The notes under the pieces were generated by a model. The model did no database searches and was not told the DNA's origin. It saw only the letters and a program-made list of their open reading frames with translations. From positions 62,001 to 126,000 of the forward strand of contig JAEUTQ010000012.1 in assembly GCA_016787445.1 (NCBI GenBank): 64,000 nucleotides of DNA, in the 5' to 3' direction. Every line of letters begins with the position of its first letter. Positions within the stretch are counted from its first letter, which is position 1. This document shows, piece after piece, positions 1 through 64,000 of this stretch. The translations under genes and the position numbers were made by a program. The DNA comes from Bacteroidia bacterium. Lineage in GTDB: Bacteria; Bacteroidota; Bacteroidia; B-17B0; Aurantibacillaceae.

Positions 1-701
1 AAAATACTAAAATAGTTCGGTATCCCAAGAATAATACCTGCGAGAATACTTTTTGGTTCGAAGAAAGCTGTTTCTTTTTTTTGTGATGTGTGTTTATAGA
101 ATGTATAGATTAAAACAAAAATTCCAATCACAAAGGCACAGAAAAAGGAAGTAATCGTAAACATCTCGCTGTCTTGTTCATTCTTGATGTAAAACGCATT
201 CGTGGCATTAATGGCGGTGTCAATTAAACCGCTGCCCAGAAATACAAGCAAGGGCAACCAAATAAGTTTTTTATCGATATGTTTGTTTTCATCATTAGAA
301 CGTGTGGCAAAATATAATGCAGCAAGTGCCAATACGATTCCTGCGACCTTGATCATGGTAAGCTCTACATTTAATACAAGCACTGAGAATAAGACAGGCA
401 TTGCTACACTCATTTTATTTGCAACCGATGCTGTTGATATGCTGATTTTTTGAGTGGTAAGTGATATTAAGTTAAAAATAGAAATTAGTAAAAAGCCAAG
501 AGGAATGCTTACAAATATCCACTTGGAATGATAGAGCGTTTCTAAATCAAAACTGTGTTTGGAGAATAAAAGTCCGGTTACGGAAGCAGTGATATAATTC
601 ACAATAATGGCATGCAGCGAATTTACTTTGAACTTATCAAACAATTTAAAAATTACAAGTAGTACTACGCTGGCGAGAATATTTAGTAGAATGTAAATCA
701 C
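1..701 (-). CDS. DMT/EamA-type drug/metabolite transporter, 3' end outside window
   Basis: The reverse strand is open from 701 to the window edge and encodes about 233 residues, mostly hydrophobic segments separated by short polar loops. Seven or so transmembrane helices are visible, in the pattern of the ten-helix DMT/EamA permeases of the inner membrane; about 60 C-terminal residues are missing. The start is GTG at 699-701, directly after the ribD stop (TAA, 702-704) and in the same frame, so translation is probably coupled to ribD. No substrate can be read from the sequence. The family includes amino-acid, metabolite and riboflavin-type exporters, and the link to ribD is positional only. 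The family call rests on hydrophobicity pattern and size. Confidence 0.75.
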   Translation of the reverse strand, partial: MIYILLNILASVVLLVIFKLFDKFKVNSLHAIIVNYITASVTGLLFSKHSFDLETLYHSKWIFVSIPLGFLLISIFNLISLTTQKISISTASVANKMSVAMPVLFSVLVLNVELTMIKVAGIVLALAALYFATRSNDENKHIDKKLIWLPLLVFLGSGLIDTAINATNAFYIKNEQDSEMFTITSFFCAFVIGIFVLIYTFYKHTSQKKETAFFEPKSILAGIILGIPNYFSI

Positions 702-1748
702 TTATGAATTATTGGTGAAAGAGAATAATAAGTCTGTTCCTGAATTACTTTGTACACCTTTACTTAAATCAAATTCAGGAGCAGCAATTCCGTTTTTAAA
801 TTCCAAATCCGGATTTACAAAAACACGTGCTTCATCCCATAATCCGGACTTAATAATTGAATCCAATAACAATGCGCCACCTTCAACAAACACACTGGAT
901 ATGTTTTGTTTTGCTAAGGATTCAAAAATATTTTTAACGGTAAAATGAGCCTTATCTAAAGTTAAATAACTAATGTTGTTATTATTTTCTTTTTCTTTTT
1001 CACTAACCACAATCGTTTTTGCATCGCTATTAAATACATTTAATCCGTTGTCCAATTTTAATTGTCGGTCAATAACAATACGTATTGGGTTATTGCCTTT
1101 TACATGCCTCACTGTTAGTTCGGGATTATCGTTAATGGCCGTGTTAGTTCCAATCATAATCGCTTGTTCATGTGATCTCCATTCGTGAACCAGTAATTTT
1201 GATTGGTGGCACGTTATCCAGTTATCTTCTTTAATATCCGAAAGCGGCCATCGGCTGATAAATCCATTCGCTGTTTGTGCCCATTTTAAAATAATGTAAG
1301 GCCTTTTTTTCTCATGAAAAGTAAAAAACCGCTTATTTAAATCACGCCCTTCTTTTTCTAAAACTCCTGCAACAACTTCTATACCGGCTTTCTTTAATTT
1401 TTCAATTCCTTTTCCGGCCACCAAAGGATTCGTATCTAAGTTTCCAATAATTACTTTCTTGATTTTTTTATCAATTATTAAATCGGAGCAAGGGGGTGTT
1501 TTTCCATGATGTGAACAAGGTTCGAGATTCAAATACAATTCGCAATCGCTATAATCAAAATTATCTGGTAAATTCTTGATGGCGTTTACTTCGGCATGGG
1601 CTTCGCCATATTTTTTGTGCCAGCCTTCCGAAATTATTTCTCCTCCTTTTACAATTACACATCCCACCATTGGATTGGGAGCCACGAAGCCAAGACCGTT
1701 TATGGCCAACTCATGGCAGCGTTTTATGTATTTATCGTGATTTTGCAT
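702..1748 (-). CDS. ribD: Riboflavin biosynthesis bifunctional deaminase/reductase RibD
   Basis: Cytoplasmic enzyme carrying out the second and third steps of riboflavin synthesis: deamination of the pyrimidine produced from GTP, then NADPH reduction of its ribosyl group. The N-terminal deaminase domain (about 1-145) has the zinc site HAEVNAI (H51, E53) and PCSHHGKTPPCSD (C78, C87). The C-terminal reductase domain (about 146-348) has the GTNTAINDNPELTVR and FVEGGALLLDS motifs. Its 348 residues are normal for the family. It is transcribed divergently from ffh, and the permease gene follows at its stop codon. No other riboflavin genes are in the window. Confidence 0.96.
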   Translation of the reverse strand: MQNHDKYIKRCHELAINGLGFVAPNPMVGCVIVKGGEIISEGWHKKYGEAHAEVNAIKNLPDNFDYSDCELYLNLEPCSHHGKTPPCSDLIIDKKIKKVIIGNLDTNPLVAGKGIEKLKKAGIEVVAGVLEKEGRDLNKRFFTFHEKKRPYIILKWAQTANGFISRWPLSDIKEDNWITCHQSKLLVHEWRSHEQAIMIGTNTAINDNPELTVRHVKGNNPIRIVIDRQLKLDNGLNVFNSDAKTIVVSEKEKENNNNISYLTLDKAHFTVKNIFESLAKQNISSVFVEGGALLLDSIIKSGLWDEARVFVNPDLEFKNGIAAPEFDLSKGVQSNSGTDLLFSFTNNS

Positions 1749-1804
1749 GTGTAAAGTCCTTCAATTTTACTGAATTATTTGAAATTTAACCAACAATAAA
1801 TCTT

Positions 1805-1831
1805 TTGATGGCTTTTTCACTCTTAATTTTG
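1805..1831 (+). promoter_or_regulatory. Bacteroidota-type promoter of ffh
   Basis: TTG at 1805-1807 and TAATTTTG at 1824-1831 match the -33 and -7 elements of Bacteroidota housekeeping promoters. The spacing is slightly short (16 nt). The -7 box ends 27 nt before the ffh ATG. Confidence 0.55.
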
Positions 1832-1858
1832 TAAATTTACCTTCTATTTTTACCTATT

Positions 1859-3202
1859 ATGTTCGATAATTTAAGTGATAAGTTAGACAGGGCCTTTAAA
1901 GTTTTAAAAGGTCATGGAAAGATTACAGAAATAAACGTTGCTGAAACTTTAAAAGAGGTTCGTAAAGCTTTATTAGATGCTGACGTTAACTATAAAGTTG
2001 CTAAGCAGTTTACAGATACAATTAAGGAAAAGGCGCTTGGACAAAATGTATTAACCGCTATTTCTCCGGGTCAACTCCTCATTAAAATCACACACGATGA
2101 GTTAACTGCCTTAATGGGCGGACAAAAAGAAGAGATTTATCTCGGCGGAAGTCCAACTATTATTTTAATGAGCGGTTTACAGGGTTCAGGTAAAACAACC
2201 TTCACCGGAAAACTCGCCAATTATTTAAAAACTAAAAAAGGTAAAAAGCCTTTAATGGTAGCTTGTGACGTTTATCGTCCGGCTGCTATTGATCAATTGC
2301 ACGTATTAGGCGAGCAAATTGGTGTGGAGGTTTTTTCCAATAAAGAAGAAAAGAATCCGATTAAAATTGCGGAAGCTGCTATTAAGCAAGCTAAAGAAAA
2401 TGGAAACAGTGTTGTGCTGATAGATACTGCCGGTCGTTTAGCGGTGGATGAAGTGATGATGACGGAGATTGCCGAATTAAAAAAGGCAGTTAAACCAAAT
2501 GAGATTTTGTTTGTGGTGGATTCCATGACCGGTCAGGATGCAGTGAACACCGCCAAAGCATTTAACGATCGATTGGATTTTGACGGTGTTATCTTAACCA
2601 AATTAGATGGTGATACACGCGGTGGTGCGGCCTTGTCGATTAAATCGGTAGTAAATAAGCCGATTAAGTTTATTGGTACAGGCGAAAAAATGGATGCTTT
2701 GGATGTGTTCTATCCTGAGCGTATGAGCGATCGTATATTGGGAATGGGTGACGTTGTAACATTAGTGGAGCGCGCGCAAGAACAGTATAACGAAGAAGAA
2801 GCAAGAAAATTATCGAAGAAGATTGCCAAGAATCAATTTGATTTAAATGATTTCTTAAGTCAGTTACAGCAAATTAAAAAAATGGGTAACATCAAAGACT
2901 TAGTAGGCATGATTCCGGGCATTGGAAAAGCAGTGAAGGATGCCGATATAAATGAAGACGCTTTCAAACACATTGAAGCAATTATTTATTCAATGACTCC
3001 TGCCGAAAGAAGTAAGCCTGAGTTAATAAATGGATCAAGGAGACAAAGAATTGCGAAGGGTTGCGGACAAAACATCAGTGAGGTAAATAAATTACTGAAG
3101 CAATTTGAAGATACCCGTAAAATGATGCGCATGATGAACGATAAAAATGCTATGAGTAAACTAATGCGTAACATGCCTAAAATGCCTGGTGGTCCTCAAT
3201 AA
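1859..3202 (+). CDS. ffh: Signal recognition particle GTPase Ffh
   Basis: Protein part of the signal recognition particle. It binds 4.5S/SRP RNA and hydrophobic signal sequences and delivers ribosomes to FtsY at the inner membrane. The N helix bundle occupies about 1-90. The G domain has GLQGSGKT (106-113), DVYRPAAIDQL, DTAGRL and TKLDGD, the full set of SRP GTPase motifs. The C-terminal M domain (from about 325) ends in a methionine-rich stretch with repeated MRMM/MRNMPKMPG elements. Length (447) is typical. It has its own promoter, and a small lipoprotein gene follows after 9 nt. Confidence 0.98.
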   Translation: MFDNLSDKLDRAFKVLKGHGKITEINVAETLKEVRKALLDADVNYKVAKQFTDTIKEKALGQNVLTAISPGQLLIKITHDELTALMGGQKEEIYLGGSPTIILMSGLQGSGKTTFTGKLANYLKTKKGKKPLMVACDVYRPAAIDQLHVLGEQIGVEVFSNKEEKNPIKIAEAAIKQAKENGNSVVLIDTAGRLAVDEVMMTEIAELKKAVKPNEILFVVDSMTGQDAVNTAKAFNDRLDFDGVILTKLDGDTRGGAALSIKSVVNKPIKFIGTGEKMDALDVFYPERMSDRILGMGDVVTLVERAQEQYNEEEARKLSKKIAKNQFDLNDFLSQLQQIKKMGNIKDLVGMIPGIGKAVKDADINEDAFKHIEAIIYSMTPAERSKPELINGSRRQRIAKGCGQNISEVNKLLKQFEDTRKMMRMMNDKNAMSKLMRNMPKMPGGPQ

Positions 3203-3211
3203 TATTTTAAA

Positions 3212-3634
3212 ATGAAAAGGATTTTTTTCGTTATAGTCTTATTTTCGGTTTGTATTACAACGACAACATGTAAGAAAATTTCGAAATATCCTTTTAACAT
3301 GGCAGGGCGTTGGGTTGGTTATGGTTATTGTCCTGTATACTTAGAAATCAATAAAAATAATCATGGACGTTATGGTACTTTTTCTGCGGACAAAGGTTGT
3401 GGAGGAAAAAGTTGGAAGGGGAAAGTGACTTTTACAAACACTCATTTATACGTTGGTTCAACTACTTTTAAATTTATACAAAAACCAACTTTATATATTG
3501 GTAATGATTCAATATCTGACTCATGGCAGAATATGAGTAGCGGTAAAGTTAAAATAATAGCGAGTATGATAGTTAGAACCAGTCTTTTCCATCATAACGA
3601 CGAACACACGTTTTTTAAAATATTAGATTATTAA
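3212..3634 (+). CDS. Small putative lipoprotein of unknown function
   Basis: Encodes 140 residues. The N terminus has a short basic, hydrophobic signal (about 1-20) ending in TTTTC followed by KK. Cys20 is a plausible lipidation site, although the residues before it are a weak lipobox. The mature part is rich in Gly, Tyr, Trp and Lys and has two further cysteines in the CGGKSWKG and GYCPVY contexts, so a small beta-rich fold is likely. I do not recognise a family. It lies 9 nt after ffh and 1 nt before folD, so it is probably co-transcribed with both. Nothing in it suggests a role in SRP or folate function. Confidence 0.65.
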
Positions 3635-3635
3635 T

Positions 3636-4517
3636 ATGGAATTAATTGACGGAAAAAAAATCGCGCAGCAACTTCAGGATGAAATTGCCGCAGAAGTTAA
3701 ACAGTTTGTTTCGGGTGGAGGTAAAGTTCCTCATTTGGCGGCAATATTGGTTGGCGACGATCCCGCATCGATGGCTTATGTTGGTTCTAAAGTAAAAACC
3801 TGTGAGAAAGTGGGTTTTAAATCTACACTCAAAAAATTTCCGGCAACTATTTCAGAAGCTGAATTATTGCATGAGTTGGATGTTTTGAATAATGATAATG
3901 ATATTGATGGTTATATTGTGCAGTTGCCTTTGCCAAAACATATCAATGAACATAAAATTATTGAAGCCGTAAAACCAAGCAAAGATGTTGATGGTTTTCA
4001 CCCGATTAATGTAGGGCGATTAGTATTAGATTTACCGACTTATATCAGCGCTACACCTTTTGGAATTACACAATTATTAGAACGTTATAATATTGAAACT
4101 TCCGGTAAAAATTGTGTGGTTATAGGCCGCAGTCATATTGTTGGTTCGCCAATGAGTATTTTGATGGCGAAAAACGATAAGTTCGCGAATTGCACCGTTA
4201 CTCTTTGTCACAGCCGCACAAAAGATTTGAAAGCACATTGTTTAAATGCAGATATCATCATCGCTGCCATTGGTAAACCAAATTTTGTAACAGCGGATAT
4301 GGTAAAGCAAGGCGCTGTAATTATTGATGTCGGAATTAATCGTGTTGATGATGCGAGTTTGCCTAAAGGGTACAAGTTAGTGGGAGATGTAGACTTTGAA
4401 GGATGCGCTCCAAAGTGTTCTTATATCACACCGGTTCCCGGTGGAGTAGGTCCGATGACCATAGCTTCATTAATAAAAAACACGCTGTTAGCTGCTAAAA
4501 AAGAGATTTACGCTTAA
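3636..4517 (+). CDS. folD: Methylenetetrahydrofolate dehydrogenase/cyclohydrolase FolD
   Basis: Bifunctional cytoplasmic enzyme of one-carbon metabolism. It oxidises 5,10-methylene-THF to methenyl-THF with NADP and hydrolyses it to 10-formyl-THF. The active-site motif YVGSKVK (Y48, K52, K54) is intact, as are [10 protein letters not shown], the [10 protein letters not shown] loop, the dinucleotide-binding stretch [14 protein letters not shown] and the C-terminal [10 protein letters not shown] signature. Its 293 residues are normal. Its stop overlaps the stop of the facing anti-sigma-like gene. Confidence 0.97.
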
Positions 4518-5701
4518 GGGTACCCGAAGTGTAAAGTTTCTTTGATTGCCTTACCACCTTTTTGGGCAGGTTTCCAATTCGGCATTTTTAAGAGAATCGA
4601 TTCTAAATCTTTTTCGCAGTTAGTGCAATTAGCAAAAGAGCTTAAGAATTTCACTTTCGTAATTTTACCGTTTTCATCAATCGATAGTTTTGCTTTAAAC
4701 TCTTTTACATTTGATTTTAATGTGGCATTCTTATCAATTTCTGATTTAATGTAAGCTTGTGCGTTAACGTAAGATTTTTGGATAAATACTGGCTGACTGA
4801 TGGCATCGCCGGCATTATCCAAATCAGCTTTTCCTGAAAACTCCGCATTTGAAGATTTAGTTGCACTTGCAGGTTGTTCACTCGCTAAAGCTTCTGTTGC
4901 AGGCGCTTTTCCGGGCGCATTTTTATATTCACTGTCTTTTGCTTTCTTTTTTAATCCGCCAACAGTGCTGCGGGCTTTAACGCCTTCTTCTTTTTTATCT
5001 GCCAAAACAATAGGCTGAACAGCTTCTTTCTCCGAAAGGTTCTCATCTCTTCTGTAATCTTTTTGATCTTCGGAAGGAGAAGGAGGAACAGCCGCTGTAA
5101 CCGGACCGTTATTAGATTCTTGCTGCTTATTAGCTAATACCATATCATCCATGGCGCTGCCGGCTCCGGTTGCTGCTGTAGTTTTAGTTGTTATATCCGT
5201 AGGTTTCGTGTCTGTTTCTCCGGAAGCATTTTCTTTACGTTCAAGTCTGTTTTCTTTCTCAGCAGATTTTTCAGTTACTGATGAACCTTCCGTCTCTTCT
5301 GTTGCCGGAGATAAATCAGCTTCCTTTTTTAATTCATCAACCGGTGCTAATTCTCCGGGAACACTTTCTTTTTGTTCTGCCGATTCGCTAAGGGCTAATT
5401 CAGCTTTGTAAGAATTAAGCGAGTTGTAAAAAATTACGGTGAGACCTATGACTAAAATTAATCCGGCCGCCATACTTAAATAAAAGAAAGTGCGGTTCCC
5501 CGATTTCTTTTGAGAGTATTCTTCACTGATGCGCGCATCCAGTTTAGCTTGTAAAGAACGAGCCAATTCAGGATTTTCGAGAGAAGCGAAACCTTCGAGA
5601 GCCTCCTTCTCAAAATCATCGAGGCCGGCCGAGTCGTTTGTTTCCAAACGCTTCAACAACTCATCGCTGCTTGGTGTATGTTTATTCAGCTTATTGGCCA
5701 T
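4514..5701 (-). CDS. Single-pass membrane protein with TonB-like C-terminal domain; probable anti-sigma partner
   Basis: 395 residues with three parts. The cytoplasmic N terminus (about 1-65) is helical and acidic, like the sigma-binding tails of Bacteroidota anti-sigma proteins. One transmembrane helix follows at about 70-92. A long low-complexity stretch (about 95-290), rich in Glu, Lys, Ala, Ser and Thr, probably crosses the periplasm. The last 80 or so residues resemble a TonB/energy-transducer C-terminal domain ([16 protein letters not shown], then [23 protein letters not shown]) with an added NCTNC motif. The gene starts inside the end of the ECF sigma gene (11-nt overlap), which suggests it binds that sigma factor. 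A classic zinc anti-sigma motif was not seen, so the role comes from context. Confidence 0.65.
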
Positions 5702-6278
5702 TTTGTAATTCTGTTATTTTATTTTTCAAGTTCCGTTTTCCGTTTTGTATATAACTCTTTACTTCATTTGCATTAAATCCTGTTATATCTACAATTTCGT
5801 TATACGATTTGTTTTTATAGTAAAACAGGATGATGCATTGTTTCTGCTCTTTACTTAAAGTGCCGAGAGCAGTTTCCAGTTGCGAGATCGTGTTTTCTTT
5901 CTCATCGTTTGAATTGAGATGTAAATCCGAACCCGAATCCATAAACAATACTTTATTGTCCTGAAGTTCAATGTCTTTTTTAAGCTGCGATTGCTTTTTT
6001 CGAAGTTCCATCAAACACATGTTTTTGGAATAGGTGTAAAGCCAGCTTTTAAAAAATTCGATTTTGTGCTTTTTGAGATCGGCTGTTAGTTTCTCGAAGA
6101 TATTCATCACAAGATCCTGTGCTTCATCCTCATTTTTAAGATACTTAATGCATAAACCTAATACCAAATGCGAATAACGTTTAAAAAGTATGCCTAAATA
6201 GTTGGGGTTACCCTCCTCGCAATACCTTCTAATTAGCTCGTTATCATCAAGTTGATTATATTCAGCTTTGTATAGCAT
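5691..6278 (-). CDS. ECF RNA polymerase sigma factor
   Basis: 195-residue extracytoplasmic-function sigma factor. Region 2 is seen at about 10-85: ELIRRYCEEGNPNYLGILFKRY, then the NEDEAQDLVMNIFEKL core-binding helix and the FKSWLYTYSKNMCLMELRK DNA-melting segment. Region 4 is at about 130-190, with LSKEQKQCIILFYYKNKSYNEI and a helix-turn-helix. It overlaps the following TonB-domain membrane protein by 11 nt, the usual sigma/anti-sigma arrangement, so it is probably held at the membrane until an envelope signal arrives. Its targets cannot be read from the window. The start is ATG at 6276-6278. Confidence 0.92.
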   Translation of the reverse strand: MLYKAEYNQLDDNELIRRYCEEGNPNYLGILFKRYSHLVLGLCIKYLKNEDEAQDLVMNIFEKLTADLKKHKIEFFKSWLYTYSKNMCLMELRKKQSQLKKDIELQDNKVLFMDSGSDLHLNSNDEKENTISQLETALGTLSKEQKQCIILFYYKNKSYNEIVDITGFNANEVKSYIQNGKRNLKNKITELQNGQ

Positions 6279-6341
6279 CCGACAACTAAATTACTCAAAT
6301 ATCAAAGAAATTAACACAATTTTCACTTAATAATTATTAAA

Positions 6342-6372
6342 TTGTGAAGGCAATACCCAAATGTTATATTTG
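6342..6372 (+). promoter_or_regulatory. Promoter of the YfiR-TPR-SpoIIE operon
   Basis: TTG (6342-6344), 20 nt, then TATATTTG (6365-6372), a close match to the Bacteroidota consensus. It lies about 40 nt before the first start codon of the operon, in the divergent gap facing the sigma factor gene. Confidence 0.65.
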
Positions 6373-6412
6373 TAGGTTATTGTGGCAGGAAGTTTGCTGT
6401 CATTACTGTTAA

Positions 6413-6937
6413 TTGGCAAAATTTGGTAAATATTTAATCGTTGCGTTGTGCATAACCGTGAGTTTCGGTTTTATGCAGAACTTTGATACCAATGCCAAAA
6501 TCAAGGCTGTATTCCTTTACAATTTTACACGTTATTTTGAATGGCCGGAAGGTAAAAAAACCGGTAATTTCATCATTCACATGGTGGGAAAAAACGAAGC
6601 CTTATTGAAAGAGCTGAATAAAATGGCGGAAAGTAAAATGGTGGGTAATCAAAAGATGGAGGTAATTAATACACCAACTTTTGACGGTAAATCAAAACCT
6701 CATATGTTATTTATTTTACCGGATGCCAGTAAGTCATTAAATGATATTGTTGCTAAAATGAAAGGCAAAGGTGCCTTAATTATTGCCGAGAAAGAGGGAG
6801 CCGCAAAAACAGGAGCTGCTATCAACTTTGTGGTGATAGACAATAAACAAAAATTTGAATACAGTAAAACAAGTGCCGTAAAGGCGGGATTAAAAACCAG
6901 CGAGGATTTTAAAGCCCTTGCCATTGCGATAGATTAA
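6413..6937 (+). CDS. YfiR-like (DUF4154) periplasmic protein
   Basis: 174 residues with an N-terminal signal sequence (about 1-20) and the family's hallmark KIKAVFLYNFTRYFEWP near the start of the mature protein. In Pseudomonas, YfiR is a periplasmic repressor of the membrane diguanylate cyclase YfiN. Here the partner is more likely the membrane SpoIIE phosphatase encoded two genes later, and no cyclase is seen nearby. The start is TTG at 6413: an in-frame stop lies directly upstream, and the first ATG would remove the signal sequence. It is first in a three-gene operon, and the next gene starts 2 nt after its stop. Confidence 0.82.
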   Translation: MAKFGKYLIVALCITVSFGFMQNFDTNAKIKAVFLYNFTRYFEWPEGKKTGNFIIHMVGKNEALLKELNKMAESKMVGNQKMEVINTPTFDGKSKPHMLFILPDASKSLNDIVAKMKGKGALIIAEKEGAAKTGAAINFVVIDNKQKFEYSKTSAVKAGLKTSEDFKALAIAID

Positions 6938-6939
6938 AA

Positions 6940-7836
6940 ATGAAAGTAAAAAATATTACATATTTGATTTTACTTTTTAGCCTGATGCTAAGCAGCAATG
7001 CTTTTGCGCAGCTTGATAAATTAGAGCGTGTGCAAGAGTGTTTAAAGGCTAAAGATGCTGTTTGCGCTAAGCAAAGTATCGATTCTGTATTCCTCGCTAA
7101 GGAAGCATATACCGATGCACAAGCACAATACATGCGTGCCTTTGTTTATTATGAATTAGCGAAAAAGGATAAGTATAATATTCAGTCGGCTTTCCGCGAT
7201 ACTTCTATTAATGCAGCTAAAATATCCTTAAAATTAAAACCGGATGCTGGTATTCGCGATGGTGATTTAGTTATCATCAAAAAACATTCTGAGCTTTACT
7301 ATAATATGTGTATTAAATATTTGTATGATTCATTAAACTACGAACGTTCAAGCGCGTCTTATAAGAACTATAAGCAATTGTATTTAATGGTAGATTCATC
7401 GTTTAACTTCCAGGCTAAGGATATCGAGTATTATTCGGCTGTAGGTTCTCATTTCTCCGATTTATTTAATGCGAATAATACGAAAACAGAATTTGGAGAG
7501 AATGGTAAGATTGCCTTAATGAAAGTGCTTGAGTTAGATCCTAAAAACGTAAGCGCTAATATTAATTTGGGTATCATTTATTATAATCAAGGTGTAAACC
7601 TTATTAATTCAATGGATATCGATACGCCGCTGGATAAATTAGAGGCTATTCAGGATAATTCGGTGAAATTATTTAAACAGTCATTACCATTTATGACTAA
7701 GGTGTATCAGCTCGATCCTAAAAACGTAAAAGCATTAGAAAGTCTTCGTCAGATCTATCAGGCCTTAAACGATGACGCGAAGAAAGAAGAGTTTAATAAA
7801 AAATTATTGGACGCACGCGGCGGAAGCGATAAGTAG
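6940..7836 (+). CDS. Secreted tetratricopeptide-repeat protein
   Basis: 298 residues. A clear signal peptide (about 1-23, ending NAFAQ) is followed by helical repeats. TPR-like units are visible near 170-290, such as ALMKVLELDPKNVSANINLGIIYYNQG and MTKVYQLDPKNVKALESLRQIYQAL. It is probably periplasmic and a scaffold, with no catalytic motif. It sits between the YfiR-like gene (2-nt gap) and the SpoIIE phosphatase gene (14-nt gap), so it may link the periplasmic sensor to the membrane phosphatase. That link is inferred from position only. Confidence 0.8.
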   Translation: MKVKNITYLILLFSLMLSSNAFAQLDKLERVQECLKAKDAVCAKQSIDSVFLAKEAYTDAQAQYMRAFVYYELAKKDKYNIQSAFRDTSINAAKISLKLKPDAGIRDGDLVIIKKHSELYYNMCIKYLYDSLNYERSSASYKNYKQLYLMVDSSFNFQAKDIEYYSAVGSHFSDLFNANNTKTEFGENGKIALMKVLELDPKNVSANINLGIIYYNQGVNLINSMDIDTPLDKLEAIQDNSVKLFKQSLPFMTKVYQLDPKNVKALESLRQIYQALNDDAKKEEFNKKLLDARGGSDK

Positions 7837-7850
7837 TAGGGCATTGGTGT

Positions 7851-9629
7851 ATGGCATTTAAGTTTACAATCGGTAGAAAAATAGGCACTGGCTTCGGTAC
7901 GTTAATTGCATTAACGGTTGTTGCCTTTCTGCTCACTCTTTTTACATTAACTGAAAGTAAGACTAAAACCGAAACGGTAGTTGGACAAGTGGCTCCGTCT
8001 GTTGCTGCATTGAAGGAATTCAACTTTATGTTGCAGCGTTCACAAACGTTAATATCCAAATGGTACTATAGTAAAAATGTAAACGATGAAGGTCGTGAAG
8101 AGTTAAAGCGATTAATAACGCATGATTACTCCAATAAAAAGGCCACTATTCGTGAGTTTTCAAAAACGTGGAATAAGGATGAAATAAGATCTTGGAGTGA
8201 AATAAAAGACAAAACAGAAGCTTTGTTTTTTACCTATCAACAAGATATTATGGCGCCCCTAAATTCATTGGAAGCTTACGAAGACGCATCCATATATTTT
8301 ATTGCGCAAGATGCTTTAGATGCAGCCGAAAAGGATTTATTAATACTGTATGATAAATTAAATAAGCTTATCGAAGAGAAACAAAAAGGAGCAGAGGATA
8401 CCGCTGACCAAATGTTCTCTTCATTTAACTTCTTAGAACGCTTTGTAAAGTACATTGGTTTTGCATTAGTGTTTGGTGGAATTTTAGTAGCATTATTTAC
8501 CGTTCGTTCAATCGTAAAACCAGTACAGCAACTGAAGAAAATGCTCTTATCCATGGGTCTCGGTATTTTACCAAAAGAGCGTATCGAATACCGTACGGAT
8601 GAAATCGGTGAAATGGGAACTGCTCTTAATAATCTCATTGAGTCGATGGAACGTACCACCGAATTCGCTAAACAAACGGGTGCCGGTAATTTTGATGCTT
8701 ATTACAAACCTCTAAGTGAATACGACAGTTTAGGGCAAGCGCTTGTGAAAATGCGTGATGACTTAGCGGAAAACGAGCGTTCACTCGAGCAAAAAGTGAT
8801 TGAACGTACTGAGGAAGTTGTTCGTCAGAAGGAAGAAATTGAGAACAAAAATCAGGAGTTGGAAAGTCTTTATAAGCAGGTAACCGATAGTATTCATTAC
8901 GCAAAACGTATCCAGGAAGCTATTTTACCACCTGATAAATTAATTCAAAAGCATTTACCAAATTCTTTTGTGCTATATAAGCCAAAGGATATCGTTTCCG
9001 GTGATTTTTACTGGATGGATACCAAGAACGATGATGTATATTTTGCGGCTGTTGATTGTACAGGTCATGGTGTGCCGGGTGCATTTATGAGTTTGGTAGG
9101 TTCTAACTTATTAAAGGATGCTTTTAATAATCCTTCTTTAACTTCTCCTTCACAAATAATGGATAAATTGAATGAAGGGGTTGCGAGTACCTTACATGTT
9201 GGACAAGGAGAAAAGGATGCGAAAGATGGTATGGATATGACCTTGTGCTCCATCAATTATAAAAAAATGGAATTGCAATTTGCGGCTGCGTTTAATCCAC
9301 TTTATATCATACGCGACGGACAGCTCATTCAGCATAAAGCCGATAAATTCCCTGTTGGCGCTTTTATAGGTGAGCCTAGAAAGTTTACTAATAATACAGT
9401 TCAGCTTCAAAAAGGCGATGTGGTTTATATCTTTTCCGATGGATATGCCGATCAGTTTGGTGGGCCAAAAGGAAAGAAATTCATGGCCGGAACATTCCGT
9501 AATTTACTTCTGGAAATCAGTTCTATGCCTCCGGCAGAACAGAAGAAATATCTTGATAACACCATCGAGTCATGGCGCGGTCCGCTCGAACAAGTCGACG
9601 ATATCCTCATTATTGGGGTTAAAATCTAA
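7851..9629 (+). CDS. Membrane HAMP-SpoIIE (PP2C-like) serine phosphatase
   Basis: 592 residues. An N-terminal transmembrane helix (about 12-33), a helical extracytoplasmic region of about 160 residues and a second helix (about 200-220) are followed by a HAMP linker. A long coiled coil (about 305-350) leads into a C-terminal SpoIIE/RsbU phosphatase domain (about 355-592). The metal-binding motifs are present: SGDFYWMD, DCTGHGVPGAFMSLVG, and FSDGYADQFGG near the end. Such proteins dephosphorylate anti-anti-sigma (STAS) proteins or other Ser/Thr-phosphorylated regulators; no STAS protein is encoded in the window. The YfiR-like and TPR proteins upstream are candidate periplasmic regulators of the sensor region. 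Confidence 0.9.
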   Translation: MAFKFTIGRKIGTGFGTLIALTVVAFLLTLFTLTESKTKTETVVGQVAPSVAALKEFNFMLQRSQTLISKWYYSKNVNDEGREELKRLITHDYSNKKATIREFSKTWNKDEIRSWSEIKDKTEALFFTYQQDIMAPLNSLEAYEDASIYFIAQDALDAAEKDLLILYDKLNKLIEEKQKGAEDTADQMFSSFNFLERFVKYIGFALVFGGILVALFTVRSIVKPVQQLKKMLLSMGLGILPKERIEYRTDEIGEMGTALNNLIESMERTTEFAKQTGAGNFDAYYKPLSEYDSLGQALVKMRDDLAENERSLEQKVIERTEEVVRQKEEIENKNQELESLYKQVTDSIHYAKRIQEAILPPDKLIQKHLPNSFVLYKPKDIVSGDFYWMDTKNDDVYFAAVDCTGHGVPGAFMSLVGSNLLKDAFNNPSLTSPSQIMDKLNEGVASTLHVGQGEKDAKDGMDMTLCSINYKKMELQFAAAFNPLYIIRDGQLIQHKADKFPVGAFIGEPRKFTNNTVQLQKGDVVYIFSDGYADQFGGPKGKKFMAGTFRNLLLEISSMPPAEQKKYLDNTIESWRGPLEQVDDILIIGVKI

Positions 9630-9648
9630 TTATTTATTGGTAAATAAC

Positions 9649-9679
9649 TTTGCATAAAAGCAGATATAAGTTATTTTTG
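9649..9679 (+). promoter_or_regulatory. Consensus Bacteroidota promoter of the E2 gene
   Basis: TTTG (9649-9652), 19 nt, then TATTTTTG (9672-9679). Both boxes and the spacing match the Bacteroidota consensus. The ATG follows 21 nt after the -7 box. Confidence 0.75.
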
Positions 9680-9700
9680 CGTCTCTTATAACAATACAAA

Positions 9701-11041
9701 ATGGCTCAGTTTGATTTAATTATGCCCAAGATGGGTGAGAGTGTTGCAGAAGCGACGATTATTAAATGGACAAAAAACGAAGGTGATAAAATTAAAACTG
9801 ACGAAACAGTTTTAGAAATCGCTACCGATAAAGTGGACAGTGAAATTCCTTCGCCATTTGAAGGTGTATTGGTTAAAAAATTATTTAAAGAAGGTGATGT
9901 AGTTCAAGTAGGGGCTGTAATTGCTCATATTTCTTCTGATGCTGCAGCCGGAACTTCAACTACTTCAACAGCTCCTGTTGCTGAGACAAAAACCGCTGCT
10001 GTGATTGAAACAAAGAGCGCAACGGCAACTGTTGCTTCCGCTAATGTTGATTTCAGTAAATCGGATAAATTTTATTCTCCATTAGTGAAAAATATCGCTA
10101 AGGAAGAAGGAATTTCATTGGAAGAATTAGATAACATTAAAGGAACAGGACAAGACGGAAGAGTAACTAAAGCAGATATTTTAGCTTATTTACCTAACCG
10201 TAACAAGCAAGCTGCTCCGGCTCAAAAAACTGCTACTACTACCACTACTACCAGCGAAACTTCAAAATCAGTTTCAGTTGGTGATAACGCTATTATTGTT
10301 AATCGTCCTGCTGTTTCAGTAGGCGCCGGTGATGAGATCATCGAAATGGATCGCATGCGTAAAATAATTGCCGATAACATGGTAATTAGTAAGCATGTTT
10401 CTCCACACGTAACTTCATATGTAGAAGCGGATGTAACAAATTTGGTATTATGGAGAGATAAAGCGAAGAAAGAATTTGAAAAGCGTGAAGGCGAAAAGTT
10501 AACGTTCACTCCGTTATTTATTGAGGCTGTAGCTAAAGCTATTAAAGACTTCCCAATGATTAACGTATCCGTTGATCAAACCGGAACCAAAATCATTAAG
10601 CGTAAGAATATTAATATTGGTATGGCAGCTGCTTTACCAACCGGTAACTTAATTGTGCCTGTTATTAAAAATGCGGATGAGAAAAATTTAATCGGCATTA
10701 CCAAAGCGGTGAACGATTTAGCAACACGTGCTCGCGCCAATAAATTACAACCCGACGAAATTCAAGGCGGTACTTTTACTTTAACCAATGTAGGAAACTT
10801 CGGTAACGTAATGGGAACTCCAATTATTCTTCAACCTCAGGTGGCTATTATGGCCGTTGGAACAATTAAAAAGAAACCGGCAGTTATTGAAACGCCTCAA
10901 GGTGATATGATTGGTGTTCGTCACTTTATGTTCTTATCACTTTCTTACGATCACCGCGTGGTAGACGGTTCTTTAGGCGGAAGCTTCTTACGTAAAGTAG
11001 CTGATTACCTTGAGACTTGGGATACCACTCGCTCAATCTAA
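9701..11041 (+). CDS. 2-oxo acid dehydrogenase E2 (dihydrolipoyl acyltransferase)
   Basis: 446 residues forming the core of a 2-oxoacid dehydrogenase complex. An N-terminal lipoyl domain (about 1-80) carries the lipoylated lysine in EIATDKVDSEIP (K44). An Ala/Thr-rich linker follows, then a peripheral-subunit-binding domain (about 125-165, FYSPLVKNIAKEEGI to GRVTKADILAYL) and the catalytic domain with DHRVVDG near the C terminus. In Bacteroidota, proteins of this pattern usually serve branched-chain 2-oxoacid or pyruvate dehydrogenase; I cannot decide between them. E1 and E3 genes are not adjacent. It has its own promoter and a strong terminator, so it is probably monocistronic. Confidence 0.93.
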   Translation: MAQFDLIMPKMGESVAEATIIKWTKNEGDKIKTDETVLEIATDKVDSEIPSPFEGVLVKKLFKEGDVVQVGAVIAHISSDAAAGTSTTSTAPVAETKTAAVIETKSATATVASANVDFSKSDKFYSPLVKNIAKEEGISLEELDNIKGTGQDGRVTKADILAYLPNRNKQAAPAQKTATTTTTTSETSKSVSVGDNAIIVNRPAVSVGAGDEIIEMDRMRKIIADNMVISKHVSPHVTSYVEADVTNLVLWRDKAKKEFEKREGEKLTFTPLFIEAVAKAIKDFPMINVSVDQTGTKIIKRKNINIGMAAALPTGNLIVPVIKNADEKNLIGITKAVNDLATRARANKLQPDEIQGGTFTLTNVGNFGNVMGTPIILQPQVAIMAVGTIKKKPAVIETPQGDMIGVRHFMFLSLSYDHRVVDGSLGGSFLRKVADYLETWDTTRSI

Positions 11042-11063
11042 AGCAAAATCTTACTAAATAGAT

Positions 11064-11087
11064 AAAGCCCGTTTATTAACGGGCTTT
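11064..11087 (+). terminator. Rho-independent terminator after the E2 gene
   Basis: Perfect 10-bp stem (AAAGCCCGTT / AACGGGCTTT) with a 4-nt loop, followed by a T-rich stretch, 22 nt after the E2 stop. Confidence 0.9.
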
Positions 11088-11144
11088 TGTTTGTATTATT
11101 CTCAGGTTCAACGGCAAAAAGCTAGTTTTTGTCTATTATTTGAA

Positions 11145-11152
11145 TAATTTTG
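11145..11152 (+). promoter_or_regulatory. Putative -7 box (TAATTTTG) of the PorE-like gene
   Basis: TAATTTTG matches the Bacteroidota -7 element and ends 20 nt before the ATG. The upstream TTTG (11128-11131) is too close (13 nt) for a good -33 element. Confidence 0.4.
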
Positions 11153-11172
11153 CTCTCTTAAAAAGGTAAAAA

Positions 11173-13755
11173 ATGAAGAAACTTCTAGGGCTTATTCTGT
11201 TCCTTGTCGCAAATTTTGCACAGGCACAAATTGCAAATGGAACCTACGCTCAATATTTTAAAGAAGGTAATTATTTAATGCTGGAAGAAAACTACGGACT
11301 GGCATTGAAAAATTATTTATCCGCTTATGAGTTAGATTCGTCTTCAGCGAATATTAATTATAATGTTGGGGTGTGTTATTTAAAATCACCAACTAAAAAA
11401 GCGGATGCGGAAGCGAAATTAGTAAAAGCGGTTGCTAATGTGGCTAAGAATTACCGAATGGATGATCCTACAGAAAAAAGCGCTCCTCCTTTAGCTTATT
11501 TCTATTACGCACAAGCTTTACATATCAATTATAAATTCGATGAAGCAATAGCAAATTATGCAAAATTTGAAAAATATGTTGAGGGTGATAAACAATGGAA
11601 AAAGGAAATCGAATATTATAAACGTCAGGCTAATTACGCTAAGGAACAAATTGCAACACCTATTAACGTACAAATTACAAATTTGGGTGACAGCATTAAT
11701 GGCGAATATCCTGATTTTTCACCTGTATTAAGTGCGGATGAAAGAACAATTATTTATACAACACGTCGCCCAAATAGTACCGGACAAGAAAAAACACCTG
11801 ATGGACAATTCTTCGAAGATTTAGTTGTATCGTATAAAGATGATAACGGTAAATGGAGTTCCCCAAAACCTTTAAGCGATTATGTAAACACCAACGGTCA
11901 TGAAGCTTCTGTAGCCTTGAGTGCTGATGGTCAAACTTTAATTGTGTTTAAAGATGATGGTGGTAATGGAAATATTTATTACTCACAGTGGGATGGAAAA
12001 ACCTGGGGTGGATTGCAAGATTTCGGATCTGATATTAATACTAAAAATTGGGAACCGCATGCGTGTCTTAATGTAGATGGATCGGTATTATACTTTACTT
12101 CTGATCGTCCGGGCGGATTTGGTGGACGCGATATTTATCGTTGTGTGAAATTGCCGAATGGTAAATGGAGTAAAGCTTTAAACTTAGGAGCAAGCATCAA
12201 TACAGAATATGATGAGGATTCTCCATTTATGCACCCTGATGGTAAAACTTTTTTCTTCGCATCCAAAGGTCATAAATCAATGGGTGGATTTGATTTAATG
12301 TTTTGTTTAGTTGACGAGAACGGAAAATTTTCGGAATCATTTAATTTAGGACATCCGATTAATACACCAGACGATGACGTATTTTATACTACATCACCGG
12401 ATGGACGTCGCGCGTATTTCTCATCCGCAAAAGATGGAGGATATGGTGAAAAAGATATTTACATGATATCTATTCAAGGTGTAGGTGAAAAACAATTAGC
12501 TTTATTTAAAGGACAAATTGTGCCTGCTGAAGGCGAAACTTTACCTGAAGATTTAGTTATTGTGGTAACGGATAAATTAACCGGTGAAAATATCGGAACC
12601 TATAAACCAAAAATGGCAAATGGTACTTTCGCGGTTATTTTGCCGCCCGGTAAGGAATATAACTTCTCATATCAAGCACCAAAAGGAGAAGAGTTTTATA
12701 ACGAAGATATTTATGTAACCAACGAATTAACTTATCAAGAGATCAAACGTGAAGTAAATCTTGAACCGGTTAAATTACTTGGTAAAATTAAAGTTCGCGA
12801 TAAGGGTATTTTATTAAATACAATTGTATTGAATAATGCGAAAGAGAAAAAAGGTGTAGAAGGAGCAACTATTACTGTGAAGGATAAGGATGGCAAAACG
12901 CAGACTTACACAACCAATGATAAAGGAAAGAAAGATGGAATCATTTTACAACCGGATAATAATTATACGATTGTAACAGAATTCGGCGGAAAGAAAACGG
13001 AAGCTACCGTAAGTACTAAAGGCATCAAAGGGAACAAAACAGTATCTCAGATTTTATACCTCGACGGCAAAACAAAAACATCTGCTTACGCACTTAGTTT
13101 AGATGTAGTAGTTTATAAAAGTGAAAGCGACAAAACGCCTGTTGCAAACGCTAATATTATTTTAGTTGGTAACGATAACAGTAAGTATGAAGGTACAACC
13201 AACGAGAAAGGTGAATTAACCGGAATTGCTTTAGAAACAGATGTGAATTACAATTTAACCGCTAAATCAGGCGATGCTACTTCTGAGAAAAGTTTATTTA
13301 CAACCAATAACACTAAAGCTAATAAAGTTTACAAGAAAACCTTATTCTTAGAAGGAGCTCCAGTAGCTACAAAGCCATTTACTGTAAATAAATACGAATA
13401 CTACTTCACTTACAATAAAAATAAACTGGATTCTGCACAAGAGGTATGGGATGGCTTTATTAATAAATTAGTAATGGTATCGAAAAAGAAAACGGTGACT
13501 GTTGCTATTGAAGCAAGTGCTTCGAAAGTACCTACCATGATTTCATTTAAAAACAATAAAGAACTTGCCGCTAGCAGAGCTGCAAGAACAAAAGAGAAAA
13601 TCATTGAGGCTGTAGAAGCTCGTGGTGGAAATGTTAAGCGTTTAAAGTTCACACTACATTCTTCAGTTGGCGGACCGGCATGGCATAACGACCATATTGA
13701 ACGCCGACAGGTCTTCGAAAAATACCAATACGTAAAAGCACGAATTGTTCAATAA
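11173..13755 (+). CDS. PorE-like envelope protein: TPR, PD40 propeller, carboxypeptidase-like domains, OmpA-like C terminus
   Basis: 860 residues with a signal peptide (about 1-18). TPR-like helices fill about 20-150. A PD40/WD40-like propeller (about 180-430) shows repeated blades such as DGSVLYFTSDRPGGFGGRDIY and DGKTFFFASKGHKSMGGFDLM. Two beta-sandwich carboxypeptidase-regulatory-like segments follow, then a C-terminal region (about 735-860) resembling an OmpA domain (KELAASRAARTKEKI). This order matches PorE of the type IX secretion system, which tethers the machine to peptidoglycan. The OmpA end is divergent: the usual peptidoglycan-contacting motif is replaced by IERRQVFEKYQYVKARI. It could be a paralog rather than the main PorE. 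Confidence 0.75.
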   Translation: MKKLLGLILFLVANFAQAQIANGTYAQYFKEGNYLMLEENYGLALKNYLSAYELDSSSANINYNVGVCYLKSPTKKADAEAKLVKAVANVAKNYRMDDPTEKSAPPLAYFYYAQALHINYKFDEAIANYAKFEKYVEGDKQWKKEIEYYKRQANYAKEQIATPINVQITNLGDSINGEYPDFSPVLSADERTIIYTTRRPNSTGQEKTPDGQFFEDLVVSYKDDNGKWSSPKPLSDYVNTNGHEASVALSADGQTLIVFKDDGGNGNIYYSQWDGKTWGGLQDFGSDINTKNWEPHACLNVDGSVLYFTSDRPGGFGGRDIYRCVKLPNGKWSKALNLGASINTEYDEDSPFMHPDGKTFFFASKGHKSMGGFDLMFCLVDENGKFSESFNLGHPINTPDDDVFYTTSPDGRRAYFSSAKDGGYGEKDIYMISIQGVGEKQLALFKGQIVPAEGETLPEDLVIVVTDKLTGENIGTYKPKMANGTFAVILPPGKEYNFSYQAPKGEEFYNEDIYVTNELTYQEIKREVNLEPVKLLGKIKVRDKGILLNTIVLNNAKEKKGVEGATITVKDKDGKTQTYTTNDKGKKDGIILQPDNNYTIVTEFGGKKTEATVSTKGIKGNKTVSQILYLDGKTKTSAYALSLDVVVYKSESDKTPVANANIILVGNDNSKYEGTTNEKGELTGIALETDVNYNLTAKSGDATSEKSLFTTNNTKANKVYKKTLFLEGAPVATKPFTVNKYEYYFTYNKNKLDSAQEVWDGFINKLVMVSKKKTVTVAIEASASKVPTMISFKNNKELAASRAARTKEKIIEAVEARGGNVKRLKFTLHSSVGGPAWHNDHIERRQVFEKYQYVKARIVQ

Positions 13756-13760
13756 ATAAG

Positions 13761-13786
13761 CACCCCGGTTTAGCCGGGGTGTTTTG
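13761..13786 (+). terminator. Rho-independent terminator after the PorE-like gene
   Basis: 8-bp GC-rich stem (CACCCCGG / CCGGGGTG) with a 5-nt loop, followed by T-rich sequence, 5 nt after the stop. Confidence 0.88.
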
Positions 13787-13871
13787 TTTTACGAAAGGCA
13801 GTGAGCTGTAGCCACTTCTTGTTACTAACAATGGTTTTATTTTCGCTGGGGTATTGCTAACTTTGAGTACT

Positions 13872-14603
13872 ATGGGCGAAAGGATTTGGTATAAAGACTG
13901 GTTTAACTCTCCGTATTATCATGTTTTATATAAAAATAGAGATGATAAAGAAGCCGCCGCATTTATTAGTCAGCTCATTGAAAATCTTCACATAAATTCA
14001 ACTCACAAAGTTTGGGATTTGGCCTGCGGAAAAGGTAGGCATTCGGTTTACCTTAATTCAAAGGGTATTCAGGTTATTGGTACCGATTTGGCCGAAAACA
14101 GTATTGAAGAAGCTTTAAAATCGGCGAATGAAAGACTTGAGTTTTTTGTGCACGATATGCGTACACCTTTCCGGATTAATTATTTCGATTTTGTATTTAA
14201 TCTTTTTACCAGTATCGGTTATTTCGATAGATCCCAAGATACATACAAAGTTTTTCAAAATGTTGCACAGGCTTTAAAACCGGATGGATGCTTTGTTCTT
14301 GATTTCTTTAATTGCAAAAAAGTAACAGATTGTTTGATTCCTCATGAAATTAAAACGATTGAAGGAATCCGTTTCGAAATCTTTAAAAAAGTAGAAGATG
14401 GAAAAATAGTCAAGCGAATTGAGTTTGACGATAAAGGCGAAACTTACTTTTTTGAGGAGAAAGTGGCACTGTTGAACAAGGAAAACTTCACCGATATGGC
14501 CGTAAAAGCCGGACTGAGTTTGCAGAATGTTTTTGGGGATTATCATTTAAATTCTTTTGACGCAGATACATCCGAGCGTTTAATTTTAATATTTAAAAAG
14601 TAA
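13872..14603 (+). CDS. Class I SAM-dependent methyltransferase
   Basis: About 243 residues from the chosen start. The SAM-binding motif I is VWDLACGKGRHSVYL, with an acidic motif II (VIGTDLAENSIEEA) and later strands of a Rossmann-type methyltransferase. The substrate is unknown. The open frame extends upstream to a TTG at 13854, but ATG at 13872 (MGERIWYKDWFNSPYYHVLY) gives the usual N terminus of this Bacteroidota family and is preferred. The stop is immediately followed by the priA ATG, so the two are translationally linked. Confidence 0.85.
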   Translation: MGERIWYKDWFNSPYYHVLYKNRDDKEAAAFISQLIENLHINSTHKVWDLACGKGRHSVYLNSKGIQVIGTDLAENSIEEALKSANERLEFFVHDMRTPFRINYFDFVFNLFTSIGYFDRSQDTYKVFQNVAQALKPDGCFVLDFFNCKKVTDCLIPHEIKTIEGIRFEIFKKVEDGKIVKRIEFDDKGETYFFEEKVALLNKENFTDMAVKAGLSLQNVFGDYHLNSFDADTSERLILIFKK

Positions 14604-17096
14604 ATGGCAGCACGTACCGATTTGTTTGTGGATGTGATTGTGCCTTTGGCTTTACCCCAAAAGTACACCTATCGCGTGCCTCAGGAGTTTAATGATGAGG
14701 TGCGAATAGGTAAGCGTGCGCTTGTGCAATTTGGTAAATCAAAATTTTATTCAGCTATTATTCATAACGTACATTCTCAGGCTCCCACTGCTTATACGGC
14801 TAAATACATTGATTCAGTCATTGATGAAAAGCCCATTGTTACCGAAAAGCAATTGAAGATGTGGGATTGGATGAGCTTCTATTACATGTGTGGGCCCGGT
14901 GAAGTAATGAATGCTGCTTTACCTTCTTCTTTGAAATTGAGCAGTGTTTCTAATATTCAGCTAAACCCCGATTTTAATCTCGAAGAATGCGAACACGATT
15001 TCTTTAATGAGCGGGAACATTCCGTAATAGATGCCTTGTTAGCCAAAGAAACATTGAGCTTCGATGACGTGGCTTCTATTCTTAAAGTCAAAACACCACA
15101 CGGATTAATTAATAGTTTAATTAAAAAGGGAGTTGTTTTGGTGTATGAAGAAGTAAAAGATAAATACAAACCTAAGTTATTAAGCTTTGTAAAGCTTAAT
15201 GAAACCTATAAAGACGAAAATAAACTCAGGGATCTTTTAAATTCATTGGAAAAAAAGGCATTCAAACAAGCTGAGGTTTTATTATTGTTTTTACATCTCT
15301 CAAAAACGGATGAGGTAAAAAACAACGAATGGGTAAAAAAAGCAGATTTACTGGCAAGGTTCGATAACAGTCCGGTGAATGCACTCATTAAAAAAGAAAT
15401 TTTAGAGGAGCAGCAATTTGAAGTTGGACGCTTAATGCACCATCATTCAGAAACCTATAAAAAGGAACTAAGTGCAGGACAACAATTAGCATTAAATAAA
15501 GTTAAGGAGAGTTTTGATCAGCATCAGGTAAGTTTATTACATGGCGTCACCGGAAGCGGTAAAACAGAAATTTACGCCAAGCTTATTGAAGAAACCATCG
15601 CAGGCGGTAAACAGGTGTTGTACTTATTACCCGAAATAGCATTAACAACGCAACTTATAACACGTATGCGGGCTTATTTCGGTGATAAGGTAGGCGTGTA
15701 TCACAGTAAATTCAGCGAGAACGAGCGTGTTGAAATATGGAATGCAGTTTTAAATAGTCCTGAGAATGAAAATCAGCACTACAGTGTTGTAATGGGAGCG
15801 CGTTCGGCATTGTTTTTACCCTTTAGAAATTTAGGATTGATAATTATTGATGAAGAACACGATTACTCTTTTAAACAACAGGATCCGTCACCACGTTACC
15901 ATGCGCGCGATACCGCCATCTATTTAGCCACGCTGCATAATTGTAAAGTGTTGTTAGGCTCAGCAACGCCTTCCATGGAATCGTATCAAAATGCTTTAAC
16001 CGGTAAATATGGTTTTATAGAGTTGGCAGAGCGCTTTCATCATAATGTGGCTAACGATACCATTATTTGTGATATCAAACAGATGGAGTATGAGCATCAA
16101 AAGAAATCTATTCTAACGCCGCCATTGCATGCTGCCATCAAACAAGCTTTACATAACAAAGAACAAATTATTTTATTTCAGAATCGTCGGGGTTTTGCCC
16201 CTTATACAGAATGTACCGCTTGTGGCTGGGTGCCGCATTGTACCCAATGTGATGTCGCTTTAATTTATCACAAGCACTCTAATAAACTCATGTGCCATTA
16301 TTGCGGATACACCATTGCCCCTCCATCTTCTTGCGGTGCATGCGGACATAACGATTTGCGATATAAAGGGTATGGTACCGAAAAAATAGAGGAAGATATT
16401 GAGATAATGTTTCCGGAGGCTAAAGTGGGACGGATGGATTTGGATACGACGCGAAGCAAACATGCCTACAAGCAAATCATTGATGATTTTGAAGAACGGC
16501 ACATCGATATTTTAATTGGTACGCAAATGGTAACCAAAGGCCTCGATTTTGATCATGTAAGTGTGGTTGGGATTTTAAATGCCGATAGCTTATTGAGTTT
16601 TCCGGATTTCCGTTCTCACGAAAGAGCGTATCAGTTAATTACCCAGGTAAGTGGCAGGGCAGGGCGTAAGCATAAGCATGGAAAGGTTTATATTCAAACC
16701 ATTCAGCCAACACACCCGGTGTTGCAATATGTATTGAACGGCGATATGCGCCTGTTTTATAATAACCAATTGATGGAAAGGAAAAATTACCATTATCCTC
16801 CATTCAGTCGTTTAATTGAATTAAATGTGGTAAGTAAGGATGTGAATCTTGTCAATAACATCAGCACCGAATTGGCTAAGCGATTAAAAAGTTTTTTTGG
16901 AAAAGATTTGTTAGGACCGCAATTTCCATTGGTGAGTAAAATAAAGAACAATTACTATAAGCGAATCATTTTAAAAGTAGATAAAGCTAGTCCGCCAAAC
17001 CAAATTCGTCAAATGCTGCATAATGAAATCAATAATCTGCATTTGTATTATCGTAACGAAAAATTCTGGGTGCAAGTGGATGTAGATCCGTTTTGA
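14604..17096 (+). CDS. priA: Primosomal replication-restart helicase PriA
   Basis: 830 residues. The N-terminal 3'BD/winged-helix part (about 1-280) is followed by a superfamily 2 helicase core with Walker A GVTGSGKTEIY, the DEEHD Walker B box, LGSATPSMES, and the late motifs GTQMVTKGLDFDHV and QVSGRAGR. Between the lobes is the zinc-binding cysteine cluster CTACGWVPHCTQCD...CHYCGYT...CGACG. PriA reloads the replicative helicase at stalled forks. All key motifs are intact and length is normal. It starts at the base after the methyltransferase stop. Confidence 0.97.
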   Translation: MAARTDLFVDVIVPLALPQKYTYRVPQEFNDEVRIGKRALVQFGKSKFYSAIIHNVHSQAPTAYTAKYIDSVIDEKPIVTEKQLKMWDWMSFYYMCGPGEVMNAALPSSLKLSSVSNIQLNPDFNLEECEHDFFNEREHSVIDALLAKETLSFDDVASILKVKTPHGLINSLIKKGVVLVYEEVKDKYKPKLLSFVKLNETYKDENKLRDLLNSLEKKAFKQAEVLLLFLHLSKTDEVKNNEWVKKADLLARFDNSPVNALIKKEILEEQQFEVGRLMHHHSETYKKELSAGQQLALNKVKESFDQHQVSLLHGVTGSGKTEIYAKLIEETIAGGKQVLYLLPEIALTTQLITRMRAYFGDKVGVYHSKFSENERVEIWNAVLNSPENENQHYSVVMGARSALFLPFRNLGLIIIDEEHDYSFKQQDPSPRYHARDTAIYLATLHNCKVLLGSATPSMESYQNALTGKYGFIELAERFHHNVANDTIICDIKQMEYEHQKKSILTPPLHAAIKQALHNKEQIILFQNRRGFAPYTECTACGWVPHCTQCDVALIYHKHSNKLMCHYCGYTIAPPSSCGACGHNDLRYKGYGTEKIEEDIEIMFPEAKVGRMDLDTTRSKHAYKQIIDDFEERHIDILIGTQMVTKGLDFDHVSVVGILNADSLLSFPDFRSHERAYQLITQVSGRAGRKHKHGKVYIQTIQPTHPVLQYVLNGDMRLFYNNQLMERKNYHYPPFSRLIELNVVSKDVNLVNNISTELAKRLKSFFGKDLLGPQFPLVSKIKNNYYKRIILKVDKASPPNQIRQMLHNEINNLHLYYRNEKFWVQVDVDPF

Positions 17097-17101
17097 TTTA
17101 A

Positions 17102-17833
17102 TTAATCCAAGAGAGCCAATTCCGGATACTCAACTTCTTTTAAGATCTCATCTGAAAACACATCAATAGTTTTCGTGTTTATTTTTTTAATGGTATGAGC
17201 TACCATGAGTGATTCATCGAGTGGTTTCATCATGGCATCGATATTATTTTTCTGCAATGAAGATTCAATCCAGTGTTCTTCTTCGTGCCTTGTAAAAATT
17301 AATGGCATCCGTTTTTTTATGTTGTGGATTTTTTCCATTAAAGGATTTGCCTCTGTGGTGATAATAGAAAATGTGGTGCTAATTTCACCGGTAGCTTCAT
17401 TCACCCATTCGTCATAAACTCCACCCAAACTAAATATTTCGTCATCTCTTAAATGAATGAAGTAGGGGTATTTAGTTTTGTTTAAATCTCGCCATTCAAA
17501 AAATCCGGTTATCGGAATTAAGCATCGCTTGCTTTGAATTACATTTTTAAAACTTATTTTTTCGAATATAGTTTCGGCTTTGGCATTCAAGGTATAACTT
17601 GCGTAATCTTTGGCTTTTTCTTCATTTTTAATAAAGCCAGGAACTAATCCCCAATTAGCAAAAGATATGGTATCGGGTTGTTCCGATTTAATTATTGCCA
17701 TAATTGGATAAGCAAAACCACTGATATAGTTAGCTGCTAAGCGTTTATCTAATCTGACTTTATCAAGTTTCTTATTGCTGTACCTTTCCTGAAGAATTCT
17801 GATTTCTTTTTTGTTTGCAACCGTAAAGCACAT
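17102..17833 (-). CDS. SOS-response-associated peptidase family protein (YedK/HMCES, SRAP)
   Basis: 243 residues of the SRAP family, which forms a covalent link with abasic sites in single-stranded DNA to shield them. The catalytic Cys2 is exposed directly after Met1 (MCFTVANK). Other family landmarks are NAKAETIFEK (the Asn-Ala-Lys/Arg-x-Glu box), RCLIPITGFFEWRD and, near the C terminus, IHNIKKRMPLIF with the conserved His. A start at this ATG is required for the Cys2 chemistry. It is convergent with priA, with 5 nt between the stops. Confidence 0.9.
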   Translation of the reverse strand: MCFTVANKKEIRILQERYSNKKLDKVRLDKRLAANYISGFAYPIMAIIKSEQPDTISFANWGLVPGFIKNEEKAKDYASYTLNAKAETIFEKISFKNVIQSKRCLIPITGFFEWRDLNKTKYPYFIHLRDDEIFSLGGVYDEWVNEATGEISTTFSIITTEANPLMEKIHNIKKRMPLIFTRHEEEHWIESSLQKNNIDAMMKPLDESLMVAHTIKKINTKTIDVFSDEILKEVEYPELALLD

Positions 17834-17937
17834 GTTTAGATTTTTAAATCCTTAATATCAAATATAGTAATTATGCAGAACGAGGGATGCTATAATTCAT
17901 AGCAATCAACGCTTTTTTCCGTATCTACTTTTAATGT

Positions 17938-18345
17938 ATGAAAGATATTAATGAGGATTTGGAGTTGGTGTTGAAATTACCAAAGAATAAACGACCGTAT
18001 ATTGGTATTTTATTTCAATCAGAATATAAAGCTTCGTACATCAATCAATATTGGGTGAATGAGTTTGGCGGACAAGATTACAAATTGATTATTGAACCAC
18101 ATCCGGAGGTGTTGTTGGTTTCCTTGGTTAACAAACGTTTAATGTTATTTTACAGTTATGAGGTAAAAAAGTTTGATGGAGAAAAGCTAAAGAAATTTCT
18201 GGAGTTGGTGCGTGGTAAAACCATCAACTTCGGACATGTGCTTCTCAAAAACGACAAGCATTATCCGGCACGTACGATGACTGAACTGAAAATTTGGGTT
18301 TTGGAGATAACTAAAATTGAGTTTTATTATGAGTATAAAATGTAA
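17938..18345 (+). CDS. Conserved-looking protein of unknown function, 135 aa
   Basis: Small, probably cytoplasmic protein with no signal peptide or transmembrane helix. It mixes beta strands (KLIIEPHPEVLLVSLV, RLMLFYSYEV) with a lysine-rich helix (KFDGEKLKKFLELVRGK). I do not recognise a family. Codon use is like its neighbours and the ATG is clean, so it looks real. It stands alone between the SRAP gene and the subtilisin pair, and nothing around it indicates a role. Confidence 0.55.
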   Translation: MKDINEDLELVLKLPKNKRPYIGILFQSEYKASYINQYWVNEFGGQDYKLIIEPHPEVLLVSLVNKRLMLFYSYEVKKFDGEKLKKFLELVRGKTINFGHVLLKNDKHYPARTMTELKIWVLEITKIEFYYEYKM

Positions 18346-18475
18346 TTCCTGATGGATGTATGTGATGGTAATATAGATGCCGGCTATTATAAATAATTAC
18401 CACAATCATTTACTATCATATTATTGATAAGGCAGACTGAAATAAGATGAATAATTTAAGTCTATATGTATAAAC

Positions 18476-18508
18476 AAAACGCCCCCGCAATTCTGCGAGG
18501 GCGTTTTT
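18476..18508. terminator. Bidirectional terminator between the 135-aa ORF and subtilisin 1
   Basis: Long hairpin, with arms 18476-18488 and 18495-18507, one C/A mismatch and a 6-nt loop. It has T-rich flanks on both strands, so it can end the minus-strand subtilisin transcript and also the plus-strand one. It is nearly the same as the hairpin at 22482-22507. Confidence 0.85.
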
Positions 18509-19875
18509 CGGGGATGGGCAATTATTATTCGATAATCACCTTTATGGTTTTGTAATCGCTATCAGCTTTAATTACTACATTGTAAATACCGCGGCCAAAT
18601 TCGCTAAGGTTAATTTTATTAGCGCCTTTTAATGCAGATTTATTGTATACCAATTGTCCGATATTATTGTAAATAGTTACATCAAAAGTCTTTTCAATAT
18701 TGACTTGCAAAGTAAATATACCATCATTAGGGTTAGGGAATAAATTAATGTTACCGTCTAATAAACTCACTTCGCCAACTCCGGTACAAACGCTGACAAT
18801 GATGCTGGTTGCAGCTGTATTAGAACAGCCGGTTGTTGAGTTGGTATAAGAGTAAGTTGCAGTATATGTTCCTGCAGTAGGCTGTGCAGTAAATGTACCG
18901 CCGCTAACACCTGTACCTGAGAATGTACCACCCGCAGGAGAACCGGTTAAAGTAACGTTAATACCACCTGTAGATGCTGTACAAGCGGTGCTCGATGAAG
19001 CTGCTAATGACACGCTTGGAAGAGCGTTCACAATAACAGTAGTGGTTCTTGTATTTACGCACGTTCCATTTGCGCCAGTTACTGTATAGTTAGTTGTGGT
19101 TGCAGGTGTTACACTGATAGCCGAAGTAGTAGCTCCTGTATTCCAAGAATAAGTTGTAGCACCACTGGCAGTTAAATTAACTGAAGTTCCGGCGCAAGTT
19201 GTAGCTGTATTAACCGCTACAGTAGGAGTGGTGTTAACCGTTATACTGGTTGTACGTGTTTGAGAACATCCGCTTGTTGTACCGGTAACAGTATAAACTG
19301 TTGTTGAAGCAGGACTAGGATTAATAACACTAGTTGTAGCTCCGGTATTCCAACTGTAGGTTGTAGCGCCGCTAGCCGTTAAGGTTGCTGTTTGTCCTGT
19401 ACAAATAGATGCGGTATTTACGACAACCGTTGGAGTTGGAGTTACAGTAACAACTTTGGTGTTGTTTCCTGCACAGGTTCCGTTTACACCAGTTACTGTG
19501 TAAGTAGTATTAGCTGCCGGAGTAACCACAACTGATGAGCCGGTTAAATTACCAGGCTGCCAAGTATACGTTGTAGCACCACTTGCTGTAATAGTTCCTG
19601 AAGTGCCGGAGCATAAGGTATTCGTTCCTGCAGTAGTAACAGTAGGGGATGCAGAAACAGTAAATGATTTAACAACAGTGCTTGTTCCAATCGCATTAGT
19701 GGCACTTAAGGTTGCGGAATAAACTCCTGCCATCGCATAAGTAACTGTTGGACTTTGCAAAGTTGATGTTGGTACTGATGCACCCGGCATGTTCCAGCTC
19801 CAGGAAGTCGGAGCGTTAGTAGATACATCGGTAAATGTTATGGATGCTCCCGAACAAATGCTGACAGGGTGATTA
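18476..19875. repeat. Duplicated segment, copy 1 (3' half of subtilisin 1 plus terminator)
   Basis: From the terminator through the sorting domain, Ig-like repeats and PKD domain, this segment is closely similar at DNA level to 22482-24295. Similarity continues past the stop codon (shared GGGGATGGGCAATTATTATTC). This copy has four Ig-like repeat units. Confidence 0.8.
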
Positions 19876-22358
19876 TAGTTGGCAACAGGTGCGCTCGGTA
19901 CAATCGGACAACTAAATGTTCCCGGAGTTTTTTGGATTGCTATCATTCTTCTTCCAACAGCTCCTAACGGTCCGCGTGCACGTACACTGAACCAATATGT
20001 TTGTGTACTAAAGGCGCTAGGAACTACATAGGAGGTAGTTGATGATGTTCCTATGGAGTCCATATAGGTTGTGCCTAATTTAAAAATATCATAGGAGGTA
20101 GCACCTGCTGCGGCAGTCCAAGTTAATCTGAGAGAATCTGTACATGCCCATGAAATCTGTAAATTAGATGGTAGCGGAATGATAGAGAAATTAGCATCGC
20201 TAGCATCATTATAAGCTCCGCGGCTAATTCTTACGCGGCATTGGCCTGATAAAACATTTGGAACTGTCCAGTTAAAATAGCGTTGTGCTCCGGGAATGGT
20301 AGTACTGATAGTAGTCCAGGTACTTCCGCCGTTAGTAGAGTATTCCAATGTTTGATTACCTGTTGTTTCAAAAGCATCCCAACGGATCGTTTCAGTTTGA
20401 CCCGGAACAAATCCTTCTCCGCCCATTGGATAAGTTAAAGTATAACCATCCATATAGAATATCCAGGTTACATAATAACCCTGAGGTCCCATTGGCACAG
20501 AGGCTCCATTTACACTTAAAGCATAATTGCCTGCTGCCGGACTATTAATTACAACTTGTTCGTGGTTATTACGGTTATCAACTCCAGGCGTAGCCGGTAA
20601 ATTTAATGTAGTTGCATTCGGTGTAAAGTTCAAAACCAAAGGATTTACGGTAGCTGAACTTGGTGTTGTTATGAATGTGTTTAAATTGTTTACGAGAGCA
20701 ACTGAAGCACTAACAGCTGCCTGATAATCGTGCCAATATGTGAGAACTTTCATTTGACGTACACCAGCCGGTACAGTAATATTATGAATATTTGTAGCTC
20801 CTGTACTTACAGTTCCACTTGTATAAGCAACGTTCTCAATGGCTTTTACTGCATTTAAGGCGTTAACACGTCCGTAACCATGACTAAAATCCGGTCCGGC
20901 ATTTCCAATGTCATCCGCGGTATTCATTACAATTGCCTTAATCAGCGCGCTTGGCGGTGTTATACTGCTATTGAGTGCTCTGTAGGCTTCGTATAATTGC
21001 GCAAAAACACCAGCTATACCCGGACACGCCATTGACGTTCCGGAGAAAGTTGCGTAATTGTGAGGATCTATTGTTGAGTATACGTTTGTTCCAACTGCAC
21101 TCACTTCAGGTTTTAATCGGCCATCATGTGCAGGCCCGCGGCTTGAAGAGCTATTTCGAACATCCAGATAATCTAAATTTGCCACGGCAATAGAGTTCTT
21201 TGAATGTTTATGACCTCCGGTTACATTTCCCCAACCGGCGCCGGCACCATAACCACAATTGGAAGTTCCGCTATTTCCACACGAGAAAACATGGATTAAT
21301 TGAGGCATAGTTAAGTTTTGTATGTCTAATTGCTGAGCTCTTGTTGTATATCCTGCATTACAGCCATCACCATAAGATGTGGATATAATTCGAATACCAT
21401 ATTTTCCGTAATGCGAACTGATGCTGTCAAATCCTTGATAGGATGATGATACTAAGTAATTATAAATAGTAGATCCCCATGCCATGCCTCGTGCAAGCGG
21501 ATCTTTGTTTCCGGCACCCATTAAAATTCCCGCACAGTGGTCACCATGATTACCGGAGTTACTGGTCATGAAATGAGCACCAATGCGTCCTTGATAATCA
21601 ATGTGCGGACCAATGATTCCGTCGTCCTGTAACATAACACTAACGCCGTTTCCATTGTATTTTCTTCCGCCAGAATAGGAGGTAGAGATGGCATTGCTTC
21701 TATGCGAGGTGCGTCCAACGTTGTTTTCTTTTGTTGGTTCATCATCCACTAATTCTGCCGAACAGATAAAAGGTTGGTTGATAAAATTCAAGAGTTCGTT
21801 TTTATTCACCCAGGTCACTAACCAATTTGTTGGCTCGTTTTCAAAAGTAATTTCATAACCGTGACTAATCAATTGTTGTTTAAAATCATCGAATGAAATG
21901 TTTTGATAAGCAGTTATTCCAATTCCTATTTTATTTCCTTTCACTGCGTATCCTGGATAATTATTCTCCTTAATGGCAACACTCAGTTCTTTTAATAATT
22001 TGTATTCAGCTTTAATTGTATAAATACCACGAATGTTATATCCGGCTAAAGTTTGCAGGGAAGTGTTTTCCTTGATTGCCGCCATATATGTATTGGTTGG
22101 CAGGTACATCAATAATTTAATACCCTTGTTTTCCAACTGTAATCTTTGTTCATCGGTTGGTAAAGTGTTGAACTGGATGTAACGAAAGTAATTTCCATTA
22201 AATACTTCGTTTTTATCGGGTGTGATTGATTTAACCTGCTCAAAGTTTGCAACAGGTTCAACTAATCCGGAGGATAATAATAGTTTGTATTGTCCTTCCT
22301 GTGCTTTGCCGAACATTAGTGTACCTAATGCTGCAATAGTTAGAATAGTTTTTCTCAT
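18525..22358 (-). CDS. T9SS-exported subtilisin-family (S8) serine protease 1
   Basis: 1277 residues. A signal peptide (about 1-19) and propeptide precede an S8 catalytic domain (about 235-505) with Asp (VMLQDDG, 245/246), His271 (NHGDHCAG), oxyanion Asn362 (SCGNSG) and Ser442 (SGTSMACPG), so it looks active. Then come beta-sandwich and fibronectin-like segments, a PKD domain (SWSWNMPGAS), four Ig-like repeats of about 70 residues and a type A T9SS sorting domain (LFPNPNDGIFTLQV ... GRGIYNVVI). It is predicted to be cell-surface or secreted and to degrade external protein. Its C-terminal half is nearly shared with the next protease. Confidence 0.93.
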   Translation of the reverse strand: MRKTILTIAALGTLMFGKAQEGQYKLLLSSGLVEPVANFEQVKSITPDKNEVFNGNYFRYIQFNTLPTDEQRLQLENKGIKLLMYLPTNTYMAAIKENTSLQTLAGYNIRGIYTIKAEYKLLKELSVAIKENNYPGYAVKGNKIGIGITAYQNISFDDFKQQLISHGYEITFENEPTNWLVTWVNKNELLNFINQPFICSAELVDDEPTKENNVGRTSHRSNAISTSYSGGRKYNGNGVSVMLQDDGIIGPHIDYQGRIGAHFMTSNSGNHGDHCAGILMGAGNKDPLARGMAWGSTIYNYLVSSSYQGFDSISSHYGKYGIRIISTSYGDGCNAGYTTRAQQLDIQNLTMPQLIHVFSCGNSGTSNCGYGAGAGWGNVTGGHKHSKNSIAVANLDYLDVRNSSSSRGPAHDGRLKPEVSAVGTNVYSTIDPHNYATFSGTSMACPGIAGVFAQLYEAYRALNSSITPPSALIKAIVMNTADDIGNAGPDFSHGYGRVNALNAVKAIENVAYTSGTVSTGATNIHNITVPAGVRQMKVLTYWHDYQAAVSASVALVNNLNTFITTPSSATVNPLVLNFTPNATTLNLPATPGVDNRNNHEQVVINSPAAGNYALSVNGASVPMGPQGYYVTWIFYMDGYTLTYPMGGEGFVPGQTETIRWDAFETTGNQTLEYSTNGGSTWTTISTTIPGAQRYFNWTVPNVLSGQCRVRISRGAYNDASDANFSIIPLPSNLQISWACTDSLRLTWTAAAGATSYDIFKLGTTYMDSIGTSSTTSYVVPSAFSTQTYWFSVRARGPLGAVGRRMIAIQKTPGTFSCPIVPSAPVANYNHPVSICSGASITFTDVSTNAPTSWSWNMPGASVPTSTLQSPTVTYAMAGVYSATLSATNAIGTSTVVKSFTVSASPTVTTAGTNTLCSGTSGTITASGATTYTWQPGNLTGSSVVVTPAANTTYTVTGVNGTCAGNNTKVVTVTPTPTVVVNTASICTGQTATLTASGATTYSWNTGATTSVINPSPASTTVYTVTGTTSGCSQTRTTSITVNTTPTVAVNTATTCAGTSVNLTASGATTYSWNTGATTSAISVTPATTTNYTVTGANGTCVNTRTTTVIVNALPSVSLAASSSTACTASTGGINVTLTGSPAGGTFSGTGVSGGTFTAQPTAGTYTATYSYTNSTTGCSNTAATSIIVSVCTGVGEVSLLDGNINLFPNPNDGIFTLQVNIEKTFDVTIYNNIGQLVYNKSALKGANKINLSEFGRGIYNVVIKADSDYKTIKVIIE

Positions 22359-22481
22359 GAATTTTTGATTATACGTTAATGCAATTTAGAATAAAAACCC
22401 TTTAAAAACAAGTTGTTATTGGTGTAAAATTGAAATCTTATGAATGTTAAAAAAAATGACTTTCAACTGAGTGATAACAAA

Positions 22482-22509
22482 AAGCCCCCGCATTTCTGCG
22501 AGGGCTTCT
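22482..22509 (-). terminator. Terminator after subtilisin 2
   Basis: Hairpin with arms 22482-22491 and 22498-22507 (AAGCCC... / ...GGGCTT), one C/A mismatch and a 6-nt loop. It lies downstream of the 22528 stop on the minus strand and is homologous to the 18476 hairpin. Confidence 0.82.
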
Positions 22510-24295
22510 TTCGGGGATGGGCAATTATTATTCAATAATCACCTTTATAGTTTTGTAATCGGTATCCATCTTAATTACTACGTTGTAAATACCGCGGCCA
22601 AATTCGCTTAAGTTAATTTCATTAGCACCTTTCAATGCGTTTTTACTATAAACTAATTGTCCGATGTTGTTGTAAATAGTTACATCAAAAGCATGCTCCA
22701 TATTAGCTTGAATAGTGAAGATACCGGCATTTGGGTTAGGGAATAAATTAATATTACCATCTAATAAGTTAACCTCTCCAACACCAGTACAAACGCTAAC
22801 TATAATGTTTGTAGCGGCACTGTTAGAACAGCCTGTTGTTGAATTAGTATAAGTATACGTTGCTGTGTATGTTCCTGCGGTTGGTTGAACAGTAAATGTA
22901 CCGCCGCTAACACCGGCTCCTGAAAATACACCACCGGAAGGAGAACCAGTTAACGTTACATTAATACCACCTGTAGAAGCAGTACATGCCGTGCTTGATG
23001 ATGCGGCAAGTGAAACACTTGGTAAAGCATTTACGTTAACAGAAGTAGTTCTTGTATTTACACAAGTTCCATTAGCTCCGGTAACAGTATATGTTGTGTT
23101 AACGGTTGGAGATACGGCAATGGATGAAGTAGTTGCCCCTGTATTCCATGTATAAGAAGCTGCACCGGTTGCTATTAAGTTTACAGAGCTTCCTGCACAA
23201 ATGGTGGCGGCATTAACTGCCACGGTAGGTGCTGGTGCAACTGTAACGGTAGACGTTCTAACATTGGTACAACCACCTGTATTAGTTCCGGTGATGGTGT
23301 ATACTGTAGTGCTTGCAGGTGTAACTACAATGCTGTTCGTTGTAGCACCTGTATTCCAACTGTAAGTGGTAGCACCACTAGCTGTTAAGGTAGTTGTGTT
23401 ACCAATACAAATAGTAGGATTGTTAACCGCTACTGTTGGAGTGATGTTTACAATTACAGTAGTTGTTCTTGTGTTTACACAAGTTCCGTTTGCACCCGTT
23501 ACTGTATAGTTAGTTGTAGTTGCAGGTGTAACACTGATAGATGAAGTCGTTGCACCGGTATTCCATGAATAGGTGGTAGCACCGCTGGCGGTTAAGTTAA
23601 CTGAGTTACCTGAACAAATAGTCGCTGTATTCACAGCAACAGTAGGAGTGGTGTTAACCGTTACACTGGTAGTACGTGTTTGAGAACATCCGCTTGAAGT
23701 TCCTGTTACTGTATAGATAGTTGTTGAAGTTGGACTCGGATTAATAACATTTGTTGTAGCTCCGGTGTTCCAGCTGTAGGTGGTCGCGCCACTGGCAGTT
23801 AAAGTCGCTGTTTGTCCGCTACAAATTGAAGATGTATTTACTGATACAGTTGGCGTTGGTGTTACTGTAATCACTTTTGTGTTGTTTCCGGCACACGTTC
23901 CGTTTACTCCGGTTACTGTATAAGTAATGTTTGCAGTTGGAGTTACAACAACTGAGGCACCGGTTAAACCACCCGGCTGCCAGGTGTAAGATGTTGCTCC
24001 ACTTGCTGTGATTGTACCCGAATTACCAGTACATAAAGCGCTCGTTCCACCGGTTGTAACAGTAGGTGTAGTGTAAACAGTAAATGTTTTTACACTGTTA
24101 TTACTTCCACTTGCATTCGTTGCTGTTAATGTTACGTTATAAACCCCGGCCGTGTTATATGAAACAGTTGGGTTTTGAAGTGTAGAAGTAGAAACGGATG
24201 CTCCAGGCATATTCCAACTCCACGATGTAGGAGCATTCGTACTTACATCTGTGAAGGTAATAGCAGCTCCTGTACAAATACTGCTTGGATAATTG
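22482..24295. repeat. Duplicated segment, copy 2 (3' half of subtilisin 2 plus terminator)
   Basis: Counterpart of 18476-19875. It is longer because it holds six Ig-like repeat units instead of four; the two additional units lie in the middle of the array. Confidence 0.8.
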
Positions 24296-26466
24296 TAGTT
24301 AGCAATTGGAGGAACGGCAGAAACCGTATAAGCTAAATTAACATTATCTAAATAAATACCTTGTCCGTAATGACCGTGATTAACAAAATCAATTAGTACA
24401 TTACCTTGTCCGGCAACTACTGTGGAGATGTCAATTGAATCTCTTCTCCATTGTGTTGAGGTTGGTACCCATAAGTCAACTGTATAATCAGGTGCAGTAG
24501 ATAAAGCTGTACCACCTTTCATATATACACTAGTCCACGTGTTACCGCAGTTTGTAGAAATTTTTACTTCTAAAGTATCGCTATATGTTGCATCATAACG
24601 AGAGTAGGCCACATCAAAACGTAAACGCGCGTTTGAAACAGTACCGAAATTTAATTTCGGAGCCATCAAACCGTCACGAATTCCGCTGGCATCATGATAA
24701 TAATTGTCAAATAAAGCAGAGGCACTGCTGGTACCAAAACCACCGGCATTGGTTGCTCTTTCCCATTTTACTGAATCTTGGAATTTATTATCATTTACCC
24801 ATCCTGCAGGAGGCCATGCAGCTCCCTGGAATCCTTCCACTAATGGTAAAGAACCAGGGTTAGTAATTGTGATGTAAGCAATTTTAGTTACTGAACCTGC
24901 ACCAAATGGATTGTTAACCGTTAAACCAACAGAATATGTTCCTGCTGCTGCATAAGTAACGGTTGGGTTTTTTACAGTTGAGGTGGCAGGTGTTCCGCCT
25001 TGGAAAGTCCAGCTCCAGCTGGTTGGATATAATGTAGAAACATCAAAGAATTTAATTGGTTGACCAGGACAAGTACTTTGAATATCTGAATAAAAATCAG
25101 CGGTTGGTGCACTTCCGGGTGTTACAGAGGCGCATAACATGGCTTGATACGCTTGAATACGTCCTGCACCTAATTGGTTTGGTGCGTAAGTAGAGTTAGC
25201 TGCGATGGTATAAATATTCGCTGCTGTTGAAGAAATACAATTCAACACCTGAGTTGGTGTCATGTATGCATTTTTCGATAACATTAAACCTGCTAAACCT
25301 GCCACTAAAGGACAAGCCATAGAAGTTCCGGTTAAGTTACCATATCCGGTATTTGGAATTGTACTGTAAATAGTTGTACCTGGTGCAGAAATATCTACCC
25401 ATGTTCCATAGCAGGAAGAAGAGTTCTTGGTATCAGTTTGTGTTGTGTTGGCAACAGCATAAACATTGTTGTATGCAGCAGGATAATGTAAAACGTTGTT
25501 TCCATCGTTAGCAGCAGCTGCGATAATAACACAACCTCTTCCCCAAGCATAATTAATTACAGATTGATCAGTGATAGATGAAACAGTACCGCCCCACGAT
25601 AATGAAATTACTTTAGCATTACAACGAGCGGCATAAACGATTCCTCCGTATCCGTTAGTAACGGCATTAGACCCCGCTGAGTTCGCAGTTGCCTTTACAG
25701 GAATGATTTTTACGTTATGTCCAATGGATGAAATCCCGACCGAGTTATCATTTCTTGCGCCAACAATTCCAGAGCAGTGAGTTCCATGGCTCCAAGATGT
25801 ATTTGGTGGTAAAACGCTGTTATCGTTATCACCCACATCATAACCGTTCACGTCATCTACGTAACCATTGCCGTCATCATCAATATTGTTACTTGCAATT
25901 TCTCCGGGATTTACCCAAATATTTGCACTTAAATCAGGGTGTGTTCTTGCAATAGCATTATCCACAACAGCTACCGTAATAGTTGAAGTACCGTTAGAAG
26001 TACTGTTAAATACATTCCATGCGTTTTGAGCACCAATTGTATTTAGAAACCATTGATTAGCACTGTAGGTCGGACCTTGTGGGTCGTTAGTTGTATAAGA
26101 AGTTACACATAATGGAACTTTCTCAGCGTACTCAATAGACGGATGTGAAGATAAATCACTAATTAAATTTTCTACGTCATGAATATTTGAGAAAGCCACT
26201 TTATAAACTAATTGTAAGTCTTTACTGTCTATTGCCTGGTAGAATGGCTTTTGTGCCGCAGTCACACCATATTTTCCAACTAATGATTTCATCCCAGGCA
26301 TAGCCATTGGATTGATATCTGTAGGGGTTTTGTATTTTACTACTGTTCCCGGTTTGTATTTTAAATAGATTTCTCCATCTACACAGCCCGGAACGGCATT
26401 TTGAGAATAACCAAGACTAAAGCAGAAGCTAAAAACGGTTACCCAAAAGAATAATTGTTTTTTCAT
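22528..26466 (-). CDS. T9SS-exported subtilisin-family (S8) serine protease 2
   Basis: 1312 residues: signal peptide (about 1-21), propeptide, and S8 domain (about 155-440) with Asp169 (AVVDNAI), His227 (SHGTHCSG), Asn320 (AAAANDG) and Ser382 (TGTSMACP). A first PKD domain follows (SWSWTFQGG), then an all-beta lectin-like 'anchor J' segment (about 545-715, GFQGAAWPPAGWVND), a second PKD, six Ig-like repeats and a type A T9SS sorting domain. The catalytic half differs clearly from protease 1 while the 3' half is almost shared, so specificity probably differs and the export module is common. A TTGAC...TATTTTTA element in the gap to 26611 may be its promoter. Confidence 0.94.
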   Translation of the reverse strand: MKKQLFFWVTVFSFCFSLGYSQNAVPGCVDGEIYLKYKPGTVVKYKTPTDINPMAMPGMKSLVGKYGVTAAQKPFYQAIDSKDLQLVYKVAFSNIHDVENLISDLSSHPSIEYAEKVPLCVTSYTTNDPQGPTYSANQWFLNTIGAQNAWNVFNSTSNGTSTITVAVVDNAIARTHPDLSANIWVNPGEIASNNIDDDGNGYVDDVNGYDVGDNDNSVLPPNTSWSHGTHCSGIVGARNDNSVGISSIGHNVKIIPVKATANSAGSNAVTNGYGGIVYAARCNAKVISLSWGGTVSSITDQSVINYAWGRGCVIIAAAANDGNNVLHYPAAYNNVYAVANTTQTDTKNSSSCYGTWVDISAPGTTIYSTIPNTGYGNLTGTSMACPLVAGLAGLMLSKNAYMTPTQVLNCISSTAANIYTIAANSTYAPNQLGAGRIQAYQAMLCASVTPGSAPTADFYSDIQSTCPGQPIKFFDVSTLYPTSWSWTFQGGTPATSTVKNPTVTYAAAGTYSVGLTVNNPFGAGSVTKIAYITITNPGSLPLVEGFQGAAWPPAGWVNDNKFQDSVKWERATNAGGFGTSSASALFDNYYHDASGIRDGLMAPKLNFGTVSNARLRFDVAYSRYDATYSDTLEVKISTNCGNTWTSVYMKGGTALSTAPDYTVDLWVPTSTQWRRDSIDISTVVAGQGNVLIDFVNHGHYGQGIYLDNVNLAYTVSAVPPIANYNYPSSICTGAAITFTDVSTNAPTSWSWNMPGASVSTSTLQNPTVSYNTAGVYNVTLTATNASGSNNSVKTFTVYTTPTVTTGGTSALCTGNSGTITASGATSYTWQPGGLTGASVVVTPTANITYTVTGVNGTCAGNNTKVITVTPTPTVSVNTSSICSGQTATLTASGATTYSWNTGATTNVINPSPTSTTIYTVTGTSSGCSQTRTTSVTVNTTPTVAVNTATICSGNSVNLTASGATTYSWNTGATTSSISVTPATTTNYTVTGANGTCVNTRTTTVIVNITPTVAVNNPTICIGNTTTLTASGATTYSWNTGATTNSIVVTPASTTVYTITGTNTGGCTNVRTSTVTVAPAPTVAVNAATICAGSSVNLIATGAASYTWNTGATTSSIAVSPTVNTTYTVTGANGTCVNTRTTSVNVNALPSVSLAASSSTACTASTGGINVTLTGSPSGGVFSGAGVSGGTFTVQPTAGTYTATYTYTNSTTGCSNSAATNIIVSVCTGVGEVNLLDGNINLFPNPNAGIFTIQANMEHAFDVTIYNNIGQLVYSKNALKGANEINLSEFGRGIYNVVIKMDTDYKTIKVIIE

Positions 26467-26610
26467 GTTTGTGTGTGTTTAGTGTTTGTGTGTTTGTTTA
26501 TAGAATATTAAAAATAGCTTAATAATTGATAAAAGTCAATACCCCGCTTAAAATTAATTGGTTTGTTAATAAGTGCCAGGAAGCTTATTTTTAAAGAAAT
26601 TTAGATCTGT

Positions 26611-27528
26611 ATGCGGATTGCGGTTATCGATTTAGGAACAAATACCTTTAATCTTCTGATTGTAGATAAAAACGGCGATTTTACCTATAAAAAGCTCGAA
26701 TCGGCACGTATTCCGGTGAAGTTGGGTGAAGGAAGTATAAACAAGGGCTTCATTTCTGAACTACCTTTTAACAGGGGTATTAATGCCTTAAGGGAATACC
26801 GTAAAATCATAGATAAAAATGAAGTAAAAAAGGTGCTGGCACTTGCTACTTCCGCTATCAGAAGCGCGTCAAACGGAAAGGATTTTGTGGCAAAAGCTAA
26901 AGCCGAAACCGGAATTGATATCGAAGTGATTGATGGTTTACGTGAAGCCGAACTCATTTATTTTGGCAACCGCGCAGCTGTGAAAATGGATCACCGTAAT
27001 TCATTGATCATGGATATTGGCGGAGGAAGCACTGAATTTATTATTGGCAATAATTCGGATTTAATCTGGAAAGAAAGTTATCTCCTGGGTGCCGCACGCC
27101 TCTTAGAATACATCGAACCCTCCGATCCGATAACGGAAGCCGAGATAAAAAGCTTATATGGACATTTTGATAAATCCCTCGGATCACTTAAACAATCCAT
27201 TCGCGAACATGGTGTTTATGAATTGGTAGGCTCATCAGGGGCTTTTGATAGCATTGTGGAAATGATGGCCGGCGAATATCAAACCACTAACATTACTGAA
27301 AATAAAACCGAGTATCTGATTGACTTGGATAAATATTTTCCCCTATCAGAAAAAATTATCCGCATGTCTTATCAGGAGCGTTTAAAGGTGAAAGGCCTAA
27401 TAGAAATGCGTGTGGATATGATAGCTATTTCATGTTTATTCGTTAATTACATAATCCGTGAATTTAATTTAAAACAATTACGAGTTTCAACATACTCTCT
27501 TAAAGAAGGAGTAATTTTTAGTACATAA
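26611..27528 (+). CDS. Ppx/GppA-family phosphatase (exopolyphosphatase-like)
   Basis: 305 residues of the sugar-kinase/actin-fold Ppx/GppA family. The two phosphate loops are clear: AVIDLGTNTFNLLIVD at the N terminus and MDIGGGSTEFIIG at about 136-148. The family hydrolyses polyphosphate or pppGpp. This is the short two-domain form common in Bacteroidota, lacking the C-terminal HD-type domain of E. coli Ppx, so the substrate is open. The NtrC-like regulator gene begins 3 nt after its stop, so the two are co-transcribed. Confidence 0.93.
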   Translation: MRIAVIDLGTNTFNLLIVDKNGDFTYKKLESARIPVKLGEGSINKGFISELPFNRGINALREYRKIIDKNEVKKVLALATSAIRSASNGKDFVAKAKAETGIDIEVIDGLREAELIYFGNRAAVKMDHRNSLIMDIGGGSTEFIIGNNSDLIWKESYLLGAARLLEYIEPSDPITEAEIKSLYGHFDKSLGSLKQSIREHGVYELVGSSGAFDSIVEMMAGEYQTTNITENKTEYLIDLDKYFPLSEKIIRMSYQERLKVKGLIEMRVDMIAISCLFVNYIIREFNLKQLRVSTYSLKEGVIFST

Positions 27529-27531
27529 GTT

Positions 27532-28683
27532 ATGATTAAAGTTTTAGTAATAGACGATGAGAAAGCCATTCGCAGAAGCATAAAGGAAATTCTGGAGTTT
27601 GAAAAATATTCTGTGGATGAAGCGGAAGATGGTGTGCAAGGACTTTCCATGGCACAGAAAAATAATTACGATGTTATTTTAAGTGATATAAAAATGCCAA
27701 AACTGGATGGCATGGAGTTACAAAATAAACTCATTGAATCGGGTGTAAGCAGTGCCTTAATTATTATGAGCGGTCATGGAACCATTGATACCGCGGTGGA
27801 AGCCGTAAAAAAGGGGGCTTACGATTTTTTAGCTAAGCCGATTGACTTAAACCGTTTGCTGGTGACCGTTAGAAACGCGATGGATAAATCGAGTCTTGTT
27901 ACGGAGACTAAACAGTTAAAGAAAAAAATCAGTAAAACTTTTGATATCATTGGCGAATCGAAAGCAATCAAGGACATAAAGGATATAATCGAAAAAGTGG
28001 CCCCAACGGAGGCCCGTGTATTAATTACCGGTAGTAATGGTAGCGGGAAAGAATTAGTGGCTCGCTGGTTACATGAGAAAAGCAATCGTGCTGCCGGGCC
28101 ACTCGTTGAGGTAAACTGCGCCGCTATTCCATCAGAATTAATTGAAAGCGAATTGTTCGGTCATGAGAAAGGATCATTTACGAGTGCCATCGCGCAACGT
28201 AAGGGTAAATTTGAAATGGCTGAAGGCGGCACTTTGTTTTTAGATGAAATTGGAGATATGAGCCAATCGGCACAAGCTAAAGTATTACGCGCTTTACAGG
28301 AAAGTAAAATTACACGTGTAGGTGGCGATAAAGAGATTAAAGTGAATGTGCGAGTAGTGGCAGCAACGAATAAGGATTTGAAATCCGAAATCGAAAAGGG
28401 AAATTTCAGAGAGGATTTATACCATCGCTTAAATGTAATACCAATTCATGTACCGTCTTTAAATGAACGATTAGATGATATTCCTCTTTTGGCTAAACAT
28501 TTCTTAAATCAAATTTGTACGGAAGGTAACATGCCTGTAAAGTCGATTTCCAATGAAGCAATAAAGGAAATGCAAAAACGCAACTGGACAGGAAATATCC
28601 GGGAGTTTCGAAACGTAATTGAGCGTTTAGTGATTTTAGGCGGTAAGGAAATCAGCGATAAAGACGTTAAGCAATTTGCTTAA
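27532..28683 (+). CDS. NtrC-like response regulator lacking GAFTGA and HTH
   Basis: 383 residues. A receiver domain (about 1-120) has the phosphoacceptor Asp52 (LSDIKMPKLDG). A sigma-54-type AAA+ domain (about 140-375) has Walker A GSNGSGKE (167-174) and Walker B GGTLFLDEIGD. The sigma-54 contact loop, normally GAFTGA, reads GSFTSA (214-219), and the protein ends just after the AAA+ lid (ISDKDVKQFA), without the Fis-type DNA-binding helix-turn-helix. It therefore may not act as a normal sigma-54 activator. It follows the Ppx/GppA gene by 3 nt and its end overlaps the stop of the facing gene. No histidine kinase is adjacent. Confidence 0.9.
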   Translation: MIKVLVIDDEKAIRRSIKEILEFEKYSVDEAEDGVQGLSMAQKNNYDVILSDIKMPKLDGMELQNKLIESGVSSALIIMSGHGTIDTAVEAVKKGAYDFLAKPIDLNRLLVTVRNAMDKSSLVTETKQLKKKISKTFDIIGESKAIKDIKDIIEKVAPTEARVLITGSNGSGKELVARWLHEKSNRAAGPLVEVNCAAIPSELIESELFGHEKGSFTSAIAQRKGKFEMAEGGTLFLDEIGDMSQSAQAKVLRALQESKITRVGGDKEIKVNVRVVAATNKDLKSEIEKGNFREDLYHRLNVIPIHVPSLNERLDDIPLLAKHFLNQICTEGNMPVKSISNEAIKEMQKRNWTGNIREFRNVIERLVILGGKEISDKDVKQFA

Positions 28684-29615
28684 TCGAAATTCACTTTCTT
28701 TAAAAGCCATTCGTAATAGCTTTGCTTTTTGTAATTGGGGTCGTATAATTTTTTATCAGGACGCTTAGCTCCCAATTGCTTTAAATCGGTGATACACATT
28801 TCAGGGTAACTAAGAGTTGGATTCATAAGCCACTTGATGTGACGCTTAAAAAAACTCAATTCAGCACCAGGAAATTTTGCGATTTGCATGTGCGGCAAAA
28901 GGGCTTTTGTTGTTTTTCTGAATTCTCTGTAATTGTGATTTTTTAAATCTGTACCGCCCCAATCTTTTATTAATTCCAAACCAATATGAAAAGTGAGATG
29001 TTGTTTTGTCAATAAAATTGGATTCTGTGCAAAGCAGAATAAATTGTAGAATAAATCATTTCCAACAAATGGAATACCAATGCACGTGTTGTTAAGAATA
29101 AACTTCGGAAATAAATCACGTTTGAATACAAACATATCAAATCCCAAATGCTCTTTTCCTGTTTCTGTATAGATAAGGTCTAAGTCTTCAGGTTTGTTAA
29201 GTGTGCTTTTGATTCTTCTTCGGTTTATCACAATAGCATCATGATCTTGTTCAATGTATTTTCCAATCGCATTGTAAAAAGGTAACATTAAACCAATATC
29301 CGCATTTGAATAAATGATGTAATCGGCCTGGCTATTGTCGTACGCAAGCTTCAGGATATCCTTTAGAAGCGGTAATTTCTTTTTATTACTAAAAGTGCCA
29401 ATATCCTGTATGCTTTTCTCGAGTGGAGGATATTGTTTAAATGCGTCGTTTTTCACCGGAAAGTCTTTGTGATAGCACAAGACTTGTTCAATTGAATAAC
29501 CGCTGTAAGATTTGGCTTTTTGCATGGAAGCCAAAGTGATATTTTGTAATTCAAAAAGTGATTTGTTTTCACTTTCTGAAACAGCATTCACAATATGTAC
29601 AAATGACAGATTCAT
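28680..29615 (-). CDS. Glycosyltransferase-like protein
   Basis: 311 residues, soluble, with no signal peptide. The middle shows a GT-A-like strand and acidic motif (YIIYSNADIGLMLPFYNAI), and further on GIPFVGNDLFYN and RDLFPKFIL, as in nucleotide-sugar-dependent transferases that lack a classic DxD. I infer a cytoplasmic glycosyltransferase but cannot name donor or acceptor. It is the third gene of an operon with two sulfotransferases (start at the last base of the previous stop), so it probably acts on the same sulfated glycan. Confidence in the enzyme class is moderate. Confidence 0.6.
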   Translation of the reverse strand: MNLSFVHIVNAVSESENKSLFELQNITLASMQKAKSYSGYSIEQVLCYHKDFPVKNDAFKQYPPLEKSIQDIGTFSNKKKLPLLKDILKLAYDNSQADYIIYSNADIGLMLPFYNAIGKYIEQDHDAIVINRRRIKSTLNKPEDLDLIYTETGKEHLGFDMFVFKRDLFPKFILNNTCIGIPFVGNDLFYNLFCFAQNPILLTKQHLTFHIGLELIKDWGGTDLKNHNYREFRKTTKALLPHMQIAKFPGAELSFFKRHIKWLMNPTLSYPEMCITDLKQLGAKRPDKKLYDPNYKKQSYYEWLLKKVNFD

Positions 29616-30463
29616 TATATAGAATACCCTAATTCATTCATTAAAGATATCAATTCTTTATCGGAATACAGAAATTCCAAATCTTCCTTGCTGTAAAATT
29701 CTTTCCAGCCTCCGGATTTACCTTCACGTACAAAATTTTGTTTGGTGTTCGACATAAATCGGCTGCCAAACTCATTTTCTATTTTTTTCAATTCAGTAAA
29801 TGAGGTCTTCTCTTTTAATAACTCAATATTCAATGGAGTTTTAAAACCACAAAAGCGATTGATGCCTTCAATTGTTTCATTAAAATTGTTTAAAAGAGAT
29901 TCGTAGGAAAGCACAAGGATTTTATCGTGATTTTGCTTTTGATACATTTTCATGGCTTTAATGTGTTGTTTCCAACTGCCGTGGCGTAATACGATGTTGC
30001 TTCGTATGAATTCCGAGAAGGTGCCACTAAAAAATTGGTAGGCCAACACAAAATGATAATAGGAAATTAAAGCATCGCGGTAATCACGGTAAATGTAGAT
30101 AACACGAGGATACCCCTCAAAAAAAATATCGTGAGTTTTTATTATTCTACCCGACGATTGGTTATCAATAATTTCTTTAGAAACATATACATCCGGTACA
30201 ATGTTCTCGAGTTCGTGAAAATTAATAGTGGTGGAGGTGCCATTTTTTAAGTAGGCCAGTATAAAACGCAACCATGTATTACCTGATTTGGGATAAGACA
30301 CCAAAAAAATGTCATCGGGATTTATTTTTTTGATTTGAAATAGAAAAGCAGTTTTGTTGATAAGACCAAGTTTTGCAGGTAGCCAACGTAAATATTGCAT
30401 CATTAATCGCTTTTTGCTGATAGGAAAAACAGCTTCCGGAATAAATATATGTTCCTGTTTCAT
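29615..30463 (-). CDS. Sulfotransferase (Sulfotransfer_1-type)
   Basis: 282 residues. The 5'-phosphosulfate loop that binds PAPS is VSYPKSGNTWLRFILAYL (YPKSGNTW at 57-64). The 3'-phosphate motif is VIYIYRDYRDALISYYHF. The C-terminal FVREGKSGGWKEFY matches the RKGxxGDWK region that closes over PAPS. These features fit the cytosolic-type family that moves sulfate from PAPS to hydroxyl or amino groups. It overlaps the upstream sulfotransferase gene by 4 nt (ATGA) and the downstream glycosyltransferase-like gene by 1 nt. The acceptor is unknown; a surface glycan is the simplest guess from context. Confidence 0.88.
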   Translation of the reverse strand: MKQEHIFIPEAVFPISKKRLMMQYLRWLPAKLGLINKTAFLFQIKKINPDDIFLVSYPKSGNTWLRFILAYLKNGTSTTINFHELENIVPDVYVSKEIIDNQSSGRIIKTHDIFFEGYPRVIYIYRDYRDALISYYHFVLAYQFFSGTFSEFIRSNIVLRHGSWKQHIKAMKMYQKQNHDKILVLSYESLLNNFNETIEGINRFCGFKTPLNIELLKEKTSFTELKKIENEFGSRFMSNTKQNFVREGKSGGWKEFYSKEDLEFLYSDKELISLMNELGYSI

Positions 30464-31299
30464 ATAGTTGCAAACAGCTTTCTTAACCGAGCATACGCTA
30501 AATTAACGTTATTGCGTATTTTAATGATGGTTGCGTATTTTTTATTGCCCTCGTGTAGTTCCTTCAAACCCTTTTCTAACACATCTTTCTTTTGTTCCAT
30601 AAGGGCTTTGAATTTTTGCAAAGCGTGTTCAAAAAGAACTTCATCATACTTACTGCAAGCTTTTATTAACTCCTCAGTTTCAGTATCCAACTCCGATTTA
30701 TCAATTTTGTAAGATGATTTATTCTCCTTTACATAAAATAAGGGAGGCCAGTTCATGTAGTCCGATAACAACACCAAGCTTTCATCAAAATATTCAGTTA
30801 AACCAAATCGATGAAAATACTCATCTAAATTTTTAACGGCAGTTTTTAAGTCATCTTCATTTACGGTAAGATAATCTTTTTGCACAGTGTTCGATAGATA
30901 ACGTACCATCAGATTGTCAAAATTTTTCACAAGACCTTGTTTCAAAAAATCTTTTAAGGTATAGTCATTTATGTTAATCTGTTTTTTTATAACATGCTGG
31001 CCGTCGCCTTTAATATGACGATAGGTTGATAAAAGTCTTTCACGTGCCGATCTTAAAAAAGTAAAACATTCTATACCTCTTTCAAGCCTTTGATTAGGAT
31101 TAAAACCAACATGTCCGTAACTTAACTCAAATTTGTTTTTGTATTCAGGTGTTAGAAGCGAGTAATTCTCACGTTCTTTAGGTGAATAAAAAGATAATTT
31201 CTTGCGCCATGTAAATCGCCTCGTTAAAATAAGGGCAAATGTTGTGCCCGCAGTTTTGGGAATATGTACAAACTGAAATTGCTTTTTTTGCTGGTTCAT
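30460..31299 (-). CDS. Sulfotransferase (Sulfotransfer_2, HS2ST-like type)
   Basis: About 279 residues from the chosen start. The PAPS 5' loop is FVHIPKTAGTTF (residues 10-21) and the 3' motif is CFTFLRSARERLLSTYRHI, typical of the carbohydrate sulfotransferases related to heparan/uronyl 2-O-sulfotransferases. The open frame extends to a TTG at 31326, but that codon lies inside a good -7 promoter box (TACATTTG), so ATG at 31297-31299 (MNQQKKQFQF) is preferred. It is first gene of a three-gene operon and divergent from the MBOAT-SGNH gene. This family differs from that of its neighbour, suggesting two different sulfation sites. Confidence 0.87.
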   Translation of the reverse strand: MNQQKKQFQFVHIPKTAGTTFALILTRRFTWRKKLSFYSPKERENYSLLTPEYKNKFELSYGHVGFNPNQRLERGIECFTFLRSARERLLSTYRHIKGDGQHVIKKQININDYTLKDFLKQGLVKNFDNLMVRYLSNTVQKDYLTVNEDDLKTAVKNLDEYFHRFGLTEYFDESLVLLSDYMNWPPLFYVKENKSSYKIDKSELDTETEELIKACSKYDEVLFEHALQKFKALMEQKKDVLEKGLKELHEGNKKYATIIKIRNNVNLAYARLRKLFATI

Positions 31300-31314
31300 T
31301 TTGATACTTTTTAA

Positions 31315-31346
31315 TTTACATTTCAAATGTATTAATTATATCTTAG
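31315..31346 (+). promoter_or_regulatory. Weak promoter of the MBOAT-SGNH operon
   Basis: TTTA (31315-31318), 20 nt, TATCTTAG (31339-31346). It departs from consensus at one base in each box, and a very similar TACCTTAG precedes the plus-strand gene at 41863. It overlaps the divergent sulfotransferase promoter. Confidence 0.4.
31324..31331 (-). promoter_or_regulatory. -7 box (TACATTTG) of the sulfotransferase operon
   Basis: Read on the minus strand, TACATTTG matches TAnnTTTG and ends 24 nt before ATG 31299. A TTTTGC about 15 nt further upstream is a poor -33. The box decides the start codon of the downstream gene. Confidence 0.55.
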
Positions 31347-31372
31347 CAAAAGAATTATTAATTAGTTTCTGT

Positions 31373-33775
31373 TTGCAAAATAAGGATTCAGTATATAAGT
31401 TGTTGTATTATTCTTTGGCTTATGCATTGGTGTTTTATGCAGCTTACCTTATTAACTTCGATAAAGCACTTGATATGGTTGCTTTTAGTCCGGTTTTAAT
31501 CGGACTATTTATGGTTCAGTATTTTTTAAAGCCTGCACATAAAATGTTTGTGTTTCCAGTTCTGTTTATAACCTTGGCTTTTATGGTATTTACTCCGCTC
31601 ACAGCTTTGGTATTAATTGTATCACTGGTTTTGTTCGGAACTGTTATGTTCTCTAAATCTTCATACTACATAAAATTAATTTTTGCTTTGTTCTTTTTTG
31701 GCTTCATGATTTTACTATTAGCAGATGTAGTTCAGGTGTATCCTGTAAATTTCATGGCTCCATTTCTGCTAAGCATTATCATGTTCAGAGGTATTTTACT
31801 GTTATATGAATTTAAACACGCGCACGTGGTAAACAATTACGCTGCATCCTTTGCTTATTTGTTTTCCTTTCCGCAATTGCTTTTTCCGGTAATGCCGATC
31901 ATAGATTTTAAATTATTTGTTAATGGCTCAAACCCAACTTATGTTACAATATTGTGGCAAAAGACTTTTCGCCAGTTTATAACCGGTTTGTTTTTGTTTA
32001 CGGTTTATAAAATTTCTGATGCTTATTCCAATCTGGATGTATCGCAGCTTTATACAGTAAGTCATTTGTTTGTGGCAGTACTATTTAAGTTAACAGTACT
32101 TATTAAAATCTGCGGATTGTTTATGTTCTCTTTAGGATTTTTGACGATGTTCGGTATTGATTTACCATCTGCCTTTGGCTTTTTCCCTTTAGCTTCTGGG
32201 TTTAGAGATTACTGGAAGGATGTAAATCGCTACTGGCGTGATTTTTTATTGAAGTTGATTTATTATCCTTTGTATTTTAAGTTACGTAAAACGAACTGGC
32301 CATTTAAGACCTTCTTAGTAGTTATCGTTACATTTTTATTTTCAAGCTTTTTTCATTTTTATCAGCTATACCTGTCTTCAGGATATTTCCAATTGAAGTT
32401 GAATGATATTGTGTATTGGATGTGTTTGGGTTTTCTGGTTTACTGGAGTAATATCAGGTTTGAAAAAACATATAATAAGAATGATGGTGTTATCCAAGAG
32501 CCGGGCTTGTTAAAGCGTTCATTGAATGTTTTACTCGTGCAAAGCGTCATGTCCTTTTTGTTTTTTTTATGGAATTGCAATAGCTTGAGTGAATTTTTCT
32601 TCTTTCTTAAAAAGGGTAATAGTTTTGACATAGCGATTTTTGTTTATTTTATTCTGCTATGGTTTATAATTATTATAGCCCTGTTCTTAAGACCTCACAT
32701 CGAGAAAATTCTTTTTAATTCAAAAAGTGTAAATGTCACATCGGTTTGTTTTATAGTCTTTTTAATTGCAGGAAGTTTTTTACCACACTCAAGTTCCGGA
32801 CGAATTATTGATGTGCTTTATGGCAACGCACCAACAAGTGATGCGGATGCAAAGGAAGAAGGGTATTATGCGAAACTTCTCAATTCAAGTAATAATTCAA
32901 AAATGGGTAAAGAGGGTATAAACCGATTGCGACCCTTAGAAAAAGCGGGTGTCAAGAGTAATACTGTCTTGAAGCAGGAACTTGCACCAAATACGCTGAT
33001 TAGTTTTAATGGCACTGAAATAAGCACCAATAGTTATGGGCAACGGGATAAAGAATACGTGTTAAAGAAAGAAGAGTCTGTACAGCGCATTGCTATTTTG
33101 GGAGGTTCGTACGAAATGGGAACCGGAGTAAATGACGAAGTTGTATTTGAACAACAAACTGAAATATGGTTAAATGCGTATTCAGGTAGGAAGTATGAGT
33201 TGATTAATTTCGCGGTACCTATGTACACCATTTTGCAAAGTAAATATGTGTGTGAAAATAAAATTAAGAAATTTGATGTGGATGTAGCAGTGTTGTTTTC
33301 TCATACAAATGAAGAGCAACGGATGCTTAATAGTTTTTCGCGTCTCATAAAAAGTGGTTTTAATTTTGATGAAGATTTTCTTAAATTTATTATTCAAAAA
33401 TCCGGTGTTAAAAGGGAGATGAGTACCCCTGAAATAAAATACAGATTACAACCTTATGTTAACGCTATTTATTTCTGGTGTTACCAAGAAATGGTTGCCT
33501 ACTGTCATAAAAACAACATTAAAGCGGTTTGGGTCTTCTTACCAACAACAACAACACAAAAATTATCCGATGTAAAAGCAGATGATAATTTAAAGCAATT
33601 AGCTCAGAAGGCGGGTTTTGAAGTGTACTCTTTGCAAAATATATACGGAAACAGAAGTGCAAAAACGCTTGCTGTTAGTTCAATTGACTCTCATCCTAAT
33701 GCACTGGGACATACCTTGATTGCAGGTGGATTTTATCATATAATAACAGGATTAAATAAACAATCACATGAATAG
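31373..33775 (+). CDS. MBOAT acyltransferase fused to an SGNH-hydrolase domain
   Basis: About 800 residues. The frame is open from TTG 31301 (824 residues), but a putative -7 box lies at 31339-31346, so TTG 31373 (MQNKDSVYKLLYY) is the likelier start. Ten or more transmembrane helices carry MBOAT landmarks: DYWKDVNRYWRDFL and the membrane-embedded catalytic-type His in SSFFHFYQ (codon 32354-32356). The C-terminal third, predicted outside the membrane, has SGNH blocks: GGSYEMG (Ser codon 33107) and DSHPNALGH (Asp 33686, His 33692). DltB/DltD and AlgI/AlgJ use separate proteins for these two activities. It overlaps the carrier-protein gene by 8 nt. Predicted to move an acyl group onto an external acceptor. 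Confidence 0.82.
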   Translation: MQNKDSVYKLLYYSLAYALVFYAAYLINFDKALDMVAFSPVLIGLFMVQYFLKPAHKMFVFPVLFITLAFMVFTPLTALVLIVSLVLFGTVMFSKSSYYIKLIFALFFFGFMILLLADVVQVYPVNFMAPFLLSIIMFRGILLLYEFKHAHVVNNYAASFAYLFSFPQLLFPVMPIIDFKLFVNGSNPTYVTILWQKTFRQFITGLFLFTVYKISDAYSNLDVSQLYTVSHLFVAVLFKLTVLIKICGLFMFSLGFLTMFGIDLPSAFGFFPLASGFRDYWKDVNRYWRDFLLKLIYYPLYFKLRKTNWPFKTFLVVIVTFLFSSFFHFYQLYLSSGYFQLKLNDIVYWMCLGFLVYWSNIRFEKTYNKNDGVIQEPGLLKRSLNVLLVQSVMSFLFFLWNCNSLSEFFFFLKKGNSFDIAIFVYFILLWFIIIIALFLRPHIEKILFNSKSVNVTSVCFIVFLIAGSFLPHSSSGRIIDVLYGNAPTSDADAKEEGYYAKLLNSSNNSKMGKEGINRLRPLEKAGVKSNTVLKQELAPNTLISFNGTEISTNSYGQRDKEYVLKKEESVQRIAILGGSYEMGTGVNDEVVFEQQTEIWLNAYSGRKYELINFAVPMYTILQSKYVCENKIKKFDVDVAVLFSHTNEEQRMLNSFSRLIKSGFNFDEDFLKFIIQKSGVKREMSTPEIKYRLQPYVNAIYFWCYQEMVAYCHKNNIKAVWVFLPTTTTQKLSDVKADDNLKQLAQKAGFEVYSLQNIYGNRSAKTLAVSSIDSHPNALGHTLIAGGFYHIITGLNKQSHE

Positions 33776-34025
33776 AGATGAATTAAAGAAAGAGGTTCGG
33801 AGTTTTATTGCGAATAAAATGTTTAAAGGAAACTTGCCCGGCGATTTTACGGATGATACTAAGCTGATTAGTTCACGCCTCATTGATTCAATTGTGGTGT
33901 TGAGTATGGTAAATTATCTGGAAGAGAAGACTAAAACTGAGTTCGCGGCACATGAAGTAAGCGTCGAAAATTTAGATACTGTAAATATTATCGCCGACTT
34001 CCTATCAAAGAAATTATCAAAATAA
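33768..34025 (+). CDS. Acyl/peptidyl carrier protein (DltC/PltL-like)
   Basis: 85-residue four-helix carrier protein. The phosphopantetheine site is Ser41 in LIDSIVVLSMVNYLEE. It overlaps the end of the MBOAT-SGNH gene by 8 nt (ATGAATAG) and sits next to a free-standing adenylation-domain gene. It is therefore expected to hold the amino acid activated by that enzyme and to present it to the dehydrogenase and then perhaps to the MBOAT protein, as DltC does for DltB. No phosphopantetheinyl transferase is in the window. Confidence 0.88.
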   Translation: MNRDELKKEVRSFIANKMFKGNLPGDFTDDTKLISSRLIDSIVVLSMVNYLEEKTKTEFAAHEVSVENLDTVNIIADFLSKKLSK

Positions 34026-34063
34026 TTAGGAGGCCTCAATTAAAAAGGAGTACGCTCCCTTAC

Positions 34064-35473
34064 TTGATAAATGAAGAAGGGCAGATGGCGTTATTCTCTG
34101 ATTTGGCATCAGCTGTTAATAAATTTCAAGAGAATATTTCACAACTAGGATTAGAGAAGCAGAATTCAAGCATAGCAATTTGGACTGAGAAATCAGTAAA
34201 TGCCATTGTTATGATTCAAGCGATTTTATCTTCAGGGAACGGATACATTCCAATTAACAATGATTGGCCTTCCGACAGGGTAAAATTTATTTTGGAAAAT
34301 ACCGGTACCGCCACGTTAATTGTGGATGAAAATCGATGCTCCATTGCTTCCGATCTGTTGAATGAAATGGGAGTACAATTTACCATGGTTCGAATTGACA
34401 GAAACTTTTATCTTTTTAGCTTTAAATCAATCCGAAAAATCCGATTACCAAAAGCCTTAAGTTATATCTTATTTACCTCCGGTTCTACAGGATATCCAAA
34501 GGGAATTGTACATACGCATGAAAGTGCATTTACGTTTTTGAAATGGTGTTTGAAGGAATTTAAAAGCTATAAAATTAAACGCCACGTATCTATTGCACCT
34601 CTCAATTTTGATTTGTCGGTCTTTGATGTTTTTTATCCTTTAGTTAATACATCCACCTTGTTTGTTCCTTCTTCATCCGTCATATCAAACACGCGCTTAT
34701 TCGCAAAGTATGTGAACGATCAAAAAATCGAATCGTTATATACAACACCTTCATATTTGAATCTACTGGAACAAACCGGTAAATTATCTGCTTACGATTT
34801 CAAACACGTTAAACTTATTTTAATCGCCGGAGAGGCTTTATCATCTGATTTAGTAAAGCGATTAAAAGTGCATTTTAAAAAAGCAACGTTTTATAATTTA
34901 TACGGACCAACGGAAACCAATGTTTGCAGCGCATTTAAAATTAATTTAAAAAAGCTGAGCGGGGAGTATATTCCGATTGGTAAATCCATTATTAAAGGGA
35001 ATATAAAACTTAGCAAACAAGGTGAGTTGTTATATAAGGGAAAACTCTTGATGTCAGGCTATATTAATGATAAGGGGTATCAAGTACTCCGAAAGAATTC
35101 AGTTTATAAAACCGGCGATTTTGTTACTTGCGATAAAAACGGTCTATTAAATTTTATTGGACGAAAAGATAATCTCGTTAAACGTAACGGGTTTCGGATT
35201 GAATTAAATGAAATTAATAAAGCTTTGCAAAAACATTCGGCTATTGGTCGATGCGAATCTTTATTTTTAAAAGAAGATAATCTAATCGTTTCTTTTGTGG
35301 AATCAGCTGATGATTTATCTCAGTTAGCTTTAAAATCTTTCTGCTTAAAGCACTTACCATCATATATGGTGCCGGATTTAATAATGGTTTTACGAAAAAT
35401 TCCGGTAAATTTAAATCATAAAGTTGACCAAACTGCTTTAAGAAAAATGTATGCTCAATCATTTAAATCATAA
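34064..35473 (+). CDS. Free-standing NRPS-type adenylation domain, predicted proline-activating
   Basis: 469 residues. Adenylation motifs are clear: A3 FTSGSTGYPKG (from residue 137), A4 FDLSVFD (D183), A5 YGPTETNVC, A7 YKTGD, A8 FIGRKDNLVKRNGFRIELNE and A10 with the catalytic K453 in NHKVDQ. By hand alignment to GrsA the specificity residues read D-L-F-Y-L-A-L-V-C-K, one step from the DLLYLALVCK I recall for the L-proline-activating enzymes of pyrrole pathways (PltF, CloN4 type). It should load the carrier protein just upstream. The start is uncertain: A-domain-like residues continue in frame before TTG 34064, but no standard start codon is found there; AAGGAG lies 13 nt before the TTG. Confidence 0.88.
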   Translation: MINEEGQMALFSDLASAVNKFQENISQLGLEKQNSSIAIWTEKSVNAIVMIQAILSSGNGYIPINNDWPSDRVKFILENTGTATLIVDENRCSIASDLLNEMGVQFTMVRIDRNFYLFSFKSIRKIRLPKALSYILFTSGSTGYPKGIVHTHESAFTFLKWCLKEFKSYKIKRHVSIAPLNFDLSVFDVFYPLVNTSTLFVPSSSVISNTRLFAKYVNDQKIESLYTTPSYLNLLEQTGKLSAYDFKHVKLILIAGEALSSDLVKRLKVHFKKATFYNLYGPTETNVCSAFKINLKKLSGEYIPIGKSIIKGNIKLSKQGELLYKGKLLMSGYINDKGYQVLRKNSVYKTGDFVTCDKNGLLNFIGRKDNLVKRNGFRIELNEINKALQKHSAIGRCESLFLKEDNLIVSFVESADDLSQLALKSFCLKHLPSYMVPDLIMVLRKIPVNLNHKVDQTALRKMYAQSFKS

Positions 35474-36596
35474 TCATCAATCGACTTACAAGGCTTATCA
35501 TAAGCTGGCGGCAGAAATTTGTTCTGAGGCTGATGTTATGAAAGAGGACAAAGCTGCAGTGTACAACAGAGAGACTTTTCGCGCTATAAACGCTGCCGGT
35601 TTTAATGCGTTGCACTTACCGGATTCATTAGGTGGTAGAAAATTATCAGCAATGGATACAGCTGTTGCTTATTTAGCATTAGGGGCATCTTGTCAGAACA
35701 ATGGTTTAACTTTTTCTGTCGGTGCACAAGCATTTTCTGTAAATGTTCCTTTGATGAAATATGGAAATGATGCTCTCTGCAATCAGTTTTTAATTCCATC
35801 TGTTAAAGGTAAGATTGTAATTGCGTCAGCTATTACAGAAAAGGAAAGTGGTTCGGATGCCTATAATATGAAAACCACGGCTGTTAAATCAGGAAACGAT
35901 TACATATTAAACGGCTCTAAATATTACATTACGAATGCACCCATTGCGGATTATTTTCTGATTTATGCATTTACCGATGTTCAGAAAGGAAGTATTGGGG
36001 GATTGAGCGCATTCTTAGTTGATGCAAAGGAAAAAGGTGTAGAAGTGCTTGGTCCAATTGATAAAATGGGATTACGAACAGCGCAAATGGGAGGCGTGAA
36101 TTTGACAAATGTGAAGGCTATTGCTAGGTTAGGTGAGGAGGGAAGTGCTACTGCGATGTTCAATGAAGCTATGATTTGGGAAAGAACCATTTTAAGCGCT
36201 TTAAATCTTGGAATCGTTGCTAGAGTATTAGAGAAAGTTAAGAAGTTCGGAGAAGAGAATTCGAGGGGTGGAAAAAAATTGAATGAGCAATTGGAATTTA
36301 TTACACTGATTAATCATTCCAATTCCTTTTTAACTCAGGCCTGGGAGAAAATAAGTGATGCCGCAATTGCCTTGGATCAATTCCCTAAACAATCGTTTTT
36401 AAAAGCATCCATCGCTAAATCATTTGTTGCGGACAATGGTGAGAAATTAATACGTAGTTTGCAACAAGCTACAGGAGCTTTTGGTTATTTAAGTGAAAAC
36501 GGTATTGAGCGTGATTACCGCGATTTTTTAGCGTTTACTATTTACTCAGGTTCTCAGTACGTGCAAAATAAAATTATTTCAAGTTTTAGTCAGTAA
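35451..36596 (+). CDS. Acyl-CoA dehydrogenase-like flavoprotein, predicted prolyl-carrier oxidase
   Basis: 381 residues, full-length acyl-CoA dehydrogenase fold. FAD and substrate motifs include IASAITEKESGSDAYNMKT and YYITNAPIADYF. The catalytic base is at the isovaleryl-CoA-dehydrogenase position, Glu244 in MIWERTIL, while the classic YEG site is replaced (IYSGSQY). That is the arrangement I recall for enzymes oxidising prolyl-S-carrier to pyrrolyl-S-carrier (PltE/CloN3 type), whose size it shares. It overlaps the adenylation gene by 23 nt and the hydroxylase gene by 1 nt, so it belongs to that pathway rather than to fatty-acid oxidation. Activity on proline is inferred from the trio. Confidence 0.86.
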   Translation: MLNHLNHNHQSTYKAYHKLAAEICSEADVMKEDKAAVYNRETFRAINAAGFNALHLPDSLGGRKLSAMDTAVAYLALGASCQNNGLTFSVGAQAFSVNVPLMKYGNDALCNQFLIPSVKGKIVIASAITEKESGSDAYNMKTTAVKSGNDYILNGSKYYITNAPIADYFLIYAFTDVQKGSIGGLSAFLVDAKEKGVEVLGPIDKMGLRTAQMGGVNLTNVKAIARLGEEGSATAMFNEAMIWERTILSALNLGIVARVLEKVKKFGEENSRGGKKLNEQLEFITLINHSNSFLTQAWEKISDAAIALDQFPKQSFLKASIAKSFVADNGEKLIRSLQQATGAFGYLSENGIERDYRDFLAFTIYSGSQYVQNKIISSFSQ

Positions 36597-37273
36597 TGAG
36601 TCAACATAATATAACTGAAAAGAATCCTCAATTTTTTTATGAGGCAAAGGACTTCCCATTCTTAAACCCTTTGGTTGAAAATTTTTCAGTTATAAAATCT
36701 GAATTACTAAATCTAATTGAAAAGAATAAGGAAAATCAATGGCTCGAAACGTTTCCGAATTATGTAGCGTCGGAAAACAAGAAGGCTTGGAAGGTTTTTT
36801 CTTTCATTTTTTTCTCAATGAAATTTCCTGAAAACGCGAAATTGTGTCCTAAGACAGCTGAATTGATTTATTCTATTCCTGATATTATTTCCTGTGATTA
36901 TTCGTTTCTAAAACCTAATACACATATTCTTCCACATAAAGGTTACACGCGCATGGTTTTGCGTTGTCATTTGCCTCTGATTGTTCCGGAAGGTGATTGC
37001 GCCATTCGTATCGGTGACGAAACAAGAAAGTGGGAGGAAGGTAAACTCATGGTGTTTGATGATTCATTTGATCATGAGGCTTGGAATAAAAGTGACAATA
37101 ACCGAGTTGTTTTAATGTTTGATATTCCGAATCCGCTCTGGGGTTATACGGCATATCAGATTTCTAAATACAAAATTGAGAATCTTGATGATCCGTTTTT
37201 GTTATCGATGGTAACTAAGGAAAAATGGCTGGAAGCTTTTTCTAAGGGAGAATTTCCTTTGATGAGCTTTTAA
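36596..37273 (+). CDS. Aspartyl/asparaginyl beta-hydroxylase-like Fe(II)/2-oxoglutarate enzyme
   Basis: 225 residues. The second half holds the family's iron and cosubstrate motifs: HILPHKGYTRMVLRCHLPL (first His and the Arg/His pair) and WEEGKLMVFDDSFDHEAWNKS (second His), then NNRVVLMFDI. Soluble bacterial members hydroxylate small molecules or lipid acyl chains (LpxO) as well as Asp residues. Its 1-nt overlap with the dehydrogenase gene points to hydroxylation of the carrier-bound ring or acyl group, or of the final product; which one cannot be told. Last gene of the plus-strand operon; its end overlaps the facing GNAT gene by 4 nt. Confidence 0.85.
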   Translation: MSQHNITEKNPQFFYEAKDFPFLNPLVENFSVIKSELLNLIEKNKENQWLETFPNYVASENKKAWKVFSFIFFSMKFPENAKLCPKTAELIYSIPDIISCDYSFLKPNTHILPHKGYTRMVLRCHLPLIVPEGDCAIRIGDETRKWEEGKLMVFDDSFDHEAWNKSDNNRVVLMFDIPNPLWGYTAYQISKYKIENLDDPFLLSMVTKEKWLEAFSKGEFPLMSF

Positions 37274-37887
37274 TTTTTAAGCACATTGTTTATTTCATCC
37301 AAGTTGTTTTCCGATATTGTTCCGGTACAGATTAATTCACCGTCGCCATTGTTTAATTGCTCTGCCGCTTTATTGAGTTTGCTTCCGTTTTTTATATAAT
37401 CCTCAATACTTAATTCGTACAGTTGATTATAAATCCCTTCTTGTCCGGCTACTAATTTATAACCTGTAAGCTGATTGTAATGAATGGCTCTGTCGTTATC
37501 GTTTAAGATGCGGGCATGTGAAAGCTTGCATAATTTCACTTTGAAGAAAACAAAATTAAGCAGACATAAAGTACTGAATACGGCGGCAAACGAGTTAATG
37601 TAATCATTGTCCCAAATAAAAATACCCCCTTCGCCAAACCCGTTTTCATAGCTGAAATTTTTGGCATTTATTAATCCTACTTGCTTTCCTTCGAACTCAA
37701 TAATAAAATAGTAATTGAATTTATTGTTAACCGATTCAAACCATTTCTGCTGCATTTGTGGCGTAATGTATTCGCGATAATCCATATACATTTTTACCGA
37801 CTGCTGGTTGCGCCAATAGCGTAGGAGTTCGAGGTCGTTTTTTGTAATTCGCCTCAGGGTAACGCCATATTGTTTAATCGTCAACAC
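37270..37887 (-). CDS. GNAT-family N-acyltransferase
   Basis: 205 residues of the RimJ/RimL or PseH type: LRRITKNDLELLRYWRN at the N terminus, a central strand pair with EFEGKQVGLINAKN, and ARILNDNDRAIHYNQLTGYKLV, the usual acyl-CoA-binding region and C-terminal helix of GNATs. PseH-like members acylate the 4-amino group of nucleotide amino sugars, which would suit this glycan-related locus. It overlaps the GT2 gene (14 nt). The last 35 or so residues are an additional polar tail. The acceptor is not readable. Confidence 0.75.
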   Translation of the reverse strand: MLTIKQYGVTLRRITKNDLELLRYWRNQQSVKMYMDYREYITPQMQQKWFESVNNKFNYYFIIEFEGKQVGLINAKNFSYENGFGEGGIFIWDNDYINSFAAVFSTLCLLNFVFFKVKLCKLSHARILNDNDRAIHYNQLTGYKLVAGQEGIYNQLYELSIEDYIKNGSKLNKAAEQLNNGDGELICTGTISENNLDEINNVLKN

Positions 37888-38803
37888 TTTTTTCTGCGAT
37901 ATAGTAAGATGGCTTATTGTTAACGTCTTTTAAAATTTTACTGATATATTGAGCAACAATACCAATGCTTAAAACAATCAAGCCGGTTGAAAACAAAAGA
38001 CTAACAATAATGGAAGTATAACCATGTACCGGTGTCTTGAAAAGAAATTTCTTCAATAAATAGAATGTGCCAATAATAAAATTAACTGTTGCCAGCGTAA
38101 AACCAATAGTTGTAACAAGGCGTAGAGGAAATGTAGAGGAAAACATGATAACACTCCCAGTTATTTGAAATAGGCTTCCTAACGAATAACCGCTGCGTTT
38201 TGAAATCGGGCTTTTATTGGGTCGTACTTTAATGAATGACATTCGGTTGGTATACCAAATTAAGAGTTCATCAATAAACATGAAGTGTGTATGTGTTTCA
38301 GCAAGTTTGTGAGCTAATTCGGATTTTATTAGCCTAAAAGAAGAGCCTTTTCCTTTATTTTTACCTTCCATTTTTGAACCGGCTTTATAAAGCCAGGTAA
38401 GCGTTTCTCTTAAAAATGATTGATCAAGTTTTCTATACTCGCCATACACCACATCATTACCGCTTTTTACTTCCTCTTCAATTAAATATTTTATCTCTTC
38501 CGGATGCACCTCCAGGTCGTCATCAATTGTGATAATATAATTTCCTTTGGCAAACTTAATACCACATAAAGTTGCAGGTTGCTGTCCGAAATTCTTTGTT
38601 AATCGTATAATTCTTACGTTTTTATTATAGTTTTTTAGTTTGGTAAGAATTTTCCAAGTATCATCGGTGTTTCCATCATCCACTATAATAACTTCATAGG
38701 TATACGTTGTTGACTGAAAAAAATTTGTTATTTCTTCGAACAACAACTCGATGCTGTTTTGTCCGTTGTATGTGGGAATTATTATAGAATATTGTAAACT
38801 CAT
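37874..38803 (-). CDS. Polyprenyl-phosphate-type GT2 glycosyltransferase (DPM1/GtrB/ArnC-like)
   Basis: 309 residues. An N-terminal GT-A domain (YSIIIPTYNGQ, VIIVDDGNTDDT, ITIDDDLEVHPEE) is followed by two C-terminal transmembrane helices (about 220-245 and 270-300). This architecture transfers a sugar from a nucleotide donor to undecaprenyl or dolichyl phosphate on the cytoplasmic side; the lipid-linked sugar is then used by a GT-C enzyme outside. A GT-C-like protein is encoded at 41863 in the same locus. It overlaps the SDR gene by 4 nt and the GNAT gene by 14 nt. Confidence 0.88.
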   Translation of the reverse strand: MSLQYSIIIPTYNGQNSIELLFEEITNFFQSTTYTYEVIIVDDGNTDDTWKILTKLKNYNKNVRIIRLTKNFGQQPATLCGIKFAKGNYIITIDDDLEVHPEEIKYLIEEEVKSGNDVVYGEYRKLDQSFLRETLTWLYKAGSKMEGKNKGKGSSFRLIKSELAHKLAETHTHFMFIDELLIWYTNRMSFIKVRPNKSPISKRSGYSLGSLFQITGSVIMFSSTFPLRLVTTIGFTLATVNFIIGTFYLLKKFLFKTPVHGYTSIIVSLLFSTGLIVLSIGIVAQYISKILKDVNNKPSYYIAEKSVDD

Positions 38804-39543
38804 TTTTTACTGCTTAATAATAAACCTCCGTCCATTTTGATTGTGGTGCCTGTTATCCATTTGGAAGCATCAGATAAAAGGAATGCCGCGCAATTCGCGA
38901 TATCTATTGGTTCGCCAAAACCCAATGGATATTGTGCCTCGTAATTTTTCATTTCCTCTTCAGAAGTGGCTAGCTCGGTTTCATCAAAAATTTTTGTTTT
39001 TACCAATGAAGGCGCAATTACGTTCGCGCGAATTTTTTTAGAGGCGTGTTCAATGGCAAATGAACGACAAAAAGCTTCGAGCGCCGCTTTAGAAGCACTG
39101 TATAATGCTCCGCCGATGTATGGATGCAAGGATGAAATGGAGGAAAGAAAAATAACCGAGGCATGATTATTGAATTTTTTCGCGCTGCTTAATTCGCTGC
39201 ACAACAAAACAGTGGAGTTAAAATTCGCTTCAAACATTTCAGAAATATGTTTGCTCTTAATAAACTTTACAGGTAAAGGTTTAACAATACCTGCACAGTT
39301 GATTAATCCGTCAAGGTTGTTGCAGTTTTTTACCAATTCCGATAACTGATTTTCATTCGTTAAATCAGCTACTATTATTTGATGTTTGTTTTTTAGTTGA
39401 GAAGCAGTAGTTTTTAATTCAGCCTCATTTCTTCCTGTAATAATAACCTGAGCACCCAACTGATCACATAAAACAGCGCAGGCTCTGCCAATGCCAGAAG
39501 AGGCACCGGTAACCAAAACTGTTTTATTATTTAAGGTTATCAT
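38800..39543 (-). CDS. Short-chain dehydrogenase/reductase (FabG-like)
   Basis: 247 residues, classical SDR. The NAD(P)-binding TGASSGIGRA is at 12-21, with NCAGI in the middle, catalytic Ser in FLSSISS and the Tyr/Lys pair in YSASKAA, and a C-terminal TGTTIKMDGG as in FabG-type enzymes. Between a KAS III and a glycosyltransferase it most likely reduces a 3-oxoacyl group on the nearby carrier protein, although a sugar or other alcohol is possible. It overlaps both neighbours by 4 nt. Confidence 0.88.
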   Translation of the reverse strand: MITLNNKTVLVTGASSGIGRACAVLCDQLGAQVIITGRNEAELKTTASQLKNKHQIIVADLTNENQLSELVKNCNNLDGLINCAGIVKPLPVKFIKSKHISEMFEANFNSTVLLCSELSSAKKFNNHASVIFLSSISSLHPYIGGALYSASKAALEAFCRSFAIEHASKKIRANVIAPSLVKTKIFDETELATSEEEMKNYEAQYPLGFGEPIDIANCAAFLLSDASKWITGTTIKMDGGLLLSSKK

Positions 39544-40595
39544 AATTCAATAATTTTGGCGCAACTTAATTCAGATGTGTTTATAACAACACTTCCCCAC
39601 GAAAGACCAACCCCAAAGCCGCACAATAACAAAGTTAAACTTTCTTTCGTAAGTTGTTGCTCTAATCCAAAACACATGGTTAATGGTATGGAGGCCGAGC
39701 TGGTATTACCGAAAAGTTCTATGGAAGATGGACATTTTTCTTTTTCAATTCCCAACTTTTTGCGAACGGTTTCGTTTATGAGTTTGTTAGCCTGGTGTAA
39801 GATGAAAAAATCAATGTCACTTTTGTTTTTATCAGCCGCAGCGATAGTTTCTTCAATGTTTGGCGGTACTTCTTTCAACGCAAATGTAAAAATGTCTTGT
39901 CCGTTTAAAGCTAAGTGTTTTTTAGCGCGTTTTATTCCTGGTTCAGGTTCGTAAATAGTTTCTGAGGAAGAATCGTAAGGGTGACGGGAATGACCGTGCT
40001 CGATGATGATGGCATTTTTTCCGCTTCCGTCACTATTTAAATTGAAGGTAAGCTCGGAGGCATTTTTATCGTACTCGATTAAGGTGGCTGTTCCTGCATC
40101 ACCAAACAGAGGGTAAGCGCTTTTATCGCCTTCAAAGGTAGAGATGGTAGATTTATCACCACACAATAATAGTGCTTGCTTGAATTGTCCGCTTTGCATA
40201 AAACCGGCCAAAACGCTTAAACCATATACATAACCGCTGCAACCAAGCGTAATGTCAAAAGCCAATACGCTTTTTTTAAGCTTTAGTTTATCTTGTAAAA
40301 TGATAGCAGTCGACGGTAGAAAATAATCGGGAGATTGTGAGACAAAAATGATGATGTCAATATTCTCGCGATTAGTAATGTTGTTTTCGAAAAAATAATT
40401 GGCGGCTTTCTCACACAAATCGCTGCAGGTCGTTTTATCATCCGCAACTCTTCTTTCTTTAATGCCAACTGTTTTATGAAATAGTTCTTGTTCTTCTTTG
40501 CTTATGTTATTGTAATCATACGTGCTTTTAATCTGTCTGGGTACGCAAACAGAAATACCTTTGATGGAAATGCCCGATGTTTTAAAAATGCTCAA
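39540..40595 (-). CDS. 3-oxoacyl-ACP synthase III-like enzyme (KAS III 2)
   Basis: 351 residues, FabH/KAS III fold with the full catalytic triad: Cys119 (TLGCSGYVYGL), His267 (FFILHQAN) and Asn297 (ELFGNTSSAS). KAS III enzymes condense an acyl-CoA with malonyl-ACP; relatives act as acyl shuttles (CouN2-type) or O-acyltransferases. It overlaps the SDR by 4 nt and the ACP gene by 4 nt. About 30-35% of residues look shared with KAS III 1 (my rough reading), so this is an old paralog pair rather than a recent duplication. Confidence 0.9.
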   Translation of the reverse strand: MSIFKTSGISIKGISVCVPRQIKSTYDYNNISKEEQELFHKTVGIKERRVADDKTTCSDLCEKAANYFFENNITNRENIDIIIFVSQSPDYFLPSTAIILQDKLKLKKSVLAFDITLGCSGYVYGLSVLAGFMQSGQFKQALLLCGDKSTISTFEGDKSAYPLFGDAGTATLIEYDKNASELTFNLNSDGSGKNAIIIEHGHSRHPYDSSSETIYEPEPGIKRAKKHLALNGQDIFTFALKEVPPNIEETIAAADKNKSDIDFFILHQANKLINETVRKKLGIEKEKCPSSIELFGNTSSASIPLTMCFGLEQQLTKESLTLLLCGFGVGLSWGSVVINTSELSCAKIIEL

Positions 40596-40828
40596 GCTGA
40601 TTTTTTTTGTTGAACGAGATTGTACAGGTCTTGAACGGTTTGAGTTGATTTTAAATCTGCCCCGCTTAAAGTAATATTAAAATTTATGTCGATAAAAGCA
40701 ATGATAATAAGCGCATGCATACTGCTCCAGCCTTTAATGCTGCGATAATCTGTTTCCGCTTTTAAAGTGCCTTGTGGCATATCTTCAAATTCGGCTTCCA
40801 GTTTTTGTATGAATTCGTTTATCGACAT
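40592..40828 (-). CDS. Second acyl carrier protein
   Basis: 78 residues. The phosphopantetheine site is in IKGWSSMHALIII (Ser36, the Ser before Met). It lies between two KAS III genes, overlapping the downstream one by 4 nt, so it is probably their dedicated carrier. It differs clearly from the carrier at 33768 (IDSIVV site), so the locus runs two separate carriers. Confidence 0.85.
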   Translation of the reverse strand: MSINEFIQKLEAEFEDMPQGTLKAETDYRSIKGWSSMHALIIIAFIDINFNITLSGADLKSTQTVQDLYNLVQQKKSA

Positions 40829-40837
40829 AGAACAAAT

Positions 40838-41824
40838 TTAATAATTTATTACAGTTGCACCCCAACTATTTCCTACACCAAAGCCAGCTAACAGAACTTT
40901 CATGCCTTTTTGCAGCTTTTTTTCTTCTTTAGCAGTATATAATGCAAGCGGAAGGGTAGAAGCAACGGTGTTGCCATAATCCTTAATGTTGGTGTAAAAT
41001 TTGTTTTCCGAAATATTAAGTTTTTTTCTAAGGGTTTCAAGCATAAAGCCATTTGCCTGATGGAAAATAAACAAATCAATGTCTTCCATTCCTAATTTGT
41101 TTTTATCCAACGTTTCTTTCACCATTTTGGGAACGGTTTTTAACGCGAACGTAAACACGTTGGTGCCATTCATGACCATTTGTCCGAATGGATTTATTTC
41201 ATTTCTGCAGGCACTTTTTTCAATGGGTTTTCTAAAGGCACTGTTCTCTATGTACAAGTCAAGCGCACCGCTTCCATCACTTCCAAAGATGAATTCATTG
41301 TCGGGTAAATTTCCCAAATAAGTAATAATGTTCGCGGTGGCAACATCACTAAAAATACTGCGTTGTTCTAAGTTATCGGGTGAAAGAGTTTTTGTTGAAG
41401 TATCACAGGTTAAAAATAAAATTGTTTTAGCCATGCCGCTTTTTAAGAATCCGTTGGCCATTCCTAAGCCATAAACATAACCTGAACAACCATAAGGCAA
41501 ATCAATACAGGCAGTGGTTTGTGGTAATCCGAGGCGATGTTGTAATATGCAACTGGTAGCAGGCGCTATGTAATCGAAACAATCAGAGCAAAAGATCAGA
41601 AAATCAATTTTTGATTTTAATTCAGGTTCAATGTCAAAAATCTTTTTGGCAGCCAAATAGGCTAAATCAGAAGCGGTTTCGTTTTTTCCTGAAATGTATC
41701 TGGATTCGATGCCGGTACGTTTTAATATTTCTTTTTCAGAAACATTAAACTCTTTTGCCAGCATTTGATTTGATAAAATGAGTTCGGGTAAATGAATGCT
41801 TATTTTATCAATAGAGAGTCCCAT
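40838..41824 (-). CDS. 3-oxoacyl-ACP synthase III-like enzyme (KAS III 1)
   Basis: 328 residues with an intact KAS III triad: Cys113 (LPYGCSGYVYGLG), His255 (LFIFHQAN) and Asn285 (KDYGNTVAST). Its primer acyl group is unknown. It is first gene of the minus-strand operon; the ACP gene follows after 9 nt. A near-perfect promoter ends 7 nt before the ATG, which would give a leaderless or almost leaderless message. With the ACP, second KAS III and SDR it could build a 3-hydroxyacyl chain, or pass a pre-made acyl group from one carrier to another. Confidence 0.9.
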   Translation of the reverse strand: MGLSIDKISIHLPELILSNQMLAKEFNVSEKEILKRTGIESRYISGKNETASDLAYLAAKKIFDIEPELKSKIDFLIFCSDCFDYIAPATSCILQHRLGLPQTTACIDLPYGCSGYVYGLGMANGFLKSGMAKTILFLTCDTSTKTLSPDNLEQRSIFSDVATANIITYLGNLPDNEFIFGSDGSGALDLYIENSAFRKPIEKSACRNEINPFGQMVMNGTNVFTFALKTVPKMVKETLDKNKLGMEDIDLFIFHQANGFMLETLRKKLNISENKFYTNIKDYGNTVASTLPLALYTAKEEKKLQKGMKVLLAGFGVGNSWGATVINY

Positions 41825-41831
41825 AGTTTAC

Positions 41832-41863
41832 CAAAAGTAAAAAAAATGTACCTTAGCTGCAAA
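41832..41863 (-). promoter_or_regulatory. Strong Bacteroidota promoter of the KAS III operon (near-leaderless)
   Basis: On the minus strand, TTTG (41860-41863), 20 nt, TACTTTTG (41832-41839) fits the consensus exactly. The -7 box ends 7 nt before ATG 41824, so transcription would begin about at the start codon. Its -33 element overlaps the start codon of the divergent 41863 gene, whose own weak -7 box (TACCTTAG, 41849-41856) lies inside this spacer. Confidence 0.65.
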
Positions 41864-43773
41864 TGATAAAGGCATTTCTTTCAAAACATCCTTATAAACT
41901 ATTATTGGTTTTATTTGCCTTTGTATTGTATGGTAATACTCTCTTTAATGGTTATAGCTTAGATGATGAATTTGTAACTGGTCCGAAAAATATTACAGCC
42001 AAAGGTTTTCAAGCAATACCGCGTGTTTTTAAAACCTTTCACGTTATTGATGAGAGTGGAAATAAGTACGAATACCGTCCGATGGTGAAGGTGAGTTTTG
42101 CCATTGAAAGTGGTTTATGGGGACAAAATGTTTTCATGAGCCACTTAGTGAATATTGTTTTGTATGTAGTATGTTTGATGTTATTATTCAAGTTGCTTCA
42201 ATTACTATTTGTGAATGTGAGTGAATTTGTAATATTTTCTGTGGTTTTAATATTTGAATTTTTACCGATTCATTCAGAAGTTGTAGCTAGCCTTAAGAAT
42301 AGAGATGTGATGCTTAGCTTTATTTTTTCTTTATTGGCATTCGTATGTTTTTTGAAGTTTTTTGATTCCAAAAAATGGTTTCAATTGGTATTTGCTTTTT
42401 TGTTTTTGGCCTTGGCTTTTTTGAGCAAATTTGACGTGTTACCATTTCTGGTTATTATTCCGCTTGTAGGATATGTACGAAATAAAATTAATGTAAAGAT
42501 TATTGTTCTTATAGTTGTGTTTTTTGTGGCTGCATTTTATTCGTATAAACTAACAAAAGTGTTTATGTTTGATAAGGAAGAAGTGAAAGCGTTAAGGATT
42601 TATCAATATTTCGAGAACCCGCTTTATTTCAAATTTGCCTTTATAGACCGTATTTCAGCAGGGCTGAATTCCTTGGGATTTTATATCCTGATGTTGGTTT
42701 TTCCAATGAAAATGGCTTGTTACTATGGCTTCAATACTATTCCGGTATATGAATTAGCTTCTGTTTATGCATTAGCGGGTTTAGTAAGTGGAGCATGGTT
42801 GCTTTGGCAATTTTATAAGAGGTTTCGTAAGCCGGATATACTTTGGTATGGTATTTTATTCTTTGGCGGTTCCATATCAATGTATCTGAATATCTTAACT
42901 CCTGTAGCAGGAATAGTTGCTGACCGATTTATGTTTTTTGCATCGATTGGCTTTTGTTTAATGGTTGTATTCGGGCTTTATTTTTATAATAATGTTACTA
43001 TTAAAATAACAAGTCTTAAGGATTTAAAATCTACCCAAAAAACAATAGGATTTATAAGTCTACTCATTTTTACAGGAATGATTATTAAAAGAAATGGTGA
43101 ATGGAAATCAAAATTAGTTTTGTTTGAAAGCGACGTAAAAAAGTATCCTAATTCAGTGAAGCTTTCGCTTTTGTCGAGTGCTCAGGTCATGATTCATATT
43201 AATGATAAGAGTGATGTCATTCCGGATAATCAGAAATTGCAGAAAGTAAGAAATGCCGAGAAGGTATTGTTAAACGCGATTAAAGTAGATCCTACTTGTG
43301 ATGTTTGCTATAACAACATTGCTCATATTTTATTATCGGTTGAGAATGACCCTGCTTCTGCCATGCCCTATTTAATGGAAGGATTTAAACGCGATTCTAC
43401 AAAAAAAGAAACGGCTTGCAACATTGGAATAGCCTTATACAGATTAGGTAAGCCTGTTGACGCGAAGAAATATTTGATAAAGGCTGTTGAATTGGATGTC
43501 CAACATGAGTTCACCGTTCCTTATGAGGTGTTACAGGATTTGTATATGAAAACAAATCCAAATGAGGGTGTAAACTATTTTACTAAAGAGCTCCAAAAAG
43601 GTTATAACCAGGAATTCTTAAATGTTTTACTTGGGAAATCCTATTTTGAAGCCGGGGATACTCTCAATAGTATAAAATATTACCAGCAAGCTTTGATAAT
43701 TAACCCAAATAATCAAACCGTGAACGATTTTGTGACAGATTTAGAGGTTAAATTCCATAAAAAGGCTTGGTAA
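41863..43773 (+). CDS. TMTC-like GT-C membrane glycosyltransferase with C-terminal TPRs
   Basis: 636 residues. About ten transmembrane helices (from about 13 to 410) include an early extracytoplasmic loop with GYSLDDEF, an acidic motif typical of GT-C enzymes, and the downstream YEYRPMVKVSFAIE and SHLVNIVLYV stretches as in TMTC proteins. TPR-like repeats follow (about 460-620, including CDVCYNNIAHILL and KETACNIGIALYRLGKP). TMTC proteins are O-mannosyltransferases using a lipid-linked sugar. The lipid-phosphate GT2 at 37874 could supply that donor, and the acceptor could be an exported protein. It is divergent from the KAS III operon across a 38-nt gap. Confidence 0.75.
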   Translation: MIKAFLSKHPYKLLLVLFAFVLYGNTLFNGYSLDDEFVTGPKNITAKGFQAIPRVFKTFHVIDESGNKYEYRPMVKVSFAIESGLWGQNVFMSHLVNIVLYVVCLMLLFKLLQLLFVNVSEFVIFSVVLIFEFLPIHSEVVASLKNRDVMLSFIFSLLAFVCFLKFFDSKKWFQLVFAFLFLALAFLSKFDVLPFLVIIPLVGYVRNKINVKIIVLIVVFFVAAFYSYKLTKVFMFDKEEVKALRIYQYFENPLYFKFAFIDRISAGLNSLGFYILMLVFPMKMACYYGFNTIPVYELASVYALAGLVSGAWLLWQFYKRFRKPDILWYGILFFGGSISMYLNILTPVAGIVADRFMFFASIGFCLMVVFGLYFYNNVTIKITSLKDLKSTQKTIGFISLLIFTGMIIKRNGEWKSKLVLFESDVKKYPNSVKLSLLSSAQVMIHINDKSDVIPDNQKLQKVRNAEKVLLNAIKVDPTCDVCYNNIAHILLSVENDPASAMPYLMEGFKRDSTKKETACNIGIALYRLGKPVDAKKYLIKAVELDVQHEFTVPYEVLQDLYMKTNPNEGVNYFTKELQKGYNQEFLNVLLGKSYFEAGDTLNSIKYYQQALIINPNNQTVNDFVTDLEVKFHKKAW

Positions 43774-43869
43774 CTAGTATCTAAATTATTTTAGAAGTTC
43801 TCATGTCTATTTTGTTGATAATCAATTGCCAAGTTGCTATTTTTTTCTTTTTTTCGTCGCTTGATTTTA

Positions 43870-43877
43870 TATCTTTG
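43870..43877 (+). promoter_or_regulatory. Putative -7 box (TATCTTTG) before the adhesin operon
   Basis: TATCTTTG matches TAnnTTTG and ends 18 nt before ATG 43896. No well-spaced -33 TTTG was found. Confidence 0.45.
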
Positions 43878-43895
43878 TCGAAACCTTAATTTAAA

Positions 43896-44225
43896 ATGAA
43901 AAGAGCCTTAATTCTTAGTTTTTCATTGTTCTCGTTTTTTTGTGTGAACGCACAAACTGAACGTGAATTAAAGGAGCAGCACAATGCTCTTAAAGCAAAT
44001 CAAATGGCAGTTAAATCTGAAGTGGTCGTTTCTAAATACGGCAACTTGGAGAAAGAAATTGTTGATGCTTTAATTAAGCGTCAAATTCCTGCAGGTTTTC
44101 CTGAGTTTAATGAAAAAACAGAAACTGTAGATGCTTATAAAAGCAGAATAAATGTTTGGTATAAGAACAATCTCGATTTATTAAATCCTGAATTCAGAAA
44201 GAAATTAATAGAAAGTCAGAAATAA
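43896..44225 (+). CDS. Small secreted helical protein of unknown function
   Basis: 109 residues. A signal peptide (about 1-19, ending VNAQ) is followed by a charged, mostly helical chain (ELKEQHNALKANQMAVKSEV, then KYGNLEKEIVDALIKRQIP). No family is recognised. It ends 18 nt before the giant adhesin gene, so it is probably co-transcribed and could be a periplasmic or surface partner of the adhesin. That role rests on position only. Confidence 0.65.
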   Translation: MKRALILSFSLFSFFCVNAQTERELKEQHNALKANQMAVKSEVVVSKYGNLEKEIVDALIKRQIPAGFPEFNEKTETVDAYKSRINVWYKNNLDLLNPEFRKKLIESQK

Positions 44226-44243
44226 TCATTAGAAAAATTTAAC

Positions 44244-47200
44244 ATGAAGAAATATTTTTACTTAAGTGTTTTGATGGTGGTTCTGAGCTTCAACTCAGCA
44301 TTTTCCCAGTGTGTTAACTTATACACTTCTACACCAATTCCTCTTACCTTGTACAATAGTTCATTTGCAACAGTGCCATCTTACAGTATTGCTTGTAATT
44401 CGGGTGTTCATTTTATTGGTGCCGGTCAGCCTGGTGGCGGAAGTCCGGTCAACCTCTATAACACACCTTGTATTCGTTTAAGAATTAATCCAACAAATGG
44501 ATTTTCTTCAATTGATAATTCAATTACACTTTATGAAAATGGAAGTTTAATAGGTTGTACCGGTCCTGTTGGAACATGTACGGCTAATATTGGCCCGATG
44601 CCTAATAACTCGAACTATCAGTTATTTGCTTCATACATGGATCCTACATTGAACCATCAATATGTGTTGTGTAATATTAACGCGTGGTTTCCTAACATGA
44701 CATATACAGTATCCAGTTGTTATGATAATGCTACTTTAGTTACCGGAACATGGACAACAAATGCAGTTGGTTGTCAAACTGTGACAGTTCCAGCCAATAG
44801 CGCCATTGGAACGGCATCTTATGCTTTAAATCCAGCTGTACCGGGCGCATTAACTAATTTTGGTGATGGCTATTGCGCATTAACCACTTCATTAATGCCG
44901 GTTGGTACTTATACTGTAACATACACATTCAATACTCAAAATGCTTCTTGTCCTATCGTAACCGGAACCCAAACAATTGTTGTGGGTAATCCTTATAGTG
45001 CAGCATGGACAACACCAACAGTTCAATGTACAGCATTTGGTTGTTTAGCTTTAAATCCACAAGTTACCGGAACAGGTGGTGGTGTATTCAGCGGAATCGG
45101 TGTTAGTGCGAATTCATTTTGTCCGGGTACTTCCGGGGCAGGTACTTTCCCTGTAACGTATTCAGTTGGTATTAGTGCTACTTGTAGTTCTTCACTATCA
45201 CAAAACATTCAGGTAAATACGACACCAACCGCGAATGCAGGCTCAACAAAAACTATCAATTGCGTTCAAACCACAACAATTATAAATGGTACAGGCGGAA
45301 CAACATATACTTGGACGGGTCCTGGCGCATTTTCTTCTAACTTACAAAACCCAACGGTTAGCAGCCCTGGTACATACAGCTTAACCGTTACAACAGCTTC
45401 TTGTATTTCTGCAGCATCAACTGTGGCAGTAATTCAAAATACAACTGCACCGACTGCAGCCGCAGCCACAACAGGCTCTGTAACATGTGCAACAACAACA
45501 ATCAATTTAAATGGAAGTCCTGCCGGTATGACTTATACCTGGACTGCTCCAGGCGGAAGTTCAATTTCTTCAGGTACTAATTCGCAAAACGCTGTTGGTA
45601 GTGGGGTAGGTACTTACACTATTCGAGTAGTTGATTCAAATAATGGCTGTTCTGCGACAGCTACCGTAGCTGCGAATATAAATACAGTTCAACCATCCTC
45701 ATCTGCAGGCACAACAGGTTCTGTTACTTGTGCTACAACAACTATTAACTTAACTTCCGCTCCTGCAGGTATGAATTATACTTGGACGGCTCCGGGTGGA
45801 AGTTCTATTTCGTCTGGAACAAACTCTCAAAATGCAGTTGGTAACGGAAGCGGAACATATACTGTAACGGTTCGTGATCCAATAAACGGATGTTCACGTA
45901 CGGCAACAGTAACAGCAAATATTAATACGGTAACACCATCTCCTGTTACTGCCTCCACTACAGGAACAGTTACTTGCGCTTCTACAGCTATTAACTTAAG
46001 TTCAACACCGGCGGGTATGACTTATGTTTGGACTGCTCCATTAGGCTCATCAATTACCTCGGGTGGTACATCACAAAATGCTACGGGTTCAGGCGCAGGA
46101 ACATATTCTGTAACCATAACAAATCCAACTAACGGTTGTTCTACTGCTACAACAGTGGCTGCTAATTCAAATACTACTCCGCCAACACCTTTAATCACTA
46201 ACAATCCAACTATAACATGTACAAATACTTTGGTTACTTTAAATGGTAGCCCGGCTTCCGGTGTGTTGTATACATGGACAGGTTCCGGAATTATCGGCGC
46301 ATCTAATCAGCAAACAGTAAACGTAAATCAATCCGGAACTTATACATTATTAGTACAAAGTACTGCAAACAGTTGTACAGCTTCAATTAGCACTTCTGTT
46401 TCAAATAATACAATTGCGCCAACGATTACGCCGGTAGCTACGCAAACTATAACTTGTGCGAGCCCTTCAGTTACTTTAATTGGTAGTGCAAATCCTTCTT
46501 CTTGTACCGTTGTTTGGACCGGAGGCGTTTGTGCAGGAGCTAACTCTTATACAGCTACAGCATGTGCACCTGGTACATACACTTATATTGCTACCAATCC
46601 TGCGAACGGCTGTCCTTCAACTCCGCAAGTTGCAACTGTAGTACCAAATAGTTCTATTCCATCTGCAACAGTTGTAAACACAGGAACCATTACTTGTTCA
46701 ACAACCACAATTCAAGTAGTTGCGACATCAACTTCTACACCTGTAACATATAGTTGGAGTGGTACAGGAATTGTTTCCGGCTCAAGTACACCAACCATTG
46801 TCGTAAATGCAGGTGGTACATATTCATTAGTTTTATTGAATACGTCAAACTCTTGTTCAGTTACAATTACGAATAGTGTAACAGCAGATAATGCTGCAGT
46901 TACTCCGACTACTACCGCCTCAACAACCATTACTTGTTTAACTACAACGGCAAACGTAAGTACAAATGCAGGTTCAGGTTCTTATACTTATAATTGGTCT
47001 GGCCCTGGTGTTGTAGGAACAAATACTTTATCTTCTGCAACTGCAAGTTTAGGAGGTTTATATACAGTTACTGTTACAAACACAGCAAATGGTTGTGTGG
47101 GTACTGGTACAGTTTCAGTAACATCTAATACATCAACACCAACCGGTGTAGCTATTAATCCTTCTACATTTACTTTATCTTGTGCAACACCAACTACAGT

Positions 47201-48884
47201 GCTTACTGCAACTGCAACAGGCGCTACCACTTACACATGGATTGCTCCTTCAGGAGGCTCTATTATTAGTGGAACAAATACGGCCAATGCAGGAATTTCA
47301 GGAGCCGGAACCTATAGTGTAATTGTTGCAGGATCTAACGGTTGTCCTTCCGCGGCAGCTGAAGCTACTGTTGTTCCGAACACGAATGCCCCTACATTTA
47401 CATTAAGTAACTCTAGTCCGAGCATTACTTGTTTAAGCAGTAATCCAACAGTAAGTGTAGCAATTACATCAACTGTTCCTATTACTTCTTATTCATGGAC
47501 GCCGGCTTCAGGTATTTCCGGTTCGGCAACTTCAAGCGTAGTTACATTTACTGCAGCAGGAACTTATACTGGTGTAATCACTGCTAATAACGGTTGTATT
47601 TCCAATGCGATTGTAAGTGTTTCAGATGCAACTCTTGCACCTTCAGTTGTAGCAGGAACAGGAACAGCTTCTGCAATTTCTTGTTTAAATCCTTCCGTAG
47701 TGATTGCCCCTACATTTAGTCCTTCAGCAGGATTAACTTATACTTGGACAGGTCCTGGAATTGTAGGTTCTGCAAATGATGCCAGTGTTACAGTAAATCA
47801 AAACGGAAATTACAGCGTCACCGTAACAAATACTTTAACCGGATGTACATCAACAGCAATTACAATTCCTGTGGTAGGAACATCAGCCCCTCCAACATTA
47901 AGTGTTACATCAACATCTTCTATTGGAATTGGATGTACACCTTCTACTTCAACTATAGTATTAACAGCAAATGCTACACCAAGTACAGGCGTAACATATA
48001 ATTGGTCTACATCCGCTACAACTGAAACAATTTCAGTTACCGCTCCGGGTGTTTATACTGTAATAGTAACCGACGTTTCTACGTCTTGTTCTGTTGCGGT
48101 ACAGTACACCGTAGATAATAGTGTTGTAACGCCAACAATCAATACAGCTGCTTCGGTGGTTTTACCTTGTTCTTCAACTACAACAACTTTAACTTTAAAT
48201 GCATCTGCTACACCTTCAACAGTGGTTTATGCATGGGGCGGACCAAGCATTATTTCCGGTTCAAATACGGCAACTCCGGTTATTGATCAGCCGGGTATTT
48301 ATACTTTAACAGTTACCAATCCAACTACAGGTTGTACTGCAACAAGTACTGTTGCTGTTATTAACGGTGTTCCTACCGCGTCATTTACTGCAGACGTAAC
48401 TCAGGGTATAAATCCATTAACGGTTAACTTTACAAATCAAAGTACTGGAGCCATCAATTATAACTGGAACTTCGGACCGTTTGGTACTTCTACTTTAACA
48501 AATCCTACACAAGTGTTTAATGTTTGGGGAACTTATACCGTAACATTAATTGCTTCATCCGGTTCTTGCAGCGACACGGCAAGTATGGTGATTATTGTTG
48601 ATGAAGGATTGAGTATCGAAATTCCGAATGTATTTACACCTAATAACGATGGCGTAAATGATGTGTTTACCATCAAATCTTCCGGAGTAAAAGAAATCTC
48701 ATTACAAATCTTTAACCGTTGGGGTCAGAAGATGTACGAGTTCACAGGTGCTAAAGCAGCGTGGGACGGAATGATGGGTCCTGGTAATGAAGCTTCAGCG
48801 GGTACTTATTTCTACTTCGTAAAAGCAACAGGCTTTGATGATAAAGTGATAGAAAAGCAAGGATCCCTAAGCTTATTCAGATAG
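44244..48884 (+). CDS. Giant T9SS-exported repeat adhesin with gliding-type (type B) sorting domain
   Basis: 1546 residues: signal peptide (about 1-21, ending AFSQ), a unique N-terminal region (to about 330), then about 12 Ig-like repeats of 80-100 residues with the theme SVTCATTTINL...YTWTAPGG...GTYTVTV. A PKD domain (FTADVTQGINPLTVNFTNQS) and a C-terminal CHU_C-type gliding sorting domain follow (IPNVFTPNNDGVNDVF ... FNRWGQKMYE ... GTYFYFVKA). Such proteins are carried to the cell surface by T9SS; SprB of gliding bacteria is the best-known example. A role in adhesion or motility is inferred. It is very rich in Thr and Ser, giving many possible O-glycosylation sites. A strong terminator follows. 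Confidence 0.92.
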   Translation: MKKYFYLSVLMVVLSFNSAFSQCVNLYTSTPIPLTLYNSSFATVPSYSIACNSGVHFIGAGQPGGGSPVNLYNTPCIRLRINPTNGFSSIDNSITLYENGSLIGCTGPVGTCTANIGPMPNNSNYQLFASYMDPTLNHQYVLCNINAWFPNMTYTVSSCYDNATLVTGTWTTNAVGCQTVTVPANSAIGTASYALNPAVPGALTNFGDGYCALTTSLMPVGTYTVTYTFNTQNASCPIVTGTQTIVVGNPYSAAWTTPTVQCTAFGCLALNPQVTGTGGGVFSGIGVSANSFCPGTSGAGTFPVTYSVGISATCSSSLSQNIQVNTTPTANAGSTKTINCVQTTTIINGTGGTTYTWTGPGAFSSNLQNPTVSSPGTYSLTVTTASCISAASTVAVIQNTTAPTAAAATTGSVTCATTTINLNGSPAGMTYTWTAPGGSSISSGTNSQNAVGSGVGTYTIRVVDSNNGCSATATVAANINTVQPSSSAGTTGSVTCATTTINLTSAPAGMNYTWTAPGGSSISSGTNSQNAVGNGSGTYTVTVRDPINGCSRTATVTANINTVTPSPVTASTTGTVTCASTAINLSSTPAGMTYVWTAPLGSSITSGGTSQNATGSGAGTYSVTITNPTNGCSTATTVAANSNTTPPTPLITNNPTITCTNTLVTLNGSPASGVLYTWTGSGIIGASNQQTVNVNQSGTYTLLVQSTANSCTASISTSVSNNTIAPTITPVATQTITCASPSVTLIGSANPSSCTVVWTGGVCAGANSYTATACAPGTYTYIATNPANGCPSTPQVATVVPNSSIPSATVVNTGTITCSTTTIQVVATSTSTPVTYSWSGTGIVSGSSTPTIVVNAGGTYSLVLLNTSNSCSVTITNSVTADNAAVTPTTTASTTITCLTTTANVSTNAGSGSYTYNWSGPGVVGTNTLSSATASLGGLYTVTVTNTANGCVGTGTVSVTSNTSTPTGVAINPSTFTLSCATPTTVLTATATGATTYTWIAPSGGSIISGTNTANAGISGAGTYSVIVAGSNGCPSAAAEATVVPNTNAPTFTLSNSSPSITCLSSNPTVSVAITSTVPITSYSWTPASGISGSATSSVVTFTAAGTYTGVITANNGCISNAIVSVSDATLAPSVVAGTGTASAISCLNPSVVIAPTFSPSAGLTYTWTGPGIVGSANDASVTVNQNGNYSVTVTNTLTGCTSTAITIPVVGTSAPPTLSVTSTSSIGIGCTPSTSTIVLTANATPSTGVTYNWSTSATTETISVTAPGVYTVIVTDVSTSCSVAVQYTVDNSVVTPTINTAASVVLPCSSTTTTLTLNASATPSTVVYAWGGPSIISGSNTATPVIDQPGIYTLTVTNPTTGCTATSTVAVINGVPTASFTADVTQGINPLTVNFTNQSTGAINYNWNFGPFGTSTLTNPTQVFNVWGTYTVTLIASSGSCSDTASMVIIVDEGLSIEIPNVFTPNNDGVNDVFTIKSSGVKEISLQIFNRWGQKMYEFTGAKAAWDGMMGPGNEASAGTYFYFVKATGFDDKVIEKQGSLSLFR
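45470..48350 (+). repeat. Coding tandem repeats of the adhesin
   Basis: About 12 diverged direct repeats of roughly 240-300 nt encode the Ig-like units. Two neighbouring units (about 45480-45700 and 45720-45930) are closest, sharing the SSISSGTNSQNAVG stretch, which suggests recent local duplication. Confidence 0.7.
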
Positions 48885-48904
48885 TTATTTTTTGAGTTGT
48901 AATT

Positions 48905-48932
48905 AAGGCGAAGAAAAATCTTCGCCTTTTTT
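48905..48932. terminator. Bidirectional terminator between adhesin and GT2
   Basis: Perfect 10-bp stem (AAGGCGAAGA / TCTTCGCCTT) with an AAAA loop, T-rich on the plus side and A-rich before the stem. It can end both converging transcripts. Confidence 0.88.
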
Positions 48933-48935
48933 ATT

Positions 48936-49679
48936 TTATAAAAACTGCGAAAGTTTCCTTAGAGGTTTGAAAAATAAAGTAAAGAAATAAGGCTTTAATC
49001 CGTTTACTTCCCATGCTTTACGGTCTTCGAGATTAGCGATAATACGGTTTTTTGTGCTTACGTTGCTTTGTCCGCCCATGCGCATTTTAACGATGAATTC
49101 AGACAGGTATGAAGTTTTTATTTTGTGCTTGTAAAGCAGACGAAGCATCAGCTCATAATCGGCGGAAGTTTTAAAATCAAGATTAAAGGCTTTATGTTTT
49201 TCGTACACTTCTTTTTTTACAAAGAAGGTTGGGTGAGGAGGCATCCAACCAAAAAGAAATGAATTTGGTTTGAATTCTCCTGCTCTCCATTTGCGTATAA
49301 TTTTGTTCGTGTTGTCTTTTGATACATAGAGCAAATCGCCATATAAAGCCTCACTATTGTCTTTATTGAAACGTTCTGCAATTTTCTGAAGCACTTCATT
49401 GGACGTGTAAAAATCATCCGAATGCAGAATACCAACAACATCTCCGGAAGCCATACTAATTCCTTTGTTCAATGCGTCGTAGATGCCATTGTCTTTTTCA
49501 GAAATAAATTTCGCAATACGGTCTTTGTGTTTGTCAATAATGGAGAGTGTAGAATCTGTTGATTTCCCATCCACAATGATGTACTCAATGTTTTGATAGG
49601 TTTGGTTTATAACCGATAAAATTGTCTCTTCGAGCGTTGCCGCACTGTTGTAAGTTACGGTTATAATAGAAATCTTCAT
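48936..49679 (-). CDS. Family 2 glycosyltransferase
   Basis: 247 residues, cytoplasmic GT-A fold: ISIITVTYNSAATLEETI, IEYIIVDGKSTDSTL, EKDNGIYDALNKGI and GILHSDDFYTS (the donor/metal motif), then PPHPTFFVKKEVYE. This WcaA/GT2 type adds a sugar to lipid-linked glycans. It starts 1 nt after the heptose phosphatase gene ends, so it may transfer the heptose made by the three upstream enzymes. That pairing is inferred from the operon. Confidence 0.9.
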   Translation of the reverse strand: MKISIITVTYNSAATLEETILSVINQTYQNIEYIIVDGKSTDSTLSIIDKHKDRIAKFISEKDNGIYDALNKGISMASGDVVGILHSDDFYTSNEVLQKIAERFNKDNSEALYGDLLYVSKDNTNKIIRKWRAGEFKPNSFLFGWMPPHPTFFVKKEVYEKHKAFNLDFKTSADYELMLRLLYKHKIKTSYLSEFIVKMRMGGQSNVSTKNRIIANLEDRKAWEVNGLKPYFFTLFFKPLRKLSQFL

Positions 49680-50225
49680 TTATATTAAGGCATTATTAAA
49701 TTCAGCTAATGAAGAAAACTGAAAATCTATTCTTGTATCATTTATTTTTTCCTCAGAAATGAAAGCGGTTTTCATGCCGGCATTTCTACCAAATTCCATA
49801 TCACTTAAACTATCACCAACGATGATGGATTTCGTAAAATCAATACTCGGAAAATCTTTTTTAGCTGCTAATGCCATGCCAATTCCGGGTTTGCGCGTTG
49901 GGTGATTTTCTGAATTTAAATAAGGCGAAAAATAAACTTTATCAATACGTCCGCCTAAATATTCAATTTCATAAATCATGTTTTTATGAATGAGTTCCAG
50001 ATCTTCGGTACGGTATAAACCTTTTCCAATGCCTTGCTGATTGGTTACTACAACAATAGTTCCGAAGCGAGTGTTTAATGATTTTAAAGCCTCGATGACT
50101 CCCTCTAGAAACTCAAATTCTATCCAATGTTTTACGTAATCGTTCTCAAGTTTTTTATTAATCACTCCATCACGATCTAAAAACAAAGTCCAGCTTTTAT
50201 CAATATTTAAGTCCTTTAAAGTCAT
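49680..50225 (-). CDS. HAD phosphatase, heptose-bisphosphate phosphatase (GmhB/HddB)-like
   Basis: About 181 residues from ATG 50225 (MTLKDLNIDKSW); the frame is open to 50264 but the shorter form is conventional. The HAD nucleophile motif LFLDRDGVIN (D17, D19 of the short form) is followed by the Thr motif VVTNQQGIGKG and the late VGDSLSDMEFGRNAG, as in D-glycero-D-manno-heptose 1,7-bisphosphate phosphatases. The loop that in E. coli GmhB carries zinc-binding cysteines reads SPYLNSENHPTRKPGIGM and has none, so it is a zinc-free variant. It overlaps the nucleotidyltransferase gene by 26 nt. Confidence 0.85.
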   Translation of the reverse strand: MTLKDLNIDKSWTLFLDRDGVINKKLENDYVKHWIEFEFLEGVIEALKSLNTRFGTIVVVTNQQGIGKGLYRTEDLELIHKNMIYEIEYLGGRIDKVYFSPYLNSENHPTRKPGIGMALAAKKDFPSIDFTKSIIVGDSLSDMEFGRNAGMKTAFISEEKINDTRIDFQFSSLAEFNNALI

Positions 50226-50925
50226 GTTGTGCTTTTGCGTAATCTTCCGGAATACCAATATCAATGAAGTAATTATTATAAATACATCCGAAGATATTTA
50301 ACTCTTGTAATTTGGTTTCGAAGAAATCTTTTTCGATAGAAAAGTTCTTATTGGCGGGTGTTTTTTCAAGGTAAATACTTTTATTCAATAAATAAACCCC
50401 ACCGTTAATGGTGCCTTTTCCAGGAGAATTATTTTTTTCTTTAAACGAGATGATTTTTCTTCCCCTGTTTCCTTCGCCGGGTGATAATTCGATGGTTCCA
50501 TAGCGGGAAGCATTTTCAACTTCACGTAATGCCAATGTGCAATCGGCATTAAAAGTTAAGTGATGATTGGAGAAGGAGTGAAGATCAATGTCAAAAAACG
50601 AATCGCCGTTTAAAACAAGCACCGTGTTATTGTTGCATAACTCTATCGCTTTTCTGATTCCTCCCCCTGTACCTAAAGGTTGTGATTCAATACTGTAGTC
50701 AATTTGCAGACCGTTATATTCCGATTTATAATACGAGGTGATTTTTTCGTGTAAGTAACCTACCGATAAAATCACTCTAGTAACGCCGTATTTTTTTAAA
50801 TAATTTAATTGATAATTTAAGAAGGGTTGGTTATTTACTGAAGCCATAGGTTTTGGCAAATCACTGACTACACTTTGTAAGCGTGTTCCAAACCCGCCGG
50901 CTAATATGATGGCTTCTTTTACCAA
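50200..50925 (-). CDS. Sugar-1-phosphate nucleotidyltransferase, HddC-like
   Basis: 241 residues. The N-terminal signature AIILAGGFGTRLQSVVSDLPKPM is typical of nucleotidyltransferases, followed by YSIESQPLGTGGGIRKA and VLNGDSFFDID (metal-binding Asp). Between gmhA and a GmhB-like gene it is most likely D-glycero-alpha-D-manno-heptose-1-phosphate guanylyltransferase (HddC), giving GDP-heptose for surface glycans. The nucleotide (GDP versus ADP) is judged from family resemblance only. The gmhA gene ends 12 nt upstream. Confidence 0.85.
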   Translation of the reverse strand: MVKEAIILAGGFGTRLQSVVSDLPKPMASVNNQPFLNYQLNYLKKYGVTRVILSVGYLHEKITSYYKSEYNGLQIDYSIESQPLGTGGGIRKAIELCNNNTVLVLNGDSFFDIDLHSFSNHHLTFNADCTLALREVENASRYGTIELSPGEGNRGRKIISFKEKNNSPGKGTINGGVYLLNKSIYLEKTPANKNFSIEKDFFETKLQELNIFGCIYNNYFIDIGIPEDYAKAQHDFKGLKY

Positions 50926-50937
50926 ATGATTGTTTGA

Positions 50938-51519
50938 TTATTTTTTCGGAAACAGTTCCATTTCTACTAATTCACAAATTGTATGTCCGAGTAGCATATG
51001 GCATTCCTGAATGCGCGGCGTATCTTTTGAAGGAATGTTTACCAGATATTTACATAAATCTTTCATTTTCCCTCCGGTTTCTCCTGTAAAGCCAACTGTC
51101 ACCATTCCTATGTCATTGGCAACTTGTAAAGCTTTCACCACATTTCCTGAGTTACCGCTGGTAGATAAACCAATTAAAACATCTCCTTTACGGCCCATAG
51201 CTTTTACTAAACGCGCATAAATTTCATCGTAGCTGTAATCGTTGGCTACAGCCGTTGTATAGCTCGTATTAACGTGTAAAGCTTCCGAAAATAAAGGCGG
51301 ACGGTCATAATAAAATCTACCGCTTAATTCAGCCGCTAAGTGTTGTGCATCTGCAGCACTGCCTCCATTTCCGCACCACAATACTTTTCCATCACGCTTG
51401 TAAGCCGAAACAGAATCTTTCACTATATTTTCAATGGCAGTTAAAATAGCATCATTGGAAAGTAATGAAGTTTTTAAATCAACCGAAGTCTTTATTTTAG
51501 ATTGTATGAAATCTTTCAT
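50938..51519 (-). CDS. gmhA: Sedoheptulose-7-phosphate isomerase GmhA
   Basis: 193 residues with one SIS (sugar isomerase) domain. The phosphate-binding WCGNGGSAADAQHLAAELSGRF, the active-site region around LIGLSTSGNSGNVVKAL and the C-terminal HMLLGHTICELVE all match GmhA, which converts sedoheptulose 7-phosphate to D-glycero-D-manno-heptose 7-phosphate. It is first gene of the heptose operon with the HddC-like, GmhB-like and GT2 genes. The heptose 7-phosphate kinase (HddA or HldE) is not in the window. Confidence 0.93.
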   Translation of the reverse strand: MKDFIQSKIKTSVDLKTSLLSNDAILTAIENIVKDSVSAYKRDGKVLWCGNGGSAADAQHLAAELSGRFYYDRPPLFSEALHVNTSYTTAVANDYSYDEIYARLVKAMGRKGDVLIGLSTSGNSGNVVKALQVANDIGMVTVGFTGETGGKMKDLCKYLVNIPSKDTPRIQECHMLLGHTICELVEMELFPKK

Positions 51520-51552
51520 GTATTGGAATTAGATTATAAAAGTATTCATTTT

Positions 51553-52497
51553 TTATTTATTACCCTCATAACTTTGAATGATAGCGCTTACCAAGCGGTG
51601 ACGAATCACATCACGGTTGTCTAATTCAATAAAATCAATTCCTTCCACTTTTTTCAAATAACGAATGGCCTGAATTAATCCGGAAGGTTGTTTACTCGGT
51701 AAATCTATTTGCGTGGCATCACCGGTAATAATGAATTTGGCGTTGTTCCCCATACGGGTCAAAAACATTTTCATTTGACTTTCGGTGGTGTTTTGCGCTT
51801 CATCTAAAATAACAAACGCGTTATCTAAAGTTCTACCGCGCATAAAGGCTAAAGGTGCAATTTGAATTACACGGTTCTCGATGTACTGATTGAGTTTATC
51901 GCCCGGCACCATATCCGACAATGCATCGTATAATGGCTGCATGTAAGGATCGAGTTTTTCTTTTAAATCGCCGGGTAAAAAGCCAAGATTTTCTCCGGCC
52001 TCAACTGCAGGACGGGTCAGGATAATCCGTTTAACTTCTTTGTTTTTTAAGGCACGTACCGCTAAGGCTACAGCAGTATATGTTTTTCCGGTACCGGCAG
52101 GACCTATTGCAAATATCATGTCGTTTTTAGCAATGGAGGCTACCATTTTGCGCTGGTTTTCGGTTTTGGCTTTTACAACCAGACCATTATTTCCAAACAA
52201 AATCAAATCGTTTTGTAAATCCTGACTTTCGATGATGTTATCTCCGGTTGGCCCTAAGAGACGGTCAATCACAGTATCGGTCAGTAATCCTGTTTTATGG
52301 TAGTGATCGATTAAGAGATTCAATTTCTTTTCGAAATTCTGAATTTCACTCTCTTCACCCAGCACTTTTACGCTATAACCACGCGCAATGATTTTAAGTT
52401 TAGGAAAATGTTTTTTGATGATGTTTAACTTAACGTCGTTAACCCCATATATCTCAACCGGTTCAATGCTCTCCAGTACAATAATCTTCTCTGTCAA
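51553..52497 (-). CDS. phoH: PhoH-family ATPase
   Basis: 314 residues. An N-terminal KH-like segment (about 1-110) precedes the PhoH ATPase domain with Walker A GPAGTGKT (132-139), LTRPAVEAGENLGFLPGDLKEK and Walker B FVILDEAQNTTESQMK, then ITGDATQIDLP. This is the PhoH/YbeZ type, tied in other bacteria to RNA handling and ribosome maturation together with YbeY. The ybeY gene is not next to it. The start is ATG 52497; the plus-strand gene at 52596 is divergent. Confidence 0.94.
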   Translation of the reverse strand: MTEKIIVLESIEPVEIYGVNDVKLNIIKKHFPKLKIIARGYSVKVLGEESEIQNFEKKLNLLIDHYHKTGLLTDTVIDRLLGPTGDNIIESQDLQNDLILFGNNGLVVKAKTENQRKMVASIAKNDMIFAIGPAGTGKTYTAVALAVRALKNKEVKRIILTRPAVEAGENLGFLPGDLKEKLDPYMQPLYDALSDMVPGDKLNQYIENRVIQIAPLAFMRGRTLDNAFVILDEAQNTTESQMKMFLTRMGNNAKFIITGDATQIDLPSKQPSGLIQAIRYLKKVEGIDFIELDNRDVIRHRLVSAIIQSYEGNK

Positions 52498-52573
52498 AGT
52501 ATAAAAATTAGAATGTTTATAAAGCTGTTAATCAAACATCAATTTTATAAAAAACACACGGTAAATAATTAGC

Positions 52574-52581
52574 TATTTTTG
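52574..52581 (+). promoter_or_regulatory. Putative -7 box (TATTTTTG) of the SAM hydrolase-like gene
   Basis: TATTTTTG ends 14 nt before ATG 52596, a good match to TAnnTTTG. The -33 region is weak. Confidence 0.45.
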
Positions 52582-52595
52582 AACAATTACCCTCT

Positions 52596-53414
52596 ATGCC
52601 TATAGTAACTTTAACCACCGATTTAGGCTATCGCGACCCCTATCTGGCGATAGTGAAGGCAGGTTTACTTCAAAAAGTAAGGGAGGTTCAAATAATCGAT
52701 TTAAGTTGTGACATCAAAGACAACAATATATCGGACGCGGCTTTTATCCTGAAAAACTCTATTGACTATTTTCCGGAGGGTACCATTCACTTGGTGGGAG
52801 TAAAATTTATTACAGGTGGTAAAACATTAGGCGCGCAACAAAACATTGATAATACCCGGTATTTGGTAACGCAATACAAAAAGCAATTTGTAGTTTGTCC
52901 GGATAACGGTTTAATCACATTACTTGATGAGGGTTTTTCAGAAAAAGTGTATCAAGTGTATTTTGAAAATCCATCGCAACATAATTTCTTTTTAAAGAAT
53001 GTTTTTATTGATGTAGCAGCCCAGATTGGTGAAGGAAAAAAATTGGAGGAGATTGGGGTTGAAACATCTGATTATTACAAAGCATTTCAATTTTCAAGTT
53101 TTTCCAACCCTGATAACATGAAGGGTAAATCAATTTATATTGATGACTTTGGGAATATTATTTTAAACATCACGAAGGAACAATTTTACAAAGCTTTAGG
53201 CAAGCGAAAGTTTAGAATTGTTTTACCCGGCACTACCATCAATAAAATTTCTGAAACTTACGATGATGTAAAAGTGGGGGATGCCCTTGTTCTGTTTAAT
53301 GGCTTTGGCTATTTGGAAATTGCCATGAATGGTAAGTCGGCCTACAAAATGCTTTATCCGCGAGATGTTGGGCGTCAGTTTGATTTTAATTTAACCATAG
53401 AGTTTAATGATTAA
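52596..53414 (+). CDS. SAM hydrolase / SAM hydroxide adenosyltransferase family (DUF62)
   Basis: 272 residues, full two-domain length. Family motifs are the N-terminal VTLTTDLGYRDPYLAIVKA (Asp and Tyr of the SAM site), the central VCPDNGLITLLDEG and NVFIDVAAQIGEG, and the C-terminal YIDDFGNIILNITKEQF. Members cleave S-adenosylmethionine to adenosine and methionine with water. The biological purpose is unclear in most bacteria. The ABM-domain gene overlaps its end by 8 nt. Confidence 0.9.
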   Translation: MPIVTLTTDLGYRDPYLAIVKAGLLQKVREVQIIDLSCDIKDNNISDAAFILKNSIDYFPEGTIHLVGVKFITGGKTLGAQQNIDNTRYLVTQYKKQFVVCPDNGLITLLDEGFSEKVYQVYFENPSQHNFFLKNVFIDVAAQIGEGKKLEEIGVETSDYYKAFQFSSFSNPDNMKGKSIYIDDFGNIILNITKEQFYKALGKRKFRIVLPGTTINKISETYDDVKVGDALVLFNGFGYLEIAMNGKSAYKMLYPRDVGRQFDFNLTIEFND

Positions 53415-53697
53415 ACGCATTGTGAAAATGAGTTTTCAGCCGGAGAAGGTAGAAGACTTTAAAACCATATTTAAAGAAAACTGGCAGCGTATTGCAGGAT
53501 TTGAGGGCTGTAGTCACGTTGAATTATTGCAAGATCAATTACACCCGAATGTGTTTTTTACTTACAGTATTTGGGATAAAGAATCTTCTCTTGAAAAATA
53601 CCGCGAATCTGATTTGTTTAACTCCGTTTGGTCGCGCACCAAAATATTGTTTAACGATAAACCACAAGCGTGGACCGTTAATCAACTGCAATTTTAA
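53407..53697 (+). CDS. ABM-domain (antibiotic biosynthesis monooxygenase-like) small protein
   Basis: 96 residues, single dimeric alpha/beta-barrel domain of the ABM/YgiN type: IVKMSFQPEKVEDFKTIF, GFEGCSHVELLQD and FFTYSIWDKESSLEKYRES. Members handle quinones or haem or are simply conserved. It overlaps the SAM hydrolase-like gene by 8 nt (ATG 53407); a second ATG at residue 8 would leave the domain slightly short. Its stop overlaps the stop of the facing pirin gene. Confidence 0.82.
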   Translation: MIKRIVKMSFQPEKVEDFKTIFKENWQRIAGFEGCSHVELLQDQLHPNVFFTYSIWDKESSLEKYRESDLFNSVWSRTKILFNDKPQAWTVNQLQF

Positions 53698-54542
53698 TCC
53701 TCAATCAAAACACCCATTTTCCCCATTCGGTAGTCGCGGTAAGCTTCCATGATTTGAATTTCAGTGTTCATCACAAACGGACCTTGCGTTACGATTTTTT
53801 CTCCAATAGGCTCTCCACTCATTAATAAAAAGCGGGTAGCTTCAATGGCATTTATTTCAATGCCATCACCATCATTATGAAAAGCAATGAAGTTTTTTCC
53901 GGGGATTTCTTTTCCTTCCATGTCAATCGCGCCATCCAATAAATACAAGAACGCATTATGTGATGGCGGGAGTTGAATTTTTATTTTTCCTCCGGCTTGC
54001 GCATGAATAGTAGCCGAATTAATGGGCGTTAAAGTGGGAATAGGACCTTTAACCTCATTCAACACACCTGTAATAACATTTACAGTAATCTTTCCATCTT
54101 CAGAGGTGTAGAATGGTGTTTCCTCCTTCGTTAAGGGATGATAGTAAGGTTGATCGTTTTTGTTTTTGGCAGGAGAATTAATCCACATTTGAATTAACTC
54201 TTGCTCTAATGATTGCGGGCGCTCGCTGTGAATAATTCCCATTCCTGCGTGCATCCACTGTGTTCCGCCGGCACTAACGGTTTTGTTATTGCCGCGACTG
54301 TCACGATGGTTTAAACTTCCTGTAAAAAGAAAAGTAACCGGAGCGAATCCTTTATGCGGATGCGGACCAACACCTGTTTTATTAAGCGGTATGTTTTCAT
54401 CATGAATCATGTGTCCGTGATGCAACAACACAAACGGATCAAGATAATCCAATTCAGGAGAGGGCAGAGGCTGACGAACTTTTAAATCGCCCATGTTATA
54501 CATACGGGCCGGAATAATTTTTTGAATGCTTCTTGTTTTCAT
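53694..54542 (-). CDS. Pirin-family protein (cytoplasmic)
   Basis: About 282 residues in a bicupin fold. Pirin metal ligands are seen: GVGPHPHKGFAPVTFLF (His pair) and WMHAGMGIIHSE (His, Glu). Bacterial pirins can act as quercetin dioxygenase-like enzymes or redox regulators. The frame is open to GTG 54563, but ATG 54542 (MKTRSIQKIIPARM) gives the usual start. It is last gene of the MarR-pirin-YceI-pirin operon and has a different subtype from the pirin at 55156. Confidence 0.88.
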   Translation of the reverse strand: MKTRSIQKIIPARMYNMGDLKVRQPLPSPELDYLDPFVLLHHGHMIHDENIPLNKTGVGPHPHKGFAPVTFLFTGSLNHRDSRGNNKTVSAGGTQWMHAGMGIIHSERPQSLEQELIQMWINSPAKNKNDQPYYHPLTKEETPFYTSEDGKITVNVITGVLNEVKGPIPTLTPINSATIHAQAGGKIKIQLPPSHNAFLYLLDGAIDMEGKEIPGKNFIAFHNDGDGIEINAIEATRFLLMSGEPIGEKIVTQGPFVMNTEIQIMEAYRDYRMGKMGVLIED

Positions 54543-54596
54543 GATGAAAGATTTTTGAAACACTGCGAAGGTTATTTCCTTCGCAGCGCCATTTAA

Positions 54597-55130
54597 TTAT
54601 TGAACTTTTGCCATCTGGATTTCGGAATGGATTTTTAATTCCTCTCCAACCAAAACACCGCCTGCTTCTAAAGCTGCATTCCAGTTTAAACCGAAATCTT
54701 TACGGTTAATTTTACCATCTATGGTAAATCCGGCTTTGGTATTTCCATAAGGGTCTTTTCCAATTCCACCAAAGTTTACATTTAAAGTAACCGGCTTAGT
54801 AACATCCTTAATGGTTAAGTGACCATTTAATTTATATTCTTCGTCACTTTTCTTTTCCATAGATGTGCTTTCAAACTTTAAGTGAGGGAATTTTTCCGCG
54901 TCGAAAAAATCAGCGGAACGTAAATGTCCGTCACGTTGTTCGTTGTTCGTGTCGATCGAAGAAGTTTCAGCAGTAAAATTGATTTTTCCTTTGCTAAAAT
55001 CGTGACCTTCGGTCGTTGCGTCTACATTAAATTTATTGAAACCGCCACTTACGTTGGCAATCATCATGTGTTTAACTTTAAAGTTAATTTCGCTGTGCAT
55101 TGGGTCTAAAGCCCATTTTGTTGTTTCCAT
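54597..55130 (-). CDS. YceI-family lipocalin-like protein
   Basis: 177 residues, single YceI beta-barrel: WALDPMHSEINFKVKHMMIANVSGGF at the N terminus, then INFTAETSSIDTNNEQRDGHLRSADFFD and the GKINRKDFGLNWNAALEAGGVLVGEE stretch that marks the family. YceI proteins bind isoprenoids in the barrel. It lacks a signal peptide, so it is a cytoplasmic member, unlike E. coli YceI. It sits between two pirin genes under the MarR regulator. Confidence 0.93.
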   Translation of the reverse strand: METTKWALDPMHSEINFKVKHMMIANVSGGFNKFNVDATTEGHDFSKGKINFTAETSSIDTNNEQRDGHLRSADFFDAEKFPHLKFESTSMEKKSDEEYKLNGHLTIKDVTKPVTLNVNFGGIGKDPYGNTKAGFTIDGKINRKDFGLNWNAALEAGGVLVGEELKIHSEIQMAKVQ

Positions 55131-55155
55131 TGTGTTATATTTATTAGTTAATTAT

Positions 55156-56034
55156 TTAATTTATCATTGGCACATCCATTACTAATATTTCCGTATTGTT
55201 GGAATGAGAAGTAATTTCAATTTTGTCGCTATTCCAAATACCGAAGCCATCACGTTTGTTTAATAATTGTCCGTTTATGCTGGCTTCACCGTTAATGATG
55301 AAAAAGTATGCGCCATTATTTTTTTGTTTAATCGCGTAATTCGTTTGTTTGTCTTTGTCAAATTTCCCTAAGAAAAACCATGCATCCTGATGAATCCATA
55401 CGCCTTCATCATCTGTATTAGGCGAAAGTATTTGCTGGAATTTGTTGTGACGGTCATTACTGTTTAAGGTAATTTGATCATAGCGCGGTGTAACGTTTTT
55501 CTTATTCGGGAAAACCCAAATTTGAAGAAACTTCACTTCTGAATCTTTGTTTTTATTGTATTCGCTGTGGGTAATACCCGTGCCGGCGCTCATCACTTGA
55601 ATATCGCCGTGTTTGATAACTTGCGTGTTACCCATACTATCTTTGTGTTCTAAATCTCCCTCGAGAGGAATGGAAATGATTTCCATGTTATCGTGCGGAT
55701 GTGTTCCGAAGCCCATTCCGGCAGCAACGGTATCATCATTTAAAACACGTAACACACCAAAGTGCATACGATCAGGATTGTAATAACCTGCGAAACTAAA
55801 TGTGTGGTGTGAGTTAAGCCATCCGTGATTGGCGTGGCCACGTGTATCGGCTTTGTGTAAGATTGTATTTGACATGATTTCTGGTTTTGTGTTAGGTAAA
55901 TGATTAAATCCAATTATATCGAGTGGTTTCAGCTCATCGTTGTTGTTCTCTAATAATTTCGCGAGAGCAGAGGAGGAGGCCGCTGTGAAAGCTGCGCCCA
56001 GTAATCCTTTTTTTATAAAATCTTCTCTTTTCAT
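55156..56034 (-). CDS. Pirin-family protein with an N-terminal export-type extension
   Basis: About 292 residues from ATG 56034 (MKREDFIKKGLLGAAFTAASSS). The pirin part begins near MSNTILHKADTRGHANHGW, where most relatives start, and has THPHDNMEIISIPL and MSAGTGITHSE. The additional 50 or so residues before it look like a signal or Tat-like leader (KREDFIKKGLLGAAF, only one Arg), so the protein may be exported. The longer frame to 56058 would overlap the operator palindrome (56045-56060) and is not preferred. It follows marR after 41 nt. Confidence 0.85.
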   Translation of the reverse strand: MKREDFIKKGLLGAAFTAASSSALAKLLENNNDELKPLDIIGFNHLPNTKPEIMSNTILHKADTRGHANHGWLNSHHTFSFAGYYNPDRMHFGVLRVLNDDTVAAGMGFGTHPHDNMEIISIPLEGDLEHKDSMGNTQVIKHGDIQVMSAGTGITHSEYNKNKDSEVKFLQIWVFPNKKNVTPRYDQITLNSNDRHNKFQQILSPNTDDEGVWIHQDAWFFLGKFDKDKQTNYAIKQKNNGAYFFIINGEASINGQLLNKRDGFGIWNSDKIEITSHSNNTEILVMDVPMIN

Positions 56035-56044
56035 AGTTTTAAAT

Positions 56045-56060
56045 ATTTGTTGCAACAAAT
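56045..56060. promoter_or_regulatory. Operator palindrome 2 (marR-pirin gap)
   Basis: ATTTGTTGCAACAAAT is a perfect 16-bp palindrome located 10 nt upstream of the pirin ATG (56034). The same arms occur in the site at 56551-56568 upstream of marR, so both are probably bound by the MarR protein. Confidence 0.72.
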
Positions 56061-56075
56061 GTTAGGGTAAAAAAA

Positions 56076-56528
56076 TTAATCGCGTATTTTATCTAACAGG
56101 TTGCTGAGTGTTTCAGCTTCTTTTTCACTCAGAAATTTTTTCATGTTCAGATATTGTTTACGCATCGGTTCATTTATTTCCTTTAAAAATTTCACGCCTT
56201 TATCAGTAAGGTTGATGTCAATTTTTCTGCGGTTTTCTTCGCACAGCGAACGTTTCAATAAATCCATCTTCACTAATTTATCTACCAAACGAGTTACATC
56301 ATTTCCTTTATCTAACATTACTTCTTTAATATCGCCGGGAGAAACAGATTTAGGATGTTTACCATTCACAATTCGCAGCACATTATAATGTTGCGGTAAT
56401 ATATCGTGCTTTTTGAATAGTTCGGTTTGTTGATCGCGTAACCAATTAGCCGTGTAAATAATATTGATGACAGCTTTTTGAAACGGACTTTCAAACTTAC
56501 TTTGCTTTATGGCTTGTTCTATTTTCAT
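56076..56528 (-). CDS. MarR-family transcriptional regulator
   Basis: 150 residues. It shows the MarR winged helix: HDILPQHYNVLRIVNGKHPKSVSPGDIKEVML as helix-turn-helix, then DKGNDVTRLVDKLVKMDLLKRSLCEENRRKIDINLTDKG as recognition helix and beta wing. Dimerisation helices lie at both ends. It heads the operon with the pirin and YceI genes, and palindromic sites precede both marR and the pirin gene, so it probably represses itself and the operon until a small ligand or oxidant binds. The ligand is unknown. Confidence 0.93.
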   Translation of the reverse strand: MKIEQAIKQSKFESPFQKAVINIIYTANWLRDQQTELFKKHDILPQHYNVLRIVNGKHPKSVSPGDIKEVMLDKGNDVTRLVDKLVKMDLLKRSLCEENRRKIDINLTDKGVKFLKEINEPMRKQYLNMKKFLSEKEAETLSNLLDKIRD

Positions 56529-56550
56529 ACCACAAATATAGTTATAACAA

Positions 56551-56568
56551 TATTTGTTGTAACAAATA
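56551..56568. promoter_or_regulatory. Operator palindrome 1 (upstream of marR)
   Basis: TATTTGTT-GT-AACAAATA, 8-bp arms around a 2-nt centre, lies 23 nt upstream of the marR ATG (56528). Its core differs from palindrome 2 by one base. A further inverted pair, CAAATAT (56533-56539) and ATATTTG (56550-56556), overlaps it. Confidence 0.72.
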
Positions 56569-56614
56569 AAAAGTGTTAAAATGAGTAACTTGTAGAAAAT
56601 GAAGGGTTTAAATT

Positions 56615-57259
56615 TTACTTCTTGAGTAATTTAAAGGCATGTGTCCAGCGGTTTTCAAGGAAACCTGGGATGCACCAAAGTATGCACAGTGGTTCAATGG
56701 CACGGGCGGCTTCGGCTTTACCCATATCTTCTGTTTCCCAACCGAATTGATCTAGAATTGTCTTGACTTCATTCTTTGCTGCATCATTATTACCGCAAAT
56801 GAACATGCTTGGTTTTATTCCTCCGAAATCAGGGTTAACCATAAAGGCACTTCCAACCGAATTAAAGGCTTTTACAAAATTTGCACCGGGATAGGCAGTT
56901 TGTAAAATTTCTAACAGAGATGATTTTAAATCTGTGAAAAATTGAATGACACCGTTTACCGGAGGCGCGGCATCTATCGGGTTGGTTGCATCAATAATTG
57001 TTTTTCCGTTCACGTATTCGGTACCAATCATGGCTAACACGTCTTTAGCCACACTTCCTTTTACAGCTAAAACAATTATATCTCCAAATAGTGCGGTGTC
57101 TTTAAAACTTCCTGTTTTTCCGGATGGATTTTTTTGTTGCCAATCGGCTAATTTGCTAACATCTCTGCTGCCAATCATTACTTCATAACCATGTTTAAGA
57201 AAACCTGTTGCCAGAATTTTTGCTACAGCACCTGAACCTAATATCCCAATTTTTTTCAT
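56615..57259 (-). CDS. NADP-dependent F420-reductase-like oxidoreductase
   Basis: About 214 residues from ATG 57259 (MKKIGILGSG). The Rossmann nucleotide site is GILGSGAVAKILATGF, with the NADP-selecting MIGSRD after strand 2, and FGDIIVLAVKGSVAKDVL. The later part carries VKAFNSVGSAFMVNP and FICGNNDAAKNEV. The family (PF03807-like) includes F420:NADP reductases, but most such proteins in Bacteroidota have no known role and F420 is not expected here. The longer frame to 57283 adds a few residues without family features. It has no link to neighbouring genes. Confidence 0.82.
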   Translation of the reverse strand: MKKIGILGSGAVAKILATGFLKHGYEVMIGSRDVSKLADWQQKNPSGKTGSFKDTALFGDIIVLAVKGSVAKDVLAMIGTEYVNGKTIIDATNPIDAAPPVNGVIQFFTDLKSSLLEILQTAYPGANFVKAFNSVGSAFMVNPDFGGIKPSMFICGNNDAAKNEVKTILDQFGWETEDMGKAEAARAIEPLCILWCIPGFLENRWTHAFKLLKK

Positions 57260-57298
57260 GTTGATTTGTTTTAAATCAAACATAACATAAAAAGCGGA

Positions 57299-60064
57299 CT
57301 ATTGCTTAATGATTTTTTTAACAGCTTGGGCACCGTTCTGCTGTATATGGATAAAGTAGACGCCCTGTGATAAATCTTTCACGTCAATAATGGTTGAGTA
57401 ACCTTCAAATCGTTTACTGAAAATCGTTTTACCCATTACATCCTTAATACTCATTTCACATTTTTCTTCACGTGCTAATTTAATTTGAAGTTTTTCCTGT
57501 GTTGGATTAGGATAGACTTCAACTTCTAATGTGGTGAGCTGATTTTCATAAATACCTATTGCCATGTTTGGAAGACATGTGGATTGAGTACCACTTTTAT
57601 AAAACGTAGTTATTTTCTGTACATCACTCAATAATTTATTCACCGCGCCAATATTATCATTGGCATTTGTACTATCTACCGACCAAACTTTAGCAAATTC
57701 AAATTCAACTTCAGATTTTGAATTTAAATCAAAACCTCCTGTTGCCATCACGTTTCTACGGTCGCCTTTTGGATTTACGTTATCTGACCATATTGAACAT
57801 GGCATGCCATTATAAAATGTCCATGGATACAAAAAGCGTGTTGGCGTTGTGCCGCCATAACCATTTCCTCCACAGGTATAAAATGAACTGTCACGCCATC
57901 TTGCATTCATGTAATTGAAAAATTCATATGGTCCTGTGGGCGGATGTGTAGGTGTTGGGTTAGGATTTATATTTGGATTATAATAAATAAATTCATCTAG
58001 CAGACTCTCTTCATTCAATTCATCAAACATGCCATCGTTATCATTATCGAATCCATCATTTAAGGGGGCTGGTGGTCCTTTCAAAAAACATTTACCTGTT
58101 GCAGGCGGATAATTGTTATATCCGATTAGTCCATTAATATTTTCATCCACCCCATCTGCATTGTATGAAAAACCTAAATTAGAACTTACATGACATCCCA
58201 TATAATCATCCTGATAATTTCCTAAATCCACATCATCGAACAAAGCTATTTTTACATTATGGTAGTTAAGATGACTTCTGTTAATGATGCGGTAATTGTA
58301 AAATGTAGTATAGGCTAATTCGTTTTTACCGTTTAAAAAATTCGGACAACCATACGCGTAAGCCATGCAATGTACTTCAATACCCATAGGCGCGCCTTTT
58401 GCTTCTGTGTGTGGAGCGAAATCATCATTAAAAATGAAATAAAGTGTTTGATCGCCTTTTATTCTAGGGTAATCTCCTCCGGTTAAAGGATCATAAATCC
58501 CATTTCCATTCATATCTACAAACGGTGCAAGGTTTCGTGAATATTTTCCATTACCATGTGCGGGCCATGTGATAATATCGATGGTTGGTGTATATGTATT
58601 ATTCGCAATGTTACCGTTTAAAAAATTTGTTCTGAAATCATTGATGTCGTTATAACTTATTTTCCATATTTTATCGTAATTCATAAATGTTGTTGTATCA
58701 CATTGTGCATGTACCGTATCTAATGGACCGGGCCAGAAATCGCAACCACTTTGTCGGTAAGTTTGTGCCGAAATATGCAATTGATTCGAAGCATCGAGTC
58801 CGCCAATCCAAAATGAATTGCAAAAGCCGGCGTTAGAACCGCTGCCTTTCGGAACTTCGTATTTAGCATTTCCACTTCCACCTAGGTCCCAAAACATATC
58901 GCCCCGATTTGCAATTCCGGCACGCACACGATTAATGTCAAGGTATTTGTAATTTTTATTAGTTACGCCTTGTCCGGGTCCTTGAATGGTAGATTTATAA
59001 TCGGAAGGTTTAAAAGAGAACATGAATTTTAAGAAACCGCCTAAGTGAACGAGCTGCTTGTTGGAGATATAAATTTCACCGTTCGGATCGTTTTCAAGGA
59101 AATCTCCTACAGTATAGTTGTTATTTGGTACATAATAGGCTTTATAATCGGCATTAGGCAATAACTCCAACAAACACCATGAAGAATTACTGCCGGGGGT
59201 AAACGAACCGTAAGCCGCGCAAGTGGCATAAAACATCGGACCGTTATTGGGCCCCTGACAAATATCGAGACAATTAGTTGTTGGTGTGTTGACACCAATC
59301 ATATCAGAGTAGGTAGAAGAAGCAAGAATAAAGTTAGAGTTGTCATATTCAACCAAACCTTTGGATACAGTACCCAACCATTTTTTATTGAGGTTATCAA
59401 TGAAAATGCAATTGATTTTATTGGTTACAAAAGGAATTTGATGAATATTATAACTGGAGTTGGAGAAACTTGCGTTAAAATTAACTTCAATAATTCGGTT
59501 ATAGTTACCCAACCATATTTGCGTAGCACTTTGTGATTTAATGCAATTTACCGTGTCGTTCGGTAATAAACCATTGGAAGTATTGTAATTAGTAAAAACG
59601 CCGCCATTTAAGCGCGATAATCCATTTGTTGTTCCGATATAAACATTGTTTCCATTACATTCTAAAGAAATAATGTTGCTGGATGGTAATCCATTGGCTG
59701 TGGTATAGCAAGTCCAGTTGGCGCCGTCAAACTTAAGTAAGCCGGCCGAAGTACCTGCCCATACATTGCCGCTGTTATCGCATGCAATGGAGCTAATACG
59801 GTTGTTAGGAATAACAGGAGTATTGGCAGTGTTAAAATAAGTCCAGAACCCGGTCATTTTATCGTAACGCGCCAAAGCTGCAGGCGATGAAGCAAGCGAA
59901 CTTGTAAATCCGATCCATTTGTTGCCGTTTTTATCAATAGCTAAACAGGTTTCGGGTCCGGTAAGAAATGAAGAAGAGGCACCACCTAAATAAGCATTCC
60001 ATCCATTCTGCGAAAAGAATGATTTTGAAAAAATCAGGAAGAATATGAGTATGGATTTTTTCAT
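57299..60064 (-). CDS. T9SS-exported propeller protein, array member 1
   Basis: 921 residues. A signal peptide (KSILIFFLIFSKSFFSQNG) is followed by a two-component-regulator-type propeller (about 20-330) with blades such as SGNVWAGTSAGLLKFDGANW. A large conserved middle region has aromatic motifs (CNSFWIGGLDASNQLHISAQ, EVHCMAYAYGCPN) and acidic calcium-like loops (DMNGNGIYDP, DNDNDGMFDE). It ends in a type A T9SS sorting domain (EVYPNPTQEKLQIKL ... VYFIHIQ). Such propellers usually sit in sensor kinases; here no kinase part follows, so it is a surface or secreted protein of unknown role. It is one of three tandem relatives. Confidence 0.88.
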   Translation of the reverse strand: MKKSILIFFLIFSKSFFSQNGWNAYLGGASSSFLTGPETCLAIDKNGNKWIGFTSSLASSPAALARYDKMTGFWTYFNTANTPVIPNNRISSIACDNSGNVWAGTSAGLLKFDGANWTCYTTANGLPSSNIISLECNGNNVYIGTTNGLSRLNGGVFTNYNTSNGLLPNDTVNCIKSQSATQIWLGNYNRIIEVNFNASFSNSSYNIHQIPFVTNKINCIFIDNLNKKWLGTVSKGLVEYDNSNFILASSTYSDMIGVNTPTTNCLDICQGPNNGPMFYATCAAYGSFTPGSNSSWCLLELLPNADYKAYYVPNNNYTVGDFLENDPNGEIYISNKQLVHLGGFLKFMFSFKPSDYKSTIQGPGQGVTNKNYKYLDINRVRAGIANRGDMFWDLGGSGNAKYEVPKGSGSNAGFCNSFWIGGLDASNQLHISAQTYRQSGCDFWPGPLDTVHAQCDTTTFMNYDKIWKISYNDINDFRTNFLNGNIANNTYTPTIDIITWPAHGNGKYSRNLAPFVDMNGNGIYDPLTGGDYPRIKGDQTLYFIFNDDFAPHTEAKGAPMGIEVHCMAYAYGCPNFLNGKNELAYTTFYNYRIINRSHLNYHNVKIALFDDVDLGNYQDDYMGCHVSSNLGFSYNADGVDENINGLIGYNNYPPATGKCFLKGPPAPLNDGFDNDNDGMFDELNEESLLDEFIYYNPNINPNPTPTHPPTGPYEFFNYMNARWRDSSFYTCGGNGYGGTTPTRFLYPWTFYNGMPCSIWSDNVNPKGDRRNVMATGGFDLNSKSEVEFEFAKVWSVDSTNANDNIGAVNKLLSDVQKITTFYKSGTQSTCLPNMAIGIYENQLTTLEVEVYPNPTQEKLQIKLAREEKCEMSIKDVMGKTIFSKRFEGYSTIIDVKDLSQGVYFIHIQQNGAQAVKKIIKQ

Positions 60065-60156
60065 GTGATTAGGAAGCTTATACTAAATTACAACAAAATA
60101 AGGCTTTAAGTAACGAAAATCATAAGTGGCTCACAATTTTAAACAAGTGGCAGCTT

Positions 60157-62883
60157 TTATTGTTTCACAAACTTTTTCACTACAATCTCATTGCTGTTAA
60201 AGTTAATGTTTAGAAAGTATACACCGGCATTGAGTTCGTTAATATGTATGGTGCTTTGATTTAAACCATTGAGTTGACCACTTTTTATGTTTCTTCCCAA
60301 TACATCTGTTATGTTGTAAGTACATTTTCCAAACTCAATATCGCTTTTGATTTGTATATAGGTTTGAGCAGGATTCGGATACAAATCAATCAAGTGTTTA
60401 ATGCTTTTATTTTCCTGGATGTTTACTTTTTGTAAACAGTTTGGAATCGCGCCACTATAGAAGCTTTTTACTTTACGTGCATCCTGAATCAGTTTGTTGA
60501 CGCTGGCAATGTTTCTGTTGCTGGTTGCAGCACTATCCACCGACCAAACTAAAGCATGTTCAAATTCAGTTTGTCCTTTGGACGGTAAATTAAAAGGACC
60601 GCTGCTTATATGATAAGTGCGATCAGATGGCCAATTGCCAGCACTGGATTCTGACCAGTTGCCCGCACACGGATTATTTTGGTAATTCATCCATGGGAAA
60701 ACAAATTTAGTTGGTGTTGTTCCACCGTAGGCATTACCTCCGCAAGTGAAATTTGTACTATCATACCAGCGGCCCTCCATGTAATTATGATACCTGTATG
60801 GATACTTTAAATGATTAGGCGGAAATTGGTAAATACCACCTGTAGAATGAGTAAAGGCGCTCATCAAGCATTTTTCTCCGGGTTCATCAATGATACTGTC
60901 TTGATCATTATCAATCAAATCTCCGGCAGTTGCCAATGGACCATTTAATACAATATGTCCGGTTGCAGGGGTGAATTTTTGATAGCCGGCTGCACCACCA
61001 TAGGTTTCATCCAGTGTGTCAGCATTATAAACAAACCCCAAATTATCATGTACGCTGCATCCAACATAATCATCAACATAATTCCCCAAATCCGGATCAC
61101 TCCAATTTAAAATGTACATGTCGTGATAATTATTGTTACTCCGGTTATAAATTTTATAATCGTAAAAAGTAGTATAAGCTAATTCGTTGCGGCCGTTGAT
61201 AATGTTCGGACAACCATAGGCATATGCCATGCAATGGATTTCAATACCCAATGGTAAACCTCCGCTCTCTGTATGATTGCCCAATTTATCATTGAATATA
61301 AAATAGAGGGCTTGGTCGCCTTTGATTTTAGGATAGTCACCTTGTTGCCAATTATAAATACCATCACCATTCACATCCACAAAGGGGGCTAAGTTTTTAG
61401 CTTTGTTTCCTGTTCCGTTTGCCGGCCAGTTCACGATGTCGGGAGTCGGTGTGTAGCTAAGCGGAACATTACCCAAATTAAATTGGGTAATGAAATTATT
61501 GATATCGGTATAACTTACCTTCCAGATATGATCATAATTAAATGCGTTTAAAGTGTCGGCTTCACCGTTAAGTGTGTCCAATGCCCCAGGCCAAAAATCG
61601 CAACCTTTCATTCTGTATCTTTGAGCTGCTAAGTGGAGCTGATTCGATGCATCTAAACCACCAATCCAAAATGAATTGCACAAACCAGAATGTACGCCAC
61701 TGCCTTTAGGTACTTCATACATAGGACCCCCTGCAGTAACGTCCCAATGCATGTCGCCGCGGTTCATAATCTTTGCTTTTACCTGATTGATGTCAAGATT
61801 TTTGGTATTATTTTGATTAATGATAAAATCATTATTCCTAAACGCTTCTAATTCCGAATAAAGTGTTTCATCAAAATTGATAAAATGAATGATTCCTTGA
61901 TATAACATGGTAGATTGCAGGGATGCAATTAAAATTTTACCGGAAGCATTTGTAAATAGTGAACCTCGTAAATTAGTTCCTTTTTTAGGGTGAAAATAAT
62001 TTATACGGTTGCCGGGTAATAATTCAACCAAAAAAGCATGACTTAGTGCGTTTTCTCCGATATACATTACTCCACCATTTGGACCTTTACATAAGCCTCC
62101 TTGGCCATAACCATTATAATTATTGTCGGGATACAAGTCTTTGAAGTAGGAGAAAATCCCTCCGCTGAATTTCGTTGGGCCATAGCTGCTTGTTAGCCAT
62201 TTGTCACCATTGCTATCGATATAAAGATTAGAAAAATTAATACCTGTTGTAATTGTAGAAACAGCAGTAGTAAAACCCGTTGAAGTGAATGTAGGATTAT
62301 ACGTAAACTGCACGATGCTATTGGAGTTACAAGCCCAAATTGTATTGGAATTTTCTGCGCGTAAACTCCAAATTGAATTTGTAGGAAACAAGCCATTCGA
62401 GATATTGTAATTTGTGAAGTTGGTGCCGTCAAATCTGGATAAACCACGATTCGTTCCGATAAATAACATGTTACTGTTAAATTCTAGCGAATAAATAACT
62501 GTATCCGGTAAACCATTCACAATTGTATAATTCGTAAAATTAGTACCGTCAAATTTTACCAGACCTCTCGTAGTGCCAATCCACATATTTCCCAAATTAT
62601 CTTCTTTAAAACAATTCACAGAAATTGGTGCCGGTAGACTTGGAGTGTTTGTTTTGTTATAGATAGTCCAGGTTGTTGTAGTTGTATTATAAACAGAAAC
62701 TATAACTGAGGCAGACAATGAAGCCTGATATCCCATCCAAACTTTACCGGAATTATCCTCGTAAATGCATCTTGATGGTAACGAGGAAGACGAAGGAATG
62801 GATGTGGAATAACTTGTAAAACCATTCTGCGAAAAGAATGATTTTGAAAAAATCAGGAAGAATATTAATAAAGTTTTTTTCAT
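60157..62883 (-). CDS. T9SS-exported propeller protein, array member 2
   Basis: 908 residues with the same layout as members 1 and 3: signal peptide (KTLLIFFLIFSKSFFSQNG), propeller blades (LGNMWIGTTRGLVKFDG), the conserved middle with CNSFWIGGLDASNQLHLAAQ and GIEIHCMAYAYGCPN, calcium-like loops (DVNGDGIYNW, DNDQDSIIDE) and a T9SS sorting domain (DLYPNPAQTYIQIKS). Just after the start codon a block of about 40 nt encoding the end of the signal peptide is identical to member 1. It is separated from member 1 by 92 nt and from member 3 by 9 nt, so 2 and 3 are likely co-transcribed. Confidence 0.88.
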   Translation of the reverse strand: MKKTLLIFFLIFSKSFFSQNGFTSYSTSIPSSSSLPSRCIYEDNSGKVWMGYQASLSASVIVSVYNTTTTTWTIYNKTNTPSLPAPISVNCFKEDNLGNMWIGTTRGLVKFDGTNFTNYTIVNGLPDTVIYSLEFNSNMLFIGTNRGLSRFDGTNFTNYNISNGLFPTNSIWSLRAENSNTIWACNSNSIVQFTYNPTFTSTGFTTAVSTITTGINFSNLYIDSNGDKWLTSSYGPTKFSGGIFSYFKDLYPDNNYNGYGQGGLCKGPNGGVMYIGENALSHAFLVELLPGNRINYFHPKKGTNLRGSLFTNASGKILIASLQSTMLYQGIIHFINFDETLYSELEAFRNNDFIINQNNTKNLDINQVKAKIMNRGDMHWDVTAGGPMYEVPKGSGVHSGLCNSFWIGGLDASNQLHLAAQRYRMKGCDFWPGALDTLNGEADTLNAFNYDHIWKVSYTDINNFITQFNLGNVPLSYTPTPDIVNWPANGTGNKAKNLAPFVDVNGDGIYNWQQGDYPKIKGDQALYFIFNDKLGNHTESGGLPLGIEIHCMAYAYGCPNIINGRNELAYTTFYDYKIYNRSNNNYHDMYILNWSDPDLGNYVDDYVGCSVHDNLGFVYNADTLDETYGGAAGYQKFTPATGHIVLNGPLATAGDLIDNDQDSIIDEPGEKCLMSAFTHSTGGIYQFPPNHLKYPYRYHNYMEGRWYDSTNFTCGGNAYGGTTPTKFVFPWMNYQNNPCAGNWSESSAGNWPSDRTYHISSGPFNLPSKGQTEFEHALVWSVDSAATSNRNIASVNKLIQDARKVKSFYSGAIPNCLQKVNIQENKSIKHLIDLYPNPAQTYIQIKSDIEFGKCTYNITDVLGRNIKSGQLNGLNQSTIHINELNAGVYFLNINFNSNEIVVKKFVKQ

Positions 62884-62892
62884 GTTATAAAT

Positions 62893-64000
62893 TTATTGCT
62901 TCACAAACTTTTTTACTGCAAGTTGGTTACTATCAAAGTTAAGATTCAAAAAGTAAATTCCCGCATTTAATTCGTTAATATTAATGGTACTCTTACTCAA
63001 ATCACGTAGGTGTCCGGTTTTTATGGTACGTCCTGTTACATCCATGATACTGTAGTCACATTTCCCTAATTCCACATCACTTGAAATTTGCAGATAGGAT
63101 TGCGCGGGATTTGGATACAATCCAATTAAATGATTGATGCTTTCGTTTTCTTTTATGCCAATATTTATTTTCTGCAAACAATTTGGAATGGCTCCATTAT
63201 AAAAACTTCTTACTTTTCTTGCATCTTGAATTAATTTGTTTACGCTGGCTATGTTTCTGTTGCTGGTTGCAGAACTATCCACCGACCAAACTAAAGCAAG
63301 CTCAAATTCGGTTTGTCCTTTGGAGGGTAAATTAAACGGACCGCTGCTTATGTTATATCCTCTGTCACCAGCGAGATTACCTACACTAAGTTCTGTCCAG
63401 TTACTTGCGCATGGATTGTTTTGGTAATTCATCCATGGGTACACAAATTTAGTTGGCGTGGTGCCACCATAAGCATTACCACCACATGTAAAACTAGTAC
63501 TGTCTTTCCAGTAACCACTCATATAATTATAAAAATTATTTGCGTTGGAAGGCCAAGTTGTTGCTGGAGGTACGGAACCTATGTTATTATTGAAATAGTT
63601 AAACACATTCATTAAGCATCGTTCACCCGGTTCGTCTATGATGCTGTCGTTATCATTATCAATCAAATCTCCTGAATTAGCAATCGGGCCTTTTAAAATG
63701 GTGCGGCCACAGGCGGGTGGGTATAAGTCATAACCTGGAGGTCCAGCAAAGCCATAATCAGCTGAGTCGGCATTATAAATAAAACCTAGATTATCTTGAA
63801 CACTGCTGCCAATGTAATCATCCACATAACTCCCTAAATCCGCATTACTTCTATGCGCTACATACATATCGTGGTAATTATTATTACTGCGGTTATAAAT
63901 TTTATAATCGTAAAAAGTAGTATAAGCTAATTCGTTGCGGCCATTGATGACATTCGGACAACCATAAGCATAAGCCATGCAATGGATTTCAACACCCAAT
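62893..64000 (-). CDS. T9SS-exported propeller protein, array member 3 (5' part outside window)
   Basis: At least 369 residues, open to the window edge, so the start, signal peptide and propeller lie outside. What is seen is the conserved middle (EIHCMAYAYGCPN, FTCGGNAYGGTTPTKFVYPWMNYQ) and the T9SS sorting domain (GLYPNPAQSYLQISS ... GIYFLNLNF). It is closer to member 2 than to member 1. The apparent ATG at 63999 is internal, since the same residues occur mid-protein in the other two. Confidence 0.85.
   Translation of the reverse strand, partial: LGVEIHCMAYAYGCPNVINGRNELAYTTFYDYKIYNRSNNNYHDMYVAHRSNADLGSYVDDYIGSSVQDNLGFIYNADSADYGFAGPPGYDLYPPACGRTILKGPIANSGDLIDNDNDSIIDEPGERCLMNVFNYFNNNIGSVPPATTWPSNANNFYNYMSGYWKDSTSFTCGGNAYGGTTPTKFVYPWMNYQNNPCASNWTELSVGNLAGDRGYNISSGPFNLPSKGQTEFELALVWSVDSSATSNRNIASVNKLIQDARKVRSFYNGAIPNCLQKINIGIKENESINHLIGLYPNPAQSYLQISSDVELGKCDYSIMDVTGRTIKTGHLRDLSKSTININELNAGIYFLNLNFDSNQLAVKKFVKQ

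Follow-up and report, generated by a model that had tools for sequence, protein, structure and literature searches.

Gene content of the locus

The window, a 64,000-nucleotide stretch of DNA from a member of the Bacteroidia, carries on its forward strand an operon in which the gene for an MBOAT-SGNH fusion protein (31373 to 33775) precedes a carrier protein (PCP/ACP) gene (33768 to 34025). The latter lies directly upstream of the gene for a standalone, proline-type adenylation (A) domain (34064 to 35473), which is followed directly, with an overlap, by the gene for a prolyl-carrier-protein dehydrogenase homologue (35451 to 36596). The first-pass annotation of this DNA was concerned with the A domain and did not report the MBOAT-SGNH gene in that finding. 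On the opposite strand, in the interval from 28680 to 31326, are a conserved unassigned protein (28680 to 29615) and two sulfotransferases (29615 to 30463 and 30460 to 31326). Downstream of the operon, profile matches identified an Asp/Asn β-hydroxylase-like oxygenase (PF05118; 36596 to 37273, forward strand) and, on the reverse strand, a module encoding GNAT, GT2, SDR, KASIII, ACP, and KASIII proteins (37270 to 41824), in which both KASIII enzymes have intact Cys-His-Asn motifs. The region is flanked by large repeat-rich proteins (22528 to 26466, 1,312 amino acids; 44244 to 48884, 1,546 amino acids) that are probably surface proteins.

The oxygenase travels with the GNAT module, and in Bacteroidota the whole block is kept with the proline module, yet it also occurs without it and was therefore treated as an independent module, which is probably glycan modifying. 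Together with its OlsC/LpxO-like hydroxylase, the block resembles a hydroxyacyl-amide glycan module, and roughly half of 60 related genomes contain relatives of its GNAT gene. A KASIII shuttle of the kind known from clorobiocin was considered and rejected, as the block exists without proline genes. The oxygenase is unlikely to be a proline hydroxylase of the pathway, since it follows GNAT in genomes that have no proline genes, and it probably stands outside proline metabolism at this locus.

The adenylation domain carries a proline-type pocket

Counted from a TTG codon, the A-domain open reading frame encodes 469 amino acids that match PF00501 (AMP-binding; E value = 1.6e-50) and TIGR01733 (263 bits); scores against NCBIfam equivalog models were below their cutoffs. 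No ATG is found near the expected start (34028 to 34064), and beginning at the TTG at 34064 leaves the N terminus about 20 residues shorter than that of the homologue in genome G001; those in G002 and G006 are similar.

To read the substrate pocket, the A domain and related A domains were aligned with MAFFT against the GrsA segment, the sequence and numbering of which were verified against structure 1amu. The GrsA code was recovered as DAWTIAAICK, and the window A domain reads DLFYLALVCK (D183, L184, F187, Y226, L253, A255, L279, V287, C288, and K453 in GrsA numbering, with codons checked), the same ten residues that the first-pass annotation had aligned by eye. The range it gave for them, 34604 to 34960, holds nine of the ten positions; the A10 lysine (K453) is present but is encoded outside that range, at 35420 to 35422. 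Over the pocket stretch, the window A domain has its best PDB alignment, free of gaps, with 6o6e, annotated as an L-proline--[L-prolyl-carrier protein] ligase, whose code is DLLYLALVC (the aligned fragment stops short of Lys517). A solved prolyl-carrier ligase thus bears out the earlier claim that the code departs from the proline code only by F for L.

The claim that this change is conservative also held up in a wider comparison, as DLFYLALVCK and DLLYLALVCK were both found next to prolyl-carrier dehydrogenase homologues in several phyla, the former in Gemmatimonadota (locus L068) and Chloroflexota (L067, L070, L071, L074, and L075) in addition to the window. Ligases adjoining such dehydrogenases mostly share 8 to 10 of the 10 code positions with the window, whereas for NRPS A domains from these loci the figure is 2 to 5, which argues that the code is not a chance resemblance. 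Fourteen rows are identical to the window code, a tally that takes in the window itself and near copies. Among open-licence PMC papers, no literature match for DLFYLALVCK was found. An AlphaFold model built on a five-sequence alignment (mean pLDDT, 68.7; pocket loop 178 to 208, below 50) was too poor for a structural overlay or a fold search. L-proline is a well-supported predicted substrate, as the proline/pyrrole-type reading of the pocket agrees with the surroundings of this standalone domain, which has a discrete carrier protein before it and a dehydrogenase after it, an order of functions that fits pyrrole formation.

The carrier protein and the dehydrogenase

The carrier protein contains the DS attachment motif, with the predicted attachment site Ser41 at 33888 to 33890, and its nearest NCBIfam model is NF052616 (67 bits, under the cutoff). 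One PPTase-family protein above the cutoff is encoded in the window genome.

The dehydrogenase belongs to the acyl-CoA dehydrogenase family (PF02770, PF02771, and PF00441). Its best PDB match is the prolyl-ACP dehydrogenase 4irn (206 bits), followed by the L-prolyl-PCP dehydrogenase 5zw0 (158 bits), and its best NCBIfam models are PigA (243.5 bits) and RedW (193.4 bits), with scores that do not reach the equivalog cutoffs of 500 and 650, respectively. Glu244 (36180 to 36182), in a WER motif, aligns with the Glu that acts as catalytic base in both enzymes; this motif is shared by the window protein and most of its relatives and is missing from housekeeping acyl-CoA dehydrogenases. PMC10849742, which also covers CloN3, describes what this Glu does and how RedW, PltE, and Bmp3 remove four electrons from proline bound to its carrier. 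In the phylogenetic tree, the window protein groups, on a long branch, with other prolyl dehydrogenases, with support values of 99/91 (97/96 for the clade including 5zw0). The branch leading to the dehydrogenases of genomes G000 and G007 is long (1.41 changes per column) compared with other members of the genus. Reading two- versus four-electron oxidation from this tree was rejected, as 4irn and 5zw0 are placed in different parts of it on long branches.

Several homologues depart from this pattern. In L088, L089, L090, L097, and L098, an Asp (YDR) replaces the catalytic Glu, and the neighboring A domains have other codes, e.g., DMLYLGVQCK. In L082, L083, and L086, actinomycete dehydrogenases with a WEV or WEI motif are accompanied by A domains with the code DLLQ(I/L/V)T(I/V/L)DSK. 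L064 and L065 have identical dehydrogenases, one from a contig assigned by binning to Chryseobacterium gleum and the other from a different Bacteroidetes MAG, which is likely a binning error.

A DltB-like MBOAT fused to an SGNH domain

A Pfam search of the MBOAT-SGNH protein at 1e-3 returned no match, and its assignment comes from structure comparison. The protein is 800 amino acids long when its start is placed by alignment with the G007 homologue (the reading frame is open from 31301), and a model from a 16-row alignment had a mean pLDDT of 79.3. Residues 29 to 413 (31457 to 32611) form an MBOAT domain with a DltB-like fold: comparison with DltB (8jem) gave the top row with a Z score of 21.6 (363 residues aligned; rmsd, 4.8), and the best Foldseek matches were 6bug and 8jem. 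Model residues from about 508 to 797 match SGNH esterases, and the SGNH domain was placed at residues 530 to 797 (32960 to 33763), with Ser579, Asp772, and His774 as its predicted triad. The predicted MBOAT catalytic residue, His328 (32354 to 32356), and Ser579 are invariant wherever the respective region is present; His774 is invariant given an MBOAT partner, and Asp772 occurs in all MBOAT-partnered rows except that of L137, which has Tyr at this position. In Planctomycetota (L079 and L080) and Acidobacteriota (L084 and L085), the MBOAT and SGNH proteins are encoded by separate, adjacent genes.

Just before the SGNH domain, every MBOAT-partnered row has a Tyr-Tyr pair (Tyr498-Tyr499 in the window protein, in a GYY motif; 32864 to 32869); in six SGNH-only proteins, no such pair was found there. 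The FxYxxF shuttle motif, which has been described at the C termini of PatA and DltX (PMC12148441), was not found at the MBOAT C terminus in 13 family members, which have GYY instead. We offer as a guess that GYY is an acyl-Tyr relay, and the fusion of the two domains in one protein makes such a relay testable.

With its A domain, carrier protein, DltB-fold MBOAT, and SGNH enzyme, the operon has the same four component types as DltABCD(X), the system for D-alanylation of teichoic acid, in which the acyl group is likewise carried as a carrier thioester; the carrier protein, MBOAT, and SGNH enzyme are encoded together with the ligase, as in Dlt. It is nonetheless highly improbable that this is a true Dlt system esterifying a polymer with D-alanine. 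The pocket of BcDltA (DLMTLCTVA) is unlike that of the window, the NCBIfam DltA models scored far below their cutoffs on the A domain (226 versus 476 bits and 212 versus 560 bits), and D-alanylation has no role for a prolyl dehydrogenase. The operon further differs from DltABCD(X) in the fusion of MBOAT and SGNH (split in the four loci named above), in that no FxYxxF was found at the MBOAT C terminus, and in its occurrence mostly in Gram-negative phyla.

Linkage of the MBOAT-SGNH protein to proline genes across phyla

Two sources supplied loci for comparison: genome contigs scanned with the dehydrogenase alignment and 395 sampled genomes from the phylum to which the window belongs. These loci were spread over many phyla. 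MBOAT-SGNH genes occur with carrier protein, A-domain, and dehydrogenase genes in the window genus and in L065, L068, L072, L079, L080, L084, and L085, spanning Bacteroidota, Gemmatimonadota, Verrucomicrobiota, Planctomycetota, and Acidobacteriota; in Chloroflexota, MBOAT-SGNH accompanies the A domain (and the carrier protein in L133). Carrier protein, proline ligase, and MBOAT-SGNH, fused or split, are thus neighbors in six phyla. Within the 395-genome sample, a search with the MBOAT-SGNH alignment was positive only in G000, G088, G310, and G423, the same four genomes that have an ALVCK-type proline ligase and the top-scoring dehydrogenases; the exact chance of this co-occurrence is 1e-9, a value that ignores phylogeny and uses an ALVCK class defined after the data had been seen. 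The MBOAT gene of G088 is located far from the locus that encodes its carrier protein, A domain, and dehydrogenase.

The protein was detected in 13 of the 30 genomes behind the contig scan. No MBOAT-SGNH match was found for L069, L071, L074, L075, L078, L081, L087, and L091, which have the same code and the dehydrogenase, or in G275, G259, and G120, in which prolyl-dehydrogenase homologues sit in NRPS/PKS-like settings with other codes. The link therefore runs from the MBOAT protein to the carrier chemistry and not the reverse, and proline-carrier chemistry must have other uses as well.

These patterns bear on whether the operon makes a small molecule. A domain, carrier protein, and dehydrogenase are the same three enzymes that serve pyoluteorin, prodigiosin, and clorobiocin formation, and some relatives lie inside PKS/NRPS clusters; the neighboring KASIII-ACP-KASIII genes, with their intact active-site motifs, might then elongate or shuttle a pyrrolyl group, and the MBOAT would be incidental. 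We consider this unlikely, as the KASIII block is found without any proline genes in G012, G034, and G043 and MBOAT-SGNH stays next to the carrier protein and A domain across all six phyla.

The gene arrangement also bears on the identity of the acyl group. In L127 to L129, carrier protein, A-domain, and MBOAT genes are contiguous, and the dehydrogenase is encoded elsewhere in the genome, outside the operon; in L133 and L134, A-domain and MBOAT genes are adjacent, again with the dehydrogenase elsewhere. The contiguity in L127 to L129 would suit export of unoxidized prolyl, a plain aminoacyl ester like D-Ala in Dlt, or of a two-electron pyrroline carboxylate, with the dehydrogenase acting partly or elsewhere, and the split placement of 4irn and 5zw0 means that the oxidation state is not readable from the tree. 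We regard this variant, which differs from a pyrrole-exporting pathway only in the acyl group, as the less likely one: the dehydrogenase was found in every examined genome that has both MBOAT and proline ligase, and locus L072, from Spartobacteria, contains a pair of genes for flavin halogenase-like enzymes, a type that acts on carrier-bound pyrrole in known pathways.

Sulfotransferases, glycosyltransferases, or a Wzx-type flippase occur near these loci. In L072, the two halogenase-like genes (4932 to 7875) come before the carrier protein, proline ligase, and dehydrogenase genes within a polysaccharide locus that also encodes a Wzx-type flippase, a glycosyltransferase, and a sulfotransferase; a halogenated pyrrole on a surface polymer is possible there.

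A proposed pathway for proline-derived surface acylation

We propose that the operon probably encodes a carrier-protein-fed, Dlt-like surface acylation pathway that exports a proline-derived acyl group onto a surface glycan. This proposal draws on sequence and model predictions: the proline-type pocket, a dehydrogenase with the catalytic Glu, the attachment Ser of the carrier, the conservation of catalytic residues within the MBOAT and SGNH folds, and cross-phylum linkage. The A domain would adenylate L-proline and load it onto the carrier protein, and the dehydrogenase would oxidize the prolyl-S-carrier. A four-electron reaction that yields pyrrole-2-carboxyl-S-carrier is most likely, and the acyl group is thus probably pyrrole-2-carboxyl. 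The DltB-like MBOAT is then predicted to take the acyl group from the carrier and move it across the inner membrane via His328 and perhaps Tyr498/Tyr499, and the fused SGNH domain (Ser579, Asp772, and His774) would hand it to a hydroxyl of the exported glycan, the putative acceptor.

Standalone proline-type A domains, discrete carrier proteins, and acyl-CoA dehydrogenases with the catalytic Glu also make up the thiotemplated pyrrole pathways (PltF-PltL-PltE, PigI-PigG-PigA, and CloN4-N5-N3). The window operon, unlike these, has no adjoining PKS, NRPS, or halogenase genes and has an MBOAT-SGNH export acyltransferase. In clorobiocin and coumermycin, pyrrole-2-carboxyl formed from carrier-bound proline ends up on a sugar, as in the proposed pathway; these differ in being cytoplasmic small molecules made with different transferases. 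PatA/PatB and other MBOAT-SGNH O-acetylation pairs share the MBOAT His, the SGNH triad, and acyl transfer across the inner membrane (PMC12148441). According to that 2025 study, such non-Dlt pathways have no carrier protein and are evidently fed by acyl-CoA (PMC12148441), whereas the window operon encodes a carrier; their shuttle Tyr lies in the C-terminal FxYxxF, in contrast to the GYY conserved before the SGNH domain here.

The operon and its relatives would thus be carrier-fed counterparts of MBOAT-SGNH pathways in Gram-negative bacteria and would join the pyrrole chemistry of secondary metabolism to envelope modification. Among open-licence PMC papers, we found no description of the predicted surface substituent and no paper on an MBOAT/SGNH system with a carrier protein, adenylation, pyrrole, or FAAL.

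Possible carrier-fed MBOAT-SGNH proteins with other partners

Three more MBOAT-SGNH proteins, in G832, G657, and G950, were found without reference to proline genes. No proline ligase of this kind was seen in these genomes, and a carrier protein homologue adjoins MBOAT-SGNH in all three. Other adenylating enzymes lie nearby in two: G832 (L141) has a fatty acyl-AMP ligase-like enzyme next to MBOAT-SGNH, followed by two sulfotransferases, and G657 (L140) has two such enzymes, of which one carries a fused chorismate pyruvate-lyase-like domain. In G950 (L142), the carrier is present and no ligase was seen nearby. The presence of a carrier neighbor in all three and of other adenylating enzymes in two suggests that the acyl group varies and that carrier feeding is general among these relatives. 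It is an evenly balanced question whether, beyond Dlt, carrier-fed MBOAT-SGNH acyltransferases form a wider class that decorates exported polymers through a GYY relay, with the partner adenylating enzyme picking the acid: oxidized proline here, with a 4-hydroxybenzoate-like acid (G657) and a fatty acid (G832) as possible others.

In L141 (2871 to 7561), the FAAL-like ligase, carrier protein, and MBOAT-SGNH genes are contiguous, with the two sulfotransferase genes downstream. In L140, the gene for the acyl-AMP ligase fused to the chorismate pyruvate-lyase-like domain (PF01947; 6049 to 8301) lies directly before the MBOAT-SGNH gene, and a 4-hydroxybenzoyl version of the pathway is possible there.
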